DNA from: an uncultured Pleomorphomonas sp.
Lineage (GTDB): Bacteria; Pseudomonadota; Alphaproteobacteria; Rhizobiales; Pleomorphomonadaceae
Length of the DNA: 49,120 nucleotides
Assembly: GCA_937868725.1 (NCBI GenBank)
Contig: CALMMQ010000024.1
Location: 1 to 49,120 of the forward strand
Direction of reading: 5' to 3'
Shown: positions 1 through 49,120 of the stretch, in pieces
Layout: the number at the start of each line of letters is the position of its first letter
How positions within the stretch are numbered: the stretch's first letter is position 1
Program-made: the position numbers and the translations under genes
The notes under the pieces: model-generated
What the model was told of the DNA's origin: nothing
Database searches by the model: none
What the model saw: only the letters and a program-made list of their open reading frames with translations

Positions 1-53
1 GACAGACCGGCCGGCAGCGCCTTCTCGTAAATCCCCAGGGGATGACGACGCAT
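1..53 (-). CDS. ulaE: L-ribulose-5-phosphate 3-epimerase (UlaE/SgbU type), N-terminal fragment
   Basis: Only the first 17 codons lie in the window; the gene continues off the left edge. The peptide begins MRRHPLGIYEKALPAG. The IPLGIYEKALPAG-like opening is characteristic of UlaE/SgbU, which interconverts L-xylulose-5-P and L-ribulose-5-P. The ATG lies 4 bp after the stop of the decarboxylase gene, so the two are surely co-transcribed. Function follows from this short match plus the perfect pathway context (lyxK, ulaD upstream). The rest of the protein cannot be judged here. Confidence 0.75.
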   Translation of the reverse strand, partial: MRRHPLGIYEKALPAGL

Positions 54-57
54 GGCC

Positions 58-711
58 TTACTCCCCCCAGATGGCCGAAATGGCGTCCTGGAACGTCGCC
101 GCCGCCGTGATCGGGTCGGCGGCGCCGTAGAGGGCGCGGCCAGCGATGAACACCTTGGCCGAGATGTCGCGGAACAGCGGCAGGTCGGCCGGCGAGATAC
201 CGCCCGTCACCGACATTTCGAGACCGATGTCGGAGAGCGCCTTCAGCTGGTCGAGGTCCTTCTGGCCCCAGGTCTGGCCCGCCGCCTGGGCGTCGCGGCC
301 GCGATGGAAAATGGCCTGGCGCAGGCCGAGGCGGTACCATTCCCGCGCGTCGTCGAGCGTCCAGTTGCCGAACAGCTCGATCTGGATGTCGCCGCCGCGC
401 GCTTTAGCCACCTCCAGCGCCCGCTCCATGGTGGCGAGCGGGGCGGCGCAGATCACCGTCATCCACGAGGCGCCGGCGTCGAAGGCCAGCTCGGCCAGCG
501 TCTCGCCGGCGTCGGCCACCTTGAGGTCGGCGACCAGCGTGCGGCCGGGATGGTCGGCGCGCAGCGCCCGCACGGCGTCCATGCCGCAGGCAAAGCACAA
601 CAGCGTGCCGGCCTCGATGATGTCGACGTGGCCGGCAAGGCGACGGGCAGCATCGAGCGCCGGATTGAGCACGGTGTAGTCGAGGGCAACCTGCAGGGCG
701 GGACGGGTCAT
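58..711 (-). CDS. ulaD: 3-keto-L-gulonate-6-phosphate decarboxylase
   Basis: This 217-residue protein has the length and whole-protein pattern of the KGPDC branch (UlaD/SgbH) of the orotidine-monophosphate-decarboxylase superfamily. It converts 3-keto-L-gulonate-6-P to L-xylulose-5-P and CO2 in the cytoplasm, using Mg2+. Visible active-site residues are D11, E33, D62, K64 (in DLKVADAGE, 62-70) and D67, at the same numbering as in E. coli UlaD. Its start overlaps the lyxK stop by 4 bp (ATGA), typical of translational coupling. It is the committed C6-to-C5 step of the operon. Hexulose-phosphate synthase is a related family, but the kinase and epimerase neighbours argue for KGPDC. Confidence 0.93.
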   Translation of the reverse strand: MTRPALQVALDYTVLNPALDAARRLAGHVDIIEAGTLLCFACGMDAVRALRADHPGRTLVADLKVADAGETLAELAFDAGASWMTVICAAPLATMERALEVAKARGGDIQIELFGNWTLDDAREWYRLGLRQAIFHRGRDAQAAGQTWGQKDLDQLKALSDIGLEMSVTGGISPADLPLFRDISAKVFIAGRALYGAADPITAAATFQDAISAIWGE

Positions 712-2213
712 CGTGTAAGTCCTTGAGAGTGAGAGGCCATGGTGTCTTCGAAGGCACGCAGGGCGGCGATGAGCTCGCGGTAGGCGAAGCGCTTGGCGTC
801 GTAGGCGGCGCGACGGCCCGACACCGGCTCGATCACCGAAACCGGGGCGTCGACGGCAGCCATGGCACGCCAGATGTCGGGGAAGGCGCCGGTGCCGACG
901 GCGGCCATCAGGGCAGCGCCAAGGGCGCCGGTCTCCTCGATGGCGGGAATTTCGACGGTGCTGCCGGAAGCGTCGGCCAGCATCTGCATCCAGACGCGCG
1001 AACGCGTCGGACCGCCGGTGACGCGCAGCGCCGTGGCGGCGGGGAAGCGCTGACGCACCCGGTCGACGTGGTGGAGCAGGCTGAAGACAACGCCCTCGTA
1101 GACAGCTTGCAGCAGGTGGGCGCGGCCGTGCAGCGCCTGCAGGCCGTAGAAGCCGGCCCGCATGCCGAGGCCGGCGTTGCTGCCGTAGAGGAAGGGCAGG
1201 AACAGCACGTCGGAGCCGGCAGGCTCAAGGGCGGCCACCGCCCGGTCCATGCCGGCGTAATCGTGGTCGCCGAACTGTTCGGTCAGCCATTCGAGGTTGG
1301 CGGCCGACGTCGGCGAGGCGTCATGGACGATGAAGGCGTCGGGAGCAGCGTGACGGCCGTAGACGAAGGGGATGGGCAGGCCGGCCTTGACCTCGTGGGC
1401 GAGGCCGGTCACCACCGACCAGGTGCCAAGCACGGCGTTGATGCGGCTGTCGTCTCTGAGGCCGGCGCTGAGGCAGGTCGAGACGACGTCGAACAGGCCG
1501 CCGACCACCGGCGTGCCAGCCTTGAGGCCGGTGAGCGCCGCCGCTTCCGCCGTGACGCCGCCCACCACTTCGGCCGAGCCGACGATCGGCGGCAGAGCGG
1601 CGATCATCTCGGGTATGCCGAGCAGCTCGGCCAGCGCCGGATCGAAGCCGCCCCGGCGCATGTCGTAGAGATTGCACTCGGAAATGTTGGTGATCTCGAC
1701 GCCAAGGGCGCCGGTCAGGCGGAAGCGCAGATAGTCGTGGCCCATCAGCACGGCGCCGATACGGCCGTAGGTGTCGGGCTCGTTGTCCTTGAACCAGCGC
1801 AGGATCGACACGGGATGGCCGGTCCACAGCGTCTGCAGCGTCTTGGGATAGAGCTGCTCGGGGATGCCCTGGCGCTGCCAGGCGCGGACGATGTCGAGGG
1901 CGCGCTGGTCCGACGACAGCACCGCCCGGCCGAGCGGCCGCCGGTCGCGGTCGAGCAGGAAGGCGCCCTTGCCCTGAGCCGAAATGCCGAGGCCGGCGAT
2001 GTCGGCCGGGTCGACGCCGGTGCGGGCGATGACGTCGGCGATGACCGCCGCCGTGGCCCGCCACAGGTCCTCCATGTCGCGCTCGGCCCGGCCGGGACGC
2101 TCGGAGAGGACGGCGAGGCCGGTCCGCGCCACGCCGCGCGCCCGGCCGGATTGATCGAACAGCGCCGCCTTGAGGAAGGTGCCGCCGCAGTCGATGCCGA
2201 GCCAGAACGGCAT
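708..2213 (-). CDS. lyxK: L-xylulose / 3-keto-L-gulonate kinase (FGGY family)
   Basis: A 501-residue FGGY carbohydrate kinase resembling E. coli LyxK along its whole length. It opens with the ATP-binding GIDCGGTFLKAALFD segment (about 6-20). It carries the RDMEDLW, GISAQGKGAFLLD, QTLWTGHPVS and GLFDVVST segments, the last holding the expected catalytic Asp, and an ASGSTVEIPAIEETGALGAA segment near the C-terminus. LyxK phosphorylates 3-keto-L-gulonate and L-xylulose. Here it supplies the substrate of the ulaD product directly downstream. Its ATG lies 3 bp after the lactonase stop. Other FGGY kinases (xylulose, ribulose) are possible on fold alone, but sequence pattern and context both favour LyxK. 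Confidence 0.92.
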   Translation of the reverse strand: MPFWLGIDCGGTFLKAALFDQSGRARGVARTGLAVLSERPGRAERDMEDLWRATAAVIADVIARTGVDPADIAGLGISAQGKGAFLLDRDRRPLGRAVLSSDQRALDIVRAWQRQGIPEQLYPKTLQTLWTGHPVSILRWFKDNEPDTYGRIGAVLMGHDYLRFRLTGALGVEITNISECNLYDMRRGGFDPALAELLGIPEMIAALPPIVGSAEVVGGVTAEAAALTGLKAGTPVVGGLFDVVSTCLSAGLRDDSRINAVLGTWSVVTGLAHEVKAGLPIPFVYGRHAAPDAFIVHDASPTSAANLEWLTEQFGDHDYAGMDRAVAALEPAGSDVLFLPFLYGSNAGLGMRAGFYGLQALHGRAHLLQAVYEGVVFSLLHHVDRVRQRFPAATALRVTGGPTRSRVWMQMLADASGSTVEIPAIEETGALGAALMAAVGTGAFPDIWRAMAAVDAPVSVIEPVSGRRAAYDAKRFAYRELIAALRAFEDTMASHSQGLTR

Positions 2214-2216
2214 GGT

Positions 2217-3146
2217 TCAGCGCCCTCCCGCCACGAGGTGATCGTACTGGACGCCGCGCGTGGCGAGGCGGACGTGATAGAGCGAGGTGGTGGCGGTGAT
2301 GAACAGTTCGTCCTGATCGGGACCGCCGAAGGTGCAGTTGGACACGCGCTCGGGCACGTTGATGACGCCGAGGCGGCGGCCGTCGGGGGCGAAGACCATG
2401 ATGCCCTGCTCGAAGCTGCAGAAGACGTTGCCGGCCCGGTCGACGGTGAAGCCGTCGGGAATGCCCGGCGCGACGACGGCGAAGACGGCCGGCCGGACGA
2501 GCTGGCGGCCATCGACGACGTCGTAGACGGCGAGATGGCGCCGGCCCCTGGTCGGGAACTCGACGATCGACATGTCGGCGACGTAGAGGCGGCTTTCGTC
2601 GGGCGAGAAGGCGAGACCATTGGGACGCTGGACGTCGGTGGCGACGACGTCGAGATCGCCCGACGCCGGATCGTAGCGATAGACCCAGCAGCCGATGACC
2701 TGGCTTTCCGACTTGAAGCCCTCGGCGTCGCCGATGATGCCGTAGGGTGGATCGGTGAACCAGATGGTGCCGTCGGACTTGACCACCACGTCATTGGGCG
2801 AATTGAGGCGGCGACCGTCGAAGCGATCGACCAGCATGCGGACGCGGCCATCGGCCTCGGTGATCGACAGGCCGCGCCGACCGTGCTCGCAGGAGACGAG
2901 ACGGCCGGCCCGGTCGAGCGCATTGCCGTTGGCGAAGTTCGACGGGTCGCGGAACACCGTGACGGCGCCGCTGCGCGCCCAACGGAACATGCGGTTGCCC
3001 TTGACGTCGGAGAAGATCACCGCGTCCTCGTTGGGCAGCCAGACCGGCCCTTCGGCCCAGACGGCCGGCGAGGCGAGACAACGGAGCTGGCTGTCGGGGC
3101 GGAGGAGCCCGGCAAAGGACGGATCGGAGGAGGAGAAGTCCGACAT
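2217..3146 (-). CDS. SMP-30/gluconolactonase family lactonase
   Basis: A six-bladed beta-propeller lactonase of about 309 residues. Family landmarks are WAEGPVW near residue 30 (metal-binding Glu), LNSPNDVVV followed by WFTDPPYG, RPNGLAFSPDE and IPDGFTVDRAGN (metal-binding Asn/Asp positions). An upstream in-frame start at 3164 exists, but GAGGTG sits 7 nt before the ATG at 3146, so that start is preferred. The family hydrolyses sugar lactones with a divalent metal. In this operon a substrate that opens to 2,3-diketo-L-gulonate (dehydroascorbate) or another aldonolactone is the natural guess, but this is inference. E. coli yia and ula operons have no SMP-30 gene; ula uses an unrelated lactonase, UlaG. 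Confidence 0.85.
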   Translation of the reverse strand: MSDFSSSDPSFAGLLRPDSQLRCLASPAVWAEGPVWLPNEDAVIFSDVKGNRMFRWARSGAVTVFRDPSNFANGNALDRAGRLVSCEHGRRGLSITEADGRVRMLVDRFDGRRLNSPNDVVVKSDGTIWFTDPPYGIIGDAEGFKSESQVIGCWVYRYDPASGDLDVVATDVQRPNGLAFSPDESRLYVADMSIVEFPTRGRRHLAVYDVVDGRQLVRPAVFAVVAPGIPDGFTVDRAGNVFCSFEQGIMVFAPDGRRLGVINVPERVSNCTFGGPDQDELFITATTSLYHVRLATRGVQYDHLVAGGR

Positions 3147-3224
3147 GTGATCACCTCGAGGCAAGGAAATCCGTTCGCGGCGGCTTCACCGCGAACGGCA
3201 GCGTCGTGTCAGAACGGCCAGGGC

Positions 3225-4331
3225 TTACTTGACGCCCCAGATGGACTTGTAGTGGCCCTGGTAGTCGTTCTGCGGGTCGTAGACGTTCTTGTCACCGCCG
3301 TCGAAGGCGATGTTGTCCTTGGTGACCAGATGCACCGGCGTCACGTAGCCCGACGGCTTCTGACCGGCGAAGGCACGGTTGAACTCGTCGACGATCTGCC
3401 AGCCGTGCAGCTTGAGCGGCTCGGGCACCGTGGCCGTCTGGTGGTTGCCGGTGCGGATGCGCTGGTAGGAGGTCACCGAGCCGTCACCGGCCGAGACGTT
3501 GAACGGGGCGTCGTCGCCCTTCTTGCCGGCCGTCTGCAGCGAAGAAGCCATGAAGTCGAAGTAGAGGTCGTTGATGGCCAGCGAGTACTGGTAATCGGCG
3601 CCGTACTTCTGGATGAGCGAGAAGGTCATCTGCGGCATGCGGTTCGACGTGTCGGCGAGCGGGGTGTCGATGAACTCGACGACCTTGCAGCCGGCGCACT
3701 TCTCGATCACCGCCTTCATGGCGTTGGCCTTGTCGAGGGCGATCTGGTAGAGCGAGTCGGTGAAGATGATGGCCTTGGCCGTGCCTTCGGACTTGGCGAC
3801 GGCGTACATGGCGGCCGTCTTGGCGACGTCGTCACTGTCCGAGGTGACGTTGTAGAAGATGCCGTATTCGGGCATCGGACCCGGCTTCGGCACGGCGTGC
3901 CAGCCGACCAGCACGATCTTCTCCTCGATGGCCTTCTTGAGGGCCATCTTGGCGACGTTGGGGTTCCAGCCGCCGACGACGATGCCGTCCGGCTTCTTGG
4001 CGATGGCCTGGTTGAGGGCGGCCAGCTGGTCCTTGACCGAACCGGCGCCGTCCAGCACGTCGAGCTTCCAGCCAGCAATCTTGGCCGCCTCGGCCACGCC
4101 TTCCTCGACGCCCAGCACGCCGCCGTTCTTCATGTCGGAGGCGATGTAGATGATCGACTTGCCCTTGGCGATGGCCGGGCCGGCGGTCGGGCCATCCCAG
4201 GCGGAGGCCGGCGCCGTCGCCTTGGCGACGAGGGCCTTGGCCTCGTCCAGGAAGGCGTCGGCATGGGCCGGCAGGGTGGCAGCCGCCACGGCATAAAGGG
4301 CGGTCGAAAGCAGGAAACCAATCCTTTTCAT
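3225..4331 (-). CDS. Sugar ABC importer substrate-binding protein (Peripla_BP_4 type)
   Basis: About 368 residues with a cleavable signal peptide (MKRIGFLLSTALYAVAAATLPAHA, cut after AHA). The mature part shows the RbsB/pentose-binding fold: SIIYIASDMKNGG, DGIVVGGWNPN, KIVLVGWHAVP, AKAIIFTDS and a C-terminal hinge region. The start at 4331 follows AGGAGAAAACGCT, a good ribosome site; a longer in-frame ORF to 4367 has none. It would bind the substrate in the periplasm for the permease and ATPase encoded upstream. Its place in the operon suggests a ligand such as diketogulonate, ketogulonate, ascorbate or a related lactone, replacing the TRAP transporter of E. coli yiaMNO. The ligand is not shown by sequence. 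Confidence 0.85.
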   Translation of the reverse strand: MKRIGFLLSTALYAVAAATLPAHADAFLDEAKALVAKATAPASAWDGPTAGPAIAKGKSIIYIASDMKNGGVLGVEEGVAEAAKIAGWKLDVLDGAGSVKDQLAALNQAIAKKPDGIVVGGWNPNVAKMALKKAIEEKIVLVGWHAVPKPGPMPEYGIFYNVTSDSDDVAKTAAMYAVAKSEGTAKAIIFTDSLYQIALDKANAMKAVIEKCAGCKVVEFIDTPLADTSNRMPQMTFSLIQKYGADYQYSLAINDLYFDFMASSLQTAGKKGDDAPFNVSAGDGSVTSYQRIRTGNHQTATVPEPLKLHGWQIVDEFNRAFAGQKPSGYVTPVHLVTKDNIAFDGGDKNVYDPQNDYQGHYKSIWGVK

Positions 4332-4376
4332 AGCGTTTTCTCCTGGTAGTCCAATGGGTTGACGCAATCGGGCCGA

Positions 4377-5429
4377 TTACGCCTTCTTGGTTGAGCTGCG
4401 TTGCACAGCCTTCTGATTGAGCAGGCGCCGCCGCTGGGCATAGCCGGCCAAGGTAATGGAGAGCAGCAGGGTCGTGCCGTTGAAGAGAGGTTCGACCCAG
4501 AACGCGCCGCCGAACTGCTGGATGCCAGCGATGCCGATGGCGAGAATGGAGACACCGATCACCGTGCCCCAGACGTTGACGCGGCCGGGACGGATGGTGG
4601 TCGAGCCGAGGAAGGCGCCGACCAGGGCCGGCAGCATGTAGTCCATGCCGACGGAGGCCTGACCGACACCCTGTTCAGCGGCGACGAGCACGCCGGTGAA
4701 GCCGGTGATGGTCGAGGAGGCGATGAACGAGCCGATGACATAGCGCGTCACCGGGATGCCGTTGAGGTTGGCGGCGGCGGGGTTGCCACCGACGGCATAC
4801 ATGCAGCGGCCGAGCGGGGTGTGTTCGGTGACCAGCCACATGATGATGGCCAGCGCCAGCACGTAGAAGCCGCCGATGGGAATGCCGGCGATCTCGGTAT
4901 GGTGCAGCATCATGAAGGCGTCGGGCAGATCGCCGACGATCTGGCGGCCGCCGGAGTGCCAGAGGGCGACGGCGTAAAGCGTGGTGCCGGTGCCAAGGGT
5001 GGCCACGAAGGCGTCGATGTCGGCGACGGCGACGAGAATGCCGTTGAACAGGCCGTAGATGGCCGACAGCACCAGCACGATCAGCACCGCCTCCGGCCAG
5101 CTGAAGCCGTAGCTGACCTGCAGGCTGATGGCGAGGATATGCCAGAGCACGATGCCGAAGCCGACGTTGAGGTCGATCTTGCCGACGATCATCGGAATGG
5201 TGGCGGCGAGCGCCAGCAGCGCCACTTTCGACTTGGAGGCCAGGATGGCCTGCAGCGTCAGCAGCGAGGCGAACGACGGCGTCGCCAGCGAAAACAGCAC
5301 GATGAGCAGCACACACAGGATGAGCAGACCGTAACGGGTGCCCGCCTGGGTGAGGACGGGCAGAATGCCGTCGTGCTTCAGGCTGACGCGCTCTTCGAGA
5401 GCGGTCGATTTGACAGATGAGCTGGCCAC
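4377..5429 (-). CDS. Sugar ABC importer permease (RbsC type)
   Basis: An inner-membrane permease of the BPD_transp_2 family, about 350 residues with many hydrophobic segments from residue 25 on (for example GLLILCVLLIVLFSLATPSF). Family landmarks are ALAATIPMIVGKIDLNVG, the FVATLGTGT segment, GRCMYAVGGNPAAANLNGI and the C-terminal ALVGAFLGSTT. The chosen start is GTG at 5429, preceded by GGGAGG at 7 nt. The open frame continues to 5588, but that part runs into the ATPase gene and has no membrane-protein character. It pairs with the ATPase just upstream and the binding protein just downstream. Confidence 0.87.
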   Translation of the reverse strand: MASSSVKSTALEERVSLKHDGILPVLTQAGTRYGLLILCVLLIVLFSLATPSFASLLTLQAILASKSKVALLALAATIPMIVGKIDLNVGFGIVLWHILAISLQVSYGFSWPEAVLIVLVLSAIYGLFNGILVAVADIDAFVATLGTGTTLYAVALWHSGGRQIVGDLPDAFMMLHHTEIAGIPIGGFYVLALAIIMWLVTEHTPLGRCMYAVGGNPAAANLNGIPVTRYVIGSFIASSTITGFTGVLVAAEQGVGQASVGMDYMLPALVGAFLGSTTIRPGRVNVWGTVIGVSILAIGIAGIQQFGGAFWVEPLFNGTTLLLSITLAGYAQRRRLLNQKAVQRSSTKKA

Positions 5430-5505
5430 CTCATGTCCTCCCAATTCTTGAAAGCGGGGCCGGGGTGCGCACGCACCCGCCGGCTGGGCTAAGTCGATGC
5501 GTCTG

Positions 5506-7056
5506 TCAGGCCACTGCGGCCGAGGCGTCGGCCGAGAGCGTCTCGGAACCGGCGCAGGCCAGCTCCAGCAGATTGGCGAACGTGACATCGCGGTTGATCA
5601 GTTCCCCCACCACCTTGCCGCGGTTGAAAACGAGGGCGCGGTTGCAGATGTGGGCGATTTCCTCGAAGTCCATGGAGATCACCAGCACGGCGATACCCTT
5701 GGCGAGCGCTTCGTTGAGCAGATCGTAGATCTCGGCGCGGGCGCCGACGTCGACGCCGGCGGTGGGATCCTCAAGGATCAGCACCGGCGTGCCGAGCTTC
5801 ATCCAGCGGGCCATCACCACCTTCTGCTGGTTGCCGCCGGACAGGGCGCTGATGTCGATGTCGATGAGGCGCGGCCGGACGTCGAAGCGCTCGACCTCCT
5901 CCCAGGCGCTGCGGGCCTCGCGGTCGGCGCCGTAGTTGGAAATCGGCCTGAGGCCGAGATTGCACGGGTTCAGGAACAGGTTTTCCCGCACCGACATGCT
6001 CATGACGACGCTCTCGTTGATGCGGTCGCCGGCCACCAGCGAAATGCCGGCGGCGATGGCGTCCGTCGGGCTCGAGGGGGCGATGGTCTTGCCGCCAAGG
6101 GCGATGGAGCCGGCCGAAGCGGTCCGCTTGCCGAACAGGCAGCGGCCGATCTCCTCCTGGCCGGCGCCGCGCAGGCCGACGAGGGCGACCATTTCGCCGC
6201 GCTGCAGGCTGAACGACACCGGGCCGGTGTCGCCGACGGTCAGTCCCTTGACGTCGAGCATGGCCGGCGCGCCGACGGGCAGCGGCCGGCGCTTGTCGCC
6301 GCGCTTTTCCTCGCCGACGATCAGCCGGACGAGATCGCGCAGTTCGTACTGCGCCGTGGCGCCGCCGGCCACCCAGCGACCGTCGCGCATGACGCAGACC
6401 TCGTCGGCGATCTCCACCACCTCGTCGAGGCGATGGGTGACGTAGATCATGCCGACCTGGCGCTGACGCAGGCGCTCCAGCACCTCGAACAGGTGCTTGA
6501 CGTCGTCGGCCGGCAGCGAGGCGGTGGGTTCGTCGAGCACCAGCACCTCGGCGTCGACGGCGACGGCACGGGCGATGGCCAGCAGCGACTTTTCGGTGCG
6601 CGACAGTTCGAAGACGCGGGCGTCGGGATCGATGTCGGTGCCGACGGCCTTGAGAGCGGCATCGGCGCGAGCCCGCACCTCGGCCCAGTCGACGAGGCCG
6701 AGGCGGCGGGGGAAACCCATGGTGAAGGCCATGTTCTCGGCCACGGTCATCCATTCGATGAGACCGAGGTCCTGATGGATGAAGGCGATGGGCTGGCTGC
6801 CGCGCTTGCCAATGGCGGCGGCGGAGGCGATCTCCTGGCCGTGGAACAGGATCGAGCCGGAATCGCGCTTGTAGACGCCGGCGAGAATCTTGATCAGCGT
6901 CGACTTGCCGGCGCCGTTCTCGCCCAGGAGGGCGAGGATCTTGCCGGGCTTGACGTCGATGCTCACCTGATCGACGGCGGCGACGCGACCAAAGGTCTTG
7001 ACTATGTCGACCATCGACAGGATCGGAGCGTCGGTCGCGACAACGGGGGCATTCAT
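5506..7056 (-). CDS. Sugar ABC importer ATPase (RbsA/MglA type, two ABC domains)
   Basis: A 516-residue duplicated ATPase. The first domain has Walker A GENGAGKS (45-52) and Walker B VLVLDEPTASLP (near 172-182), followed by the H-loop YVTHRLDE. The second has LSGGNQQKVVMARW with LILEDPTAGVD and lacks a classical Walker A, as is usual for this family. The first signature reads LSRTE (151-155), poorer than the usual LSxGQ-like form. The start at 7056 is preceded by GGGAGGAGG; a longer frame to 7200 reaches the dlgD stop region and is rejected. It powers uptake through the permease encoded next. Confidence 0.88.
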   Translation of the reverse strand: MNAPVVATDAPILSMVDIVKTFGRVAAVDQVSIDVKPGKILALLGENGAGKSTLIKILAGVYKRDSGSILFHGQEIASAAAIGKRGSQPIAFIHQDLGLIEWMTVAENMAFTMGFPRRLGLVDWAEVRARADAALKAVGTDIDPDARVFELSRTEKSLLAIARAVAVDAEVLVLDEPTASLPADDVKHLFEVLERLRQRQVGMIYVTHRLDEVVEIADEVCVMRDGRWVAGGATAQYELRDLVRLIVGEEKRGDKRRPLPVGAPAMLDVKGLTVGDTGPVSFSLQRGEMVALVGLRGAGQEEIGRCLFGKRTASAGSIALGGKTIAPSSPTDAIAAGISLVAGDRINESVVMSMSVRENLFLNPCNLGLRPISNYGADREARSAWEEVERFDVRPRLIDIDISALSGGNQQKVVMARWMKLGTPVLILEDPTAGVDVGARAEIYDLLNEALAKGIAVLVISMDFEEIAHICNRALVFNRGKVVGELINRDVTFANLLELACAGSETLSADASAAVA

Positions 7057-7146
7057 CGGGCTATCCTCCTCCCGGACTTCGGTGTTCTGCCGTCGATCCT
7101 CGCGACGGCGTGCCGGAAACCTGCGCGGTCTTCCGGGCTTGCGGTC

Positions 7147-7169
7147 GGGGCGGGCGCCTGGCCCGCCCC
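7147..7169 (-). other. GC-rich stem-loop between dlgD and the ABC genes
   Basis: A perfect inverted repeat, GGGGCGGGC / GCCCGCCCC, with a 9-bp stem and 5-nt loop lies 7 nt downstream of the dlgD stop. No T-run follows on the minus strand, so it is unlikely to be a full terminator. It could attenuate transcription or protect the 3' end of a yiaL-dlgD message so that enzyme and transporter levels differ. Confidence 0.5.
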
Positions 7170-7175
7170 GGTCCC

Positions 7176-8177
7176 TCACAGGGCGCGGATACGCTCCCAC
7201 ACCCGGTCGTCGACCGGAATGCCGTTCTTGATGTTCTGAGCCTTCATCTGCGGGAATTCATGCCCGGGCAGACGGATGGCCTGGGCCGGATCGGAACGGG
7301 CCGCCGTCAGCACGTAGTCGCAGATGCGCTTCAGCTTTTCGTCGCGGGTGCCGCGGTCGATCAGCCGGTCGACCTCGATGGCGATGAACACCTGCGAGAC
7401 GTTGTACTCGTCGTCCATCTCCTCGGTCACCTCGGCCACCGACAGGCCGCCGGTGAGCAGCGTGGCGATCATGTCGAGGACGATGGAGAGACCCGATCCC
7501 TTCCAGTAGCCCATGGGCAGGATGCGGCGGTTCTTCTCGATGACGCCGGGGTCGCGCGTCAGCTTGCCGTCGTCGTCGAAGCCGCCGTCGACCGGCAGCT
7601 GGCGACCGGCCAGACGGTTCACCTCAAGCATGCCGTAGGAGAACATCGACATCGACATGTCGACCATGGTCACCGGATTGCCGGGCACGGCGACGATCAG
7701 CGGGTTGGTGCCGATGCGGCATTCCTTGGCGCCCCAGGGCGGCATGACGGCGATGGAGTTGGTCCAGCACATGCCGACGTAGCCCTTCTCGGCCGCCTGA
7801 TAGCCGTAGGCGCCGCCACGCATCCAGTGATTGGCGTGGCGCAGGGCGACGAGGCCGATGCCGTGGGTGGCGGCCAGTTCCATCGCCCGGTCCATCATGG
7901 CCGTGGCGGTGAGATTGCCGATGGCGCGGTGGGCGTCCCACTGCTCGATGGCGCCGAGCGACAGCAGCTTCTCCGGCTCGGCGTCGACGACGATGTCGCC
8001 CTTGCGGATCTGCTCGACGAAACGCGGGAAGCGGTTGACGCCGTGGGAATAGACGCCGGTCTCGGTGGTGTCGGCGAACAGGGTGGCGCAGGCTTCGGCC
8101 TTGGCGGGCTTCAGTCCGCACTTCAGCAGCACGCGCAGGAACTCGGCTTTCAGGTCACTATGGGTCAGATGCGGCAT
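7176..8177 (-). CDS. dlgD: 2,3-diketo-L-gulonate reductase
   Basis: A 333-residue member of the Ldh_2 (malate/L-lactate dehydrogenase-like) family, close to E. coli DlgD/YiaK over its full length. Signature stretches are [14 protein letters not shown]-like (41-54, catalytic His45), [34 protein letters not shown] and [16 protein letters not shown]. It reduces 2,3-diketo-L-gulonate to 3-keto-L-gulonate with NAD(P)H in the cytoplasm. The start at 8177 follows GGAGGGG; the longer frame to 8504 overlaps yiaL and is not used. It is the second gene of the operon, 38 bp after yiaL. Confidence 0.95.
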
Positions 8178-8215
8178 GGCTTTCCCCTCCGGCAAACGCA
8201 CGCTTGAATGGATGA

Positions 8216-8707
8216 TCAGAAGTGGGGGACCGCCGGCCATTCGGCGGCAAGGACGGCCCAGGGTATCTTGCCGACAACCTTGCGGATGCGGGCCGGATGA
8301 TCGAGGACGACGCCCGGACAATGGATGTCGTCGGGCGAGAAGACGAAGACGTCGCCAGGAACGAACGGCTGCCAGTCGAGCGCGAGGCCGGCGGCGTAGA
8401 ACCGGATGTCGGCGGCCGCGTCGTAGGGGCTGGCCGGGCTGTCGTCGCGCCGCGGTGTCCAGCCCATCTGCTCGCGACCGGCGAGCATCACCTGGACGTC
8501 GCAATAGCGGCGATGGCTCTCGGCCCGCAGCTCGGCGGCCGGGCGGGTGTCGTATTCGTTGATGACGTAGAAGCTGCCATCGCCGAGGTCGTAACGCCCC
8601 TTGGCGGCGGTGAGCAGCGACGGATCGGCGAGGCGGGCCAGCATGCGCCGCAGCGTCGGCGACGGGGCGTGCGTCCAGTCCGATCCGTCGAGATGTCCCT
8701 TGATCAC
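8216..8707 (-). CDS. yiaL: YiaL/YhcH/YjgK (DUF386) family protein
   Basis: A 163-residue protein of the YhcH/YjgK/YiaL family, a small cupin-like fold. Family landmarks are the [17 protein letters not shown] stretch, the [18 protein letters not shown] metal-site region and a C-terminal RKVVGKIPW. The start is GTG at 8707 behind GGGGAGGAAGG. In E. coli yiaL sits beside yiaK (dlgD), as here. The family binds a metal, and members have been linked to sugar (sialic acid, beta-galactoside) metabolism, but its role in this pathway is unproven; an anomerase or isomerase role is possible. It is the first gene of the operon. Confidence 0.85.
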
Positions 8708-8784
8708 GGTGCCTTCCTCCCCAGGTGGCGCTGGCGCCCCCCGGCGCCCCGTGTTTTGCATTTCAAAATCACGTTTCAATATTC

Positions 8785-8812
8785 GATATACAAGGGCCGT
8801 CCTCTTTGTCAA
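8785..8812 (-). promoter_or_regulatory. Putative promoter of the diketogulonate operon
   Basis: On the minus strand a perfect -35 TTGACA (8812-8807) is followed after 16 nt by TATATC (8790-8785). Transcription would start near 8778, about 70 nt before the yiaL start codon. Just downstream, TTTCAA occurs twice on the plus strand (8761-8766 and 8774-8779, 13 bp apart) in a locally AT-rich stretch. This repeat is a reasonable IclR-family operator candidate for the divergent regulator. The remainder of the 302-bp divergent spacer is GC-rich with no other obvious site. Confidence 0.5.
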
Positions 8813-9009
8813 TGCGGGACTTCCGTCAAGGACCGCGCCCTTCAGACCGCCGGCACCGCCGGCGACGCGAAGAGTTGCCGTGAAGACCCGGTCGGCGGTA
8901 TTGATTAATCGAAGCGATTTCCGCCGGCCGCCGGCGTCGACCGCCGCCACCACCGGGCCGAGCGGTCGGGCCAGCGCCGTCCGTATGAATTCGTATCGAG
9001 GTTGAGGAC

Positions 9010-9804
9010 ATGGAAAGCACGCCAGAAACCGAAGCACCGGCGGGCAGTCAGAGCCTGCTGCGCGGCCTGCAACTGATCGAGATTCTGAGCAACTTTCCCA
9101 ACGGCTGCCCGCTGGCCAAACTGTCGGAGCTGTCCGGGCTCAACAAGAGCACGACGCACCGGCTGCTGCAGGGCCTGGAGAGCGCCGGCTACGTGACGCG
9201 GGCGCCTTCGCCGGGCAGCTATCGCCTGACGACCAAGTTCGTTGCCGTCGGCCAGAAGACGCTGTCCTCGCTCAACATCATCCACATCGCGGCGCCGCAT
9301 CTGGAAGCGCTGAACCTCGACATCGGCGAGACGGTCAACTTCTCGACCCGCGAGGACGACCACGCCATCATGATCTACAAGCTGGAGCCGACGGTGGGGA
9401 TGATCCGCACCCGCACCTACATCGGCCAGCACCTGCCGCTGTTCTGCTCGGCGATGGGCAAGCTCTATCTCGCCTACGACAAGCAGGCCAATTTCGAGCA
9501 CTATTGGCAGCACCATTGCCAGTCGATCGCCAAGCTGACGGCCAACACCATCGTCGATCACCAGCCGATGCTGGAAGAGCTCAGGAGCATCTGCGACAAC
9601 GGCTACGCCCTCGACCGCGAGGAGAACGAGCTCGGCGTGTCCTGCGTGGCGGCGCCGGTGTTCGACATCCAGTCGCGCGTGCCTTACGCCGTGTCGGTAT
9701 CGCTGTCGACGGCGCGCTTCCAGCAGATCGGTCTCGACAACCTGCTGGTGCCGCTCCGGACGGCGGCGCGGCGCATCTCGGCCGAGCTGGGGGCGCCGGC
9801 CTGA
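9010..9804 (+). CDS. plaR: IclR-family regulator of diketogulonate catabolism (PlaR/YiaJ type)
   Basis: 264 residues with an N-terminal winged HTH (about 14-75: LLRGLQLIEILSNFPNG, LSGLNKSTTHRLLQGL, YRLTTKF) and a C-terminal IclR effector domain (about 90-262, with REENELGVSCVAAPVFD). It matches E. coli YiaJ (PlaR) almost throughout, including SSLNIIHIAAPHLEALN and YIGQHLPLFCSAMGK. In E. coli this protein represses yiaKLMNOPQRS. It is divergent from the yiaL-dlgD operon, so the same role is expected. GAGG lies about 6 nt upstream of the ATG. It ends just before a strong two-way terminator. Confidence 0.92.
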   Translation: MESTPETEAPAGSQSLLRGLQLIEILSNFPNGCPLAKLSELSGLNKSTTHRLLQGLESAGYVTRAPSPGSYRLTTKFVAVGQKTLSSLNIIHIAAPHLEALNLDIGETVNFSTREDDHAIMIYKLEPTVGMIRTRTYIGQHLPLFCSAMGKLYLAYDKQANFEHYWQHHCQSIAKLTANTIVDHQPMLEELRSICDNGYALDREENELGVSCVAAPVFDIQSRVPYAVSVSLSTARFQQIGLDNLLVPLRTAARRISAELGAPA

Positions 9805-9823
9805 ACGCTCTTTCGCCATGACA

Positions 9824-9857
9824 AAGCCCCTCCCGACCTGACGGTCGGGAGGGGCTT
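9824..9857. terminator. Bidirectional intrinsic terminator between plaR and hydA
   Basis: A 15-bp perfect stem (AAGCCCCTCCCGACC with its complement) and a 4-nt TGAC loop lie between two convergent genes. On the minus strand the stem runs into TTTGT, and on the plus strand into TTGCG. It lies 20 nt after the plaR stop and 22 nt from the hydA stop, so it probably serves both. Confidence 0.8.
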
Positions 9858-9878
9858 GCGGGCGCAGCTTTCAGCGGC

Positions 9879-11642
9879 TCAGCGCTTGTATTCCGGCAGC
9901 ACCTGATAGCTGGTGTGCAGCAGTTCGTGCGCCTTGTGGCCACCGATCTCGCCCAGGAACTCGGCGTAGAGTTCCTTGATGTAGGGGTTGTGGTGCGAGC
10001 AGCGCCACAGACCGGCCTGGTCTTCCTGGTACAACCCGGCGGCGCGCTTGGTGCGCAGCTCGTTGGTGGCGCCGTAGGGCTGACCGCCGCCGCCGACGCA
10101 GCCGCCGGCGCAGGCCATCACTTCGACGAAGTGGTAGGGCGGCTCCTCGCCGGCATCCCGGGCGGCGCGGATCTTGTCGATCACCTGCTCGACGTTGGCG
10201 AGGCCGTGAGCGACGGCGACGCGAACCTCCTTGCCGGCAACAACGATCTTGCCTTCCTTGACGCCCTCGAGACCACGGGTCATCTCGAAATCGACGCGCG
10301 GCGCGTCCTGGCCGGTGACGTAGTAGTGGGCGGTGCGCAGCGCCGCCTCCATGACGCCGCCAGTGGCGCCGAAGATGGTGCCGGCGCCGGTGTAGGCGCC
10401 GAGCAGATGGTCGGGCTGCTCTTCCGGCACGGAGACGAAGTCGATGCCCGACTGCTTGATCATGCGGGCGAATTCGCGCGTCGTCAGCGACACGTCGACG
10501 TCCTGGTAGCCCGACGAGCTCATCTCCTTGGAACGGATGATCTCCGACTTCTTGGCCGTGCACGGCATGATCGACACGACGAAGATCTTGGCCGGATCGA
10601 GACCGAGCTTGTCGGCGTAGTAGGTCTTGGCCAGCACGCCGACCATCTCGTGCGGCGACTTGCAGCTCGAGAAGTGGTTGATCATGTCGCCGTGGAACTT
10701 CTCCATGAAGTCGACCCAGCCGGGACAGCACGAAGTGATGAGCGGCAGAGCGCCGGTGCCCTCGAGCAGGCGGTGCTTGAACTCGCTCGCCTCCTCCATG
10801 ATGGTCAGGTCGGCGCCGAAGTTGGTGTCGAACACCGCCTTGAAGCCCATGCGGCGCAGGGCGGCGTAGACCTTGCCGGTGAGGTTGGCACCGAGCGGGA
10901 AGCCGAAGGCCTCGCCGATGGCGACGCGCACGGCCGGCGCGATCTGCACCACGCAGTAGACAGCCGGGTCCTGCAGCTTGTCCCAGACGGACACGGTCTC
11001 GTCATACTCGACGATGGCGCCGGTCGGGCAGTGGGCCGAGCACTGGCCACAGCGCACGCAGGGCGAATCGGCCAGCGGAATGTCGCCGGCGGCGGCGATG
11101 CGCGTCTTGAAGCCGCGGTTGAGGAAGCTCAGCGCCCAGACGTTCTGATGCTGCTGGCAGACGGTGATGCAGCGGCCGCACAGGATGCACTTGCGCGGGT
11201 CGAGCACGATGGAGCGCGTCGAGGTATCAAGCGGCAGGTCGGGGACGATGTTCTCGAGCCCGTAGCCGCTGATGCCGAAGTCGGCAGCCAGCGACTGCAG
11301 TTCGCAGTTCTGGTTGCGCAGACAGGTCAGGCATTCGTTGGGATGACGCGACAGCGTCAGCTCCATGATGCCGCGGCGAACCTGGACGATCTCCGGCGTT
11401 TCCGTCAGGATGTCCATGCCCTCCTCGATGGGCGTGCAGCACGAGCGCAGCATGCGGCCGGTGTTCTGCACCTTGACGATGCAGATGCCGCAGGCGGCCG
11501 TCGCCTCGAGATCCGGATGCTTGCACAGCGTCGGGATCTTGACGTGAACCTTGCGCGCCGCATCCAGGATCGTCGTTCCCGGAGCCACCTCGACGGGCGC
11601 ACCGTTGATAATCGCGTGTATCATTTCAGTCATGGCAACCAC
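9879..11642 (-). CDS. hydA: [FeFe] hydrogenase catalytic subunit (HydA/HndD type)
   Basis: 587 residues with the modular layout of trimeric NAD(P)-linked [FeFe] hydrogenases. An N-terminal [2Fe-2S] domain has C40, C51, C54 and C68/69. A His-Cys3 cluster follows (H100, C104, C107, C113), then two [4Fe-4S] motifs (CILCGRC 152-158; CVRCGQC 195-201). The H domain has all three H-cluster motifs: TSCCPGW (303-309), MPCTAKKSE (359-367) and EVMACAGGCVGGGGQP (507-522), so ligands C306, C361, C511 and C515 and proton-relay C305 are present. A small-subunit-like tail ends the protein. It should interconvert H+ and H2 in the cytoplasm with HydB/HydC. The start is GTG 11642 or ATG 11633; neither has a strong ribosome site. 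Maturases HydEFG are not in the window. Confidence 0.93.
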   Translation of the reverse strand: MVAMTEMIHAIINGAPVEVAPGTTILDAARKVHVKIPTLCKHPDLEATAACGICIVKVQNTGRMLRSCCTPIEEGMDILTETPEIVQVRRGIMELTLSRHPNECLTCLRNQNCELQSLAADFGISGYGLENIVPDLPLDTSTRSIVLDPRKCILCGRCITVCQQHQNVWALSFLNRGFKTRIAAAGDIPLADSPCVRCGQCSAHCPTGAIVEYDETVSVWDKLQDPAVYCVVQIAPAVRVAIGEAFGFPLGANLTGKVYAALRRMGFKAVFDTNFGADLTIMEEASEFKHRLLEGTGALPLITSCCPGWVDFMEKFHGDMINHFSSCKSPHEMVGVLAKTYYADKLGLDPAKIFVVSIMPCTAKKSEIIRSKEMSSSGYQDVDVSLTTREFARMIKQSGIDFVSVPEEQPDHLLGAYTGAGTIFGATGGVMEAALRTAHYYVTGQDAPRVDFEMTRGLEGVKEGKIVVAGKEVRVAVAHGLANVEQVIDKIRAARDAGEEPPYHFVEVMACAGGCVGGGGQPYGATNELRTKRAAGLYQEDQAGLWRCSHHNPYIKELYAEFLGEIGGHKAHELLHTSYQVLPEYKR

Positions 11643-11659
11643 TTTTCGATCCCGGAAGG

Positions 11660-13315
11660 TCAGGCTTGCTCGGTTTCCGTCTTCTTCAGGCGTTCGGTGA
11701 ACTCCGATTCGAAGTGCTTCAACGCCGAGAGAACGGGGTTGGGCGCCGTCTGTCCGAGCGCGCAGAGCGAACCTCGCTGCATCGCCTGAGCGATCTTGCG
11801 GATGGACTTGATGTCTTCGGCCGTGCCTTCACCGGCGACGATCTTGTCGAGCAGGTGCAGCATCTGCGTGCCGCCGATGCGGCAGGGCGCGCACTTGCCG
11901 CAGGACTCGTCGACGCAGAAGTCGAGGTAGAAGCGCGACAGTTCGACGACGCTGTCGTGATCGTCGATGACGATCAGACCGCCCGATCCCATCATCGAGC
12001 CCAGCTGCTGCAGGTGCTCGTAGGAGATGGGGGTGTCGAACTGGCTGGCCGGAATCATGCCGCCGGACGGGCCGCCGGTCTGCACCGCCTTGACCTGCCG
12101 TTCGGTGCCGGTGCCGCCGCCGATGGTTTCGACCAGCTCGCGGATGGTGATGCCCATCGGCACTTCGACGAGGCCGTTGTGGGCGATCTTGCCGGTGAGG
12201 GCGAACACCTTGGTGCCCTTGGACTTCTCCGTACCCTTGGCAGCGAACCAGGCGGCGCCGTTGTGCAGGATGCGCGGCACGTTGGCCAGCGTCTCGACGT
12301 TGTTGACGCAGCTCGGCTTGTCCCACAGGCCCTTGACCGAGGGGAACGGCGGCCGCGGCCGCGGCGTGCCACGCCGGCCTTCCACCGAGGCGATCAGCGC
12401 CGTTTCCTCACCGCAGACGAAAGCACCGGCGCCGAGGCGGACGTCGAAGTCGAAGTTCCAGCCGGAGTTGAGGATGTTGCGGCCGACGAGGCCGGCAACG
12501 CGCGCCTGGCGGATCGCTTTCTCGACGCGCTCGACGGCGAGCGGATACTCGGCGCGGATGTAGAACACACCGTTGGTGGCGTTCATGGCGCGGGCGGCGA
12601 TCATCATGCCTTCGATGACGGCATGCGGGTCGCCTTCCAGCACCGACCGGTCCATGAAGGCGCCGGGGTCACCCTCGTCGCCGTTGCAGATGACATACTT
12701 GACGTCGGACTCGACCCGGCGGGCGAAGTCCCACTTGAGACCGGTGGGATAGCCGGCGCCGCCGCGACCGCGCAGGCCTGAGGCGAGCATTTCCTGGCAG
12801 ATTTCCTCGGCCGTCATGGTCAGGGCCTTGCGCAGACCCTGATAGCCGCCGTGCATCAGGTATTCCGGCAGCTTCTCCGGGTCGGCGTGGCCGTTGTTGG
12901 ACAGGACGACGCGTTCCTGCTTGGCGAAGAACGGCGCCGCCAGATCGACGGTGTGGGCGCCGAGCACGCCGACCGGGTCGGCCACCGGCTCGCCGTTGGC
13001 CAGCGGGGCGACCACTTCTTCGACGAGGTGGGTGGCCAGATCCGGCGTCATTTCCGAACACAGAATGTCGTCGTGCGCCTTCGAGGTCAGGCGGACCAGC
13101 GGGCCCTTCGAGCACAGGCCCATGCAGCCCGTGCCGCCGACCTGCACCTTGGCGTCGAGCCCCTTGGCCTTGAGATCGGCCTTGAGGCGGGCGGCGACGT
13201 CGGCCGCTCCCGACGAATGGCAACCCGTGCTCGAACAGCAGACGAGGCGCGCTTCCAGGGCCTGCTGCTTGGCAAGCTCGGCGGCGGCTTTCACTTCAAG
13301 CTCTTCCGGCTTCAT
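11660..13315 (-). CDS. hydB: NADH-binding flavoprotein subunit of the hydrogenase (HydB/HndC, NuoF-like)
   Basis: 551 residues. The N-terminus is a thioredoxin-like [2Fe-2S] domain (C27, C32, C64, C68). Next is a NuoF-like FMN/NADH domain (GRGGAGYPTGLKW 183-195; NGDEGDPGAF 211-220; GAGAFVCGEETAL). An SLBB region follows, then the N3-type [4Fe-4S] site (C472, C475, C478, C518). The protein ends at 551, about 30 residues after C518, so the C-terminal two-cluster ferredoxin domain found in Thermotoga-type HydB is missing. It passes electrons between NAD(H) and HydA. AGGA lies before the ATG. hydA starts 17 bp downstream. Confidence 0.92.
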   Translation of the reverse strand: MKPEELEVKAAAELAKQQALEARLVCCSSTGCHSSGAADVAARLKADLKAKGLDAKVQVGGTGCMGLCSKGPLVRLTSKAHDDILCSEMTPDLATHLVEEVVAPLANGEPVADPVGVLGAHTVDLAAPFFAKQERVVLSNNGHADPEKLPEYLMHGGYQGLRKALTMTAEEICQEMLASGLRGRGGAGYPTGLKWDFARRVESDVKYVICNGDEGDPGAFMDRSVLEGDPHAVIEGMMIAARAMNATNGVFYIRAEYPLAVERVEKAIRQARVAGLVGRNILNSGWNFDFDVRLGAGAFVCGEETALIASVEGRRGTPRPRPPFPSVKGLWDKPSCVNNVETLANVPRILHNGAAWFAAKGTEKSKGTKVFALTGKIAHNGLVEVPMGITIRELVETIGGGTGTERQVKAVQTGGPSGGMIPASQFDTPISYEHLQQLGSMMGSGGLIVIDDHDSVVELSRFYLDFCVDESCGKCAPCRIGGTQMLHLLDKIVAGEGTAEDIKSIRKIAQAMQRGSLCALGQTAPNPVLSALKHFESEFTERLKKTETEQA

Positions 13316-13357
13316 GACAGTCCTACTTGGTTCTAGTGATGTTCAGGTGGCGCCGGT

Positions 13358-13909
13358 TCAGTCGGCCGCAGCGGCATCGTCGTCGGGACGGGAAGCCACG
13401 GGCTGATCGACCTTGACGTGTTCGAGCACGGCGTGGCTGTCGGAGGTGTCGAGCTTGCCGTAGACCTTGCCGTTGACCGAAGCGAGCGGTGCCAGGCCGC
13501 AGCAGCCGAGGCAGCGCACGCCCTGCAGGTGGTACTCGCCGTCCGGCGTGCTTTCACCGGCCTTGATACCGAGTTCGTCCTCGAGCCCCTGCAGCAGCTT
13601 CGGCGAACCCTTGATGTGGCAGGCCGTGCCGGTGCAGACGGAAACGATGTACTTGCCCGGGCTTTCCAGCTTGAAATAGTTGTAGAAGGTCAGCACCTCG
13701 TAGATGTTGGCCAGCGGCACGCCCATCTCGCGCCCGAGCTTCATGGCCTGATCGCGCGGCACGTAGCCGAGCCGGCCCTGCAGTTCGTGCAACGCCATGA
13801 TCAGGCTGCCGCGCTTCTTCTTCCACTTCTGCGCCAGAACGACGATCTCATCCTGAGGAACGTCCTCGACATCGGTGTCGATCTCGTCGGCTGTGGTATT
13901 TTCGGCCAT
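13358..13909 (-). CDS. hydC: Hydrogenase [2Fe-2S] subunit (HydC/HndA, NuoE-like)
   Basis: 183 residues with the NuoE/24-kDa thioredoxin-like fold. The helical part (residues 22-80) has LQGRLGYVPRDQA and VLTFYNYF. The cluster ligands are C92 and C97 (VCTGTAC) with C133 and C137 (VRCLGCC). Acidic, low-complexity tails flank the domain at both ends (DEIDTDVEDVPQDE; DDDAAAAD). It is the smallest subunit of the HydABC complex and the first gene of the operon, 42 bp ahead of hydB. A formate dehydrogenase gamma subunit has the same fold, but the HydA neighbour decides the assignment. Confidence 0.9.
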   Translation of the reverse strand: MAENTTADEIDTDVEDVPQDEIVVLAQKWKKKRGSLIMALHELQGRLGYVPRDQAMKLGREMGVPLANIYEVLTFYNYFKLESPGKYIVSVCTGTACHIKGSPKLLQGLEDELGIKAGESTPDGEYHLQGVRCLGCCGLAPLASVNGKVYGKLDTSDSHAVLEHVKVDQPVASRPDDDAAAAD

Positions 13910-14068
13910 TGCTGCGCTCGTTCGTTCTGTTGCCGACCGGATTTAAATCGATAAACCCTAGGTCGCTGCGTTGACGACATGCCGTAACAAAGCGCCTCGA
14001 CCTCTTTTGCTCGGGTCTACCGGGCGAAGAGGACAAGTTCACTGGTAACGCTTGCTATCGGCACTGAC

Positions 14069-14086
14069 GACTTTCAGATGAAAGTC
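14069..14086. promoter_or_regulatory. 18-bp palindrome upstream of hydCBA
   Basis: GACTTTCA-GA-TGAAAGTC is a perfect 8+2+8 inverted repeat about 160 nt upstream of the hydC start. It begins 3 nt past a minus-strand TATATC (14094-14089) that could be a -10 element, so it would overlap the transcription start. A partial relative, TGAAA-N7-TTTCA, lies further upstream near 14258-14275. An operator for an unknown regulator or a leader stem-loop are both possible. Confidence 0.5.
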
Positions 14087-14123
14087 AGGATATAAGCGGG
14101 TATCTTGCCACATTCAAAGGCGT

Positions 14124-14137
14124 CTGATGACAATCAG
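14124..14137. promoter_or_regulatory. FNR/CRP-type box upstream of hydCBA
   Basis: CTGAT-GACA-ATCAG keeps the full TGAT-N4-ATCA core of FNR-family sites and differs from TTGAT-N4-ATCAA only at the two outermost bases. Its centre is about 48 bp upstream of the start expected from the TATATC at 14094-14089, slightly further than the classic -41.5. Control by an oxygen-sensing FNR/FixK-type regulator fits an oxygen-sensitive [FeFe] hydrogenase. This is motif evidence only. Confidence 0.5.
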
Positions 14138-14162
14138 CAATGACAACCCGTCGTCTTGCCAT

Positions 14163-14196
14163 GTTACACTGAGAGTCGAACTCGCTTCAGTGTGAC
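14163..14196. repeat. Inverted repeat in the hydCBA upstream region
   Basis: GTTACACTGA (14163-14172) and TCAGTGTGAC (14187-14196) pair at 9 of 10 positions. Inside the loop, GAGT-CGA-ACTC forms a further 4-bp stem. It lies in the 477-bp gene-free stretch 13910-14386 between hydC and the rpiB stop. That stretch is clearly AT-richer than the genes and holds the FNR-like and 18-bp palindromes. No small gene is convincing there. Confidence 0.45.
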
Positions 14197-14386
14197 CTAA
14201 ATCGTTCTATCCACAAGTCGGTCAGATCACCTATTTTTCAGGTCCGCATAAATGACCTTGAAAGTCTGATTTTCATGTGATCGTTTTCTTGCACTACCTG
14301 CACGCGACAACACCACCGGGAGAGCATCTTGCGATACTTCCCCGATGGTCACGCGATCGGTTGCGACCGCTGCCAAGACCCAGGCC

Positions 14387-14848
14387 TCAGGCGATGGCGT
14401 ACTTGCTGTCGACGGTCTCGATGGCCTTGACGTTGCCGCCCGACGGGCCGTCGGGGTCGAACTTGCCGGTGAGATCGAGGAAGGTGTCGGCGATCAGCTT
14501 GGCCACTTCCGTACCGATCACCCGAGCGCCCATGGTGATGATCTGGGCGTCGTTGGACAGCGCCGCCCGCTGGGCCGAATAAGCATCGTGCGTCAGGGCG
14601 GCGCGGATGCCGCGCACCTTGTTGGCGCTGATGCAGACGCCGATGCCGGTGCCGCAGATCAGGATGGCGCGGTCGTAGGTGCCGGCCATGACGCCGGATG
14701 CCACGCGGTCGGCCATGTTGGCATAGAACGCATCGGCGACGTTGTTGGTGCGCGACACCTCGAACACGTCAAAGCGCGACTTCAGATGTTCCGCCAGCAC
14801 GTGCGCCAGCTTTTCGCCGGCGCTGTCGCCGGCTACCGCCACCTTCAT
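14387..14848 (-). CDS. rpiB: RpiB-like sugar-phosphate isomerase, copy A (erythrulose-4-P isomerase candidate)
   Basis: 153 residues of the RpiB/LacAB isomerase family. Asp8 (GDSAG), the active-site Cys65 in [15 protein letters not shown] and the RGIRAAL anion-binding region are present. Ribose-5-P isomerase B is the family name. In tetritol pathways the same family (EryI, DerI) isomerises D-erythrulose-4-P to D-erythrose-4-P, which suits the kinase and EryH genes nearby. The start at 14848 is chosen from alignment with copy B; the frame to 15004 has no support. The gene is identical to copy B (37940-38413) over 457 bp and differs only in its last codons (ends YAIA). It is divergent from the transketolase gene. 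Confidence 0.88.
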
Positions 14849-15020
14849 GATGTTCCATCCTCCCCGACCGGCCCGCGCCAAGGATGTTACATACTGAACA
14901 TCCCCGCCAAATTCTCGCGTTTCGGTGCGCATTATCACATATGGCCGCTCGAACCAGGGCAAAAGCGGCCGCTCACGGTGCTTTCTGTAACATATGCGCG
15001 ACAAAAATCAAGGTAATGAT

Positions 15021-15058
15021 GTTAGTTTGATAACTTGTGTTGATATTTTTGTGATTTT
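15021..15058. promoter_or_regulatory. 38-bp element upstream of rpiB-A and tkt
   Basis: An AT-rich stretch between divergent rpiB-A and tkt contains an imperfect direct repeat, TTGATAACTTGTG (15027-15039) and TTGATATTTTTGTGA (15040-15054), with a 13-14 bp period. The same 38 bp recurs with 6 mismatches upstream of rpiB copy B (38592-38629), at almost the same distance from the gene. Conservation where the rest of the spacer has diverged suggests an operator, perhaps for the DeoR regulators of this window. Confidence 0.5.
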
Positions 15059-15099
15059 GGCCTAAGACCGCCTGAACCCGAACAGGAAGGAGACCCCCA

Positions 15100-17133
15100 A
15101 TGATCACTGCCGACTGGATTCAGCAACAAGCCAAGGCCGCGCCGGCCGACTTCCCGATGGCCAACTGCATCCGGGCCCTCGCCATCGACGCCGTCGAAGC
15201 CGCCAATTCCGGGCATCCGGGCGCCCCGCTCGGCATGGCCGACGCCGCCGCCGTGCTGTTCTCCCGCCATCTCAAGTTCGACGCCGCCAACCCCGACTGG
15301 CCCGATCGCGACCGCTTCGTGCTGTCCAACGGCCACGCCTCGATGCTGCTCTACGCCCTGCTCTATCTCACCGGCTATCAGGACATGACCATCGACGAGA
15401 TCAAGGCGTTCCGGCAGTGGGGCTCGAAGGCCGCCGGCCACCCCGAGTACGGGCACGCCAAGGGCATCGAGACGACGACCGGTCCGCTCGGACAGGGCAT
15501 CGCCGGCGCCGTCGGCATGGCCATGGCCGAACGCCGTCTCGCCGACGAGTTCGGCAGCGACGTCATCGACCACTACACCTACGTGTTCTGCGGCGACGGC
15601 TGCCTGGAGGAAGGCATCAGCCAGGAAGCCATTTCGCTGGCCGGCCACCTCGGACTGGGCAAGCTGATCGTCCTCTACGATGACAACGGCATCACCATCG
15701 ACGGCCGCACCACCGTCAGCTTCTCCGAGAACGTCCCGGCCCGCTTCACCGCCTGCCGCTGGCACGTGCAATCGTGCAACGGCCACGATCCGGCCGCCGT
15801 CGACGCCGCCATCGCCGCCGCCCGGGCCGCCACCGACCAGCCGTCGCTGATCGCGCTGCGCACCGTCATCGGCTTCGGCTCGCCCAACAAGGCGGGACGG
15901 GAGTCCTCGCACGGCGCCCCGCTCGGCACCGACGAGGCGGCCGCCACCAAGACGGCGCTCGGCTGGACCGCCGCACCGTTCGAAATCCCCGCCGACCTCT
16001 TGGAGCGCTGGCGCGCCATCGGCCGGCGCGGCGCCAGCGAACGCGCCGCCTGGCTTGAGCGTCTGGCGGCCAAGCCCGCCGATCAGCGGGCCGAATTCGA
16101 CCGCCGCATGGCCGGCACGCTGCCGGCCGGCTACGCCGCCGCCGTCGAAACGCTGAAGCGCAGCCTGTTCGACAAGCCGCAGAAGGTGGCGACGCGCCGG
16201 GCCAGTCAGATCGCCCTTGAGGCGATCACCGCCGCCGTGCCGGAGATGATCGGCGGTTCGGCCGACCTCACCGGCTCCAACCTCACCCGCGTCAAGGCCG
16301 TCGACAGCCAGTTCACCCGCGCCAGCTCCGGCCGCTACGTCGGCTACGGCGTGCGCGAGTTCGCCATGGGCGCGGCCATGAACGGCATGGCCGTGCACGG
16401 CGGCATCCTGCCCTACGGCGGCACGTTCCTGGTGTTCTCCGACTACGTGCGCGGCGCCATCCGCCTGTCGGCGCTGATGGGAGTCGGCACCATCTACGTC
16501 ATGACGCACGATTCCATCGGCCTCGGCGAAGACGGTCCGACGCACCAGCCGGTCGAGCACATGGCCACCTTGCGCGCGCTGCCGCGCCTGATGGTGATGC
16601 GGCCGGCCGACGTCGTCGAAACGGTCGAGTGCTGGGACGTGGCGGTGCGCAGCCGCACGCGGCCGTCGCTGCTGGCCCTGTCGCGCCAGGCGGTGCCGCA
16701 GCTGCGCGACGGCGCCGGCGAAACGATCAGCGCCAACCGCTCTGAGCTCGGCGCCTACGTCATCCGCAGCTTCGGCAGCGGCGCGCGCGACGTGACGCTT
16801 TTGGCCACCGGCACGGAAGTGGCGCTGGCCATCGAAGCGGCGGCGGCGCTCAACGCCGACGGGCTCAACGTCGCCGTGGTGTCGATGCCGTGCTGGGAAC
16901 TGTTCGAGGCCCAGTCCAAGGCCTACCGCCAGGAGGTGCTGGGCACGGCGCCGCGCGTGGCGGTCGAAGCCGCCGGCAAGTTCGGCTGGACGCGCTACGT
17001 CGACAGCGAGGACGATGTCATCGGTCTCGACGACTTCGGCGCCTCGGCGCCGGCCGAGCGGCTCTATGCCGCCTTCGGCATCACCAAGGAGGCGATCGTC
17101 GCCAAGGCCAAGGCGCTTGCCGCCAGCAACTGA
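15100..17133 (+). CDS. tkt: Transketolase
   Basis: 677 residues, the usual transketolase length. The thiamine-diphosphate motif runs from GDG (165-167) to the Asn of LYDDNG (196). Other landmarks are [14 protein letters not shown] (37-50), [27 protein letters not shown], the pyrimidine-domain segment [22 protein letters not shown] and the C-terminal domain ending AKALAASN. It transfers C2 units among pentose, tetrose and triose phosphates. Beside tetrulose-phosphate isomerases it would draw erythrose-4-phosphate into the pentose phosphate pathway. GGAAGGAG lies 8 nt before the ATG. A terminator follows at 17261. Confidence 0.96.
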
Positions 17134-17260
17134 CGGGCGACCACGGCGGCCCGGGGCGGACGGCCTCGGGCAAGCCGCCACCCGTCTGGCAGCGCCGGGG
17201 AGTGCGCCCTCTCCGGTGCTGCGCCCTTGCTTCCGGGAAACCGGGAGGAGAACAAGCAAG

Positions 17261-17290
17261 GCCCCCACCGTCGATGGTGGGGGCTTTCGT
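17261..17290 (+). terminator. Intrinsic terminator after tkt
   Basis: GCCCCCACC (17261-17269) pairs perfectly with GGTGGGGGC (17276-17284) and is followed by TTTCGTCC, a weak T-stretch. It lies 128 nt after the tkt stop. The rest of the 365-bp gap to the next start holds a TTGACA at 17374-17379 that could be the -35 of the downstream deoR gene; its -10 is poor. Confidence 0.65.
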
Positions 17291-17498
17291 CCATCGGCAA
17301 CCAGCGCTATTGCTGACCCAGGGGAGTTCTGTTGCCGGCGACAGGCGCGACGAGCTGGCGCACCGCCAACTTGTTGACACCGAGCCGCTTTTCCTCAAGT
17401 TACATCCGGCTGTCCAAAGGGACGGCGTTGACCACCGGCTGCCGGCCGGAACCGTTCCGTCACGCCGCTCGATCATTCCAGAGAGTGGGGCCGAAGCT

Positions 17499-18305
17499 GT
17501 GCAATACGACGAAGACGATATCCGCAACGTGAGAGCTTCCGCCGGCCCGACCGGGCGACGCAAAGCGCTTCTGGACTATCTTCTGCCGGTCGGTTCGGCG
17601 CAGGTCGACGAGCTCGCCGACCATTTCAGCGTCAGCCGCATGACGGTGCATCGCGACCTCAAGCTTCTGGAAGAACAGGGCATCGTCCGCCGCGTCCACG
17701 GCGGCGTCACCGTGCGCTCGTCGAGTCTCGCCGACAGTACCATCCTCTACCGCTCGCGCCTTGCCGACGCCGAAAAGGACGCCCTGGCCCGCGCCGCCGT
17801 CGAGCTGATCGAGCCGGGACAGGCGATCATCCTCGACGATTCCACCACCGTCGGACACCTGGCAGCCCAGATCGTCACCTGCAAGCCGCTCACCGTCATC
17901 ACCAGCAGCCTGTCGATCATCGACACGCTGAAGGATGCCCACGGTATCGAGACGATCAGCCTCGGCGGCCACTACAATCCGCGCTTCAACGCCTTCTTCG
18001 GCTATTTCTGCGAACAGGCCGTCGGCTCGCTCCGGGCCAACATCCTGTTCATGTCGACTTCGACCGTGCTCGGCCTCACCGCCTACCACCAGCAAGAGGA
18101 AGTGGTGAAGACCAAGCGGGCGCTGATGGAAGCGGCCGACCGCAAGGTGCTGCTGATCGACAGCACCAAGTTTGGCAAGACGTCGCTGATCAAGCTCGCC
18201 TCGCTCACCGAGTTCGATCAGGTGATCACCGACAGCGGCATCTCGGCGGCCGAGGCCGACGCCCTGCGCAAGGACGGCGTCAATCTCACCGTGGTCGAGA
18301 CCTGA
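17499..18305 (+). CDS. DeoR-family transcriptional regulator 1
   Basis: 268 residues. The N-terminal HTH (about 20-70) contains RRKALLDYLLPVGSAQVDELADHF, SRMTVHRDLKLLEEQGIVRRVHGG. The sugar-phosphate sensor domain (about 85-265) has AIILDDSTTVGHLA, TISLGGHYNPRFNAFFG and KRALMEAADRKVLLIDSTKFG, as in DeoR/GlpR regulators that bind a phosphorylated sugar. The start is GTG 17499, placed by alignment with the paralogue at 32749 and a GAGAGTGGGG upstream. It is very similar to that second DeoR protein. Between tkt and the eryH-dhaLK operon it probably represses the local tetrulose genes, using an erythrulose-phosphate as signal; this is inferred. Confidence 0.88.
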   Translation: MQYDEDDIRNVRASAGPTGRRKALLDYLLPVGSAQVDELADHFSVSRMTVHRDLKLLEEQGIVRRVHGGVTVRSSSLADSTILYRSRLADAEKDALARAAVELIEPGQAIILDDSTTVGHLAAQIVTCKPLTVITSSLSIIDTLKDAHGIETISLGGHYNPRFNAFFGYFCEQAVGSLRANILFMSTSTVLGLTAYHQQEEVVKTKRALMEAADRKVLLIDSTKFGKTSLIKLASLTEFDQVITDSGISAAEADALRKDGVNLTVVET

Positions 18306-18319
18306 AGGCGCTTGCGCTT

Positions 18320-18426
18320 AGAGCGCTTTCCGACCTGACTGAATCGTCAGGTCGATAAGAAACCGCTCCAGAGTCAAAGGCTTGAGCAGCCGCTTATCGA
18401 TCAGGTTGGTGCAACCTGATCGGCGG
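18320..18426 (+). repeat. Double stem-loop intergenic repeat, copy 1
   Basis: About 107 bp with two palindromes: CGACCTGA-N8-TCAGGTCG (18331-18354) and GATCAGGTTG-GTG-CAACCTGATC (18399-18421). It starts with AGAGCGCTTTC. Two more copies lie in opposite orientation at 26054-26162 and 34900-35006. Here it fills the convergent gap between deoR1 and eryH, at both 3' ends, where it could act as a two-way terminator or mRNA stabiliser. It resembles the palindromic intergenic repeats common in Rhizobiales genomes. Confidence 0.75.
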
Positions 18427-18503
18427 ATGCTCTAGGTGGCAAAAGACACGCCGCCGGCCGGGCCCTCAACCCGACCGGCGGCGATGATCCTTGCCTGATC
18501 GGC

Positions 18504-19265
18504 TCAGGCCCGCGCCCGGCCGATGGCGGCGATCAGCCCGGCGAAGCCCGTGGCGTCCCAGGCGGCCCGACCGATGAACAGACCATCGACCGTGGGTTCG
18601 TTGGCCAGATCGACGGCGTTGCCGGCGTTGACCGAACCGCCATAGAGCACCGGCACCGCCGGCGCCCCGAGTTCGGCCAGCGCCGTGTGCAGGGCGGCAT
18701 GGACGGCGCGCACCTCGTCGGGCCGCGCCGGCACGCCAGCCTCGCCGATGGCCCAAATGGGCTCGTAGGCGACGAGACAGCGGCCGACGTCCTGCGGCGT
18801 CAGTCCGCCGAAGGCCAGCTTGACCTGGCGGACCACCGCTTCGGCCGAGGTGCCGGCTGCCCGTTCCTCGGCGCTGTCGCCGACGCAGAGCAGCGGCCGC
18901 ATGCCGTGGCGCAGCGCCGCCTTGACCTTGAGATTGAGCGCCTCGTCGGTTTCCCCAAACATCTGCCGCCGCTCGGAATGGCCGAGCTCGACCAGATCGA
19001 TGCGGAACTCTTCGAGCATGGCCGGCGAGATTTCGCCGGTGAAGGCGCCAGCCTCGGCCCAGTGCATGTTCTGGGCACCGAGGAGCAGCGGCGCCGTGCC
19101 GATCGCCTCGCGGGCAGCGGCCAGCGCCGTAAACGGCGGAATGATGAAAACGGCCAGCGTGTCGGCCTTGGCCGGCAGTTGCGCCTTGAGCGTGTCGATG
19201 TAGCGGCGCGCCTCGGCCACCGTCTTGTTCATCTTCCAGCCGGTGCCGATCCAGAAAGTAGCCAC
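18504..19265 (-). CDS. eryH: Triosephosphate-isomerase-like L-erythrulose-1-phosphate isomerase
   Basis: 253 residues of the TIM-barrel isomerase family with all catalytic residues: K11 (GTGWKMNK), H96 (ELGHSERR) and E168 (AYEPIWAIG), plus the phosphate loop YGGSVN. The overall pattern (FWIGTGWKMNKT, VIPPFTA-like, GAQNMHWAEAGAFTGEISP) is that of Brucella EryH (LerI), which converts L-erythrulose-1-P to D-erythrulose-4-P, rather than housekeeping TpiA. The start is GTG 19265 behind GGAGG. It is the last gene of a dhaK-dhaL-eryH operon. Ordinary triosephosphate isomerase activity remains possible. Confidence 0.88.
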   Translation of the reverse strand: MATFWIGTGWKMNKTVAEARRYIDTLKAQLPAKADTLAVFIIPPFTALAAAREAIGTAPLLLGAQNMHWAEAGAFTGEISPAMLEEFRIDLVELGHSERRQMFGETDEALNLKVKAALRHGMRPLLCVGDSAEERAAGTSAEAVVRQVKLAFGGLTPQDVGRCLVAYEPIWAIGEAGVPARPDEVRAVHAALHTALAELGAPAVPVLYGGSVNAGNAVDLANEPTVDGLFIGRAAWDATGFAGLIAAIGRARA

Positions 19266-19432
19266 ACCTGCCTCCGCAAGTCCTCGGCGCGCGGCGGCCG
19301 CGTCGGAGCGAACCGACCGGCCGGCCCGAGCCGTTGTCGCACCCCAGCCGCCGGACAACACGCCGGCAGCGCGTCGTCCGTCCGGACAGGTCGGGTGCCC
19401 CGGCGGACGGCGGCCGCCGCCCGCGTTCATGG

Positions 19433-20065
19433 TCAGGCGGCGATATAGTCCCGCATGGCCTCGAGGATCAACGACACGGACACGGCGCCCGGATCGGCAT
19501 GACCAAGCGAGCGCTCGCCAAGTGTCCGCGCCTTGCCGGTGGTGGCGATCATGTCCTTGGTGGCCTCGACGCCGGCCTTGGCCGCATCGGTGGCAGCCCG
19601 CAGCGTCTCGACCAGCCCCCGGGCGGCCGTCGCCTCGGCAGCGGCCACGGCCGGCGCCACGGCGTCGATCATCGTCTTCTGACCCGGCTTGGCGCCACCG
19701 CGCTTTTCCACGGCATCGAGCCCCTGGGCGAGGAAGCCGGCAAAGCCGGTGGCGTCCAGCTCGGCGCGGCCGTCGAAGGCGGCGCTACCGGCCCGGAACA
19801 GCGTGCCGAACACGGCGCCGGCGGCACCGCCGGTCTTGGCCATGATGGCCGTGCCGGCGTCCTTGAACACCTTGGCCACCGACTGCGGGTCGATGCCGGC
19901 CATGGTCTCGGCCACGGCGGTAAAGCCGCGCCGCATGCCGATGCCGTGGTCGCCGTCGCCGATGGCCTGGTCGACCTCGGTCAGCATGTCGATGTTGGCC
20001 AGCATGTGGCGGGCAACGGCGGTCAGCATGTCACGCGCTTCGGCCGGGGTAAGGGTATCGTGCAT
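19433..20065 (-). CDS. dhaL: DhaL-type kinase subunit 1 (erythrulose/dihydroxyacetone kinase, ATP-binding)
   Basis: 210 residues of the all-helical DhaL domain. The nucleotide/Mg site is IGDGDHGIGMRRG (35-47). TGGAAGAVFGTLFRAG and GGAKPGQKTMIDAVAPA follow, all typical of the ATP-dependent L subunit. With DhaK encoded 3 bp upstream it forms a ketose kinase. In tetritol pathways such pairs phosphorylate L- or D-erythrulose; dihydroxyacetone is the classical substrate. The EryH gene downstream suggests that L-erythrulose-1-P is the product of this pair, but this is inference. Confidence 0.87.
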   Translation of the reverse strand: MHDTLTPAEARDMLTAVARHMLANIDMLTEVDQAIGDGDHGIGMRRGFTAVAETMAGIDPQSVAKVFKDAGTAIMAKTGGAAGAVFGTLFRAGSAAFDGRAELDATGFAGFLAQGLDAVEKRGGAKPGQKTMIDAVAPAVAAAEATAARGLVETLRAATDAAKAGVEATKDMIATTGKARTLGERSLGHADPGAVSVSLILEAMRDYIAA

Positions 20066-20068
20066 CGG

Positions 20069-21073
20069 TCAGGCCCTCGAATAGGCAAAGGAACGGGCAG
20101 GCATGTCGAGATAGCGCTTCAGTTCGTCGTCGAGCTTCATCAGCGTGATCGACATGCCGGCCATCTCCTGGCAGGTCAGGTAGGAACCGGCGTCGGTGCG
20201 GTGGACAGTGATGCCGCGCGCCTTGAGGATCTGGTCGACGCGACGACCGACGATCAACAGTTCCATCAGGGTGGTGGCGCCAAGGTTGTTGAGCAGCACC
20301 GCCACCTCGTCGCCGGCCTTGAACGGCAGATCGGCCAGAATGCGGTCGACCATCTCCTCGGCGATGGCGTCGGCGTCGGTCATCTTGCGACGGGCGATGC
20401 CCGGCTCGCCGTGGGCGCCCATGCCGATCTCGAGTTCGTCTTCCGGCAGCTCGAAGGTGCGCTCGCCCGTTTCGGGGATCGAGCCGGCAGCCAGGGCCAC
20501 GCCCATCGAGCGGGTGTTGTCGCGCGCCTTGACGGTGACACGGTAGACCTCGTCGAGGTCCTTGAGCTCGCTGGCGGCGGCGCCGGCCACCTTGATGACG
20601 AAGAAGTCGCCGGCAATGCCGCGCCGATCGGTGATGCGATCGAGTGGCGCGGCGGCGACATCGTCCCAAACGCGCACGGTGCGCGTGACAATGCCGGCTT
20701 CCTCGGCCAGTTCGGCGGCGATGTCGAAGTTCATGTTGTCGCCGGCGTAGTTGCCATAGACCATCAGCACGCCGCGACCGCGATGCACCGCTTCGAGCGT
20801 ATCGAGAACGAGATCGGGCGTCGGAGCGGCGAACACTTCGCCGCAGGGGGCGCCGTCGGCGAGGTTATGGCCGACGAAGCCGGGGAACATCGGCTCGTGG
20901 CCACTGCCGCCGCCGATCAGCAGCGCCACCTTGTCGTCGGCGATCTTGTCGCGAACAACGGCGTTGCGGTCGCCGAGACGCAGCAGTTCGCCACCGCTGG
21001 CCGCCACCAGCCCGTCGAGGAGCTCGGTGACGACGTTGGCTGGATTGTTGAGCAGTTTCTTCGGCTTGCCCAT
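20069..21073 (-). CDS. dhaK: DhaK-type kinase subunit 1 (substrate-binding)
   Basis: 334 residues of the DhaK family. The substrate loop GGGSGHEP (54-61), GNYAGDNMNF (108-116, with D112) and the active-site His221 in GMGAHGEPG, which binds the ketone covalently as a hemiaminal, are all present. The start at 21073 is preceded by GGGAGG; an upstream in-frame extension to 21172 lacks a ribosome site. It partners DhaL. It differs widely from the second DhaK of the window (for example AAPLDRITDRRG versus SAPKTELGKRRG), so the two pairs likely have different substrates or stereochemistry. Confidence 0.88.
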   Translation of the reverse strand: MGKPKKLLNNPANVVTELLDGLVAASGGELLRLGDRNAVVRDKIADDKVALLIGGGSGHEPMFPGFVGHNLADGAPCGEVFAAPTPDLVLDTLEAVHRGRGVLMVYGNYAGDNMNFDIAAELAEEAGIVTRTVRVWDDVAAAPLDRITDRRGIAGDFFVIKVAGAAASELKDLDEVYRVTVKARDNTRSMGVALAAGSIPETGERTFELPEDELEIGMGAHGEPGIARRKMTDADAIAEEMVDRILADLPFKAGDEVAVLLNNLGATTLMELLIVGRRVDQILKARGITVHRTDAGSYLTCQEMAGMSITLMKLDDELKRYLDMPARSFAYSRA

Positions 21074-21139
21074 GCCGGTTCCTCCCATTTCATGGTCTTG
21101 TATCCGGATCGTCTCACGGGAAACGCCGGTCAGGCCTGT

Positions 21140-21215
21140 GACAATAGGGGCACTTGCCGGCGTTCGTGTCAATCAAATTTTTCATGTTTGTGTTATTATG
21201 TGATCTATATTGTGT
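21140..21215 (-). promoter_or_regulatory. Promoter region of dhaK-dhaL-eryH
   Basis: A perfect TTGACA lies on the minus strand at 21172-21167, with a weak CCTATT-like -10 about 18 nt on. Just upstream (21181-21213) is an AT-rich stretch with TTCATGTTTG, ATGTGATCTA and a repeated TGTG. TTCATGTTT and ATGTGATCTA also occur upstream of the ABC operon near 30720-30790. The gene-free gap continues to 21622 and includes the leader of the plus-strand dehydrogenase; no further gene is seen in it. Confidence 0.4.
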
Positions 21216-21622
21216 TTGTTTCACCATCCCAGCTGACGACTTAGCGACATCGTCGCACAGTCCACACCCGCCGCGCGACGGCCGGGCCGGCCGGCCAAAC
21301 TGGCGCAATCTCGCCATTCTATCGTTGCAATTCATGATGTTAGCGCCGAAATAGCCAGCCGGAAGTGGTCGCCGGAGCCGCCGCGCAACAGCCGATGCCG
21401 CAAATCGACCATTTGACTTGCCGATCTCTCATTCAGATGTTATGTATTTATCAATCGAGCGTGACAGCGTCGCGTTCACCCAAAATCGCTGGCGATCGCG
21501 GACGAACCTACGACCTGCTCGTTCCAGACCACATGCCGCCGCACCGGCGACGTCGGTTTGACAATCACGTGGACCCTTTGTCGGCCCACGGCGGGAGAGA
21601 AACGGCTGAGGAGAAATACGCC

Positions 21623-22657
21623 ATGAAAGCTCTTGTCCTTGAAGGGATCGGACAGATCCGCCTGCGTGACATCGATCTGCCGACCGAGCCCGGTCCGGAC
21701 GACGTCAAGATCGCCATGAAGAACGTCGGCATCTGCGGCAGCGACGTGCATTTCTACGAACACGGCAACATCGGTCCGTTCGTGGTCAAGGCGCCGATGG
21801 TGCTTGGTCACGAGGGCGCCGGCGTCGTCGTTGCCGTCGGCTCCAACGTCAAGACGCTCGCCGTCGGCGACAACGTCTGCATGGAACCGGGCATTCCCGA
21901 CTGGACCTCGCGGGCCTCGCGCTCCGGTCTCTACAACCTCGACCCGGCCGTCCGCTTCTGGGCGACGCCGCCGGTGCACGGCTGTCTGACGCCGGAAGTG
22001 ATCCATCCGGCCAACCTGACGTTCAAGCTGCCGGCCAGCGTCAGTCTGGCCGAGGGCGCCATGGTCGAGCCGCTGGCCGTCGGCATGCAGGCCGCCACCA
22101 AGGCGCGCATCGCCCCGGGTTCGGCCGCCGTGGTCATCGGCTCCGGCACCATCGGCATCATGACGGCGCTGTCGGCCGTTGCCGCCGGCTGCTCGGACGT
22201 GTTCATCATCGACCTGCAGCAGGAAAAGCTCGACGTCGCCGCGCTCTATCCCAGCCTGACGCCGATCAACCTCGCCAAGGAAAACGCCATCGAGCGCGTC
22301 AAGGCCGCCACCGGCGGCTGGGGTGCCGACGTGGTGTTCGAGGCGAGCGGCAGCATGAAGGCCTACGAGACGCTGTTCGACTATGCCTGCCCGGGCGGCT
22401 GCGCCGTGCTGGTCGGCATGCCGGCCAAGCCGGTGGCCTACGACGTGGTGGCGGCCCAGGCCAAGGAACTGCGCGTCGAGCACGTCTTCCGCTACGCCAA
22501 TATCTACGATCGCGCCGTCAACCTGCTGGCCTCCGGCAAGATCGACGTCAAGCCGCTGATCTCCAAGTGCTATCCGTTCGAGAAGTCGGTCGAGGCCTTC
22601 GAGTTCGCGGCCAAGGCGCCGGCCAACATCATCAAGACGCAGATCGTTTTCGACTGA
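21623..22657 (+). CDS. Zinc-type polyol dehydrogenase (sorbitol/xylitol dehydrogenase-like MDR)
   Basis: 344 residues of the medium-chain dehydrogenase family. Catalytic zinc ligands are C38 (GICGSD) and H63/E64 (GHEGAG). The Rossmann motif is [15 protein letters not shown], and [21 protein letters not shown] is typical of sorbitol/xylitol dehydrogenases. The lobe that holds the structural zinc lacks the four-Cys set (only C86 remains, then [21 protein letters not shown]), as in animal sorbitol dehydrogenase. The start at 21623 follows GAGGAG. It probably oxidises a polyol to a ketose with NAD+. A tetritol, xylitol or sorbitol would all suit this locus. Confidence 0.85.
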
Positions 22658-22896
22658 TGCCGTCTCCGCCGTGGCCCTTCGGGGTCGCGGCGGGTACGCC
22701 CCGAGAACGGGACCGGCGGGTTCCTTCCCACTCCTCCTTGCCCGCCCTTCCCGTCACTGCGAACTGCAAGCGTCTCTTCCGTCCTCCCGGAAGCCAACGT
22801 GGATCAAGGGTCAACCCGGCGCCGAGCAAAGCGCCGGCACAAGAACCCGCCACAAGACCGAGCGGTTCGGCCTCTTGTTGAGGAGAGCGCCATTGC

Positions 22897-22931
22897 GCCC
22901 GACCCGGACCCCGCCGGGTCGGGCTTTTTTT
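22897..22931 (+). terminator. Intrinsic terminator after the polyol dehydrogenase
   Basis: GCCCGACCCGG (22897-22907) and CCGGGTCGGGC (22914-22924) form a perfect 11-bp stem with a 6-nt loop, followed by seven T (22925-22931) on the plus strand. The last T bases are part of the stop codon region of the convergent SorC-type gene. The 240 bp between the dehydrogenase stop and this hairpin hold no convincing gene. Confidence 0.88.
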
Positions 22932-23925
22932 ACTCGCGGGCGGCCTGACGCTGGACGCGCTGGCGACGCTTGCTGGTGGCGTCGTCGAGGGCGAGGATGG
23001 TGTGGGCGTTGGCCGAACTGGTGGCCAGCGTGTTGACGACGCCGGTGCGCAGGGCGCCGAGAATGCCGGCCGCCTTGGTGTTCTCGCTGGCCAGCGCGAT
23101 GACGTTGGGTATGCGCTTCAGCTCGGCGATGGTCAGACCGATGATGCGGCCCTGCATCGGCGTGCGCGACTGGTTGCCTTCGATGTCGATGAAGTCGTAG
23201 CCCATCAGGTCGCCGATGGTGCCCGACAGGCGCGCCTCGACGATCTCCTGTGGCGAAAACCAGCCCATGCGCACCATGTTGCTGTCCTCGCTGAGGTCGC
23301 CGACGCCGATCAGGGCGATGTCGGCGCGGCGGGCCCGGTCGAGTGTCTGCTTGATGGTGTCGTTCTGCAGCAGCGCCGTGCGGATTTCCGGGTTGGCCAC
23401 CAGCGCCGGCGCGTACAGCGTCTCGCTCTCACCGCCGAAGCGGGAGGCGAGGCGGCGGCAGATGTGGTCGGGATTCATGAACTCGCCGGCGCGCAGCGAG
23501 CCGCCGATGGCCGAAACGAAGGTCACCGCCTTCTGGGTCGGGGCGAAGATGTTGTCGGCGACGGCGCCGACGTTCCGGCCCATGCCGACGGCGACGATCA
23601 TGCCGTCGAGCAACGTCTTGTTGAGATAGTTGGCGACGAGATTGGCCAGCGCCGAGCGCTGGGCGTCGGGATCGCGGTTGTCGACGGAGATCAGCACCCG
23701 ATCGATGCCGAAGCGGCGGATGAACTCCTGCTCGAGCTGCAGGCTCAAGGCCGGATGGGTGCGGACGGATATCTCGACGATGCCTTCCTCGCGCGCCTGG
23801 CGCAGCAGTCGGCCGATCTTGGCGCGCGACATGTGGTACTTGCGCGACAGGTTCTCCTGCGTCTCCTGCTCGAGATAGTACTGGGCGGCGATTTCAGTCA
23901 GAATCGTCAGGTCGGGATCGTTCAT
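22930..23925 (-). CDS. SorC-family (sugar-binding domain) transcriptional regulator
   Basis: 331 residues. An N-terminal HTH (about 10-55: YYLEQETQENLSRKYHMSRAKIGRLLRQAREEGIVEI) precedes a large sugar-binding domain with VGMGRNVGAVAD, FVSAIGGSL, ALIGVGDLSEDSNM and the C-terminal ALRTGVVNTLATS segment, as in SorC/DeoR sugar-binding regulators. Brucella EryD belongs to this family, so control of polyol genes is plausible. It converges on the polyol dehydrogenase and lies 117 bp downstream of the chemoreceptor gene on the same strand, so co-transcription with that gene is possible. The start at 23925 is chosen because the family begins near there; the ribosome site is weak. Confidence 0.85.
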   Translation of the reverse strand: MNDPDLTILTEIAAQYYLEQETQENLSRKYHMSRAKIGRLLRQAREEGIVEISVRTHPALSLQLEQEFIRRFGIDRVLISVDNRDPDAQRSALANLVANYLNKTLLDGMIVAVGMGRNVGAVADNIFAPTQKAVTFVSAIGGSLRAGEFMNPDHICRRLASRFGGESETLYAPALVANPEIRTALLQNDTIKQTLDRARRADIALIGVGDLSEDSNMVRMGWFSPQEIVEARLSGTIGDLMGYDFIDIEGNQSRTPMQGRIIGLTIAELKRIPNVIALASENTKAAGILGALRTGVVNTLATSSANAHTILALDDATSKRRQRVQRQAARE

Positions 23926-24042
23926 GTTCGGCGGCTCTTCGCGATTGCAGGCCCGGCCCCCACCGGCACCAACGGCCGGGGTGGGCGGAACGGGTATTAG
24001 CACAGCGCCGCCGGCCGATCAGCCCCGCCGAGGGGCGAAGGC

Positions 24043-25737
24043 TCAGGCGACGCGCAAGCCTTCGACGAACAGACGCACCTCCTCCTCGAGCCGGGCCGAC
24101 TGCTGCTTGAGCTCGCCGGACACCGTCAGCACGTGGCGGGCGGCGGCGTCGGTCGCCTGCGAGGAGGCGCCGACCTTCTCGATGATCACCGTCACATCCG
24201 AAGCAGCCGAGGCGGCGCGCTGGGTGTTCTCGGCGATCTCGGCGGTGGCGGCGCCCTGCTCCTCGACGGCCGAGGCGATCGACTGCGACGACAGTTCGAT
24301 GCTCGACAGCGTTGCGACGATGTTGTCCATGGCGGTGACGGCGGTATCGGTGGCCGACTTGATCTCGTCGATCTTGCTGCGGATCTGTTCGGTGGCGCCG
24401 GTGGTCTGGTTGGCCAGTTCCTTGACCTCGGCGGCGACGATGGCAAAGCCGCGTCCCGCCTCGCCGGCGCGGGCGGCCTCGATGGCGGCGTTGAGCGCCA
24501 GGAGATTGGTCTGGGAAGCGATCTCGTTGATCAGGCTGACCACTTCGCCGATCTCGTGCACCGCCATCGACAGGGCGCGGACGTTGGTGACGCTGCCGCG
24601 GGCCGCGGTCGCTGCCTCGCTGGCAGTCATCGACGAGCGCTCGACCAGCGAGGCGATCTCCTGGATCGACGCCGACAGTTCCTCGGCGCTGGCGGCAACG
24701 GCGTGAACGTTGCGGGCGGCGTGGTCGGCGGCCGACGACACGGCCTCGCCCTGCCGGGCGGTGTCGCCGGCGGTGTCGGTGAGGTTGTTGGCCGAGTCGG
24801 CCAGTTCGACCGACGAGGCCCCGAAGCCGGATACCATCTCCTGCGTGCGCTGGACGAAATGCTCGGCCAGGCGGGCGCGCTCGTTGACCACCGCCTGCTG
24901 GCGGGCTTCCACCGCTTCCTGCGCCGCCCGCTGGGCGACGCCGTCGGCCAGCGCCTGACGCAGGGCCTCGAGACTGCGGGCCAGCGCCCCGACCTCGTCC
25001 TTGCGGCCGCCGCCAGCGATGGCGAGTTCGTAGTTGCCGGCTTCGAGTTCGGCCATGCGGGCCAGCAGCCGGCCGAGCGGCCGCGACATGGTGCGGCTCA
25101 TGAACAGGATGCCGAGGGCCATGACGACGAGCACGGCGAGCAGCGTGCCGCCGGCCGAGAAGGCGATCGAGCGCCAGGAATAGGCGTTGTTGGCGAGCGA
25201 TTCGGCCCGCACTTCCTTGAGCAGCACGTCGTTGAAGCGCACGGCCGTGGCCTGCGTCTTCTCGATGAGCGGCGTGCAGGACTGCATGAGGTCGCCCACC
25301 GCCTTGGCGATCGCCGTCTGGTCGGCCGAGGTCAGGCGCTCCAGCACGCCGCCGCAGGTGTCGAGGAAGGCCTGGTCGAGGCTGCTGCGGATGGCCTTGA
25401 GCTCGGCGGCCTTGGCCGGCAGGGCGTTGGTGGCGGCGTCGAGATACTTGTTGAAGTTGGAACGGCTGGTGGTGCGCAACATGGCCGCCTGCTGGATCTG
25501 ATCCTTGTTGCTGGCGGCGGCGTTCTGATACATTGATGTTACAATGTCGGAGATGGCGCGGTTGGCGCGCCCGACGTAGTCGGCGGCGGCCACTGACCCG
25601 CCCAGCAGCGCCGAATAGCGCTGATCGACCGACAGCATGTTGACCGAGGAGTAGGCGCTGCCGAGCAGGGCCAGCACGCCGAGCATGCCGACGAGCAGGG
25701 TCGTCTTGACCATCAGAGAAACGTTGGTGATCCGCAT
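24043..25737 (-). CDS. Methyl-accepting chemotaxis protein
   Basis: 564 residues with two membrane segments (about 10-33 and 190-213). They enclose a mainly helical periplasmic sensor of some 155 residues with two cysteines (C128, C154) that could form a disulfide. A HAMP domain follows ([23 protein letters not shown]). The cytoplasmic signalling domain has the conserved hairpin tip [38 protein letters not shown]. The start is preceded by GGGGGAGGAAAG. Its ligand is not evident. Its location among sugar genes and upstream of a SorC regulator suggests a sugar or polyol attractant. No other chemotaxis genes are present. Confidence 0.93.
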
Positions 25738-25958
25738 GGGTCTTTCCTCCCCCGTCGCCAGGTGATTGTTGCCGACCGGCTGGAGCGGCGAGCCGCTGCC
25801 GGACCGGAGCGCCGGATGGGTGCCGCCCGGCCGGTTCCCGCTCGGCCAGGCTCGGCATCGGCAGGCCGATGGGCGCAGGTTGGAAGGATACTGTTACAGT
25901 TATTGATAGAACCATAACATGTTGGCGATCTCATCGATCATTCGCTGTATCAGGCGAC

Positions 25959-25990
25959 AAAAAAACCCGCATCGCCGGGGCGATGCGGGT
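25959..25990 (-). terminator. Intrinsic terminator of the tetritol ABC operon
   Basis: On the minus strand ACCCGCATCGCC pairs with GGCGATGCGGGT and is followed by a run of seven T. It lies about 190 nt past the stop of the binding-protein gene. Between them are another GC hairpin (26021-26041) and repeat copy 2 (26054-26162), giving this message a long, highly structured 3' end. The 444-bp gap 25738-26181 also holds the AT-rich chemoreceptor leader near 25880-25950. Confidence 0.88.
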
Positions 25991-26020
25991 GCTGGCTCAT
26001 TGGTCTCGCCGCCGGGGCAA

Positions 26021-26041
26021 GCGCCCCGCCAGGCGGGGCGC
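26021..26041. other. GC stem-loop in the 3' region of the ABC operon
   Basis: GCGCCCCGCC-A-GGCGGGGCGC is a near-perfect palindrome of 10-bp arms around one base. In hairpin form the innermost pairs would open to make a loop. It lies between the terminator and repeat copy 2. Confidence 0.5.
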
Positions 26042-26053
26042 CCGCGAGAGCAG

Positions 26054-26162
26054 CCGCCGATCAGGTTGCACCAACCTGATCGATAAGCGGCGGCTCAACT
26101 TATTGAATCTGTAGCGTTTTCTTGTCGACCTGATGAGTCCATCAGGTCGGAAAGCGCTCTAG
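26054..26162 (-). repeat. Double stem-loop intergenic repeat, copy 2
   Basis: Reverse-orientation copy of the element at 18320-18426, closely matching it. The palindromes are GATCAGGTTG-CAC-CAACCTGATC (26059-26081) and CGACCTGA-N8-TCAGGTCG (26126-26149), ending AAAGCGCTCTAG. It begins about 20 nt past the stop of the binding-protein gene, inside the 3' untranslated part of that message. The paired arms are kept while the loop changes, which suggests selection for RNA or DNA structure. Confidence 0.75.
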
Positions 26163-26181
26163 CGGCGTCAGTGGCGAGCGA

Positions 26182-27132
26182 TCACTCGGACAGAACGAAC
26201 GGGGCCGTCATCTTGGCGGCGTTGTCCTTGGTGATCAGCACGCAGTCATAGAGCTGCTTCTCGGTGGCAGCGCCGGTCTTGCCGGTCTTGATGAAGCTGT
26301 CGGCCTGCTCGACGGCCTTCTGCGAGAACACGGCCACCGGCTGCAGCACGGAATACTGCAGTTCGCCGGCCTTGATCGCCGCGACGGCGTCGGGCGAACC
26401 ATCAAAGCCGCCGACCTTGACCTGGCTGAGCTTGCCGGCTTCCTTGAGGGCGGCGACGGCACCGAGGGCCATCTCGTCGTTGCCGGAGATCACGCCGATG
26501 ATGTCCGGATGGGCCTGCAGCAGCGACTGCATCTTCTTGTAGCCCTGCGAACGGTCCCAGTTGGCGACTTCACGACCGGCCTTGATCAGATCCGGATACT
26601 GGGTCAGCACCGTCTCGTAGCCGTTCGAGCGCGTGGCGGCGTTGTTGTCCGACGGGTTGCCGAACAGCTCGACGTAGTTGCCCTTGTCGCCGATCGCCTC
26701 GACCCACTGCGTCGCACCGACGGCGGCACCCTGGGCGTTGTTGGAGACGAGCTGGGCCTTGGCGAGGCCTTCCTGGTTGATTTCGGCGTTGACGAGGAAC
26801 ACCGGGATCTTGGCGGCGACGGCCTTCTTGACGGCACCGACCGAACCATCGGCGTTGGCCGGATCGAGGATGATGGCCACCGACTTGTTGGTGATGGCGG
26901 TGTCGATCAGCGTGCTTTCGGTGTTGGTGTCACCCTTGTGGGCCGACACGTTGGCCGTATAGCCGAGCTTCTCGGCCGTGGCCTTGGCAACCTGACCTTC
27001 GGTGAACCAGTACGGGTTGGCCGGGTCGGTGACGATGATCGAGATGAGACCGCCGGCGTAGGCGTAACCGCTCAGCATCATCGGGGCCGTGGCAGCAGCA
27101 GCCAAGAGCAGGCGACGAATGTTGGTAGACAT
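26182..27132 (-). CDS. RbsB-type sugar/tetritol ABC importer substrate-binding protein
   Basis: 316 residues. A signal peptide (about 1-26, ending SGYAYA) leads into a Peripla_BP_4 protein: ISIIVTDPANPYWFTEGQVAKA, VAIILDPANADGSVGAVKKAVAAKIPVFLVNAEI, GNPSDNNAATRSNGYE, VISGNDEMALGA and GGFDGSPDAVAAIKAGEL, all ribose-binding-protein landmarks. AGGGAGAGAG lies before the ATG. It is the last gene of the DUF2291-ATPase-permease-binding protein operon. Neighbouring tetritol genes make erythritol, threitol or erythrulose the likely ligand (compare rhizobial EryEFG), which is inferred from context. Confidence 0.88.
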   Translation of the reverse strand: MSTNIRRLLLAAAATAPMMLSGYAYAGGLISIIVTDPANPYWFTEGQVAKATAEKLGYTANVSAHKGDTNTESTLIDTAITNKSVAIILDPANADGSVGAVKKAVAAKIPVFLVNAEINQEGLAKAQLVSNNAQGAAVGATQWVEAIGDKGNYVELFGNPSDNNAATRSNGYETVLTQYPDLIKAGREVANWDRSQGYKKMQSLLQAHPDIIGVISGNDEMALGAVAALKEAGKLSQVKVGGFDGSPDAVAAIKAGELQYSVLQPVAVFSQKAVEQADSFIKTGKTGAATEKQLYDCVLITKDNAAKMTAPFVLSE

Positions 27133-27234
27133 GTTTCTCTCTCCCTAGGGTTGGTTATCGCGCCAGACTGGCAGCGAGGCTTTCCACTCCAGGCATTGTT
27201 CCTCCGGCCTGGCGCAGAGAAGGTCTTGAAAGGA

Positions 27235-28275
27235 TCAGAGCCGCTTGCCACCGTACTGGAGGCTATTGAGCAGCACGGCGAGGACGATGACGGCGCCGGT
27301 GAACACGGTCTGCCAGTAGGCGGAGACGCCGATGATCACCAGACCGTCCGACAGGAAGCCGATGACGAAGGCGCCGAGCATGGTGCCGCGAACGTTGCCA
27401 CGACCGCCGTTGAGCGAGGCACCACCGATGACGACGGCGGCGATGGCGATCATCTCGTAGGTGAAGCCGGCGGTCGGACCGGCCGAGGTCAGCTGCGAGG
27501 ACAGCACCAGACCGGCGACCGACGACAGCATGCCGGACAGGGCATAGACGCAGACGTGGACGAAGGGGACGGGCACGCCCGACAGTTCGGCGGCGCGCTG
27601 GTTGCCACCGGTGGCGTATATCCAGCGACCGAAGGCGCTGCGGGCCAGGACGATACCGAAGATGGCGGCCAGCACGGCCAGCACGACGACGCTGACGGGA
27701 ATGCCGAACAGCCGGTTGAAGCCGAGCCAGTCGAAGCCGGTGTTGCCGTAGGTCGCGTTGCCGCCAAGGTTGTTGTAGGTGAGGCCGTTGGTGATCAGCA
27801 GCGCGATGCCGCGGGCAACGTAGAGGATGCCCAGCGTAGCGACGAAGGCCGGAACGCGCATGTAGGCCACCAGCACGCCGGTGATCGAACCGAGGAAGGC
27901 GCCGAAGGCCAGCGTCATCACCACCACCGCCCAGACCGGCGGATAGAGGATGATGCCCATCGAGTTGAAGGTCACGCCCTGCATCAGGAAGCCGGCGATG
28001 ATGCCGGCAAGGCCGAGCACCGAGCCGACCGACAGGTCGATACCCCCCGTCAGGATGACCAGCAGCATGCCGATGGCCAGGATGCCATAGATCGCCACAT
28101 GCGACGACATGATGAGCAGGTTGCTGATCGTCAGATAGTTCGGCGACATCAGAGAGAAGAAGATGACGATGACAAGCAGAGCGGCGAAGGCACGACCTTC
28201 GATAAGAAGGTTGGCGATGTTGACCTTCTGCTTGGCCGCCGGTGGGTTCAGTTTGGAAACATCAGTATTTGACAT
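27235..28275 (-). CDS. RbsC-type sugar/tetritol ABC importer permease
   Basis: 346 residues of the BPD_transp_2 family with about eight to ten hydrophobic segments. Landmarks are SHVAIYGILAIGMLLVILTGGIDLSVGSVLGLAG, VATLGILYVARGIALLITNG, GRWIYATGGNQRAAELSGVPV and VIGGASLNGGRGNVRGTMLGAFVIGFLSDGLV. The N-terminal 20 residues are hydrophilic and cytoplasmic. It is encoded 24 bp after the ATPase stop and partners it in the inner membrane. Confidence 0.9.
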   Translation of the reverse strand: MSNTDVSKLNPPAAKQKVNIANLLIEGRAFAALLVIVIFFSLMSPNYLTISNLLIMSSHVAIYGILAIGMLLVILTGGIDLSVGSVLGLAGIIAGFLMQGVTFNSMGIILYPPVWAVVVMTLAFGAFLGSITGVLVAYMRVPAFVATLGILYVARGIALLITNGLTYNNLGGNATYGNTGFDWLGFNRLFGIPVSVVVLAVLAAIFGIVLARSAFGRWIYATGGNQRAAELSGVPVPFVHVCVYALSGMLSSVAGLVLSSQLTSAGPTAGFTYEMIAIAAVVIGGASLNGGRGNVRGTMLGAFVIGFLSDGLVIIGVSAYWQTVFTGAVIVLAVLLNSLQYGGKRL

Positions 28276-28299
28276 CGACGTTGTCCTGCTAATTCGATT

Positions 28300-29850
28300 T
28301 TAATGGACAACGGCTTCGCCGGAAGCCGCCATGATTCTTGCCTTGGTCACATCAGAACCGAACTCGGCAGAAATCTTGCCCTTGTGCATGACGATGATGC
28401 GATGGGCGACGCTCAGACATTCGCCGACTTCCGAAGTCGTGTAGAGAACGGCGAGACCTTCGCGTGCCCCTTCGGCGAGCAGGCGGAACACCTCGGCCTT
28501 GGCGCCGATGTCGATGCCGCGGCTCGGCTCGTCGAGCAGGATCGCGTTGGGATTGGTCGACCACATCTTGCCGATGACGACCTTCTGCTGGTTGCCGCCG
28601 GACAGCGAGCCGATCAGATGATCGGGCGACCCCGCCTTGACCGTGGTCCGGCGGATGGCGTTGTCGATGTGCTCGCGTTCGAGGCGCGTCGAGGTGAACA
28701 GGCCGCGCACCAGGCGCCGCAGGTTGGCCAGCGACAGGTTCTGGCCGATGGTCATGGTCTGGACCAGACCGTCGCGCTGACGATCCTCGGGCACCAGCAC
28801 CAAGCCCGAGGCGATGCGCTCGGCGATGGAAGTGCGGGTGATGTCGCGACCGTTGAGCCGCACCTTGCCCTGGCGCGCCGGCAGGCGGCCGGCCAGGCAT
28901 TCGAGCAGTTCGGTGCGACCGGCGCCCATCAGACCGTAGATGCAGACGATTTCGCCGGCCCGGACGTCGAGCGACAGTTCGTCGACCAGTTTCTGGTTGC
29001 CGGTCTTGTCGCTGACGGTGAGGCCATCGACCTCCAGCACGACTTCGCCGAACTCGTAGCCGCGCGGCGGCGAGCCGAGATTGAAGTGCTCGCCGACCAT
29101 GTGGCGGACGATCCACTCGAGATCGATGTCCTTGCGCGGCGCGTAGGCGGTCATGTTGCCGTCGCGCAGCACGACGGCATGGTCGGTGATCTGCAGCGCT
29201 TCTTCGAGGTGGTGCGAGATGTAGACGATGGAGACGCCACGGCTCTTGAGGTCGCGGATCACCTTGAACAGCACGTCGACTTCCGAGGCGCTCAGCGCCG
29301 ACGTCGGCTCGTCCATGATCAGGATGCGGCTGTTGACCGACAGGGCGCGGGCGATCTCGACGATCTGCTGCTGACCGAGGCGCAGGTCCTCGACCTTGAC
29401 GCGCGGATCGATGTTCTCCTCGAGCTCGGCCAGGAGCAGGCGGCACTGCCGCTCTTCCTCGGCGAAGTCGACACCCTTCATGGTGCGGATTTCCCGACCC
29501 ATGAAGATGTTGTCGCGCACCGTCATGTTGGGGGCGAGACTGAGCTCCTGGTGGATGATCGAGATGCCGTGATCGCGGGCCTCGGTGGAAGAATCGAACT
29601 CGATCGGCGCGCCGTCGAGAATGATCTGGCCGGAGGTCGGCTTGTAGACGCCCGACAGGATCTTCATCAGCGTCGACTTGCCGGCGCCGTTCTCACCGAA
29701 CAGCGTCGTCACCTGACCGCGATGGACGTCGAAGTTGACGCCCTTGAGCGCCTGGATGCTGCCGAAGATCTTGGCGACGTTGCGGGCCGACAGAACGGCC
29801 TCGACGGCGTTGGCATCAGGGGCGGGGAAGATGGACGTGTCCACGGTCAT
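28300..29850 (-). CDS. RbsA-type sugar/tetritol ABC importer ATPase
   Basis: 516 residues with two ABC domains. Domain 1 has Walker A GENGAGKST (52-60), signature LRLGQQQIVEIARAL and Walker B LIMDEPTSALS. Domain 2 has LSGGNQQKVVIGKMW and ILLDEPSRGID and no classical Walker A. This is the usual RbsA/MglA arrangement. The start overlaps the stop of the DUF2291 gene by 4 bp (ATGA). Unlike the ATPase at 5506-7056, its first signature motif is intact. Confidence 0.92.
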   Translation of the reverse strand: MTVDTSIFPAPDANAVEAVLSARNVAKIFGSIQALKGVNFDVHRGQVTTLFGENGAGKSTLMKILSGVYKPTSGQIILDGAPIEFDSSTEARDHGISIIHQELSLAPNMTVRDNIFMGREIRTMKGVDFAEEERQCRLLLAELEENIDPRVKVEDLRLGQQQIVEIARALSVNSRILIMDEPTSALSASEVDVLFKVIRDLKSRGVSIVYISHHLEEALQITDHAVVLRDGNMTAYAPRKDIDLEWIVRHMVGEHFNLGSPPRGYEFGEVVLEVDGLTVSDKTGNQKLVDELSLDVRAGEIVCIYGLMGAGRTELLECLAGRLPARQGKVRLNGRDITRTSIAERIASGLVLVPEDRQRDGLVQTMTIGQNLSLANLRRLVRGLFTSTRLEREHIDNAIRRTTVKAGSPDHLIGSLSGGNQQKVVIGKMWSTNPNAILLDEPSRGIDIGAKAEVFRLLAEGAREGLAVLYTTSEVGECLSVAHRIIVMHKGKISAEFGSDVTKARIMAASGEAVVH

Positions 29851-30527
29851 TGGACCTCCAGCCGCACCGGCGTCACCAGCCAGCTTTTCGGGTTGATCAG
29901 ACGGAAGGCGCCGACGACGTTGACCGTCTTGCCCGCCAGGGCGTTGGTGTCGATGGCAGCGAGGACGGACTGCTTCATCTCGTTGTTGAGCGCCGAACCG
30001 GCGTTCTGGTACTCGATCTGGTTGGTGAACTGACCGAACTGGACGGTGCCGGTGGCGTCGCGCAGCTCGGTGCCGTTGATGGCCGGGCCGGTCTGGACGC
30101 GGATCTTGACGTCGGGCAGGTCGGCGACCTTGATCTCGTAGAGGCCGGAGGCCGGCTTGTCGCCGGCCACGCCGGAGAACTTCACCGTGAACACCGGGCC
30201 GGAACCACCGGCCACGCCGTACTTGGCAACGGCCTCGTCCTTGTTGGCGAGGATCGCCTGCTGCAGCACGCCGGCCTCGACGGCCTTGTCCTCGATGGCC
30301 TGCTTGATCGACGGGAAGGCCTTGGCGCCGAAGGCGGCCGGGGAGAACCCGGCCTGGCGCAGGTCTTCGGACGAGCCGATGCGCACCGCCTTGGTGTCGA
30401 CGGCAATGGCCAGGATGACGAGGGCCACGCAGCCGGTCAGGATGATGCGGCGGCGCATCAGCCGGTTCGCCGAGGGGGAAGCCCCACTCTGCTTGGGTAG
30501 GGTTGTCGTGCTCGCCTCAGTGTTCAT
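29847..30527 (-). CDS. DUF2291 family membrane-anchored periplasmic protein
   Basis: 226 residues. After a hydrophilic start, one hydrophobic segment (about 27-43, RIILTGCVALVILAIAV) anchors or exports the protein; the rest is a soluble domain. The VRIGSSEDLRQAGFSPAAFGAKAFPSIKQAI and VTPVRLEVQ patterns fit the DUF2291 family, found next to RbsABC-type importers of sugar alcohols. Its function is unknown. It is first in the ABC operon and overlaps the ATPase gene by 4 bp, so a role in uptake is likely. GAGG lies upstream of the ATG. A lipoprotein is doubtful because no proper lipobox is visible. Confidence 0.75.
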   Translation of the reverse strand: MNTEASTTTLPKQSGASPSANRLMRRRIILTGCVALVILAIAVDTKAVRIGSSEDLRQAGFSPAAFGAKAFPSIKQAIEDKAVEAGVLQQAILANKDEAVAKYGVAGGSGPVFTVKFSGVAGDKPASGLYEIKVADLPDVKIRVQTGPAINGTELRDATGTVQFGQFTNQIEYQNAGSALNNEMKQSVLAAIDTNALAGKTVNVVGAFRLINPKSWLVTPVRLEVQ

Positions 30528-30719
30528 CGTCTCAGAACCTCATCGTCTGGCGATCACATTCGGGCTGTTATGAAAACGGCTGCGGCTACCGTCGGCGCCC
30601 TCCGGCACCTTGGCGCGCGCGTCCTGCCGCTGCGGAACAACCACAGCGCCGCGCACGGCCAGCCGACTCGTCTCCTCCCAGTCCATACCCGCGACCAAGG
30701 TCTCCTCAAACCGCCGGGG

Positions 30720-30815
30720 CATGTGATCTAGTGTTATTTTGCTCAAACCATACGACAATCATAACAGCGATGTCAATGGTTCATGTTTCCATTATATCAT
30801 AGATATGTGAGATTG
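30720..30815 (-). promoter_or_regulatory. AT-rich control region of the tetritol ABC operon
   Basis: About 190-290 nt upstream of the DUF2291 start the base composition drops sharply. ATGTGATCTAGTGTTATTTTG, TTCATGTTTCC and ATATCATAGATATGTGAGATTG occur here. ATGTGATCTA and TTCATGTTT are shared with the dhaK1 upstream region (21181-21213), so one regulator may bind both. The rest of the 664-bp gap 30528-31191 has no convincing gene. It includes a GC stem-loop at 31109-31140 (GGCGGGG...CCCCGCC) downstream of the transaldolase gene. Confidence 0.4.
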
Positions 30816-31191
30816 TCGCAGCGTCCAATCCGGCCACCGGACCGGATGACCGGCCACCTGCCCCTTGCCAGCGCCTTGCCTCCGGACCGGGAGAAGCAAG
30901 ATTTTTCCTTTACGAACAGCTCATTGCCGGTGAGCTTCGGAAGGTGGAGCTGGCGATGGCAACGCAAACCCGGCCTTCCTAAACAGACAGATAAACGTAA
31001 CAGACCGTCCTGGACACAACAGGGCTGGTCGATCAGAAGTTGCCCACGTCGATCCCGGCAGCCGCCGGGCTCCACCATCGTCTTGCCACAGCCTCTGCGT
31101 TAGGCAGCGGCGGGGACGTCCGGCGATCGATCGCCCCGCCCCGTGGCTCCGCCCCGGCCAGCCGTTCGGCCGGCCGAAGCAGCTTCGCCGG

Positions 31192-32151
31192 TCAGGCCGG
31201 CAGCTTGGCCCGCAGCAGATTGCACAGCGTCTCGGTATCCTTGGCAAACTGACGGATGCCCTCGGACAGCTTCTCGGTGGCCATGGCATCCTCGTTGAGC
31301 TGCCAGCGGAACGCGATCTCGTCGAGGGCCAGCGGCGCGATGTCGGTGCGCGGGCTGACGCCGCCGAGCCGCCGCTCGACCTCGCCGGTCATGCCGCGCA
31401 GGTCCTCCAGCAGATTGGGGCTGATGGTCAGACGATCGCAACCGGCGAGACCGAGGATCTGGTCGGTGTTGCGGAAAGAGGCGCCCATCACCACCGTCTT
31501 GTAGCCAAAGGCCTGGAAGTACTCGTAGATCTCTCGCACCGACCGCACACCAGGATCATCCTCGGACGAGGTGACGACGGCGCCGTGGGCCTTGTACCAA
31601 TCGGTGATGCGTCCGACGAACGGCGAGATCAGGAACACGCCGGCCGCCCCGCACAGCGCCGCCTGCACCTTGGCGAAGATCAGCGTCAGATTGCAGGCGA
31701 TGCCCTTGTCCTTGAGGATGGCGGCGGCCTTGACGCCCTCCCAGGTGGCGGCGATCTTGATCAGGATGCGGGCGGGATCGACGCCGGCCTCGCGATAGAG
31801 GGCGATCATGCGCTCGGCGCGCTGTACGGTGCGCGCCGTGTCGAACGACAGGCGGGCGTCGACCTCGGTCGAGACGTAGCCCGGCACGATGCGCGACAGT
31901 TCGGTGCCGAAATTGACCGCCAGCTTGTCGAGGGCCAGCTCAAGGCGCGCCGCGGAATCGCGTTCGTGCGCCACGGCATAGGCGACGGCATCGTCCATCA
32001 GCGTCCCGTATTCGGGCTTGCTGGCCGCCTTGAGAATGAGGCTCGGGTTGGTCGTGCAGTCCTGGGCACGCACCGCCTTGATCTGCGCGATATCGCCGGT
32101 ATCGGCGACGATCACCGTATGCCGGGCAAGCCCAGCGAGCTTGTCAGCCAT
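31192..32151 (-). CDS. tal: Transaldolase
   Basis: 319 residues, close to E. coli TalB in length. The Schiff-base lysine lies in ARILIKIAATWEGVKAA. Other landmarks are DCTTNPSLILKA, VDARLSFD, CNLTLIF, LISPFVGRITDW and VMGASFRN. It transfers the dihydroxyacetone unit between sedoheptulose-7-P/glyceraldehyde-3-P and erythrose-4-P/fructose-6-P. Next to an erythrose-4-phosphate-forming pathway it would drain that product. The start at 32151 is preceded by AAAGGTGG. The longer frame to 32235 has no support. Confidence 0.94.
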   Translation of the reverse strand: MADKLAGLARHTVIVADTGDIAQIKAVRAQDCTTNPSLILKAASKPEYGTLMDDAVAYAVAHERDSAARLELALDKLAVNFGTELSRIVPGYVSTEVDARLSFDTARTVQRAERMIALYREAGVDPARILIKIAATWEGVKAAAILKDKGIACNLTLIFAKVQAALCGAAGVFLISPFVGRITDWYKAHGAVVTSSEDDPGVRSVREIYEYFQAFGYKTVVMGASFRNTDQILGLAGCDRLTISPNLLEDLRGMTGEVERRLGGVSPRTDIAPLALDEIAFRWQLNEDAMATEKLSEGIRQFAKDTETLCNLLRAKLPA

Positions 32152-32334
32152 GACACTTCCACCTTTCTTCTGATCTTGCGGCAGCCAGGCCGCCAACGTC
32201 CGGGATCGGACCATCAGCCACGCGGCGCGGCGCATGAAACGTCACATTCCGAAACGACAGCCCTGGAAGGAGGTCGGCACCCTGTGGTGCGCCGACCGTC
32301 TCGCCCCTGCGTCTATCCTCGATCGGATGATCAC

Positions 32335-32362
32335 AACGTAGCACAGCGCCCTCCAGAGTCAA
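32335..32362 (-). promoter_or_regulatory. Putative tal promoter
   Basis: On the minus strand TTGACT (32362-32357) and TACGTT (32340-32335) are 16 nt apart, about 184 nt upstream of the tal start. Directly upstream lies an AT-rich stretch (32363-32410) with AACACGTTGTTTGTT and TTGTAACAG that may hold an operator. The 597-bp divergent gap between tal and deoR2 otherwise shows a GC-rich middle with no gene, and an AT-rich deoR2 leader near 32685-32745. Confidence 0.4.
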
Positions 32363-32748
32363 GAAAATAACACGTTGTTTGTTCTTTTTGTAACAGAAAC
32401 GGCGTTATCTCGTTGCATGACGTTGCACGACCACCCGAGATGGACGGCGGCGGCACGACGGCCAGCGCTGAGGCCCGGCTTGGTTCGACGGTCGCGACGC
32501 AGCGTCGAACGCGCAAATCTCGGCGCGGCTCGCGGCCCGGTTGACCGCGACCTAGCCGAAGGACGCAGCCGGACGGTGATTTCCGGTCCGGACTCCGTCG
32601 CCTCGCTCCGGCTGCCGGACCGGAACTCGACGGAGCGCGGCGACGACGCAATGCGAAAGTCGAGCGCCTGATGTGACACTGAGGTGCTATATTTTACGGC
32701 AAAGTATGGTAACACCTGTTCGTATTTCCGTTGAAGGACGTTACGATT

Positions 32749-33567
32749 GTGGATATCGAACACGAACGACGTCGAAGCATGAAGCCATCGTCCGGCCCCG
32801 ATGGGCGGCGCAAGGCGCTTCTCGATTATCTGCTGCCCGTCGGATCCGCCCAGGTCGACGAGCTGGCCAGCCACTTTGGCGTCAGCCGGATGACCGTGCA
32901 CAGGGATCTCAAGGTGCTCGAGGAACAGGGCATCGTCCGCCGCGTCCACGGCGGCGTCACCGTCCATTCGTCGAGTCTGGTGGAAAGCACCATTCTCTAC
33001 CGCTCGCGTCTGGCCGACGCCGAGAAGGAAGCCATTGCCCGCGCCGCCGTCGAGATGGTCGAACCGGGCCAGGCGATCATCCTCGACGATTCCACCACCG
33101 TGTCGCGCATGGCGCCGTTGATCGTCGGCTGCAAGCCGCTCACCGTGATCACCAACAGCCTCACGGTCATCGATACGCTGAAGGAAGCCCATGGCATCGA
33201 GACCATTAGTCTCGGCGGCCATTACAATTCGCGCTTCAACGCCTTCTTCGGCTATCTGTGCGAGCAGAGCGTGTCCAAACTCAGAGCCAACACGCTGTTC
33301 ATGTCGACGTCGACCATCCTCGGCGCCATCGCCTACCATCAGCAGGAAGAGGTGGTGAAGACCAAGCGGGCGCTGATGGAGGCCGTCGACAGGCGCATCC
33401 TGCTGGTCGACAGTTCCAAGTTCGGCATCACGGCGCTGATCCGGCTGGCCCACCTCAACGAATTCGACGTGGTGATCACCGACAGCGGTCTGCCGGAGGG
33501 CGACAGAGACACGCTGCGCAAGAGCGGCGTCAGCCTGCGCGTCGTCAACTCCAACCCGGCGGGATGA
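32749..33567 (+). CDS. DeoR-family transcriptional regulator 2
   Basis: 272 residues, the clear paralogue of the regulator at 17499-18305. The HTH (RRKALLDYLLPVGSAQVDELASHFGVSRMTVHRDLK) is nearly identical and the sensor domain matches throughout (AIILDDSTTVSRMA, TISLGGHYNSRFNAFFGYLCEQ, KRALMEAVDRRILLVDSSKFG). The genes share a 41-bp identical stretch over the recognition-helix end (17673-17713 and 32923-32963). The start is GTG behind GAAGGA. It probably controls tal, the ABC operon and the second kinase set. Near-identical HTHs imply overlapping operators for the two regulators. Confidence 0.88.
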   Translation: MDIEHERRRSMKPSSGPDGRRKALLDYLLPVGSAQVDELASHFGVSRMTVHRDLKVLEEQGIVRRVHGGVTVHSSSLVESTILYRSRLADAEKEAIARAAVEMVEPGQAIILDDSTTVSRMAPLIVGCKPLTVITNSLTVIDTLKEAHGIETISLGGHYNSRFNAFFGYLCEQSVSKLRANTLFMSTSTILGAIAYHQQEEVVKTKRALMEAVDRRILLVDSSKFGITALIRLAHLNEFDVVITDSGLPEGDRDTLRKSGVSLRVVNSNPAG

Positions 33568-33578
33568 CCGGTCGACGA

Positions 33579-33600
33579 CCCCGTCGGCGGGCCGGCGGGG
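33579..33600. other. GC stem-loop between convergent deoR2 and eltD
   Basis: CCCCGTCGG and CCGGCGGGG form a 9-bp stem (one G-T pair) around 4 nt, 11 nt after the deoR2 stop. There is no T-run. It may still limit read-through between the convergent genes. Confidence 0.35.
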
Positions 33601-33762
33601 AATGGCGGCGATTGCAGCTCCCATGATCTTCGGCCCGTCCTTCGACCCAAAGGCAGCTCATCGACATCAGAGCATCCGGCAGCCCGCCATCGCCGTGGCG
33701 ACGACGGGCGGCGCAGGTGTAGCGGGCGGCGGCGGGAGACCCCGCCACCGCCGTTTCGGCTA

Positions 33763-34878
33763 TCAAGGCACAAGCATGATCTTGAGGGACTTGTCGCCCT
33801 TCTTCATCATCTTGAAGCCGTCGTCATAGTCCTTGAGCGGCAGCGTGTGGGTGACGACGCCCTCGGTCGGCAGGCGGCCGTCGGCGATCGCCTCGATGAC
33901 GAAGGGATAGACGTACGGGCTGAGATGGGCGCCGAGCACGTCGAGCTCCTTGCGGTCGGAGATGATCGACCAATCGCAGGTGACGTCGTGGCTGAAAACG
34001 CTGAACTCGACGAAGCGGCCGAGCTTGCGGATCATCTTCAGACCCTGCAGCACGCTCGAGGGATGGCCGGTGGCTTCGATGTAGACATCACAGCCATAGC
34101 CGTCGGTCAGATCCTTGACGATCTTGTCGACATCTTCCTTGAACGGGTTGATGACCATGTCGGCGCCGAACTTCTTGGCCAGCTCCAGACGATCATCCTT
34201 GCCGTCGAGCACGATGAGCTTCTTGGGATTCTTGAGGCGAAGCGCGCCGACCATGCCGAGGCCGAGCGTGCCGGCGCCGGAGAGCACCACGACGTCATCG
34301 AACTGCACCGAGCCGCGATTGACGGCGTGGGCCGAGCAGGCATACGGCTCGATCAGCACCGCCTTCTCGAGCGGAATGTCGTTGGGGACCTTGTGGGTGC
34401 GCGATTCCTTGGGGAAGCGCATGTAGGCGGCCATGGCGCCGTTGACGTTGGTCTGGAAGCCGTAGACGTCGTGCTTCTCGCACATCCAGTATTCGCCGCG
34501 CTGGCAGAAGCGGCAGTGGCCGCACGGCACGATCTGTTCGGAGATCAGACGTTCACCGAGCTTGTACTTGCCTTCGGCGACGACGTTTTCGCCGAGTTCG
34601 ACGGCGATGCCGACGAATTCATGGCCGGGGATCATCGGCGCCTTGATGTAGGCCGGTTGGTCCTTGTCGCCCCAGAACGACGGCGCGCCGTCGTAGCTCT
34701 TGATGTCACCGGCGCAGATGCCGCAGCCTTCGACCTTGATGATGATCTCGTCCGGGCCGGCGCGCGGCGTGTCGACGGTGGTGAAGCGGAAATCGCCGGG
34801 CGCATAGGCGACGACGGCCTCCATGGTCTTCGGCAGTTCGCCGAGCGAGATCGAATGAGCGTGCTTTACGATGTTCAT
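33763..34878 (-). CDS. eltD: Erythritol/L-threitol dehydrogenase (EltD-type zinc MDR)
   Basis: 371 residues of the zinc alcohol dehydrogenase family. Catalytic zinc ligands are C55 (CGICAGD) and H86/E87 (PGHEFVG). The structural zinc site is complete (C119, C122, C125, C133). The Rossmann loop is VVLSGAGTLGLGMV. Distinctive stretches (FWGDKDQPAY, ERLISEQIVPCGHCRFCQRGEYWMC, KLGRFVEFSVFSHDVTCDWSIISDRKELDVLGAHLSPY) match Mycobacterium smegmatis EltD, which oxidises erythritol and L-threitol to erythrulose with NAD+. AGGGAGGG precedes the ATG. It follows dhaL2 after repeat copy 3. Confidence 0.87.
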   Translation of the reverse strand: MNIVKHAHSISLGELPKTMEAVVAYAPGDFRFTTVDTPRAGPDEIIIKVEGCGICAGDIKSYDGAPSFWGDKDQPAYIKAPMIPGHEFVGIAVELGENVVAEGKYKLGERLISEQIVPCGHCRFCQRGEYWMCEKHDVYGFQTNVNGAMAAYMRFPKESRTHKVPNDIPLEKAVLIEPYACSAHAVNRGSVQFDDVVVLSGAGTLGLGMVGALRLKNPKKLIVLDGKDDRLELAKKFGADMVINPFKEDVDKIVKDLTDGYGCDVYIEATGHPSSVLQGLKMIRKLGRFVEFSVFSHDVTCDWSIISDRKELDVLGAHLSPYVYPFVIEAIADGRLPTEGVVTHTLPLKDYDDGFKMMKKGDKSLKIMLVP

Positions 34879-34899
34879 GATTACCCTCCCTTAGTGCAC

Positions 34900-35006
34900 C
34901 CGCCGATCAGGCTGGAACGACCTGATCGATTTGCGGCTGCTCAAGCCTTTGATGCTGGAGCGAATTCTTATCGGCCGGACTGAACCGTCAGATCGGAAAG
35001 CGCTCT
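34900..35006 (-). repeat. Double stem-loop intergenic repeat, copy 3
   Basis: The most diverged of the three copies: GATCAGGCTGGAACGACCTGATC (34905-34927) and a weaker second stem ending GATCGGAAAGCGCTCT. It lies in the 351-bp gap between the dhaL2 stop and the eltD start, on the 3' side of dhaL2. In this place it could separate expression of the kinase genes and eltD. The rest of the gap has no gene. Confidence 0.7.
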
Positions 35007-35229
35007 CGGAACCATAAGCAGGACGCCACCGCCGGACGCGACAAGGTGACGCCTGGAGCCTCCGCCGCCCGAGCCTCATCGGCCCGTCCGGTCAGCGGCT
35101 ACGCAAGTCCTTGAATTGCCAGCCTTTCGGTGTCGCTCAGGGTCTAGCATCCTGTCGCCGAAGGCTTTGGCGTGATTCACGGCCGCGCCGCGACGCGGCC
35201 GTGACTGCAGAGATCGTGGCACCGGTCGC

Positions 35230-35868
35230 TCAGGCGATCCTGGCGGCAATGGAGCCGGCCATGGTCTCGAGGATGACGCAGCACGACGCCGAGCCGGCAT
35301 CGAGCACGCCGCGCGAACGCTCGCCGAGACGGCTGGCCCGACCCACCCGGGCAATCATGCCGATGGTGGAATCGCGACCGGCGCGGGCAGCGGCGGTCAT
35401 GTCGTCGAGAGCGGCCTGATACGGCTTGCCGGCGGCGACGGCGGCCTCGAAGGCCTCGACGGCCGGCACCAGCGTGTCGAGCAGCGTCTTGTCACCCGGC
35501 TTGGCGCCGCCGATGTCGAGCACGCCGTCGAGACCGGCGCGGATCATCTTGGCGAAGGCCTTGGCATCGAGCACCGCCACGCCGTCGAGGGCGTCGGCCA
35601 TCTCGTTGAAGAAGGTGCCGTAGAGCGGGCCCATGGAACCGCCGATACCGGCCATCAGCGTGTTGCCGAGGATGCCGAAGCTTTCCTTGAGGCCCGGCGT
35701 CGGGCTGCCGAGCGCCTGGGCGCAGAGGTTGAAACCCTTGGCCATGTTGACGCCATGGTCGCCGTCGCCGATGGCGCCGTCGATGTCGCTGAGATGGTCG
35801 CGCTCGGCCACGATCGCCTTGACGAGGTCCGTCACCACGAAGCCGGCTTCATTCACGGGAAGTGCCAT
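35230..35868 (-). CDS. dhaL: DhaL-type kinase subunit 2
   Basis: 212 residues with the DhaL landmarks IGDGDHGVNMAKGF (34-47), MAGIGGSMGPLYGTFF and GGAKPGDKTLLDTLVPA, ending in LGERSRGVLDAGSASC. This is the ATP-binding half of the second ketose kinase. It lies 12 bp after dhaK2. Sequence differences from DhaL1 (for example the GGSMGPLYG loop in place of GGAAGAVFG) suggest an old duplication or separate origin. D- or L-erythrulose is the probable substrate given the eltD gene downstream. Confidence 0.87.
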   Translation of the reverse strand: MALPVNEAGFVVTDLVKAIVAERDHLSDIDGAIGDGDHGVNMAKGFNLCAQALGSPTPGLKESFGILGNTLMAGIGGSMGPLYGTFFNEMADALDGVAVLDAKAFAKMIRAGLDGVLDIGGAKPGDKTLLDTLVPAVEAFEAAVAAGKPYQAALDDMTAAARAGRDSTIGMIARVGRASRLGERSRGVLDAGSASCCVILETMAGSIAARIA

Positions 35869-35880
35869 GGTGTCGTCTCC

Positions 35881-36876
35881 TCACTTGACCAGGCCGATGG
35901 AACGGGCGGGACGGGCCAGCAGCCGGTCGAGCTCGTCATCGAGACGCATGACGGTGAGCGTGGCGCCCATCATCTCGAGGGAGGTGAAGTAGTTGCCGAC
36001 GAAGTTGTGACGGATCTCGATGTTCTTCTGACCAAGCACGTCGGCGAGGCGGTCATAGAGAATGTAGAGTTCCATGACCGGCGTCGCGCCGAGGCCGGAC
36101 AGCAGCACGGCCACCTTGTCGCCAGCGGCGAACGGCAGGTCGGGCAGCACGTAGTCGAGCATCATGTCGGCCATTTCGGCCGCCGGACGGGTCTTCATCA
36201 CCGACACGCCAGGCTCGCCATGATGGCCGATGCCGACTTCCATCTCGCCATCCTTGATCATGAAGTTGGGATGACCAACCGCGACCAGCGTGCACGGCGA
36301 CAGACCAATGCCGATGGAGCGGGTGTTGTCGATGGCCTTCTGCGCGGCGGCGATGACTTCGTCGAGCGTGCCACCCTCGGCGGCGCGGGCGGCGCCGACC
36401 TTCCACATCAGGATTTCGCCGGCGACGCCGCGGCGCTTGCCGAGTTCGGTCTTGGGGGCCGAGGCGACGTCATCGTTGGCAACGACGGTCTTGACGGTCA
36501 GGCCTTCCTTGGCCGCCATCTTGATCGCCATCTTCACGTTCATGTTGTCGCCAGCGTAGTTGCCGTAGAGGCAGGCCACGCCCTGACCGCCGTCGCAGGC
36601 CTTGAAGGCTTCGTAGAACGCCTGGGCGGTGGGCGACGAGAAGATTTCGCCGATGGCCACGGCGTCGACCATGTCCTCGCCGACGTAGCCGAGGAACGCC
36701 GGCTCATGGCCCGAGCCGCCACCGGTGACCACGCCGACCTTGCCGGCCTTGGGCGCCGACTTGACCTTGATGACACGCGGATTGCTGGTCGCCGACACCA
36801 GATCCTGATGGGCCTTGAGATAGCCCCTGGTAGCATCCTCGACCATCAAATCGGGATCGTTGAAAATTCTGTTCAT
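35881..36876 (-). CDS. dhaK: DhaK-type kinase subunit 2
   Basis: 331 residues. The substrate loop is GGGSGHEP (52-59), followed by GNYAGDNMN (105-113) and the active-site His219 in GIGHHGEPG. Compared with DhaK1 the protein carries a different N-terminus (MNRIFNDPDLMVEDATRGYLKAHQDLV), closer to the form seen in erythrulose-kinase-type DhaK proteins. The start at 36876 follows GGGTGGAG; the frame further upstream to 37035 has no support. It forms a kinase with DhaL2. Confidence 0.88.
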   Translation of the reverse strand: MNRIFNDPDLMVEDATRGYLKAHQDLVSATSNPRVIKVKSAPKAGKVGVVTGGGSGHEPAFLGYVGEDMVDAVAIGEIFSSPTAQAFYEAFKACDGGQGVACLYGNYAGDNMNVKMAIKMAAKEGLTVKTVVANDDVASAPKTELGKRRGVAGEILMWKVGAARAAEGGTLDEVIAAAQKAIDNTRSIGIGLSPCTLVAVGHPNFMIKDGEMEVGIGHHGEPGVSVMKTRPAAEMADMMLDYVLPDLPFAAGDKVAVLLSGLGATPVMELYILYDRLADVLGQKNIEIRHNFVGNYFTSLEMMGATLTVMRLDDELDRLLARPARSIGLVK

Positions 36877-37139
36877 CGGTTGTCTCCACCCTAAGCCAAT
36901 TGTGCTTTTCGAGCGTCGCCGACCTGCGGCGAAGCGCGTTCCGCCGGCTGTCACCAGGTTCCTCGACAATGGCGACAGCGATCTTGCGGATGCCGGACCG
37001 ACCTGCGACGGACCGCCGCGTGGGGCGCGGGTCAAGCACCCTATCCTCCTCTGCCATGACCTCCATGACCGGGAAGGACGTTGATCCGGACGCTACATCC
37101 CATTCGACCGAATGTCAACATGGGTGAGCGTTTGTTCGC

Positions 37140-37190
37140 GTTCTTGTAGTGATTTTGTGACATTTTTTGTGAGACAAATATATCAATATG
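37140..37190. promoter_or_regulatory. AT-rich control region upstream of dhaK2
   Basis: TTTTGTGACATTTTTTGTGA is a direct repeat of TTGTGA with a 12-bp period. It is followed by AGACAAATATATCAA (37172-37186), whose complement TTGATATATTTGTCT resembles the TTGATATTTTTGTGA of the tkt/rpiB-A element. It lies about 270-310 bp upstream of the dhaK2 start, within the 1063-bp gene-free stretch 36877-37939. That stretch is markedly AT-richer between 37080 and 37490 and contains one 100-codon frame (37188-37490) that I do not consider a proven gene. Confidence 0.4.
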
Positions 37191-37875
37191 AACACGCCTC
37201 GGCGGATTATGCCGATTTTCCGCCATTTTCGCTTCATCGGCCTGAGATTTTCGCCGTTTTGGATGTGGGACGATAGCATCAAATATCGTTACATTCGCTC
37301 ATCTATCATTGCTTTTGCCCACTCCCGGAACGGCCACCTGGCCATGTTCTTCGAGCGTCATGATCTGTATCTATCACATGAATTGAGCCGTGGCGATGAC
37401 TTTCACGGCTTCATGCGGCGTATTCGTAATTACTATGTATGTTATTCTTGGCTATATCAGGTCTATACCATGGTAAAATCGATGCTGTGAATTGCGCTGC
37501 GCGTGCTGTTACCTGATCGCCCTTGCCGGTCACGCGTTCGACAGCGGCGGTGAGGCGGATATGCTGCCGCCGCGCCGCTACACCGGAATGGCGGCACCGA
37601 GCGGCCGTCGTGTCGCACCGGCCCGACCTGCACGGTCGTTCAGTTTTGCGCCGTCGCGCGGCGTCCAGCGACGGCGCAGCACGGAAGAGAATTAATGAAG
37701 TGCCCTACTTTCAAAGGCTTGTCTTGCCCTCACCCTAGCCCATCGCCAATGTCGACAGCCTTACCGTGACGTGCGGTCAGAGCTGGCACACGAGCAGGCT
37801 GCCGGACCCACGGCGGGGGGCGTCCGCCGCCCTGCCCCTCAGCCTTGGTCCATTCGTCGCGGTTGACGGCCCAGA

Positions 37876-37911
37876 GACAACAACACCCCAGAGCGGGACC
37901 ACTCCGGGGTG
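37876..37911 (-). terminator. Putative terminator after rpiB copy B
   Basis: On the minus strand CACCCCGGAG and CTCTGGGGTG pair at 9 of 10 positions and are followed by TTGTTGT, about 30 nt after the rpiB-B stop. It is a plausible intrinsic terminator with an imperfect T-tract. Confidence 0.55.
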
Positions 37912-37939
37912 CATTGGTCACCGTCGCTGACCGGCGCGG

Positions 37940-38413
37940 CTATTTCGCCAGGCACTTGCCGGCGTACTTGCTGTCGACGGTCTCGATGGCCTTGACGTTG
38001 CCGCCCGACGGGCCGTCGGGGTCGAACTTGCCGGTGAGATCGAGGAAGGTGTCGGCGATCAGCTTGGCCACTTCCGTACCGATCACCCGAGCGCCCATGG
38101 TGATGATCTGGGCGTCGTTGGACAGCGCCGCCCGCTGGGCCGAATAAGCATCGTGCGTCAGGGCGGCGCGGATGCCGCGCACCTTGTTGGCGCTGATGCA
38201 GACGCCGATGCCGGTGCCGCAGATCAGGATGGCGCGGTCGTAGGTGCCGGCCATGACGCCGGATGCCACGCGGTCGGCCATGTTGGCATAGAACGCATCG
38301 GCGACGTTGTTGGTGCGCGACACCTCGAACACGTCAAAGCGCGACTTCAGATGTTCCGCCAGCACGTGCGCCAGCTTTTCGCCGGCGCTGTCGCCGGCTA
38401 CCGCCACCTTCAT
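37940..38413 (-). CDS. rpiB: RpiB-like sugar-phosphate isomerase, copy B
   Basis: 157 residues. It is identical to copy A (14387-14848) from residue 1 to the final YA, after which it ends GKCLAK instead of IA. Asp8 and Cys65 (LICGTGIG) are therefore the same. The start at 38413 has a good AAAGGAA ribosome site, which copy A lacks. It is the likely D-erythrulose-4-P isomerase of the second module. DNA identity covers 37961-38417, including silent positions, so the copies were homogenised or duplicated very recently. Confidence 0.88.
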
Positions 38414-38591
38414 GATGCGTTCCTTTCCGCAATCATCACCCGTCTTGCCACCCGTGATCGTCACGGTCTTGCCGCAGCCTCCCGAGCGGGGACCTGGGGT
38501 AGCAGGCGAAGGATTGTCTCACCCACCTGTGCACTTACCCCGTCGTTGCTACGAAACATAACACCGTTCGCGTCAAAATCAACCCAATTGT

Positions 38592-38629
38592 GTTGGTTTG
38601 ATAACTTGGGCTGATATTATTGTGACATT
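38592..38629. promoter_or_regulatory. 38-bp element upstream of rpiB copy B
   Basis: This matches 15021-15058 at 32 of 38 positions (shared core GTTTGATAACTTG and GATATT-TTGTGA). It is followed after a similar distance by AACCCGAACGGG, close to the AACCCGAACAGG of the tkt leader. In copy A this sequence precedes transketolase; here no gene follows on the plus strand up to 38757. The 344-bp gap 38414-38757 therefore looks like a copy of the rpiB-tkt spacer without tkt. Confidence 0.5.
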
Positions 38630-38757
38630 GCCACGCACAGCCACGCAAACCCGAACGGGCGGGGTGAGCAGCGGATCGGTCGATGGTGACGGCAATGGTC
38701 GGGCCGGCAGCGGCGGGCCGGCATCACTACGAACGACGGCGGCGGGGCAAGCGCCGG

Positions 38758-39555
38758 TCAGTGGTCGTGAAGATGACCGTGGCCGGCCGCTTGCGGGCCG
38801 GCATGGGAATGGTGGTGCTCGAAGACGAGATGGGTGCGGCGCAGCAGATCGACGTCGTGCAGGATGTCGAGCGTGGCGCCATCGGCGGCGACCCTGCCCT
38901 CCTCAAGGACGATCGAACGATCGGAAATGTCGTCGATGATGTCGAGATCGTGGGTGGCGGTGATCACCGTGCGCCCCGCGCCGAGACCGTGGGCGAGAAA
39001 GGCGACGAGGTCGGCTCGACTCCGGGGGTCGAGCGCCGCCGTCGGCTCGTCGAGCAGCAGCACGTCGGGTTCGGTGATGATCACCGAGGCGATGGCGACG
39101 CGCTTCTTCTCGCCGCCCGATAGCCGGTGCGGCGGCCGGTCGCGCAGGTGGCCAATGCCGAAGCGCGCCAGCGTCGCCTCGATGGCCGCCTTCACCCGCG
39201 CCTTGTCCCAACCGAGCTGCAGCGGCCCGAACGCCAGTTCATCGAGCACCGTCGGATTGAACAGTTGCACGTCCGGGTTCTGGAACACCAGCCCGACCCG
39301 GCGGCGGAAGGCGTAGTTGACGGCTTCGTCGACGAAGGCAGCCTCGGTGAGCGAAGCTCCCAACGCCAGCGCCGTGCCGGCGGCGGGAAAACACAGGGCA
39401 TCCATCATCCTGAGCAGCGTCGATTTGCCCGAGCCGTTGGCGCCGAGCAGCGTCACGCGTTCGCCGAGATCGACGGCGAAGCTGAGGCCGGCGAGCGCCG
39501 CCTGGCCGCGATAGGCATAGGTCACGTCGCGGAAATCGAACGCCGTCGCGGTCAT
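38758..39555 (-). CDS. cbiO: Nickel/cobalt ECF importer ATPase (CbiO/NikO)
   Basis: 265 residues of a single ABC domain. Walker A is GANGSGKST, the Q-loop [10 protein letters not shown] is typical of ECF ATPases, the signature is [13 protein letters not shown] and Walker B is [12 protein letters not shown], with H-loop TATHDLD. The C-terminus is histidine-rich ([21 protein letters not shown]), which could bind or store metal. It overlaps the cbiQ stop by 4 bp (ATGA at 39555); an ATG 9 nt upstream is an alternative start. Confidence 0.93.
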
Positions 39556-40406
39556 AGCTGCCATCCCGTGATGACGACGGGCACCGTCAGCGCCAGCGCC
39601 AGAAACATCCAGTCGAAAGGGGCCGTCCTGAAGTCGTGCAGCAACCGTACCTCGCCGCGATAGCCCCGGGCGATCATGGCGAAATGCACCTCGGTGCCGA
39701 GCGCCAGCGTCCGGGCCAGCAGCATGCCGGCGGCCGTGAGCAGCAGGCGGCGACGTTCGCGGCCGGAGGTCGGCGCCAGCACGCGGCTGCGCCGCGCCTC
39801 CATCATGTCGCGCGCCGCCTGCATCAGCACAAAGATGTAACGGTAGGTCATGCCGAGAATGGCGACGATAACGGCGGGTACGCCGAGGCCGGACAGCGCC
39901 TTCAGCACGTGCGGCCAGGGCGTCGTCAGCACCAGGAGCAGCGCCAGCGTGGCGGCCGTCTCGGCCCGGCCGATGACGAAGGCGGCGCTGCGCAGGCCCT
40001 GCAGCGTGATGGTCCAGCCGACGAACGGCAGTTGCGCCACCGCTTCGCCCGGGACCAGCACCAGGGCCGGCAGCACGACGAGACCGGAAAACAGCAATAC
40101 ACCGGCCCAGACCTGCCGGCCGAGGCGGACAGGGGAGATGCCGGACAGGGCCGCCAGGGCCACGGCGACGAGGAACAGTACGGCCAGCGTCGTCAGCGAC
40201 CGGGTGGCGACGGCACCGACGATCAGGGCGAAAAGCGCCACCAGCTTGATGCGCGGGTCGAAGCGTTGCAGCAGTCCGGCCGCGTCGGCCAGCCGTTCGG
40301 CGTCGAGGGCGTGGCGCTCGGCCTCGACGAGACCGCGCACCAGAGCGTCGATGACGCCGCGACCGGATCGGCCGGCGGACCTGGCGTCGGAGCGCTCTTC
40401 GCCCAT
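39552..40406 (-). CDS. cbiQ: Nickel/cobalt ECF importer T component (CbiQ/NikQ)
   Basis: 284 residues. After a hydrophilic, charged N-terminus come several membrane segments (from about residue 52). The coupling-helix motif EARRSRVL (compare A-R-G/S motifs of T components) follows [14 protein letters not shown], and the second is [13 protein letters not shown]. This is the energy-coupling transmembrane protein linking CbiO to the S component. It starts 9 bp after the cbiM stop. Confidence 0.9.
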
Positions 40407-40415
40407 GACGCCGCG

Positions 40416-41480
40416 TCAGGTCCGCGAGGCAGGGCTGGCGCGGCGATCGCGCAGCGCGCCGATGCCGGCGAACACCAGCAGCACCAGACCGGAGCCCATC
40501 ACCGCTGACAGGATGTAGCCGAGGCTCTCGTTCCGGAGGAAGCTCGGGGCATAGTCGGGGATCGGCGCCGACCAGACGCTGGCCAGGCGCTCGAGCCCGG
40601 CCGGCGCCGCTTCCGGCGGGGCGATGTCGCCGGAGGCGGCGGCGATCTCCTGCCGCGCCTCGGGGCTGGCGAAGTCGTCGGCGCCCCATTCGCCCCAGGC
40701 GGTGCCGGCGGCGAGAAGACCGAGCGGGCTCAGCAGCATCAGCAGGCCAAGGCCGAGCCACAGCGCCCGCGTTTCCCGCCAGCGGCCGACCGTGGCCGGG
40801 TGCTGGGCGGTAAGATCGAGCAGTTCGGGCTCGTAGCGCTGCAGCACGGCGACGAGACCGGCCGCCGCCACCGCCTCGGCGACGCCGGCCAGCATGAGGT
40901 GGCCGGCCAACATAGCCGGTACGGCAATCGACAAGGGATAAGGCGCGTAGAGCGGCGCGCCGGTGGCGTCGTGGAACAGCAGCGGCTGGAGGCCGAACTC
41001 GATGGCGGCAACGAAGGCGGCGACGTTGATGCCGACGTAGCCGGCGAATCCGGCTGCCACCACTCGTCGAACCGAGGTCAGCTCCGAACGTCCGGCGATC
41101 AACCGGTAGACGAAATAGGCGACGAACGGACCGACGATGGCCATGTTCAAGCAGTTGGCGCCGATGGCGGTGATGCCGCCATCGCCGAACAACACGGCCT
41201 GGATCAGCAAGGCGATGGAGATGGCCAATACCGCCGCCCACGGCCCCAGCACGATGGCGGCGATGGCCAAGCCAACGGCATGACCGGTGGTGCCGCCAGG
41301 CAGCGGCAGGTTGAACATCATCACCACGAACGAGAAGGCCGAGACCACCGCCATCAACGGCACCAGCTTGGTGTGGAGCTGCGTTTTCACCTTACGCGAG
41401 GCGACGTACCAGAAGGGCGCCGCCATGGCGAAGGTCACAGCGCAGGTGCTCGGGGAGAGGTAGCCGTCGGGTATGTGCAT
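40416..41480 (-). CDS. cbiM: Nickel/cobalt ECF importer S component with fused CbiN-like domain (CbiM/NikMN)
   Basis: 354 residues. The mature N-terminus MHIPDGYLSP is the hallmark of CbiM/NikM, where Met1 and His2 help coordinate the metal, so the start must be at 41480 rather than 41501. The core has FNLPLPGGTTGHAVG and FGDGGITAIGANCLNMA. After the CbiM core (to about 245) a C-terminal part with APAGLERLASVW and a last membrane helix resembles the PDGLE/CbiN domain, so CbiM and CbiN functions are fused. A NikR-like box 90 bp upstream favours nickel over cobalt. Confidence 0.92.
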   Translation of the reverse strand: MHIPDGYLSPSTCAVTFAMAAPFWYVASRKVKTQLHTKLVPLMAVVSAFSFVVMMFNLPLPGGTTGHAVGLAIAAIVLGPWAAVLAISIALLIQAVLFGDGGITAIGANCLNMAIVGPFVAYFVYRLIAGRSELTSVRRVVAAGFAGYVGINVAAFVAAIEFGLQPLLFHDATGAPLYAPYPLSIAVPAMLAGHLMLAGVAEAVAAAGLVAVLQRYEPELLDLTAQHPATVGRWRETRALWLGLGLLMLLSPLGLLAAGTAWGEWGADDFASPEARQEIAAASGDIAPPEAAPAGLERLASVWSAPIPDYAPSFLRNESLGYILSAVMGSGLVLLVFAGIGALRDRRASPASRT

Positions 41481-41569
41481 GGTCGTCGTCCCTGGTTCCA
41501 TGGCCTTGAGGCGTCGTGGGCCGAAAGCGCCGGGACGTTAGGAGCGAGGGTCGGCGGCGTCAATATCCA

Positions 41570-41597
41570 GTATGACGAATTTTCAAAAAAATCACAC
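41570..41597. promoter_or_regulatory. NikR-like operator upstream of the metal importer
   Basis: GTATGA (41570-41575), exactly 16 nt, then TCACAC (41592-41597). The E. coli NikR operator is GTATGA-N16-TCATAC, so 11 of 12 half-site bases match. It lies about 90 bp upstream of the cbiM start, where promoter elements are expected, so nickel-dependent repression is likely. No nikR gene is in the window. Confidence 0.65.
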
Positions 41598-41686
41598 GCC
41601 CTAGCCGATGATGCCCGCGACCGGACCGACCAAGGCGATCAGTCCGCGACGGGCGGGGGCTCAGGTTGAATCGCCGAATCCGGCTT

Positions 41687-41702
41687 GAGAAAATGTTTTC
41701 TC
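41687..41702. promoter_or_regulatory. LacI-type operator 1 (perfect palindrome)
   Basis: GAGAAAA-TG-TTTTCTC is a perfect 7+2+7 palindrome at the start of the lacI operon. Its central bases include the first in-frame ATG (41693). Even-length A/T-rich palindromes like this are typical LacI-family operators. With operator 2, centred 33 bp downstream (about three helical turns), it suggests autoregulation of the operon. Confidence 0.65.
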
Positions 41703-42784
41703 ATATTGACTTCGCCGTCGAGAAAAGGTTTTTTCATGGCAACAACAGCGGGGAGGCCAAACTGCTTACGGTCGGTGGCAAACGCGGACGGGTCACCATT
41801 CACGACGTCGCGGCGGGCGCTGGGGTCAGCATCTCGACGGCGTCGAAGGCCCTCAACGACACCGGCCGCATGAGCGAGGAGACGCGGGAGCGGGTGAAGC
41901 AGGTGGCCCAGAGCGTCGGCTTCCGACCCAACGCGCTGGCGCGGGGACTGATCAAGCAGCGCAGCTTCACCATCGGCCTGCTGACCAACGACACCTACGG
42001 CCGCTTCACCCTGCCGGTGATGTTCGGCGTGTCGGAAGAACTGGTGGATCACGGCGTGTCGGTGTTCCTGTGCGCCATCGACGACAGTCCCGAACGGGCC
42101 CGTATCCACGCCGAGGCGATGCTGGACAAGCGTGTCGACGGCATCATCGCTTCGGGCAAGCGCGTCGACCGGCGTCTGCCGATCGACCTGTCGGGGATGC
42201 CCGTTCCGGTTGTCTACGCCTTCACGCAAGGCGCCGACAACGGCGTGACGCTGCATTCCGACGACGCGCAAGGCGCGCGCCTTGCCGTCGAGTGCCTGAT
42301 CGCCGCCGGCTGCCGGCGCATCGTCCACATTACCGGCCCGGACAGTTTCCAGTCGGTGGCGGAACGCAGTGAAGCTTATTGCCAGGCCGTCGGCGGCGAG
42401 CCGCGCGTCATGCGCGGCGTGTGGTCGGAGCTCTGGGGCCACGAGGCGGTGCGGCAGCTGTGGGACAGCGGCGCACCGAAGCCGGATGGCGTGTTCTGCG
42501 GCAACGACCAGATCGCCCGCGGCGTCATCGACGCCCTGCGCGAGCGCGGCGTCCGCGTGCCCGACGACGTCGCCGTGGTCGGGTTCGACAACTGGGAGAT
42601 CGTGGCGGCGCAGGTTCGGCCGCCACTGACGACGGTAGACATGAACCTCAAGGCGCTCGGTCGCGAAGCCGGGCGGCTGATTCTGGCGATGTCCGAAGGG
42701 CACGAGGTGACGCCCGGAGTTCGCAAGCTGCCGTGTTCGCTGGTGATACGCCAGTCCTGTCGGGGTGGAGCCACCCCGGCCTGA
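41693..42784 (+). CDS. LacI-family transcriptional regulator
   Basis: LacI-type repressor with HTH VTIHDVAAGAGVSISTASKALND, hinge RPNALARGLIKQRS and a periplasmic-binding-protein-like sensor (TIGLLTNDTYGRFTLPVMFGV, DGIIASGKR, CGNDQIARGVIDALRERGVRVPDDVAVVGFDN). The start is uncertain. ATG 41693 lies inside operator 1 and gives 30 extra residues of odd sequence before the HTH; a TTG at 41666 is further out. GGGGAGG at 41750-41756 sits 5 nt before an in-frame CTG (41762), which would give a normal N-terminus. An ATG at 41736 is out of frame. It is the first gene of the arabinoside operon and probably represses it. Confidence 0.88.
   Translation: MFSHIDFAVEKRFFHGNNSGEAKLLTVGGKRGRVTIHDVAAGAGVSISTASKALNDTGRMSEETRERVKQVAQSVGFRPNALARGLIKQRSFTIGLLTNDTYGRFTLPVMFGVSEELVDHGVSVFLCAIDDSPERARIHAEAMLDKRVDGIIASGKRVDRRLPIDLSGMPVPVVYAFTQGADNGVTLHSDDAQGARLAVECLIAAGCRRIVHITGPDSFQSVAERSEAYCQAVGGEPRVMRGVWSELWGHEAVRQLWDSGAPKPDGVFCGNDQIARGVIDALRERGVRVPDDVAVVGFDNWEIVAAQVRPPLTTVDMNLKALGREAGRLILAMSEGHEVTPGVRKLPCSLVIRQSCRGGATPA
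41720..41735. promoter_or_regulatory. LacI-type operator 2 (near-perfect palindrome)
   Basis: GAGAAAA-GG-TTTTTTC differs from a perfect palindrome at one position and shares both half-sites with operator 1. It lies upstream of the GGGGAGG ribosome-site candidate, consistent with the true lacI start being downstream of both operators. Confidence 0.6.
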
Positions 42785-42828
42785 ACGACGACAACGGGCA
42801 GGAGAGAAGCCCGTCCATGGAGGAAACA

Positions 42829-44070
42829 ATGACAATCAGCAAGCTGCTGGCCACCGCCAGCATGGTGACCTTTTGTCTTTCGACCAGCCTCGCGTCCGCC
42901 GCCACGCTGAACGTGTGGGTGCGCACCGGCATCGGCGAGTCCTTCACCTCGGTGGTGAAGGCCTACAACGACGGCCACGCCGACAAGGTCGAGCTCACTC
43001 AGGTGACGCAGAACGAGTTGGTGCAGAAATACGCCACTGCCATTGCCGGCGGCCAGGCGCCCGACGCGCTGTCGCTCGACCTGATCTACAATCCGGCTTT
43101 CGCCGCCGCCGGTCAGCTTGAGGATCTGACCGACTGGGCCAAGAGCCTGCCCTACTTCTCGTCGCTGTCGCCCAGTCACGTCCGGCTCGGCACCTACGAG
43201 GGCAAGATCTACGGCCTGCCGATGCTCGTCGAGACGTCGGTGTTCGCCTGGAACAAGGACCTCTACAAGAAGGCCGGCCTCGACCCCGACAAGGCGCCGG
43301 CCAACTGGGACGAGATCATCGCCAACGCCGAGAAGATCCGCAAACTCGGCGATGACACCTACGGCTTCTACTTCTCCGGCGGCGGCTGCGGCGGCTGCAT
43401 GATCTTCACCTTCACGCCGCTGACCTGGGGCGCCGGCGCCGACATCCTGTCGGCCGACGGCAAGACGGCGACGCTCGACACGCCGGAAATGCGCAAGGCG
43501 GTCGGCTATTACCGCACCATGGTGGAGAAGGATCTGGTCCCACCGGGGGCCGCCTCCGACACCGGCGCCAACTTCCTGTCGATCACCAACGGCAAGATCG
43601 GCCAGCAGAACCTCGGCGCCTTCGCCATCGGCACGCTGGTCACCCAGCATCCTGACATCCACTTCGGCGTGACGCTGATCCCGGGCGTCAACGGCAAGCC
43701 GTCATCGTTCGCCGGCGGCGACAACTTCGTCGTCACCAAGGGCTCGCCCAAGACGTCGATCGCCAAGGACTTTCTGCAGTTCGCCTACTCGCCGGAAGGC
43801 CAGAAGATCATGGCCAAGTACGGCAGCCTGCCGACGCGCGCCGACATCGCCGCCGATGTGCTCAAGGACCTCGACCCGCGCATGCAGGTCGGTGTCGACG
43901 CCATCGCCGTCGGCAAGACGCCGTACACGCTGCAGTTCAACGACCTGATCAACAGCGCCAACGGCCCCTGGGCCTCGTTCACCAACGCCGCCATCTTCGG
44001 CAAGGACGTCGATGGCGCCTTCGCCACGGCGCAGGACGAGATGCAGTCGATCATCGACAACGCCCAGTAA
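42829..44070 (+). CDS. CUT1-type sugar ABC importer substrate-binding protein
   Basis: 413 residues. A signal peptide (MTISKLLATASMVTFCLSTSLASA) precedes an extracellular-solute-binding-protein family 1 fold: LNVWVRTGIGESFTSVVKAYN, AGGQAPDALSLDLIYNPAFAAAGQLEDLTDW, YEGKIYGLPMLVETSVFAWNKDLYKKAG and FAGGDNFVVTKGS. GGAGG lies 5 nt before the ATG. The GH127 enzyme in the operon suggests an L-arabinofuranose-containing oligosaccharide as ligand. An unusual GGGCGGC stretch (residues near 185) is present. It is separated from the permease gene by two strong hairpins. Confidence 0.88.
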   Translation: MTISKLLATASMVTFCLSTSLASAATLNVWVRTGIGESFTSVVKAYNDGHADKVELTQVTQNELVQKYATAIAGGQAPDALSLDLIYNPAFAAAGQLEDLTDWAKSLPYFSSLSPSHVRLGTYEGKIYGLPMLVETSVFAWNKDLYKKAGLDPDKAPANWDEIIANAEKIRKLGDDTYGFYFSGGGCGGCMIFTFTPLTWGAGADILSADGKTATLDTPEMRKAVGYYRTMVEKDLVPPGAASDTGANFLSITNGKIGQQNLGAFAIGTLVTQHPDIHFGVTLIPGVNGKPSSFAGGDNFVVTKGSPKTSIAKDFLQFAYSPEGQKIMAKYGSLPTRADIAADVLKDLDPRMQVGVDAIAVGKTPYTLQFNDLINSANGPWASFTNAAIFGKDVDGAFATAQDEMQSIIDNAQ

Positions 44071-44111
44071 ACCCACGCCCGTCGCTCTGCCACTCCCCCC
44101 AGAGCGTTCCC

Positions 44112-44137
44112 CGATCGCCCGGCTCTCCGGGCGATCG
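44112..44137 (+). other. Perfect 11-bp stem-loop, first of two between binding protein and permease
   Basis: CGATCGCCCGG-CTCT-CCGGGCGATCG, 42 nt after the binding-protein stop and without a T-run. Stem-loops at this place in maltose-type operons shield the upstream message from decay, giving more binding protein than permease. That role is inferred here. Confidence 0.6.
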
Positions 44138-44182
44138 CACTGGAAAAGGCGCCGGCTCCAAGCACCGACGCCTGACGGAGCC

Positions 44183-44208
44183 GACCGGAGGACGCTCGTC
44201 CTCCGGTC
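44183..44208 (+). other. Perfect 11-bp stem-loop, second of two between binding protein and permease
   Basis: GACCGGAGGAC-GCTC-GTCCTCCGGTC, 29 nt ahead of the permease start. It is different in sequence from the first hairpin but has the same stem and loop lengths. It could also hide the permease ribosome site, which is weak (GAGCGG). Confidence 0.55.
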
Positions 44209-44236
44209 ATCCCCTCGTCCCTTCCGAGCGGCAACC

Positions 44237-45151
44237 ATGAGTCTTGCAGAAACCCCAGCCGTGCCTCGCCGGAGGCTCCGCGGCCGATCGCAATGGAAAG
44301 GCCTCGTGTACATCGCGCCGGCCATGGCGTTGGTCATCGTCTTCTTCCTGCTGCCGGTGCTGTTCACCTTCTGGATGAGCCTGCACAAGTGGCCGTTGCT
44401 TGGCGAGCCGAAATTCATCGGTCTCGGCAACTACGTCCGCATGCTTTCCGACAGCCGGTTCTTCGCCGCGTTGGGATTTACCGCCTACTATACGGTGATC
44501 ATCACCATCGCCATCTTCGCGCTGGCCTTCCCGCTGGCCTTCCTGGTTGAACGGCAGCGGCGCTTCGTCGGCGCCTACCGCACGGCCATCTTCCTGCCGG
44601 TGGTGGTGGGGCTGGCTTCGGCCTCGCTGCTGTGGACGTGGTTTGCCAACGTCGACAACGGGTTCCTCAATCCGTTCCTGGCCTGGCTCGGGGTGCTCGA
44701 CCTCAAGACCAACCTGTTCGCCACCTTCGACAGCGCCTTCTTCGTCATCTGCGTCATGGTGGTCTGGAAAGTGGCCGGCTTCACCATGATCATCCTGCTG
44801 ACCGGCCTGCAGGCCATCCCGACCGAGCTCGGGGAGGCGGCCCGCATCGACGGCGCCAACCGCTGGAAGCGCTTCGTCTTCGTGACGTTGCCCTTGATGC
44901 GCAAGACCATGGCGCTGTCACTGATCCTGTCGGTGACCGGATCGATCCTGGCCTTCGACCAGTTCTACATCATGACGGCCGGCGGTCCGCAGAACCGGAT
45001 GATCTCCGTCGTCTACTACATCTTCAACCAGTCGTTCGTCAGCTTCAACCTGGGCTACGGCGCGGCGCTGTCGCTGGCCCTGCTCGCCATTCTGGTGCTG
45101 ATCAGCATCGTTCAGCTGTGGCTGCTGCGCGTCGGGGAGGACCAGCCATGA
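44237..45151 (+). CDS. CUT1-type sugar ABC importer permease (MalF type)
   Basis: 304 residues with six predicted membrane segments, the first at about 22-46 (GLVYIAPAMALVIVFFLLPVLFTFWMSL). The EAA coupling motif reads ELGEAARIDGANRWKRFVFVTLPLM. It is typical of MalF/UgpA-type permeases. Its stop overlaps the next permease start (ATGA), so the two proteins are made in equal amounts. Confidence 0.92.
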   Translation: MSLAETPAVPRRRLRGRSQWKGLVYIAPAMALVIVFFLLPVLFTFWMSLHKWPLLGEPKFIGLGNYVRMLSDSRFFAALGFTAYYTVIITIAIFALAFPLAFLVERQRRFVGAYRTAIFLPVVVGLASASLLWTWFANVDNGFLNPFLAWLGVLDLKTNLFATFDSAFFVICVMVVWKVAGFTMIILLTGLQAIPTELGEAARIDGANRWKRFVFVTLPLMRKTMALSLILSVTGSILAFDQFYIMTAGGPQNRMISVVYYIFNQSFVSFNLGYGAALSLALLAILVLISIVQLWLLRVGEDQP

Positions 45152-46011
45152 CGACATCCACATCCAGGCGCGGCCGCCGTGCCCGCACCGCCGCCGGCCT
45201 CTACCACGGCACCGGCCTCCTGGCCTCGCTGTTCTTCCTGGCGCCGTTCGCCATCGTGACGCTGTCCTCGTTCCGGCACGGCACCGAAGCGCGGCTGCCG
45301 CCGATCCCGCCGTGGCCGACCACCGGCTTCAGCCTCGATTCCTACCGTACGCTCGACAGCTTCGGTTCCGGCATCTGGCAGCACACGCTCAACTCGACGA
45401 TCGTCGCCGTCAGCACGGCGCTGCTCACCGTGGTGGTCAGCCTGCTGGCCGGCTACGGCTTCTCGCGCTACCGCTTCATGTTCAAGAACGCGCTGTTCGT
45501 GCTGATCATCGCCACGCTGATGATCCCGTTCCAGTCGATCCTGACGCCGCTGTTCATCATCCTCGCCCGGCTCGGCCTCAACAACTCGCTGGTCGGGCTG
45601 ACGCTGGTCTACGTGACGCTGCAGCTGCCGTTCTCGGTGTTCATGATGCGCAACGCCTTCGACGCCGTACCCAAGGAGATCGAGGAGGCGGCCCGCATCG
45701 ACGGGGCGCGCGACCTCAAGCTGCTGGTGCGCGTGCTGTTGCCGCTGGTGCTGCCGGGCATCGTCACGGTGGCGATCTTCGCCTTCCTCAATTCCTGGAA
45801 CGAGTTCCTGGCCGCCCTGGTGCTGCTGTCAGACAATTCCAAGTTCACCCTGCCGATCCTGATGACGGCGGTGCGAGCCGGCCGGCTCGGCGCCATCGAC
45901 TGGACGGCCGTGCAGTCGGGCGTCACCGTCATGATGATCCCCTGCCTCTTCGTCTTCCTGTTGCTGCAACGCTACTACATGCGCGGCCTGATGGCCGGCG
46001 CCGTCAAGTGA
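45148..46011 (+). CDS. CUT1-type sugar ABC importer permease (MalG type)
   Basis: 287 residues, about six membrane segments. The start of the transmembrane domain is GLLASLFFLAPFAIVTLSSF. The coupling motif is EIEEAARIDGARDLKLLVRVLLPLVLPG, and FAFLNSWNEFLAALVLL is typical of the MalG/UgpE side. The start is translationally coupled to the MalF-type gene. It forms the heterodimeric channel with it. Confidence 0.93.
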   Translation: MTTSTSRRGRRARTAAGLYHGTGLLASLFFLAPFAIVTLSSFRHGTEARLPPIPPWPTTGFSLDSYRTLDSFGSGIWQHTLNSTIVAVSTALLTVVVSLLAGYGFSRYRFMFKNALFVLIIATLMIPFQSILTPLFIILARLGLNNSLVGLTLVYVTLQLPFSVFMMRNAFDAVPKEIEEAARIDGARDLKLLVRVLLPLVLPGIVTVAIFAFLNSWNEFLAALVLLSDNSKFTLPILMTAVRAGRLGAIDWTAVQSGVTVMMIPCLFVFLLLQRYYMRGLMAGAVK

Positions 46012-46037
46012 TCCCGAACCCTCAGGGAAGTCCTTCC

Positions 46038-47999
46038 ATGTCCAGAACAAGAAAAGACCGCCAGTTCCGTCCCGTCCCGGTGCCTTCCGTCACCCTTGGC
46101 GGCCTGTTCGGCGCCCGCCAGGACGCGGTGTGCCAGACCACCGCCGAAACACTGCTCGACCGCTGCGTCGCCGCCGGCATGCTGACGGCCATCGACGTCG
46201 ACCAGCCGAGCCCCGGCGTCGTCATCCCCTATCACTCCATGAGCCCGACGGTGCCGGCCACCGAGCAGCGGGCCCGCGTCTCGACCCAGATGTTCTGGGA
46301 CAGCGACCTCGGCAAGTCGATCGAAACGGTGGCCTATTCGCTCTACCGCCGACCCAACCCGGCGCTGGAAGCGCGCGTCGACGCCATCGTCGCGCTCTAT
46401 GCCAAGCTGCAGCGCGCCGACGGCTACCTCAACGCCTGGTATCTGCGCGTGGTGCCGGGGCGGGAATGGACCAATCTCCGCGACACGCATGAACTCTATT
46501 GCGCCGGCCATCTCATCGAGGGCGCCGTGGCCTACTATCAGGCCACCGGCAAGCGCCAGCTGATGGACATCATGAGCCGCTACGTCGACCACATGATCAC
46601 GGTGTTCGGCCATGGCGCCGGGCAGATCGCCGGCTACTGCGGCCACGAGGAGATCGAGCTGGCGCTGGTCAAGCTGGCCCGGGCCACCGGCAAGCAGAAG
46701 TACATGGACCTCGCCAAGTACTTCATCGACGAGCGTGGCACCGAGCCGCACTATTTCGATATCGAAGCGCGGCGCGACGGCCGCGACCCCAAGAATTTCG
46801 TCATGGGCTCGTACGAATACAGCCAGTCGCACAAGCCGGTGCGGCAGCAGGACAAGGTGGTGGGCCACGCCGTGCGGGCCATGTACCTTTATTCCGGCAT
46901 GGCCGACATCGCCACCGAGTACAACGACGACACGCTGACGTCAGCGCTCGAACGGCTGTGGGACGACCTCACCGCCAAGCAGATGTACATCACCGGCGGC
47001 ATCGGACCGGCGGCGGCCAACGAGGGCTTCACTGGCTACTACGACCTGCCCAACGAGAGCGCCTATGCCGAGACCTGCGCCTCGGTCGGGCTGGTGTTCT
47101 GGGCCAGCCGCATGCTTGGGCGCGGCCCCGACCGGCGGTTCGCCGACGTCATGGAGATCGCCCTCTACAACGGTGCCCTCGCCGGCCTGTCGCTGGACGG
47201 CAAGACGTTCTTCTACGAGAACCCGCTCGAAAGCGCCGGCAAGCATCACCGCTGGGTCTGGCACCGCTGCCCGTGCTGCCCGCCCAACATCGCCCGCCTC
47301 GTCGCCTCGGTCGGCTCCTACATGTACGCCGTGGCCGACGACGAGATCGCCGTCCACCTCTATGGCGAGAGCACGGTGACGGCCGAGGTGGCCGGCACCA
47401 ACGTTCGCCTGACCCAGGCAACGCGCTATCCGTGGGCGGGGGCGGTACGCCTCACCGTCAAGCCGGAACAGCCGACGCGCTTTGCCCTGGCGCTGCGCAT
47501 CCCCGGCTGGGCCAAGGGCGCCCGGCTGACCATCGACGGCCATGCCGTCGATCTCGACGCCGTCGTTGTCGACGGCTATGCCCGACTCGAACGCCAGTGG
47601 ACCGGCGACGAAGTGGTCGACCTCGAGCTGCCGCTCGTGCCGCGGGCCCTTTACGCCGATCCCCGCGTCCGCCAGGACGCCGGCCGGCTGGCGCTGATGC
47701 GCGGGCCGCTGGTCTACTGCACCGAGGCGGTCGACAACGGCGCCGGGCTCAACGCCCTCAGCGTCACGGTCGATCCGGCGCTGGCGCGCGAAAGCCGCCT
47801 GGCCGAACTCGGTGAGGCCGTCGCCATCGACCTGCCGGCCAGCCGCGACGTCAGCACCGGCTTCGACGGAGCGCTCTACCGCGAGGCGCCGCCGGCTAGC
47901 GAGCCGGCCACCGCCCGCTTCGTGCCCTACCATCTCTGGGACAACCGCGCGCCCGGCGAAATGCTGGTCTGGATGCGCGGCGGCAAGACCGGAGCCTGA
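46038..47999 (+). CDS. GH127 beta-L-arabinofuranosidase
   Basis: 653 residues of the DUF1680/GH127 family, (alpha/alpha)6 barrel plus beta domains. The zinc site of Bifidobacterium HypBA1 is conserved: E345 and C347 (SAYAETC), C413 and C414 (HRCPCCPPNIARL), with C413 as the nucleophilic cysteine and E329 (AANEGF) as the likely acid/base. It has no signal peptide, so it acts in the cytoplasm on imported oligosaccharides, releasing L-arabinose from beta-L-arabinofuranosides. AGGGAAG precedes the ATG. Family members vary in specificity, so another furanoside is possible. Confidence 0.92.
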   Translation: MSRTRKDRQFRPVPVPSVTLGGLFGARQDAVCQTTAETLLDRCVAAGMLTAIDVDQPSPGVVIPYHSMSPTVPATEQRARVSTQMFWDSDLGKSIETVAYSLYRRPNPALEARVDAIVALYAKLQRADGYLNAWYLRVVPGREWTNLRDTHELYCAGHLIEGAVAYYQATGKRQLMDIMSRYVDHMITVFGHGAGQIAGYCGHEEIELALVKLARATGKQKYMDLAKYFIDERGTEPHYFDIEARRDGRDPKNFVMGSYEYSQSHKPVRQQDKVVGHAVRAMYLYSGMADIATEYNDDTLTSALERLWDDLTAKQMYITGGIGPAAANEGFTGYYDLPNESAYAETCASVGLVFWASRMLGRGPDRRFADVMEIALYNGALAGLSLDGKTFFYENPLESAGKHHRWVWHRCPCCPPNIARLVASVGSYMYAVADDEIAVHLYGESTVTAEVAGTNVRLTQATRYPWAGAVRLTVKPEQPTRFALALRIPGWAKGARLTIDGHAVDLDAVVVDGYARLERQWTGDEVVDLELPLVPRALYADPRVRQDAGRLALMRGPLVYCTEAVDNGAGLNALSVTVDPALARESRLAELGEAVAIDLPASRDVSTGFDGALYREAPPASEPATARFVPYHLWDNRAPGEMLVWMRGGKTGA

Positions 48000-48004
48000 C
48001 CGCC

Positions 48005-49072
48005 ATGAGCCACACCGGTGTCGTACTCACCCACGTCCGCAAGACCTACGGCAACCTGCAGGTCATCCATGGCGTCGATCTCGACATTCCCGACGGCGCC
48101 TTCGTGGTGTTCGTCGGTCCCTCGGGCTGCGGCAAGTCGACGCTGCTCCGGATGATCGCCGGCCTCGAAGAGGTGACGGACGGCGAAATCCGCATCAAGG
48201 ACCGCGACGTCACCGACCTCGATCCGTCGAACCGCGGCATCGCCATGGTGTTCCAGTCCTACGCCCTCTATCCGCACATGACGGTGCGCGACAATCTGGC
48301 CTTCGGGCTCAGGATGCAGCGCACCGAACAGGCGGTGATCGACCAGCGCGTGGCGGCGGCGGCGGCCATTCTCAAGATCGAGAAGCTGCTCGACCGCCGG
48401 CCGGGCCAGCTGTCGGGCGGCCAGCGCCAGCGCGTTGCCATCGGCCGGGCCATCGTGCGCCAGCCGGACGTGTTCCTGTTCGACGAACCGCTCAGCAACC
48501 TCGACGCCGAACTCAGGGTGTCGATGCGCGTCGAGATCGCCCGGCTGCACCGCGAACTCGGCAACACCATGATCTATGTGACGCATGACCAGACGGAAGC
48601 GATGACGCTGGCCGACATGATCGTCGTGCTGCGCGACGGCCGCATCGAGCAGGTCGGCAATCCGCGCCGCGTCTACGAGGATCCGGACAACGCCTTCGTC
48701 GCCGGCTTCATCGGTTCGCCGCGCATGAACCTCTTCGACGCCGTCTGGGCGGGCGAGGGCCGCGTCACCATCGCCGGCCGCACGGAAAGCGTCGCCATCG
48801 TTGGCGACGGGCTGACGGCCGGCGACAGGATCACCTTCGGTCTCCGGCCGGAGCATCTGGTGGTCGGCGATGCCGACGGCCTGCCGGCCCGGGTCGACGT
48901 GCTCGAGTACCTCGGCGGCACCCGCTACCTCTACTGCCAGCTCGGCGACGGTCAACCGCTGATCGCCGAGTACCGCGACGGTCCGGACATCCGGGCCGGC
49001 GACACCATCCATCTCGGCTGCCCGGCCAACCGGCGCTATGTCTTCGACAAGGACGGCCAGCGGCGGCGCTAG
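48005..49072 (+). CDS. CUT1-type sugar ABC importer ATPase (MalK/UgpC type)
   Basis: 355 residues. The ATPase domain has Walker A GPSGCGKST, Q-loop VFQSYALYPHMTV, signature LSGGQRQRVAIGRAI, Walker B VFLFDEPLSNLD and H-loop VTHDQTEA. A C-terminal TOBE-type regulatory domain (about 240-355) contains GLRPEHL. It starts 5 bp after the GH127 stop and completes the importer. MalK-type ATPases often serve more than one importer, but this one sits in a full set. Confidence 0.94.
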   Translation: MSHTGVVLTHVRKTYGNLQVIHGVDLDIPDGAFVVFVGPSGCGKSTLLRMIAGLEEVTDGEIRIKDRDVTDLDPSNRGIAMVFQSYALYPHMTVRDNLAFGLRMQRTEQAVIDQRVAAAAAILKIEKLLDRRPGQLSGGQRQRVAIGRAIVRQPDVFLFDEPLSNLDAELRVSMRVEIARLHRELGNTMIYVTHDQTEAMTLADMIVVLRDGRIEQVGNPRRVYEDPDNAFVAGFIGSPRMNLFDAVWAGEGRVTIAGRTESVAIVGDGLTAGDRITFGLRPEHLVVGDADGLPARVDVLEYLGGTRYLYCQLGDGQPLIAEYRDGPDIRAGDTIHLGCPANRRYVFDKDGQRRR

Positions 49073-49110
49073 ATGTGAGCTTTCAGGAGGTTGTCCATTC
49101 GGAGCGGATC

Positions 49111-49120
49111 ATGGAGACTG
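49111..49120 (+). CDS. Possible start of a further operon gene (cut by the window edge)
   Basis: An ATG at 49111 follows GGAGCGGATC, 38 nt after the ATPase stop, and reads Met-Glu-Thr before the window ends. A TTG at 49091, directly after AGGAGG, is too close to that site to be favoured. Nothing can be said about the product. Confidence 0.3.

Follow-up and report, generated by a model that had tools for sequence, protein, structure and literature searches.

Two genes for an RpiB-family sugar-phosphate isomerase, rpiB1 and rpiB2, were found in one contig of a draft Pleomorphomonas genome with open reading frames (ORFs) that matched at 457 of 457 bases and with flanking sequences that did not match. 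The reading we prefer, with a probability of roughly two in three, is that these are two older rpiB loci whose ORF has been homogenized by ectopic gene conversion. From the comparisons set out below we infer that conversion was the mechanism and acted recently, that the duplication is old, and that selection may have favored two equal isomerases. The window, meaning the whole stretch of DNA analyzed, was an entire contig of 49,120 bases from a 4.13-Mb draft genome of 128 contigs with 4.56% contamination.

The repeat and its gene neighborhood

Both genes lie on the minus strand. rpiB1 (14387..14848; ATG at 14848, stop at 14387-14389) is located between nuoE and tkt and encodes 153 amino acids ending in KYAIA, and rpiB2 (37940..38413; ATG at 38413, stop at 37940-37942) is located upstream of dhaK2 and encodes 157 amino acids ending in KYAGKCLAK, with residues 1-151 common to the two products. 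Comparison across the whole contig confirmed the claim of the initial annotation that 14396-14852 and 37961-38417, both on the minus strand, are identical at every base. Each copy of the repeat extends from 4 nt 5' of the ATG through codon 151, which includes the KYA of the tail. The repeat is maximal, in that the first base beyond either end mismatches on both sides, and the flanks were thus rightly described as diverging at once, with tails IA versus GKCLAK. The runner-up pair of same-strand repeats in the window was just 81% identical over 744 bp, so the 457-bp identity lies far beyond chance. In the whole draft genome, a DNA search found two full rpiB copies together with two partial matches of 192 and 85 bases (68 to 74% identical), and the same pair was recovered by searching at the protein level (E <= 1e-30). 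Approximately 113 synonymous sites within the ORF were all unchanged between rpiB1 and rpiB2, which suggests that the last homogenization was recent. Purifying selection on codons was rejected as the cause of the identity on account of these same sites, and copying via mRNA was rejected because the ends of the repeat would not be expected of a transcript.

Membership of the RpiB family was indicated by scores above the cut-offs of PRK05571 (154.4 versus 135) and TIGR00689 (107.9 versus 88.3; NCBIfam) and by a match of residues 1-150 to PDB 5ifz, "Ribose 5-phosphate isomerase" (1.9e-65). The rpiB1 product resembles EryI, the D-erythrulose-4-phosphate isomerase of the RpiB family, in that the EryI model NF051858 was its best NCBIfam match by E-value, and it differs in that the score over the full model, 229.7 bits, lies below the curated cut-off of 240. 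The repeat thus carries the ORF of an rpiB/eryI-type isomerase, with D-erythrulose-4-phosphate as a possible substrate.

Downstream of rpiB1 lies a hydA-nuoF-nuoE-like [FeFe]-hydrogenase block (9879..13909, minus strand), and rpiB has the same neighbors in seven of the eight genus relatives that carry it. Linkage of an [FeFe]-hydrogenase with NuoF/NuoE-like subunits to the sugar cluster was thus observed here and in seven relatives. From rpiB1, the order of genes is tkt (transketolase, TIGR00232 over cut-off; 15100..17133, plus strand), DeoR1 (DeoR-family regulator, NCBIfam AgaR-type models under cut-off; 17523..18305, plus strand), and set A, comprising a Tpi-like isomerase and the DhaKL-type kinase genes dhaL1 and dhaK1 (18504..21172, minus strand). 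These are followed by a Zn-dependent dehydrogenase, a regulator of SorC/DeoR type (22930-24003; DeoR and LsrR models under cut-off, SorC being our own label), and a chemoreceptor. Thereafter come a sugar ABC transporter, accompanied by a DUF2291 lipoprotein, and transaldolase (tal), then DeoR2 (DeoR-family regulator; 32773..33567, plus strand; Pfam DeoRC and HTH_DeoR, matched on 32731-33567) and set B, comprising the second Zn-dependent dehydrogenase adh2, dhaL2, and dhaK2 (33763..37035, minus strand). A gap of 904 bp separates dhaK2 from rpiB2, and a CbiM-type cobalt/nickel transporter region lies beyond rpiB2. Nothing in the window reached the Rfam gathering score. Separately, an intergenic repeat of 115 to 122 bp was observed at 18319-18440, 26040-26161, and 34892-35006, with the copies 77 to 88% alike within the window; at least 46 matches to it, including short and overlapping ones, were located genome-wide.

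Leaders and promoter-like elements

The initial annotation also held that the 5' leaders differ up to a 38-bp element. The leaders do differ, and the element was located inside a pair of similar 51-bp segments ∼160 nt upstream of each ATG, at 15004..15054, between rpiB1 and tkt, and 38575..38625, upstream of rpiB2 (both unstranded). These segments are 42/51 identical and probably represent a promoter or operator. The nine differences among 51 positions, compared with none among the 457 of the repeat, were highly significant (Fisher, 5e-10).

The leaders between element and repeat (14853..15003 for rpiB1 and 38418..38574 for rpiB2, both minus strand) were aligned with the element excluded, and each alignment was judged against shuffled sequences. 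The rpiB2 leader was similar, ribosome-binding region included, to the rpiB leaders of six related species (G001, G003, G006, G008, G009, and G013): shuffles scored as well in 0 of 1,000 cases for five of them and 1 of 1,000 for the sixth. It was also weakly similar to the leaders of G004 (9/300 shuffles) and of the outgroup locus L036 (7/300). The rpiB1 leader, by comparison, gave chance-like results against the six relatives (108 to 646 of 1,000 shuffles as good) and was at chance against the rpiB2 leader (594/1,000). The distance from element to ATG was 156 nt at locus 1, 162 nt at locus 2, and 168 to 169 nt in the relatives, and with this similar spacing locus 2 resembles a complete rpiB gene rather than a randomly dropped ORF. 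When 21 loci of relatives were scanned, the core of the element turned up in 6, invariably at rpiB/tkt, and was absent from G004 and G011.

On the tkt side, the relationship was reversed. Locus 1 showed a relationship to the relatives, with 2 to 83 of 1,000 shuffles as good, whereas locus 2 showed none (281 to 936 of 1,000). The positional counterpart of the relatives' rpiB is therefore locus 1 when judged by the tkt side and locus 2 when judged by the rpiB leader. For the 3' flank of rpiB2, comparison with the relatives gave no clear similarity, the best result being 8/300 shuffles (G011). A permissive tblastn search with 46 window ORFs detected no leftover of tkt, nuoE, or any other gene of the cluster next to rpiB2. 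The best matches there, short and scattered, to an ABC ATPase in 37036-37939 (E 0.010, 23% over 53 amino acids) and to DeoR2 in 38418-38760 (E 0.002, 34% over 47 amino acids), were read as noise, and tkt gave no match below E 0.27. That rpiB2 formerly faced tkt is not claimed, given the lack of a tkt remnant there and a tkt-side comparison between the two loci in which 169 of 1,000 shuffles were as good.

These data bear directly on a very recent duplication, in which the ORF would have been copied lately, its flanks marking the insertion site, or would have been copied with its old leader, the leader of rpiB1 then being replaced. A young copy would account for the complete identity with no extra events, all eight genus relatives with the gene have it in single copy, and the match of the locus 1 tkt side to the relatives allows for loss of the old leader there by replacement. 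However, locus 2 has an rpiB-type leader with a similar ribosome-binding region, spacing, and element, and a random insertion would be unlikely to have one end 4 nt 5' of the ATG and the other close to the final conserved codon, and to come to lie behind such a leader. If the leader had been copied as well, the element should equal the ORF in identity, yet 9/51 positions differ. Recent duplication is accordingly considered unlikely. The initial annotation had named gene conversion and a very recent copy as joint candidates; the resemblance of leader 2, and not leader 1, to those of the six relatives, together with the diverged element, strengthened the former and told against the latter. Its dismissal of an old tandem duplication was half right, in that the homogenization appears recent and the duplication itself looks old.

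Some of the same comparisons count against conversion between two older loci. Against the intergenic region between rpiB and tkt in the six relatives, positions 15004-15067, containing element 1, were 81 to 89% identical, and positions 38552-38631, containing element 2, were 81 to 83% identical. Element 1 is thus as close or closer to the relatives than element 2, which, taken with the tkt side, makes it possible that the leader of locus 1 was replaced.

Copy number, gene order, and divergence among relatives

Among 13 other genomes of the genus, searched at E <= 1e-30, rpiB was present as one copy in eight, absent from five, and in no case present twice, so that the two-copy state was confined to the source genome (1/14). 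Since no other genome of the genus has two copies for comparison, the estimate of the age of the duplication draws on the diverged leaders and elements alone. In G010, one of the five, 60 bp matched the beginning of rpiB, and one contig starts inside hydA. Of 397 genomes in the order, 32 had a match at E <= 1e-58, a threshold at which weaker second copies would be missed, and two had two matches: the source genome and G317, from another family. The two isomerase copies of G317 lie on separate contigs (L136 and L137) and are 77% identical in nucleotide sequence, which indicates that two copies need not stay identical. In a plasmid collection, 23 records matched the 1,001-bp query and none covered 80% of it.

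In the six relatives, the cluster runs DeoR1 - set A - transporter - tal - DeoR2 - set B - hydA - nuoF - nuoE - rpiB / tkt, some of them with a second transporter ahead of tal. The order in G004, hydA - nuoF - nuoE - rpiB / tkt - DeoR1 - set A - transporter - tal - set B, matches that of the window, except that rpiB2 is lacking and no DeoR2 intervenes between tal and adh2; a DeoR1-like gene was observed on the other side of its dhaK2 (L124:8509-9285). As a separate observation, gene order appeared circularly permuted between lineages (9879-37035 versus L113-L132), the hydrogenase-rpiB/tkt segment preceding set A in the window and in G004 and following set B in the six. Relative to dhaK2, rpiB2 occupies the side on which the six relatives have their single rpiB, with no hydrogenase genes intervening. 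In G011, rpiB lies 844 bp from a distant dhaK2-like gene (63% amino acid identity). Upstream of dhaK2 in nine relatives, no remnant of rpiB or of the element was detected at E <= 0.01, and seven of the nine gave a match to the dhaK2 promoter region itself.

Gene order and the state of the draft are relevant to an assembly effect, in which two loci would be real and one consensus would have been written for both, or flanks would have been mispaired through the repeat. The genome is a draft with the fragmentation and contamination given above, and an exact repeat of 457 bp exceeds typical short reads. The junction set B - rpiB2 - cbiM had no counterpart seen in the relatives; dhaK2 adjoins hydA in the six and in G010, and cbiM and dhaK2 are on different contigs in G001, G009, and G010. 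Against this, each copy has unique flanks on both sides within a single contig, the order shared with G004 supports the pairing hydA-nuoF-nuoE-rpiB1-tkt-DeoR1-set A, and collapse would be unexpected for copies diverged by 20%; near-identical copies, however, could have been merged by the assembler. An assembly effect was judged quite improbable.

The rpiB ORF was 100% identical within the genome, compared with no more than 82.1% nucleotide identity to any of the 13 relatives and outgroups aligned (81.3% to G004 and 77.8 to 82.1% to the six relatives). The paralogues are therefore more alike than positional orthologues, and the homogenized tract has sharp ends with older divergence in its flanks, both of which are features of ectopic gene conversion. 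The regulators DeoR1 and DeoR2 of the same cluster, used as a control pair, were 79.6% identical in nucleotide sequence. DeoR2 clustered with the orthologues in its own position (97/100); DeoR1 fell outside that clade with no firm placement. Taken together, the leader, element, DeoR-pair, and G317 results favor two old loci with a homogenized ORF. The ORF trees did not decide between affinity to the six relatives and affinity to G004 and singled out neither locus as donor. Similarly, the start context ATC-ATG-AAG is common to G004, and L035, L036, and G011 start at the same ATG, so that it does not tell the direction. Two trees of other genes conflicted: that of hydA/nuoF/nuoE/tkt, for which G011, represented by tkt only, served as root, placed the source genome with the six relatives (100/99), whereas in that of rpoB the source genome branched outside G004, G002, and the six (85/99).

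Horizontal transfer would have brought rpiB2 and its leader from a relative, with rpiB1 then overwriting it, or the reverse, through recombination. Such an origin would fit the resemblance of leader 2 to the leaders found in six further species of the genus. On the other hand, the surrounding sets A and B are at ordinary orthologue distances, and no mobile-element gene was recognized among the neighboring ORFs examined, two of which have no Pfam family. Moreover, gene conversion would still be required, as only the origin of locus 2 differs, and transfer is given a very slender chance.

Probable ectopic gene conversion and comparison with known systems

In the preferred reading, ectopic gene conversion, two rpiB/eryI-type loci would be long-standing, one between nuoE and tkt and the other upstream of dhaK2, with leaders, promoter elements, and C-terminal tails that drifted apart. 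Homologous, nonreciprocal recombination between the copies, in one or repeated events, would have kept or recently made the ORFs identical, with the conversion tract stopping on each side where homology ends. Recombination between copies diverged to ∼80% would be hindered by mismatch repair, and prior divergence of this degree would count against the conversion reading. Sets A and B appear to be parallel gene sets of tetrose/polyol type that possibly share one isomerase. In tetritol catabolism, each could presumably supply D-erythrulose-4-phosphate to an RpiB/EryI-type isomerase, set A through its dehydrogenase, DhaKL kinase, and Tpi-like isomerase and set B through its dehydrogenase and DhaKL kinase, and two equal isomerases may have been selected for this reason. 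The product, erythrose-4-phosphate, would be taken up by transketolase and transaldolase.

Recombination between the two same-strand copies could also remove or duplicate the 23.5 kb between them, which is mechanically feasible; no such event was observed. Direct repeats of this kind would make the catabolic block of 23.5 kb easy to lose or amplify. It is improbable, and at most a speculation, that the identical ORFs act as a lasting portal for recombination through which the block (tkt, both kinase sets, transporter, and tal) is reversibly amplified and lost, with the exchanges keeping the ORFs identical. More generally, the pair warns against dating a duplication by how identical the paralogous ORFs are. 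It offers a natural case of homogenization limited to the ORF in a bacterial metabolic enzyme, with diverged leaders, an internal control in the unconverted DeoR1/DeoR2 pair, and single-copy relatives.

The process, in which copies overwrite each other by recombination, is already known in bacteria, and no new mechanism is needed; rRNA operons are also known for homogenization by gene conversion. Among the matches listed, the papers on Pleomorphomonas gene duplication, on erythritol/rpiB/EryI (including PMC3599248 and PMC10190533), on D-erythrulose-4-phosphate/D-threitol, and on concerted evolution with gene conversion did not contain the present case. In Sinorhizobium fredii, a bacterium of the same order, the eryR-tpiB-rpiB suboperon is described as duplicated (PMC3599248), which likewise provides a second rpiB-carrying module of tetrose catabolism. 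Its two tpiB genes are distantly related and possible xenologs (PMC3599248), unlike the identical rpiB ORFs found here, and the main text of that paper mentions no gene conversion.

Concerted evolution of prokaryotic protein genes has been described for amoA/amoB, haoA, psbD, and others (PMC6053082). As in those cases, often genes of one pathway, the rpiB paralogues are closer within the genome than to orthologues; those cases recur over long times and in many species, whereas the rpiB pair was present in 1 of 14 genomes of the genus. In Salmonella, processive conversion, which heterology blocks, keeps the two near-identical protein genes tufA and tufB alike and, in the model presented, aborts at gene ends (PMC5485169). 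Blocking by heterology would fit tract ends at the last homologous bases, and abortion at gene ends makes repeated partial events likelier than a single sweep of the whole ORF. The rpiB pair shares with tufA/tufB the near identity of two protein genes and differs in that it encodes a catabolic enzyme, that its identity is complete and ends at the edges of the ORF, and that its conversion is deduced from sequence rather than measured. It is a good but ordinary example of a known process.
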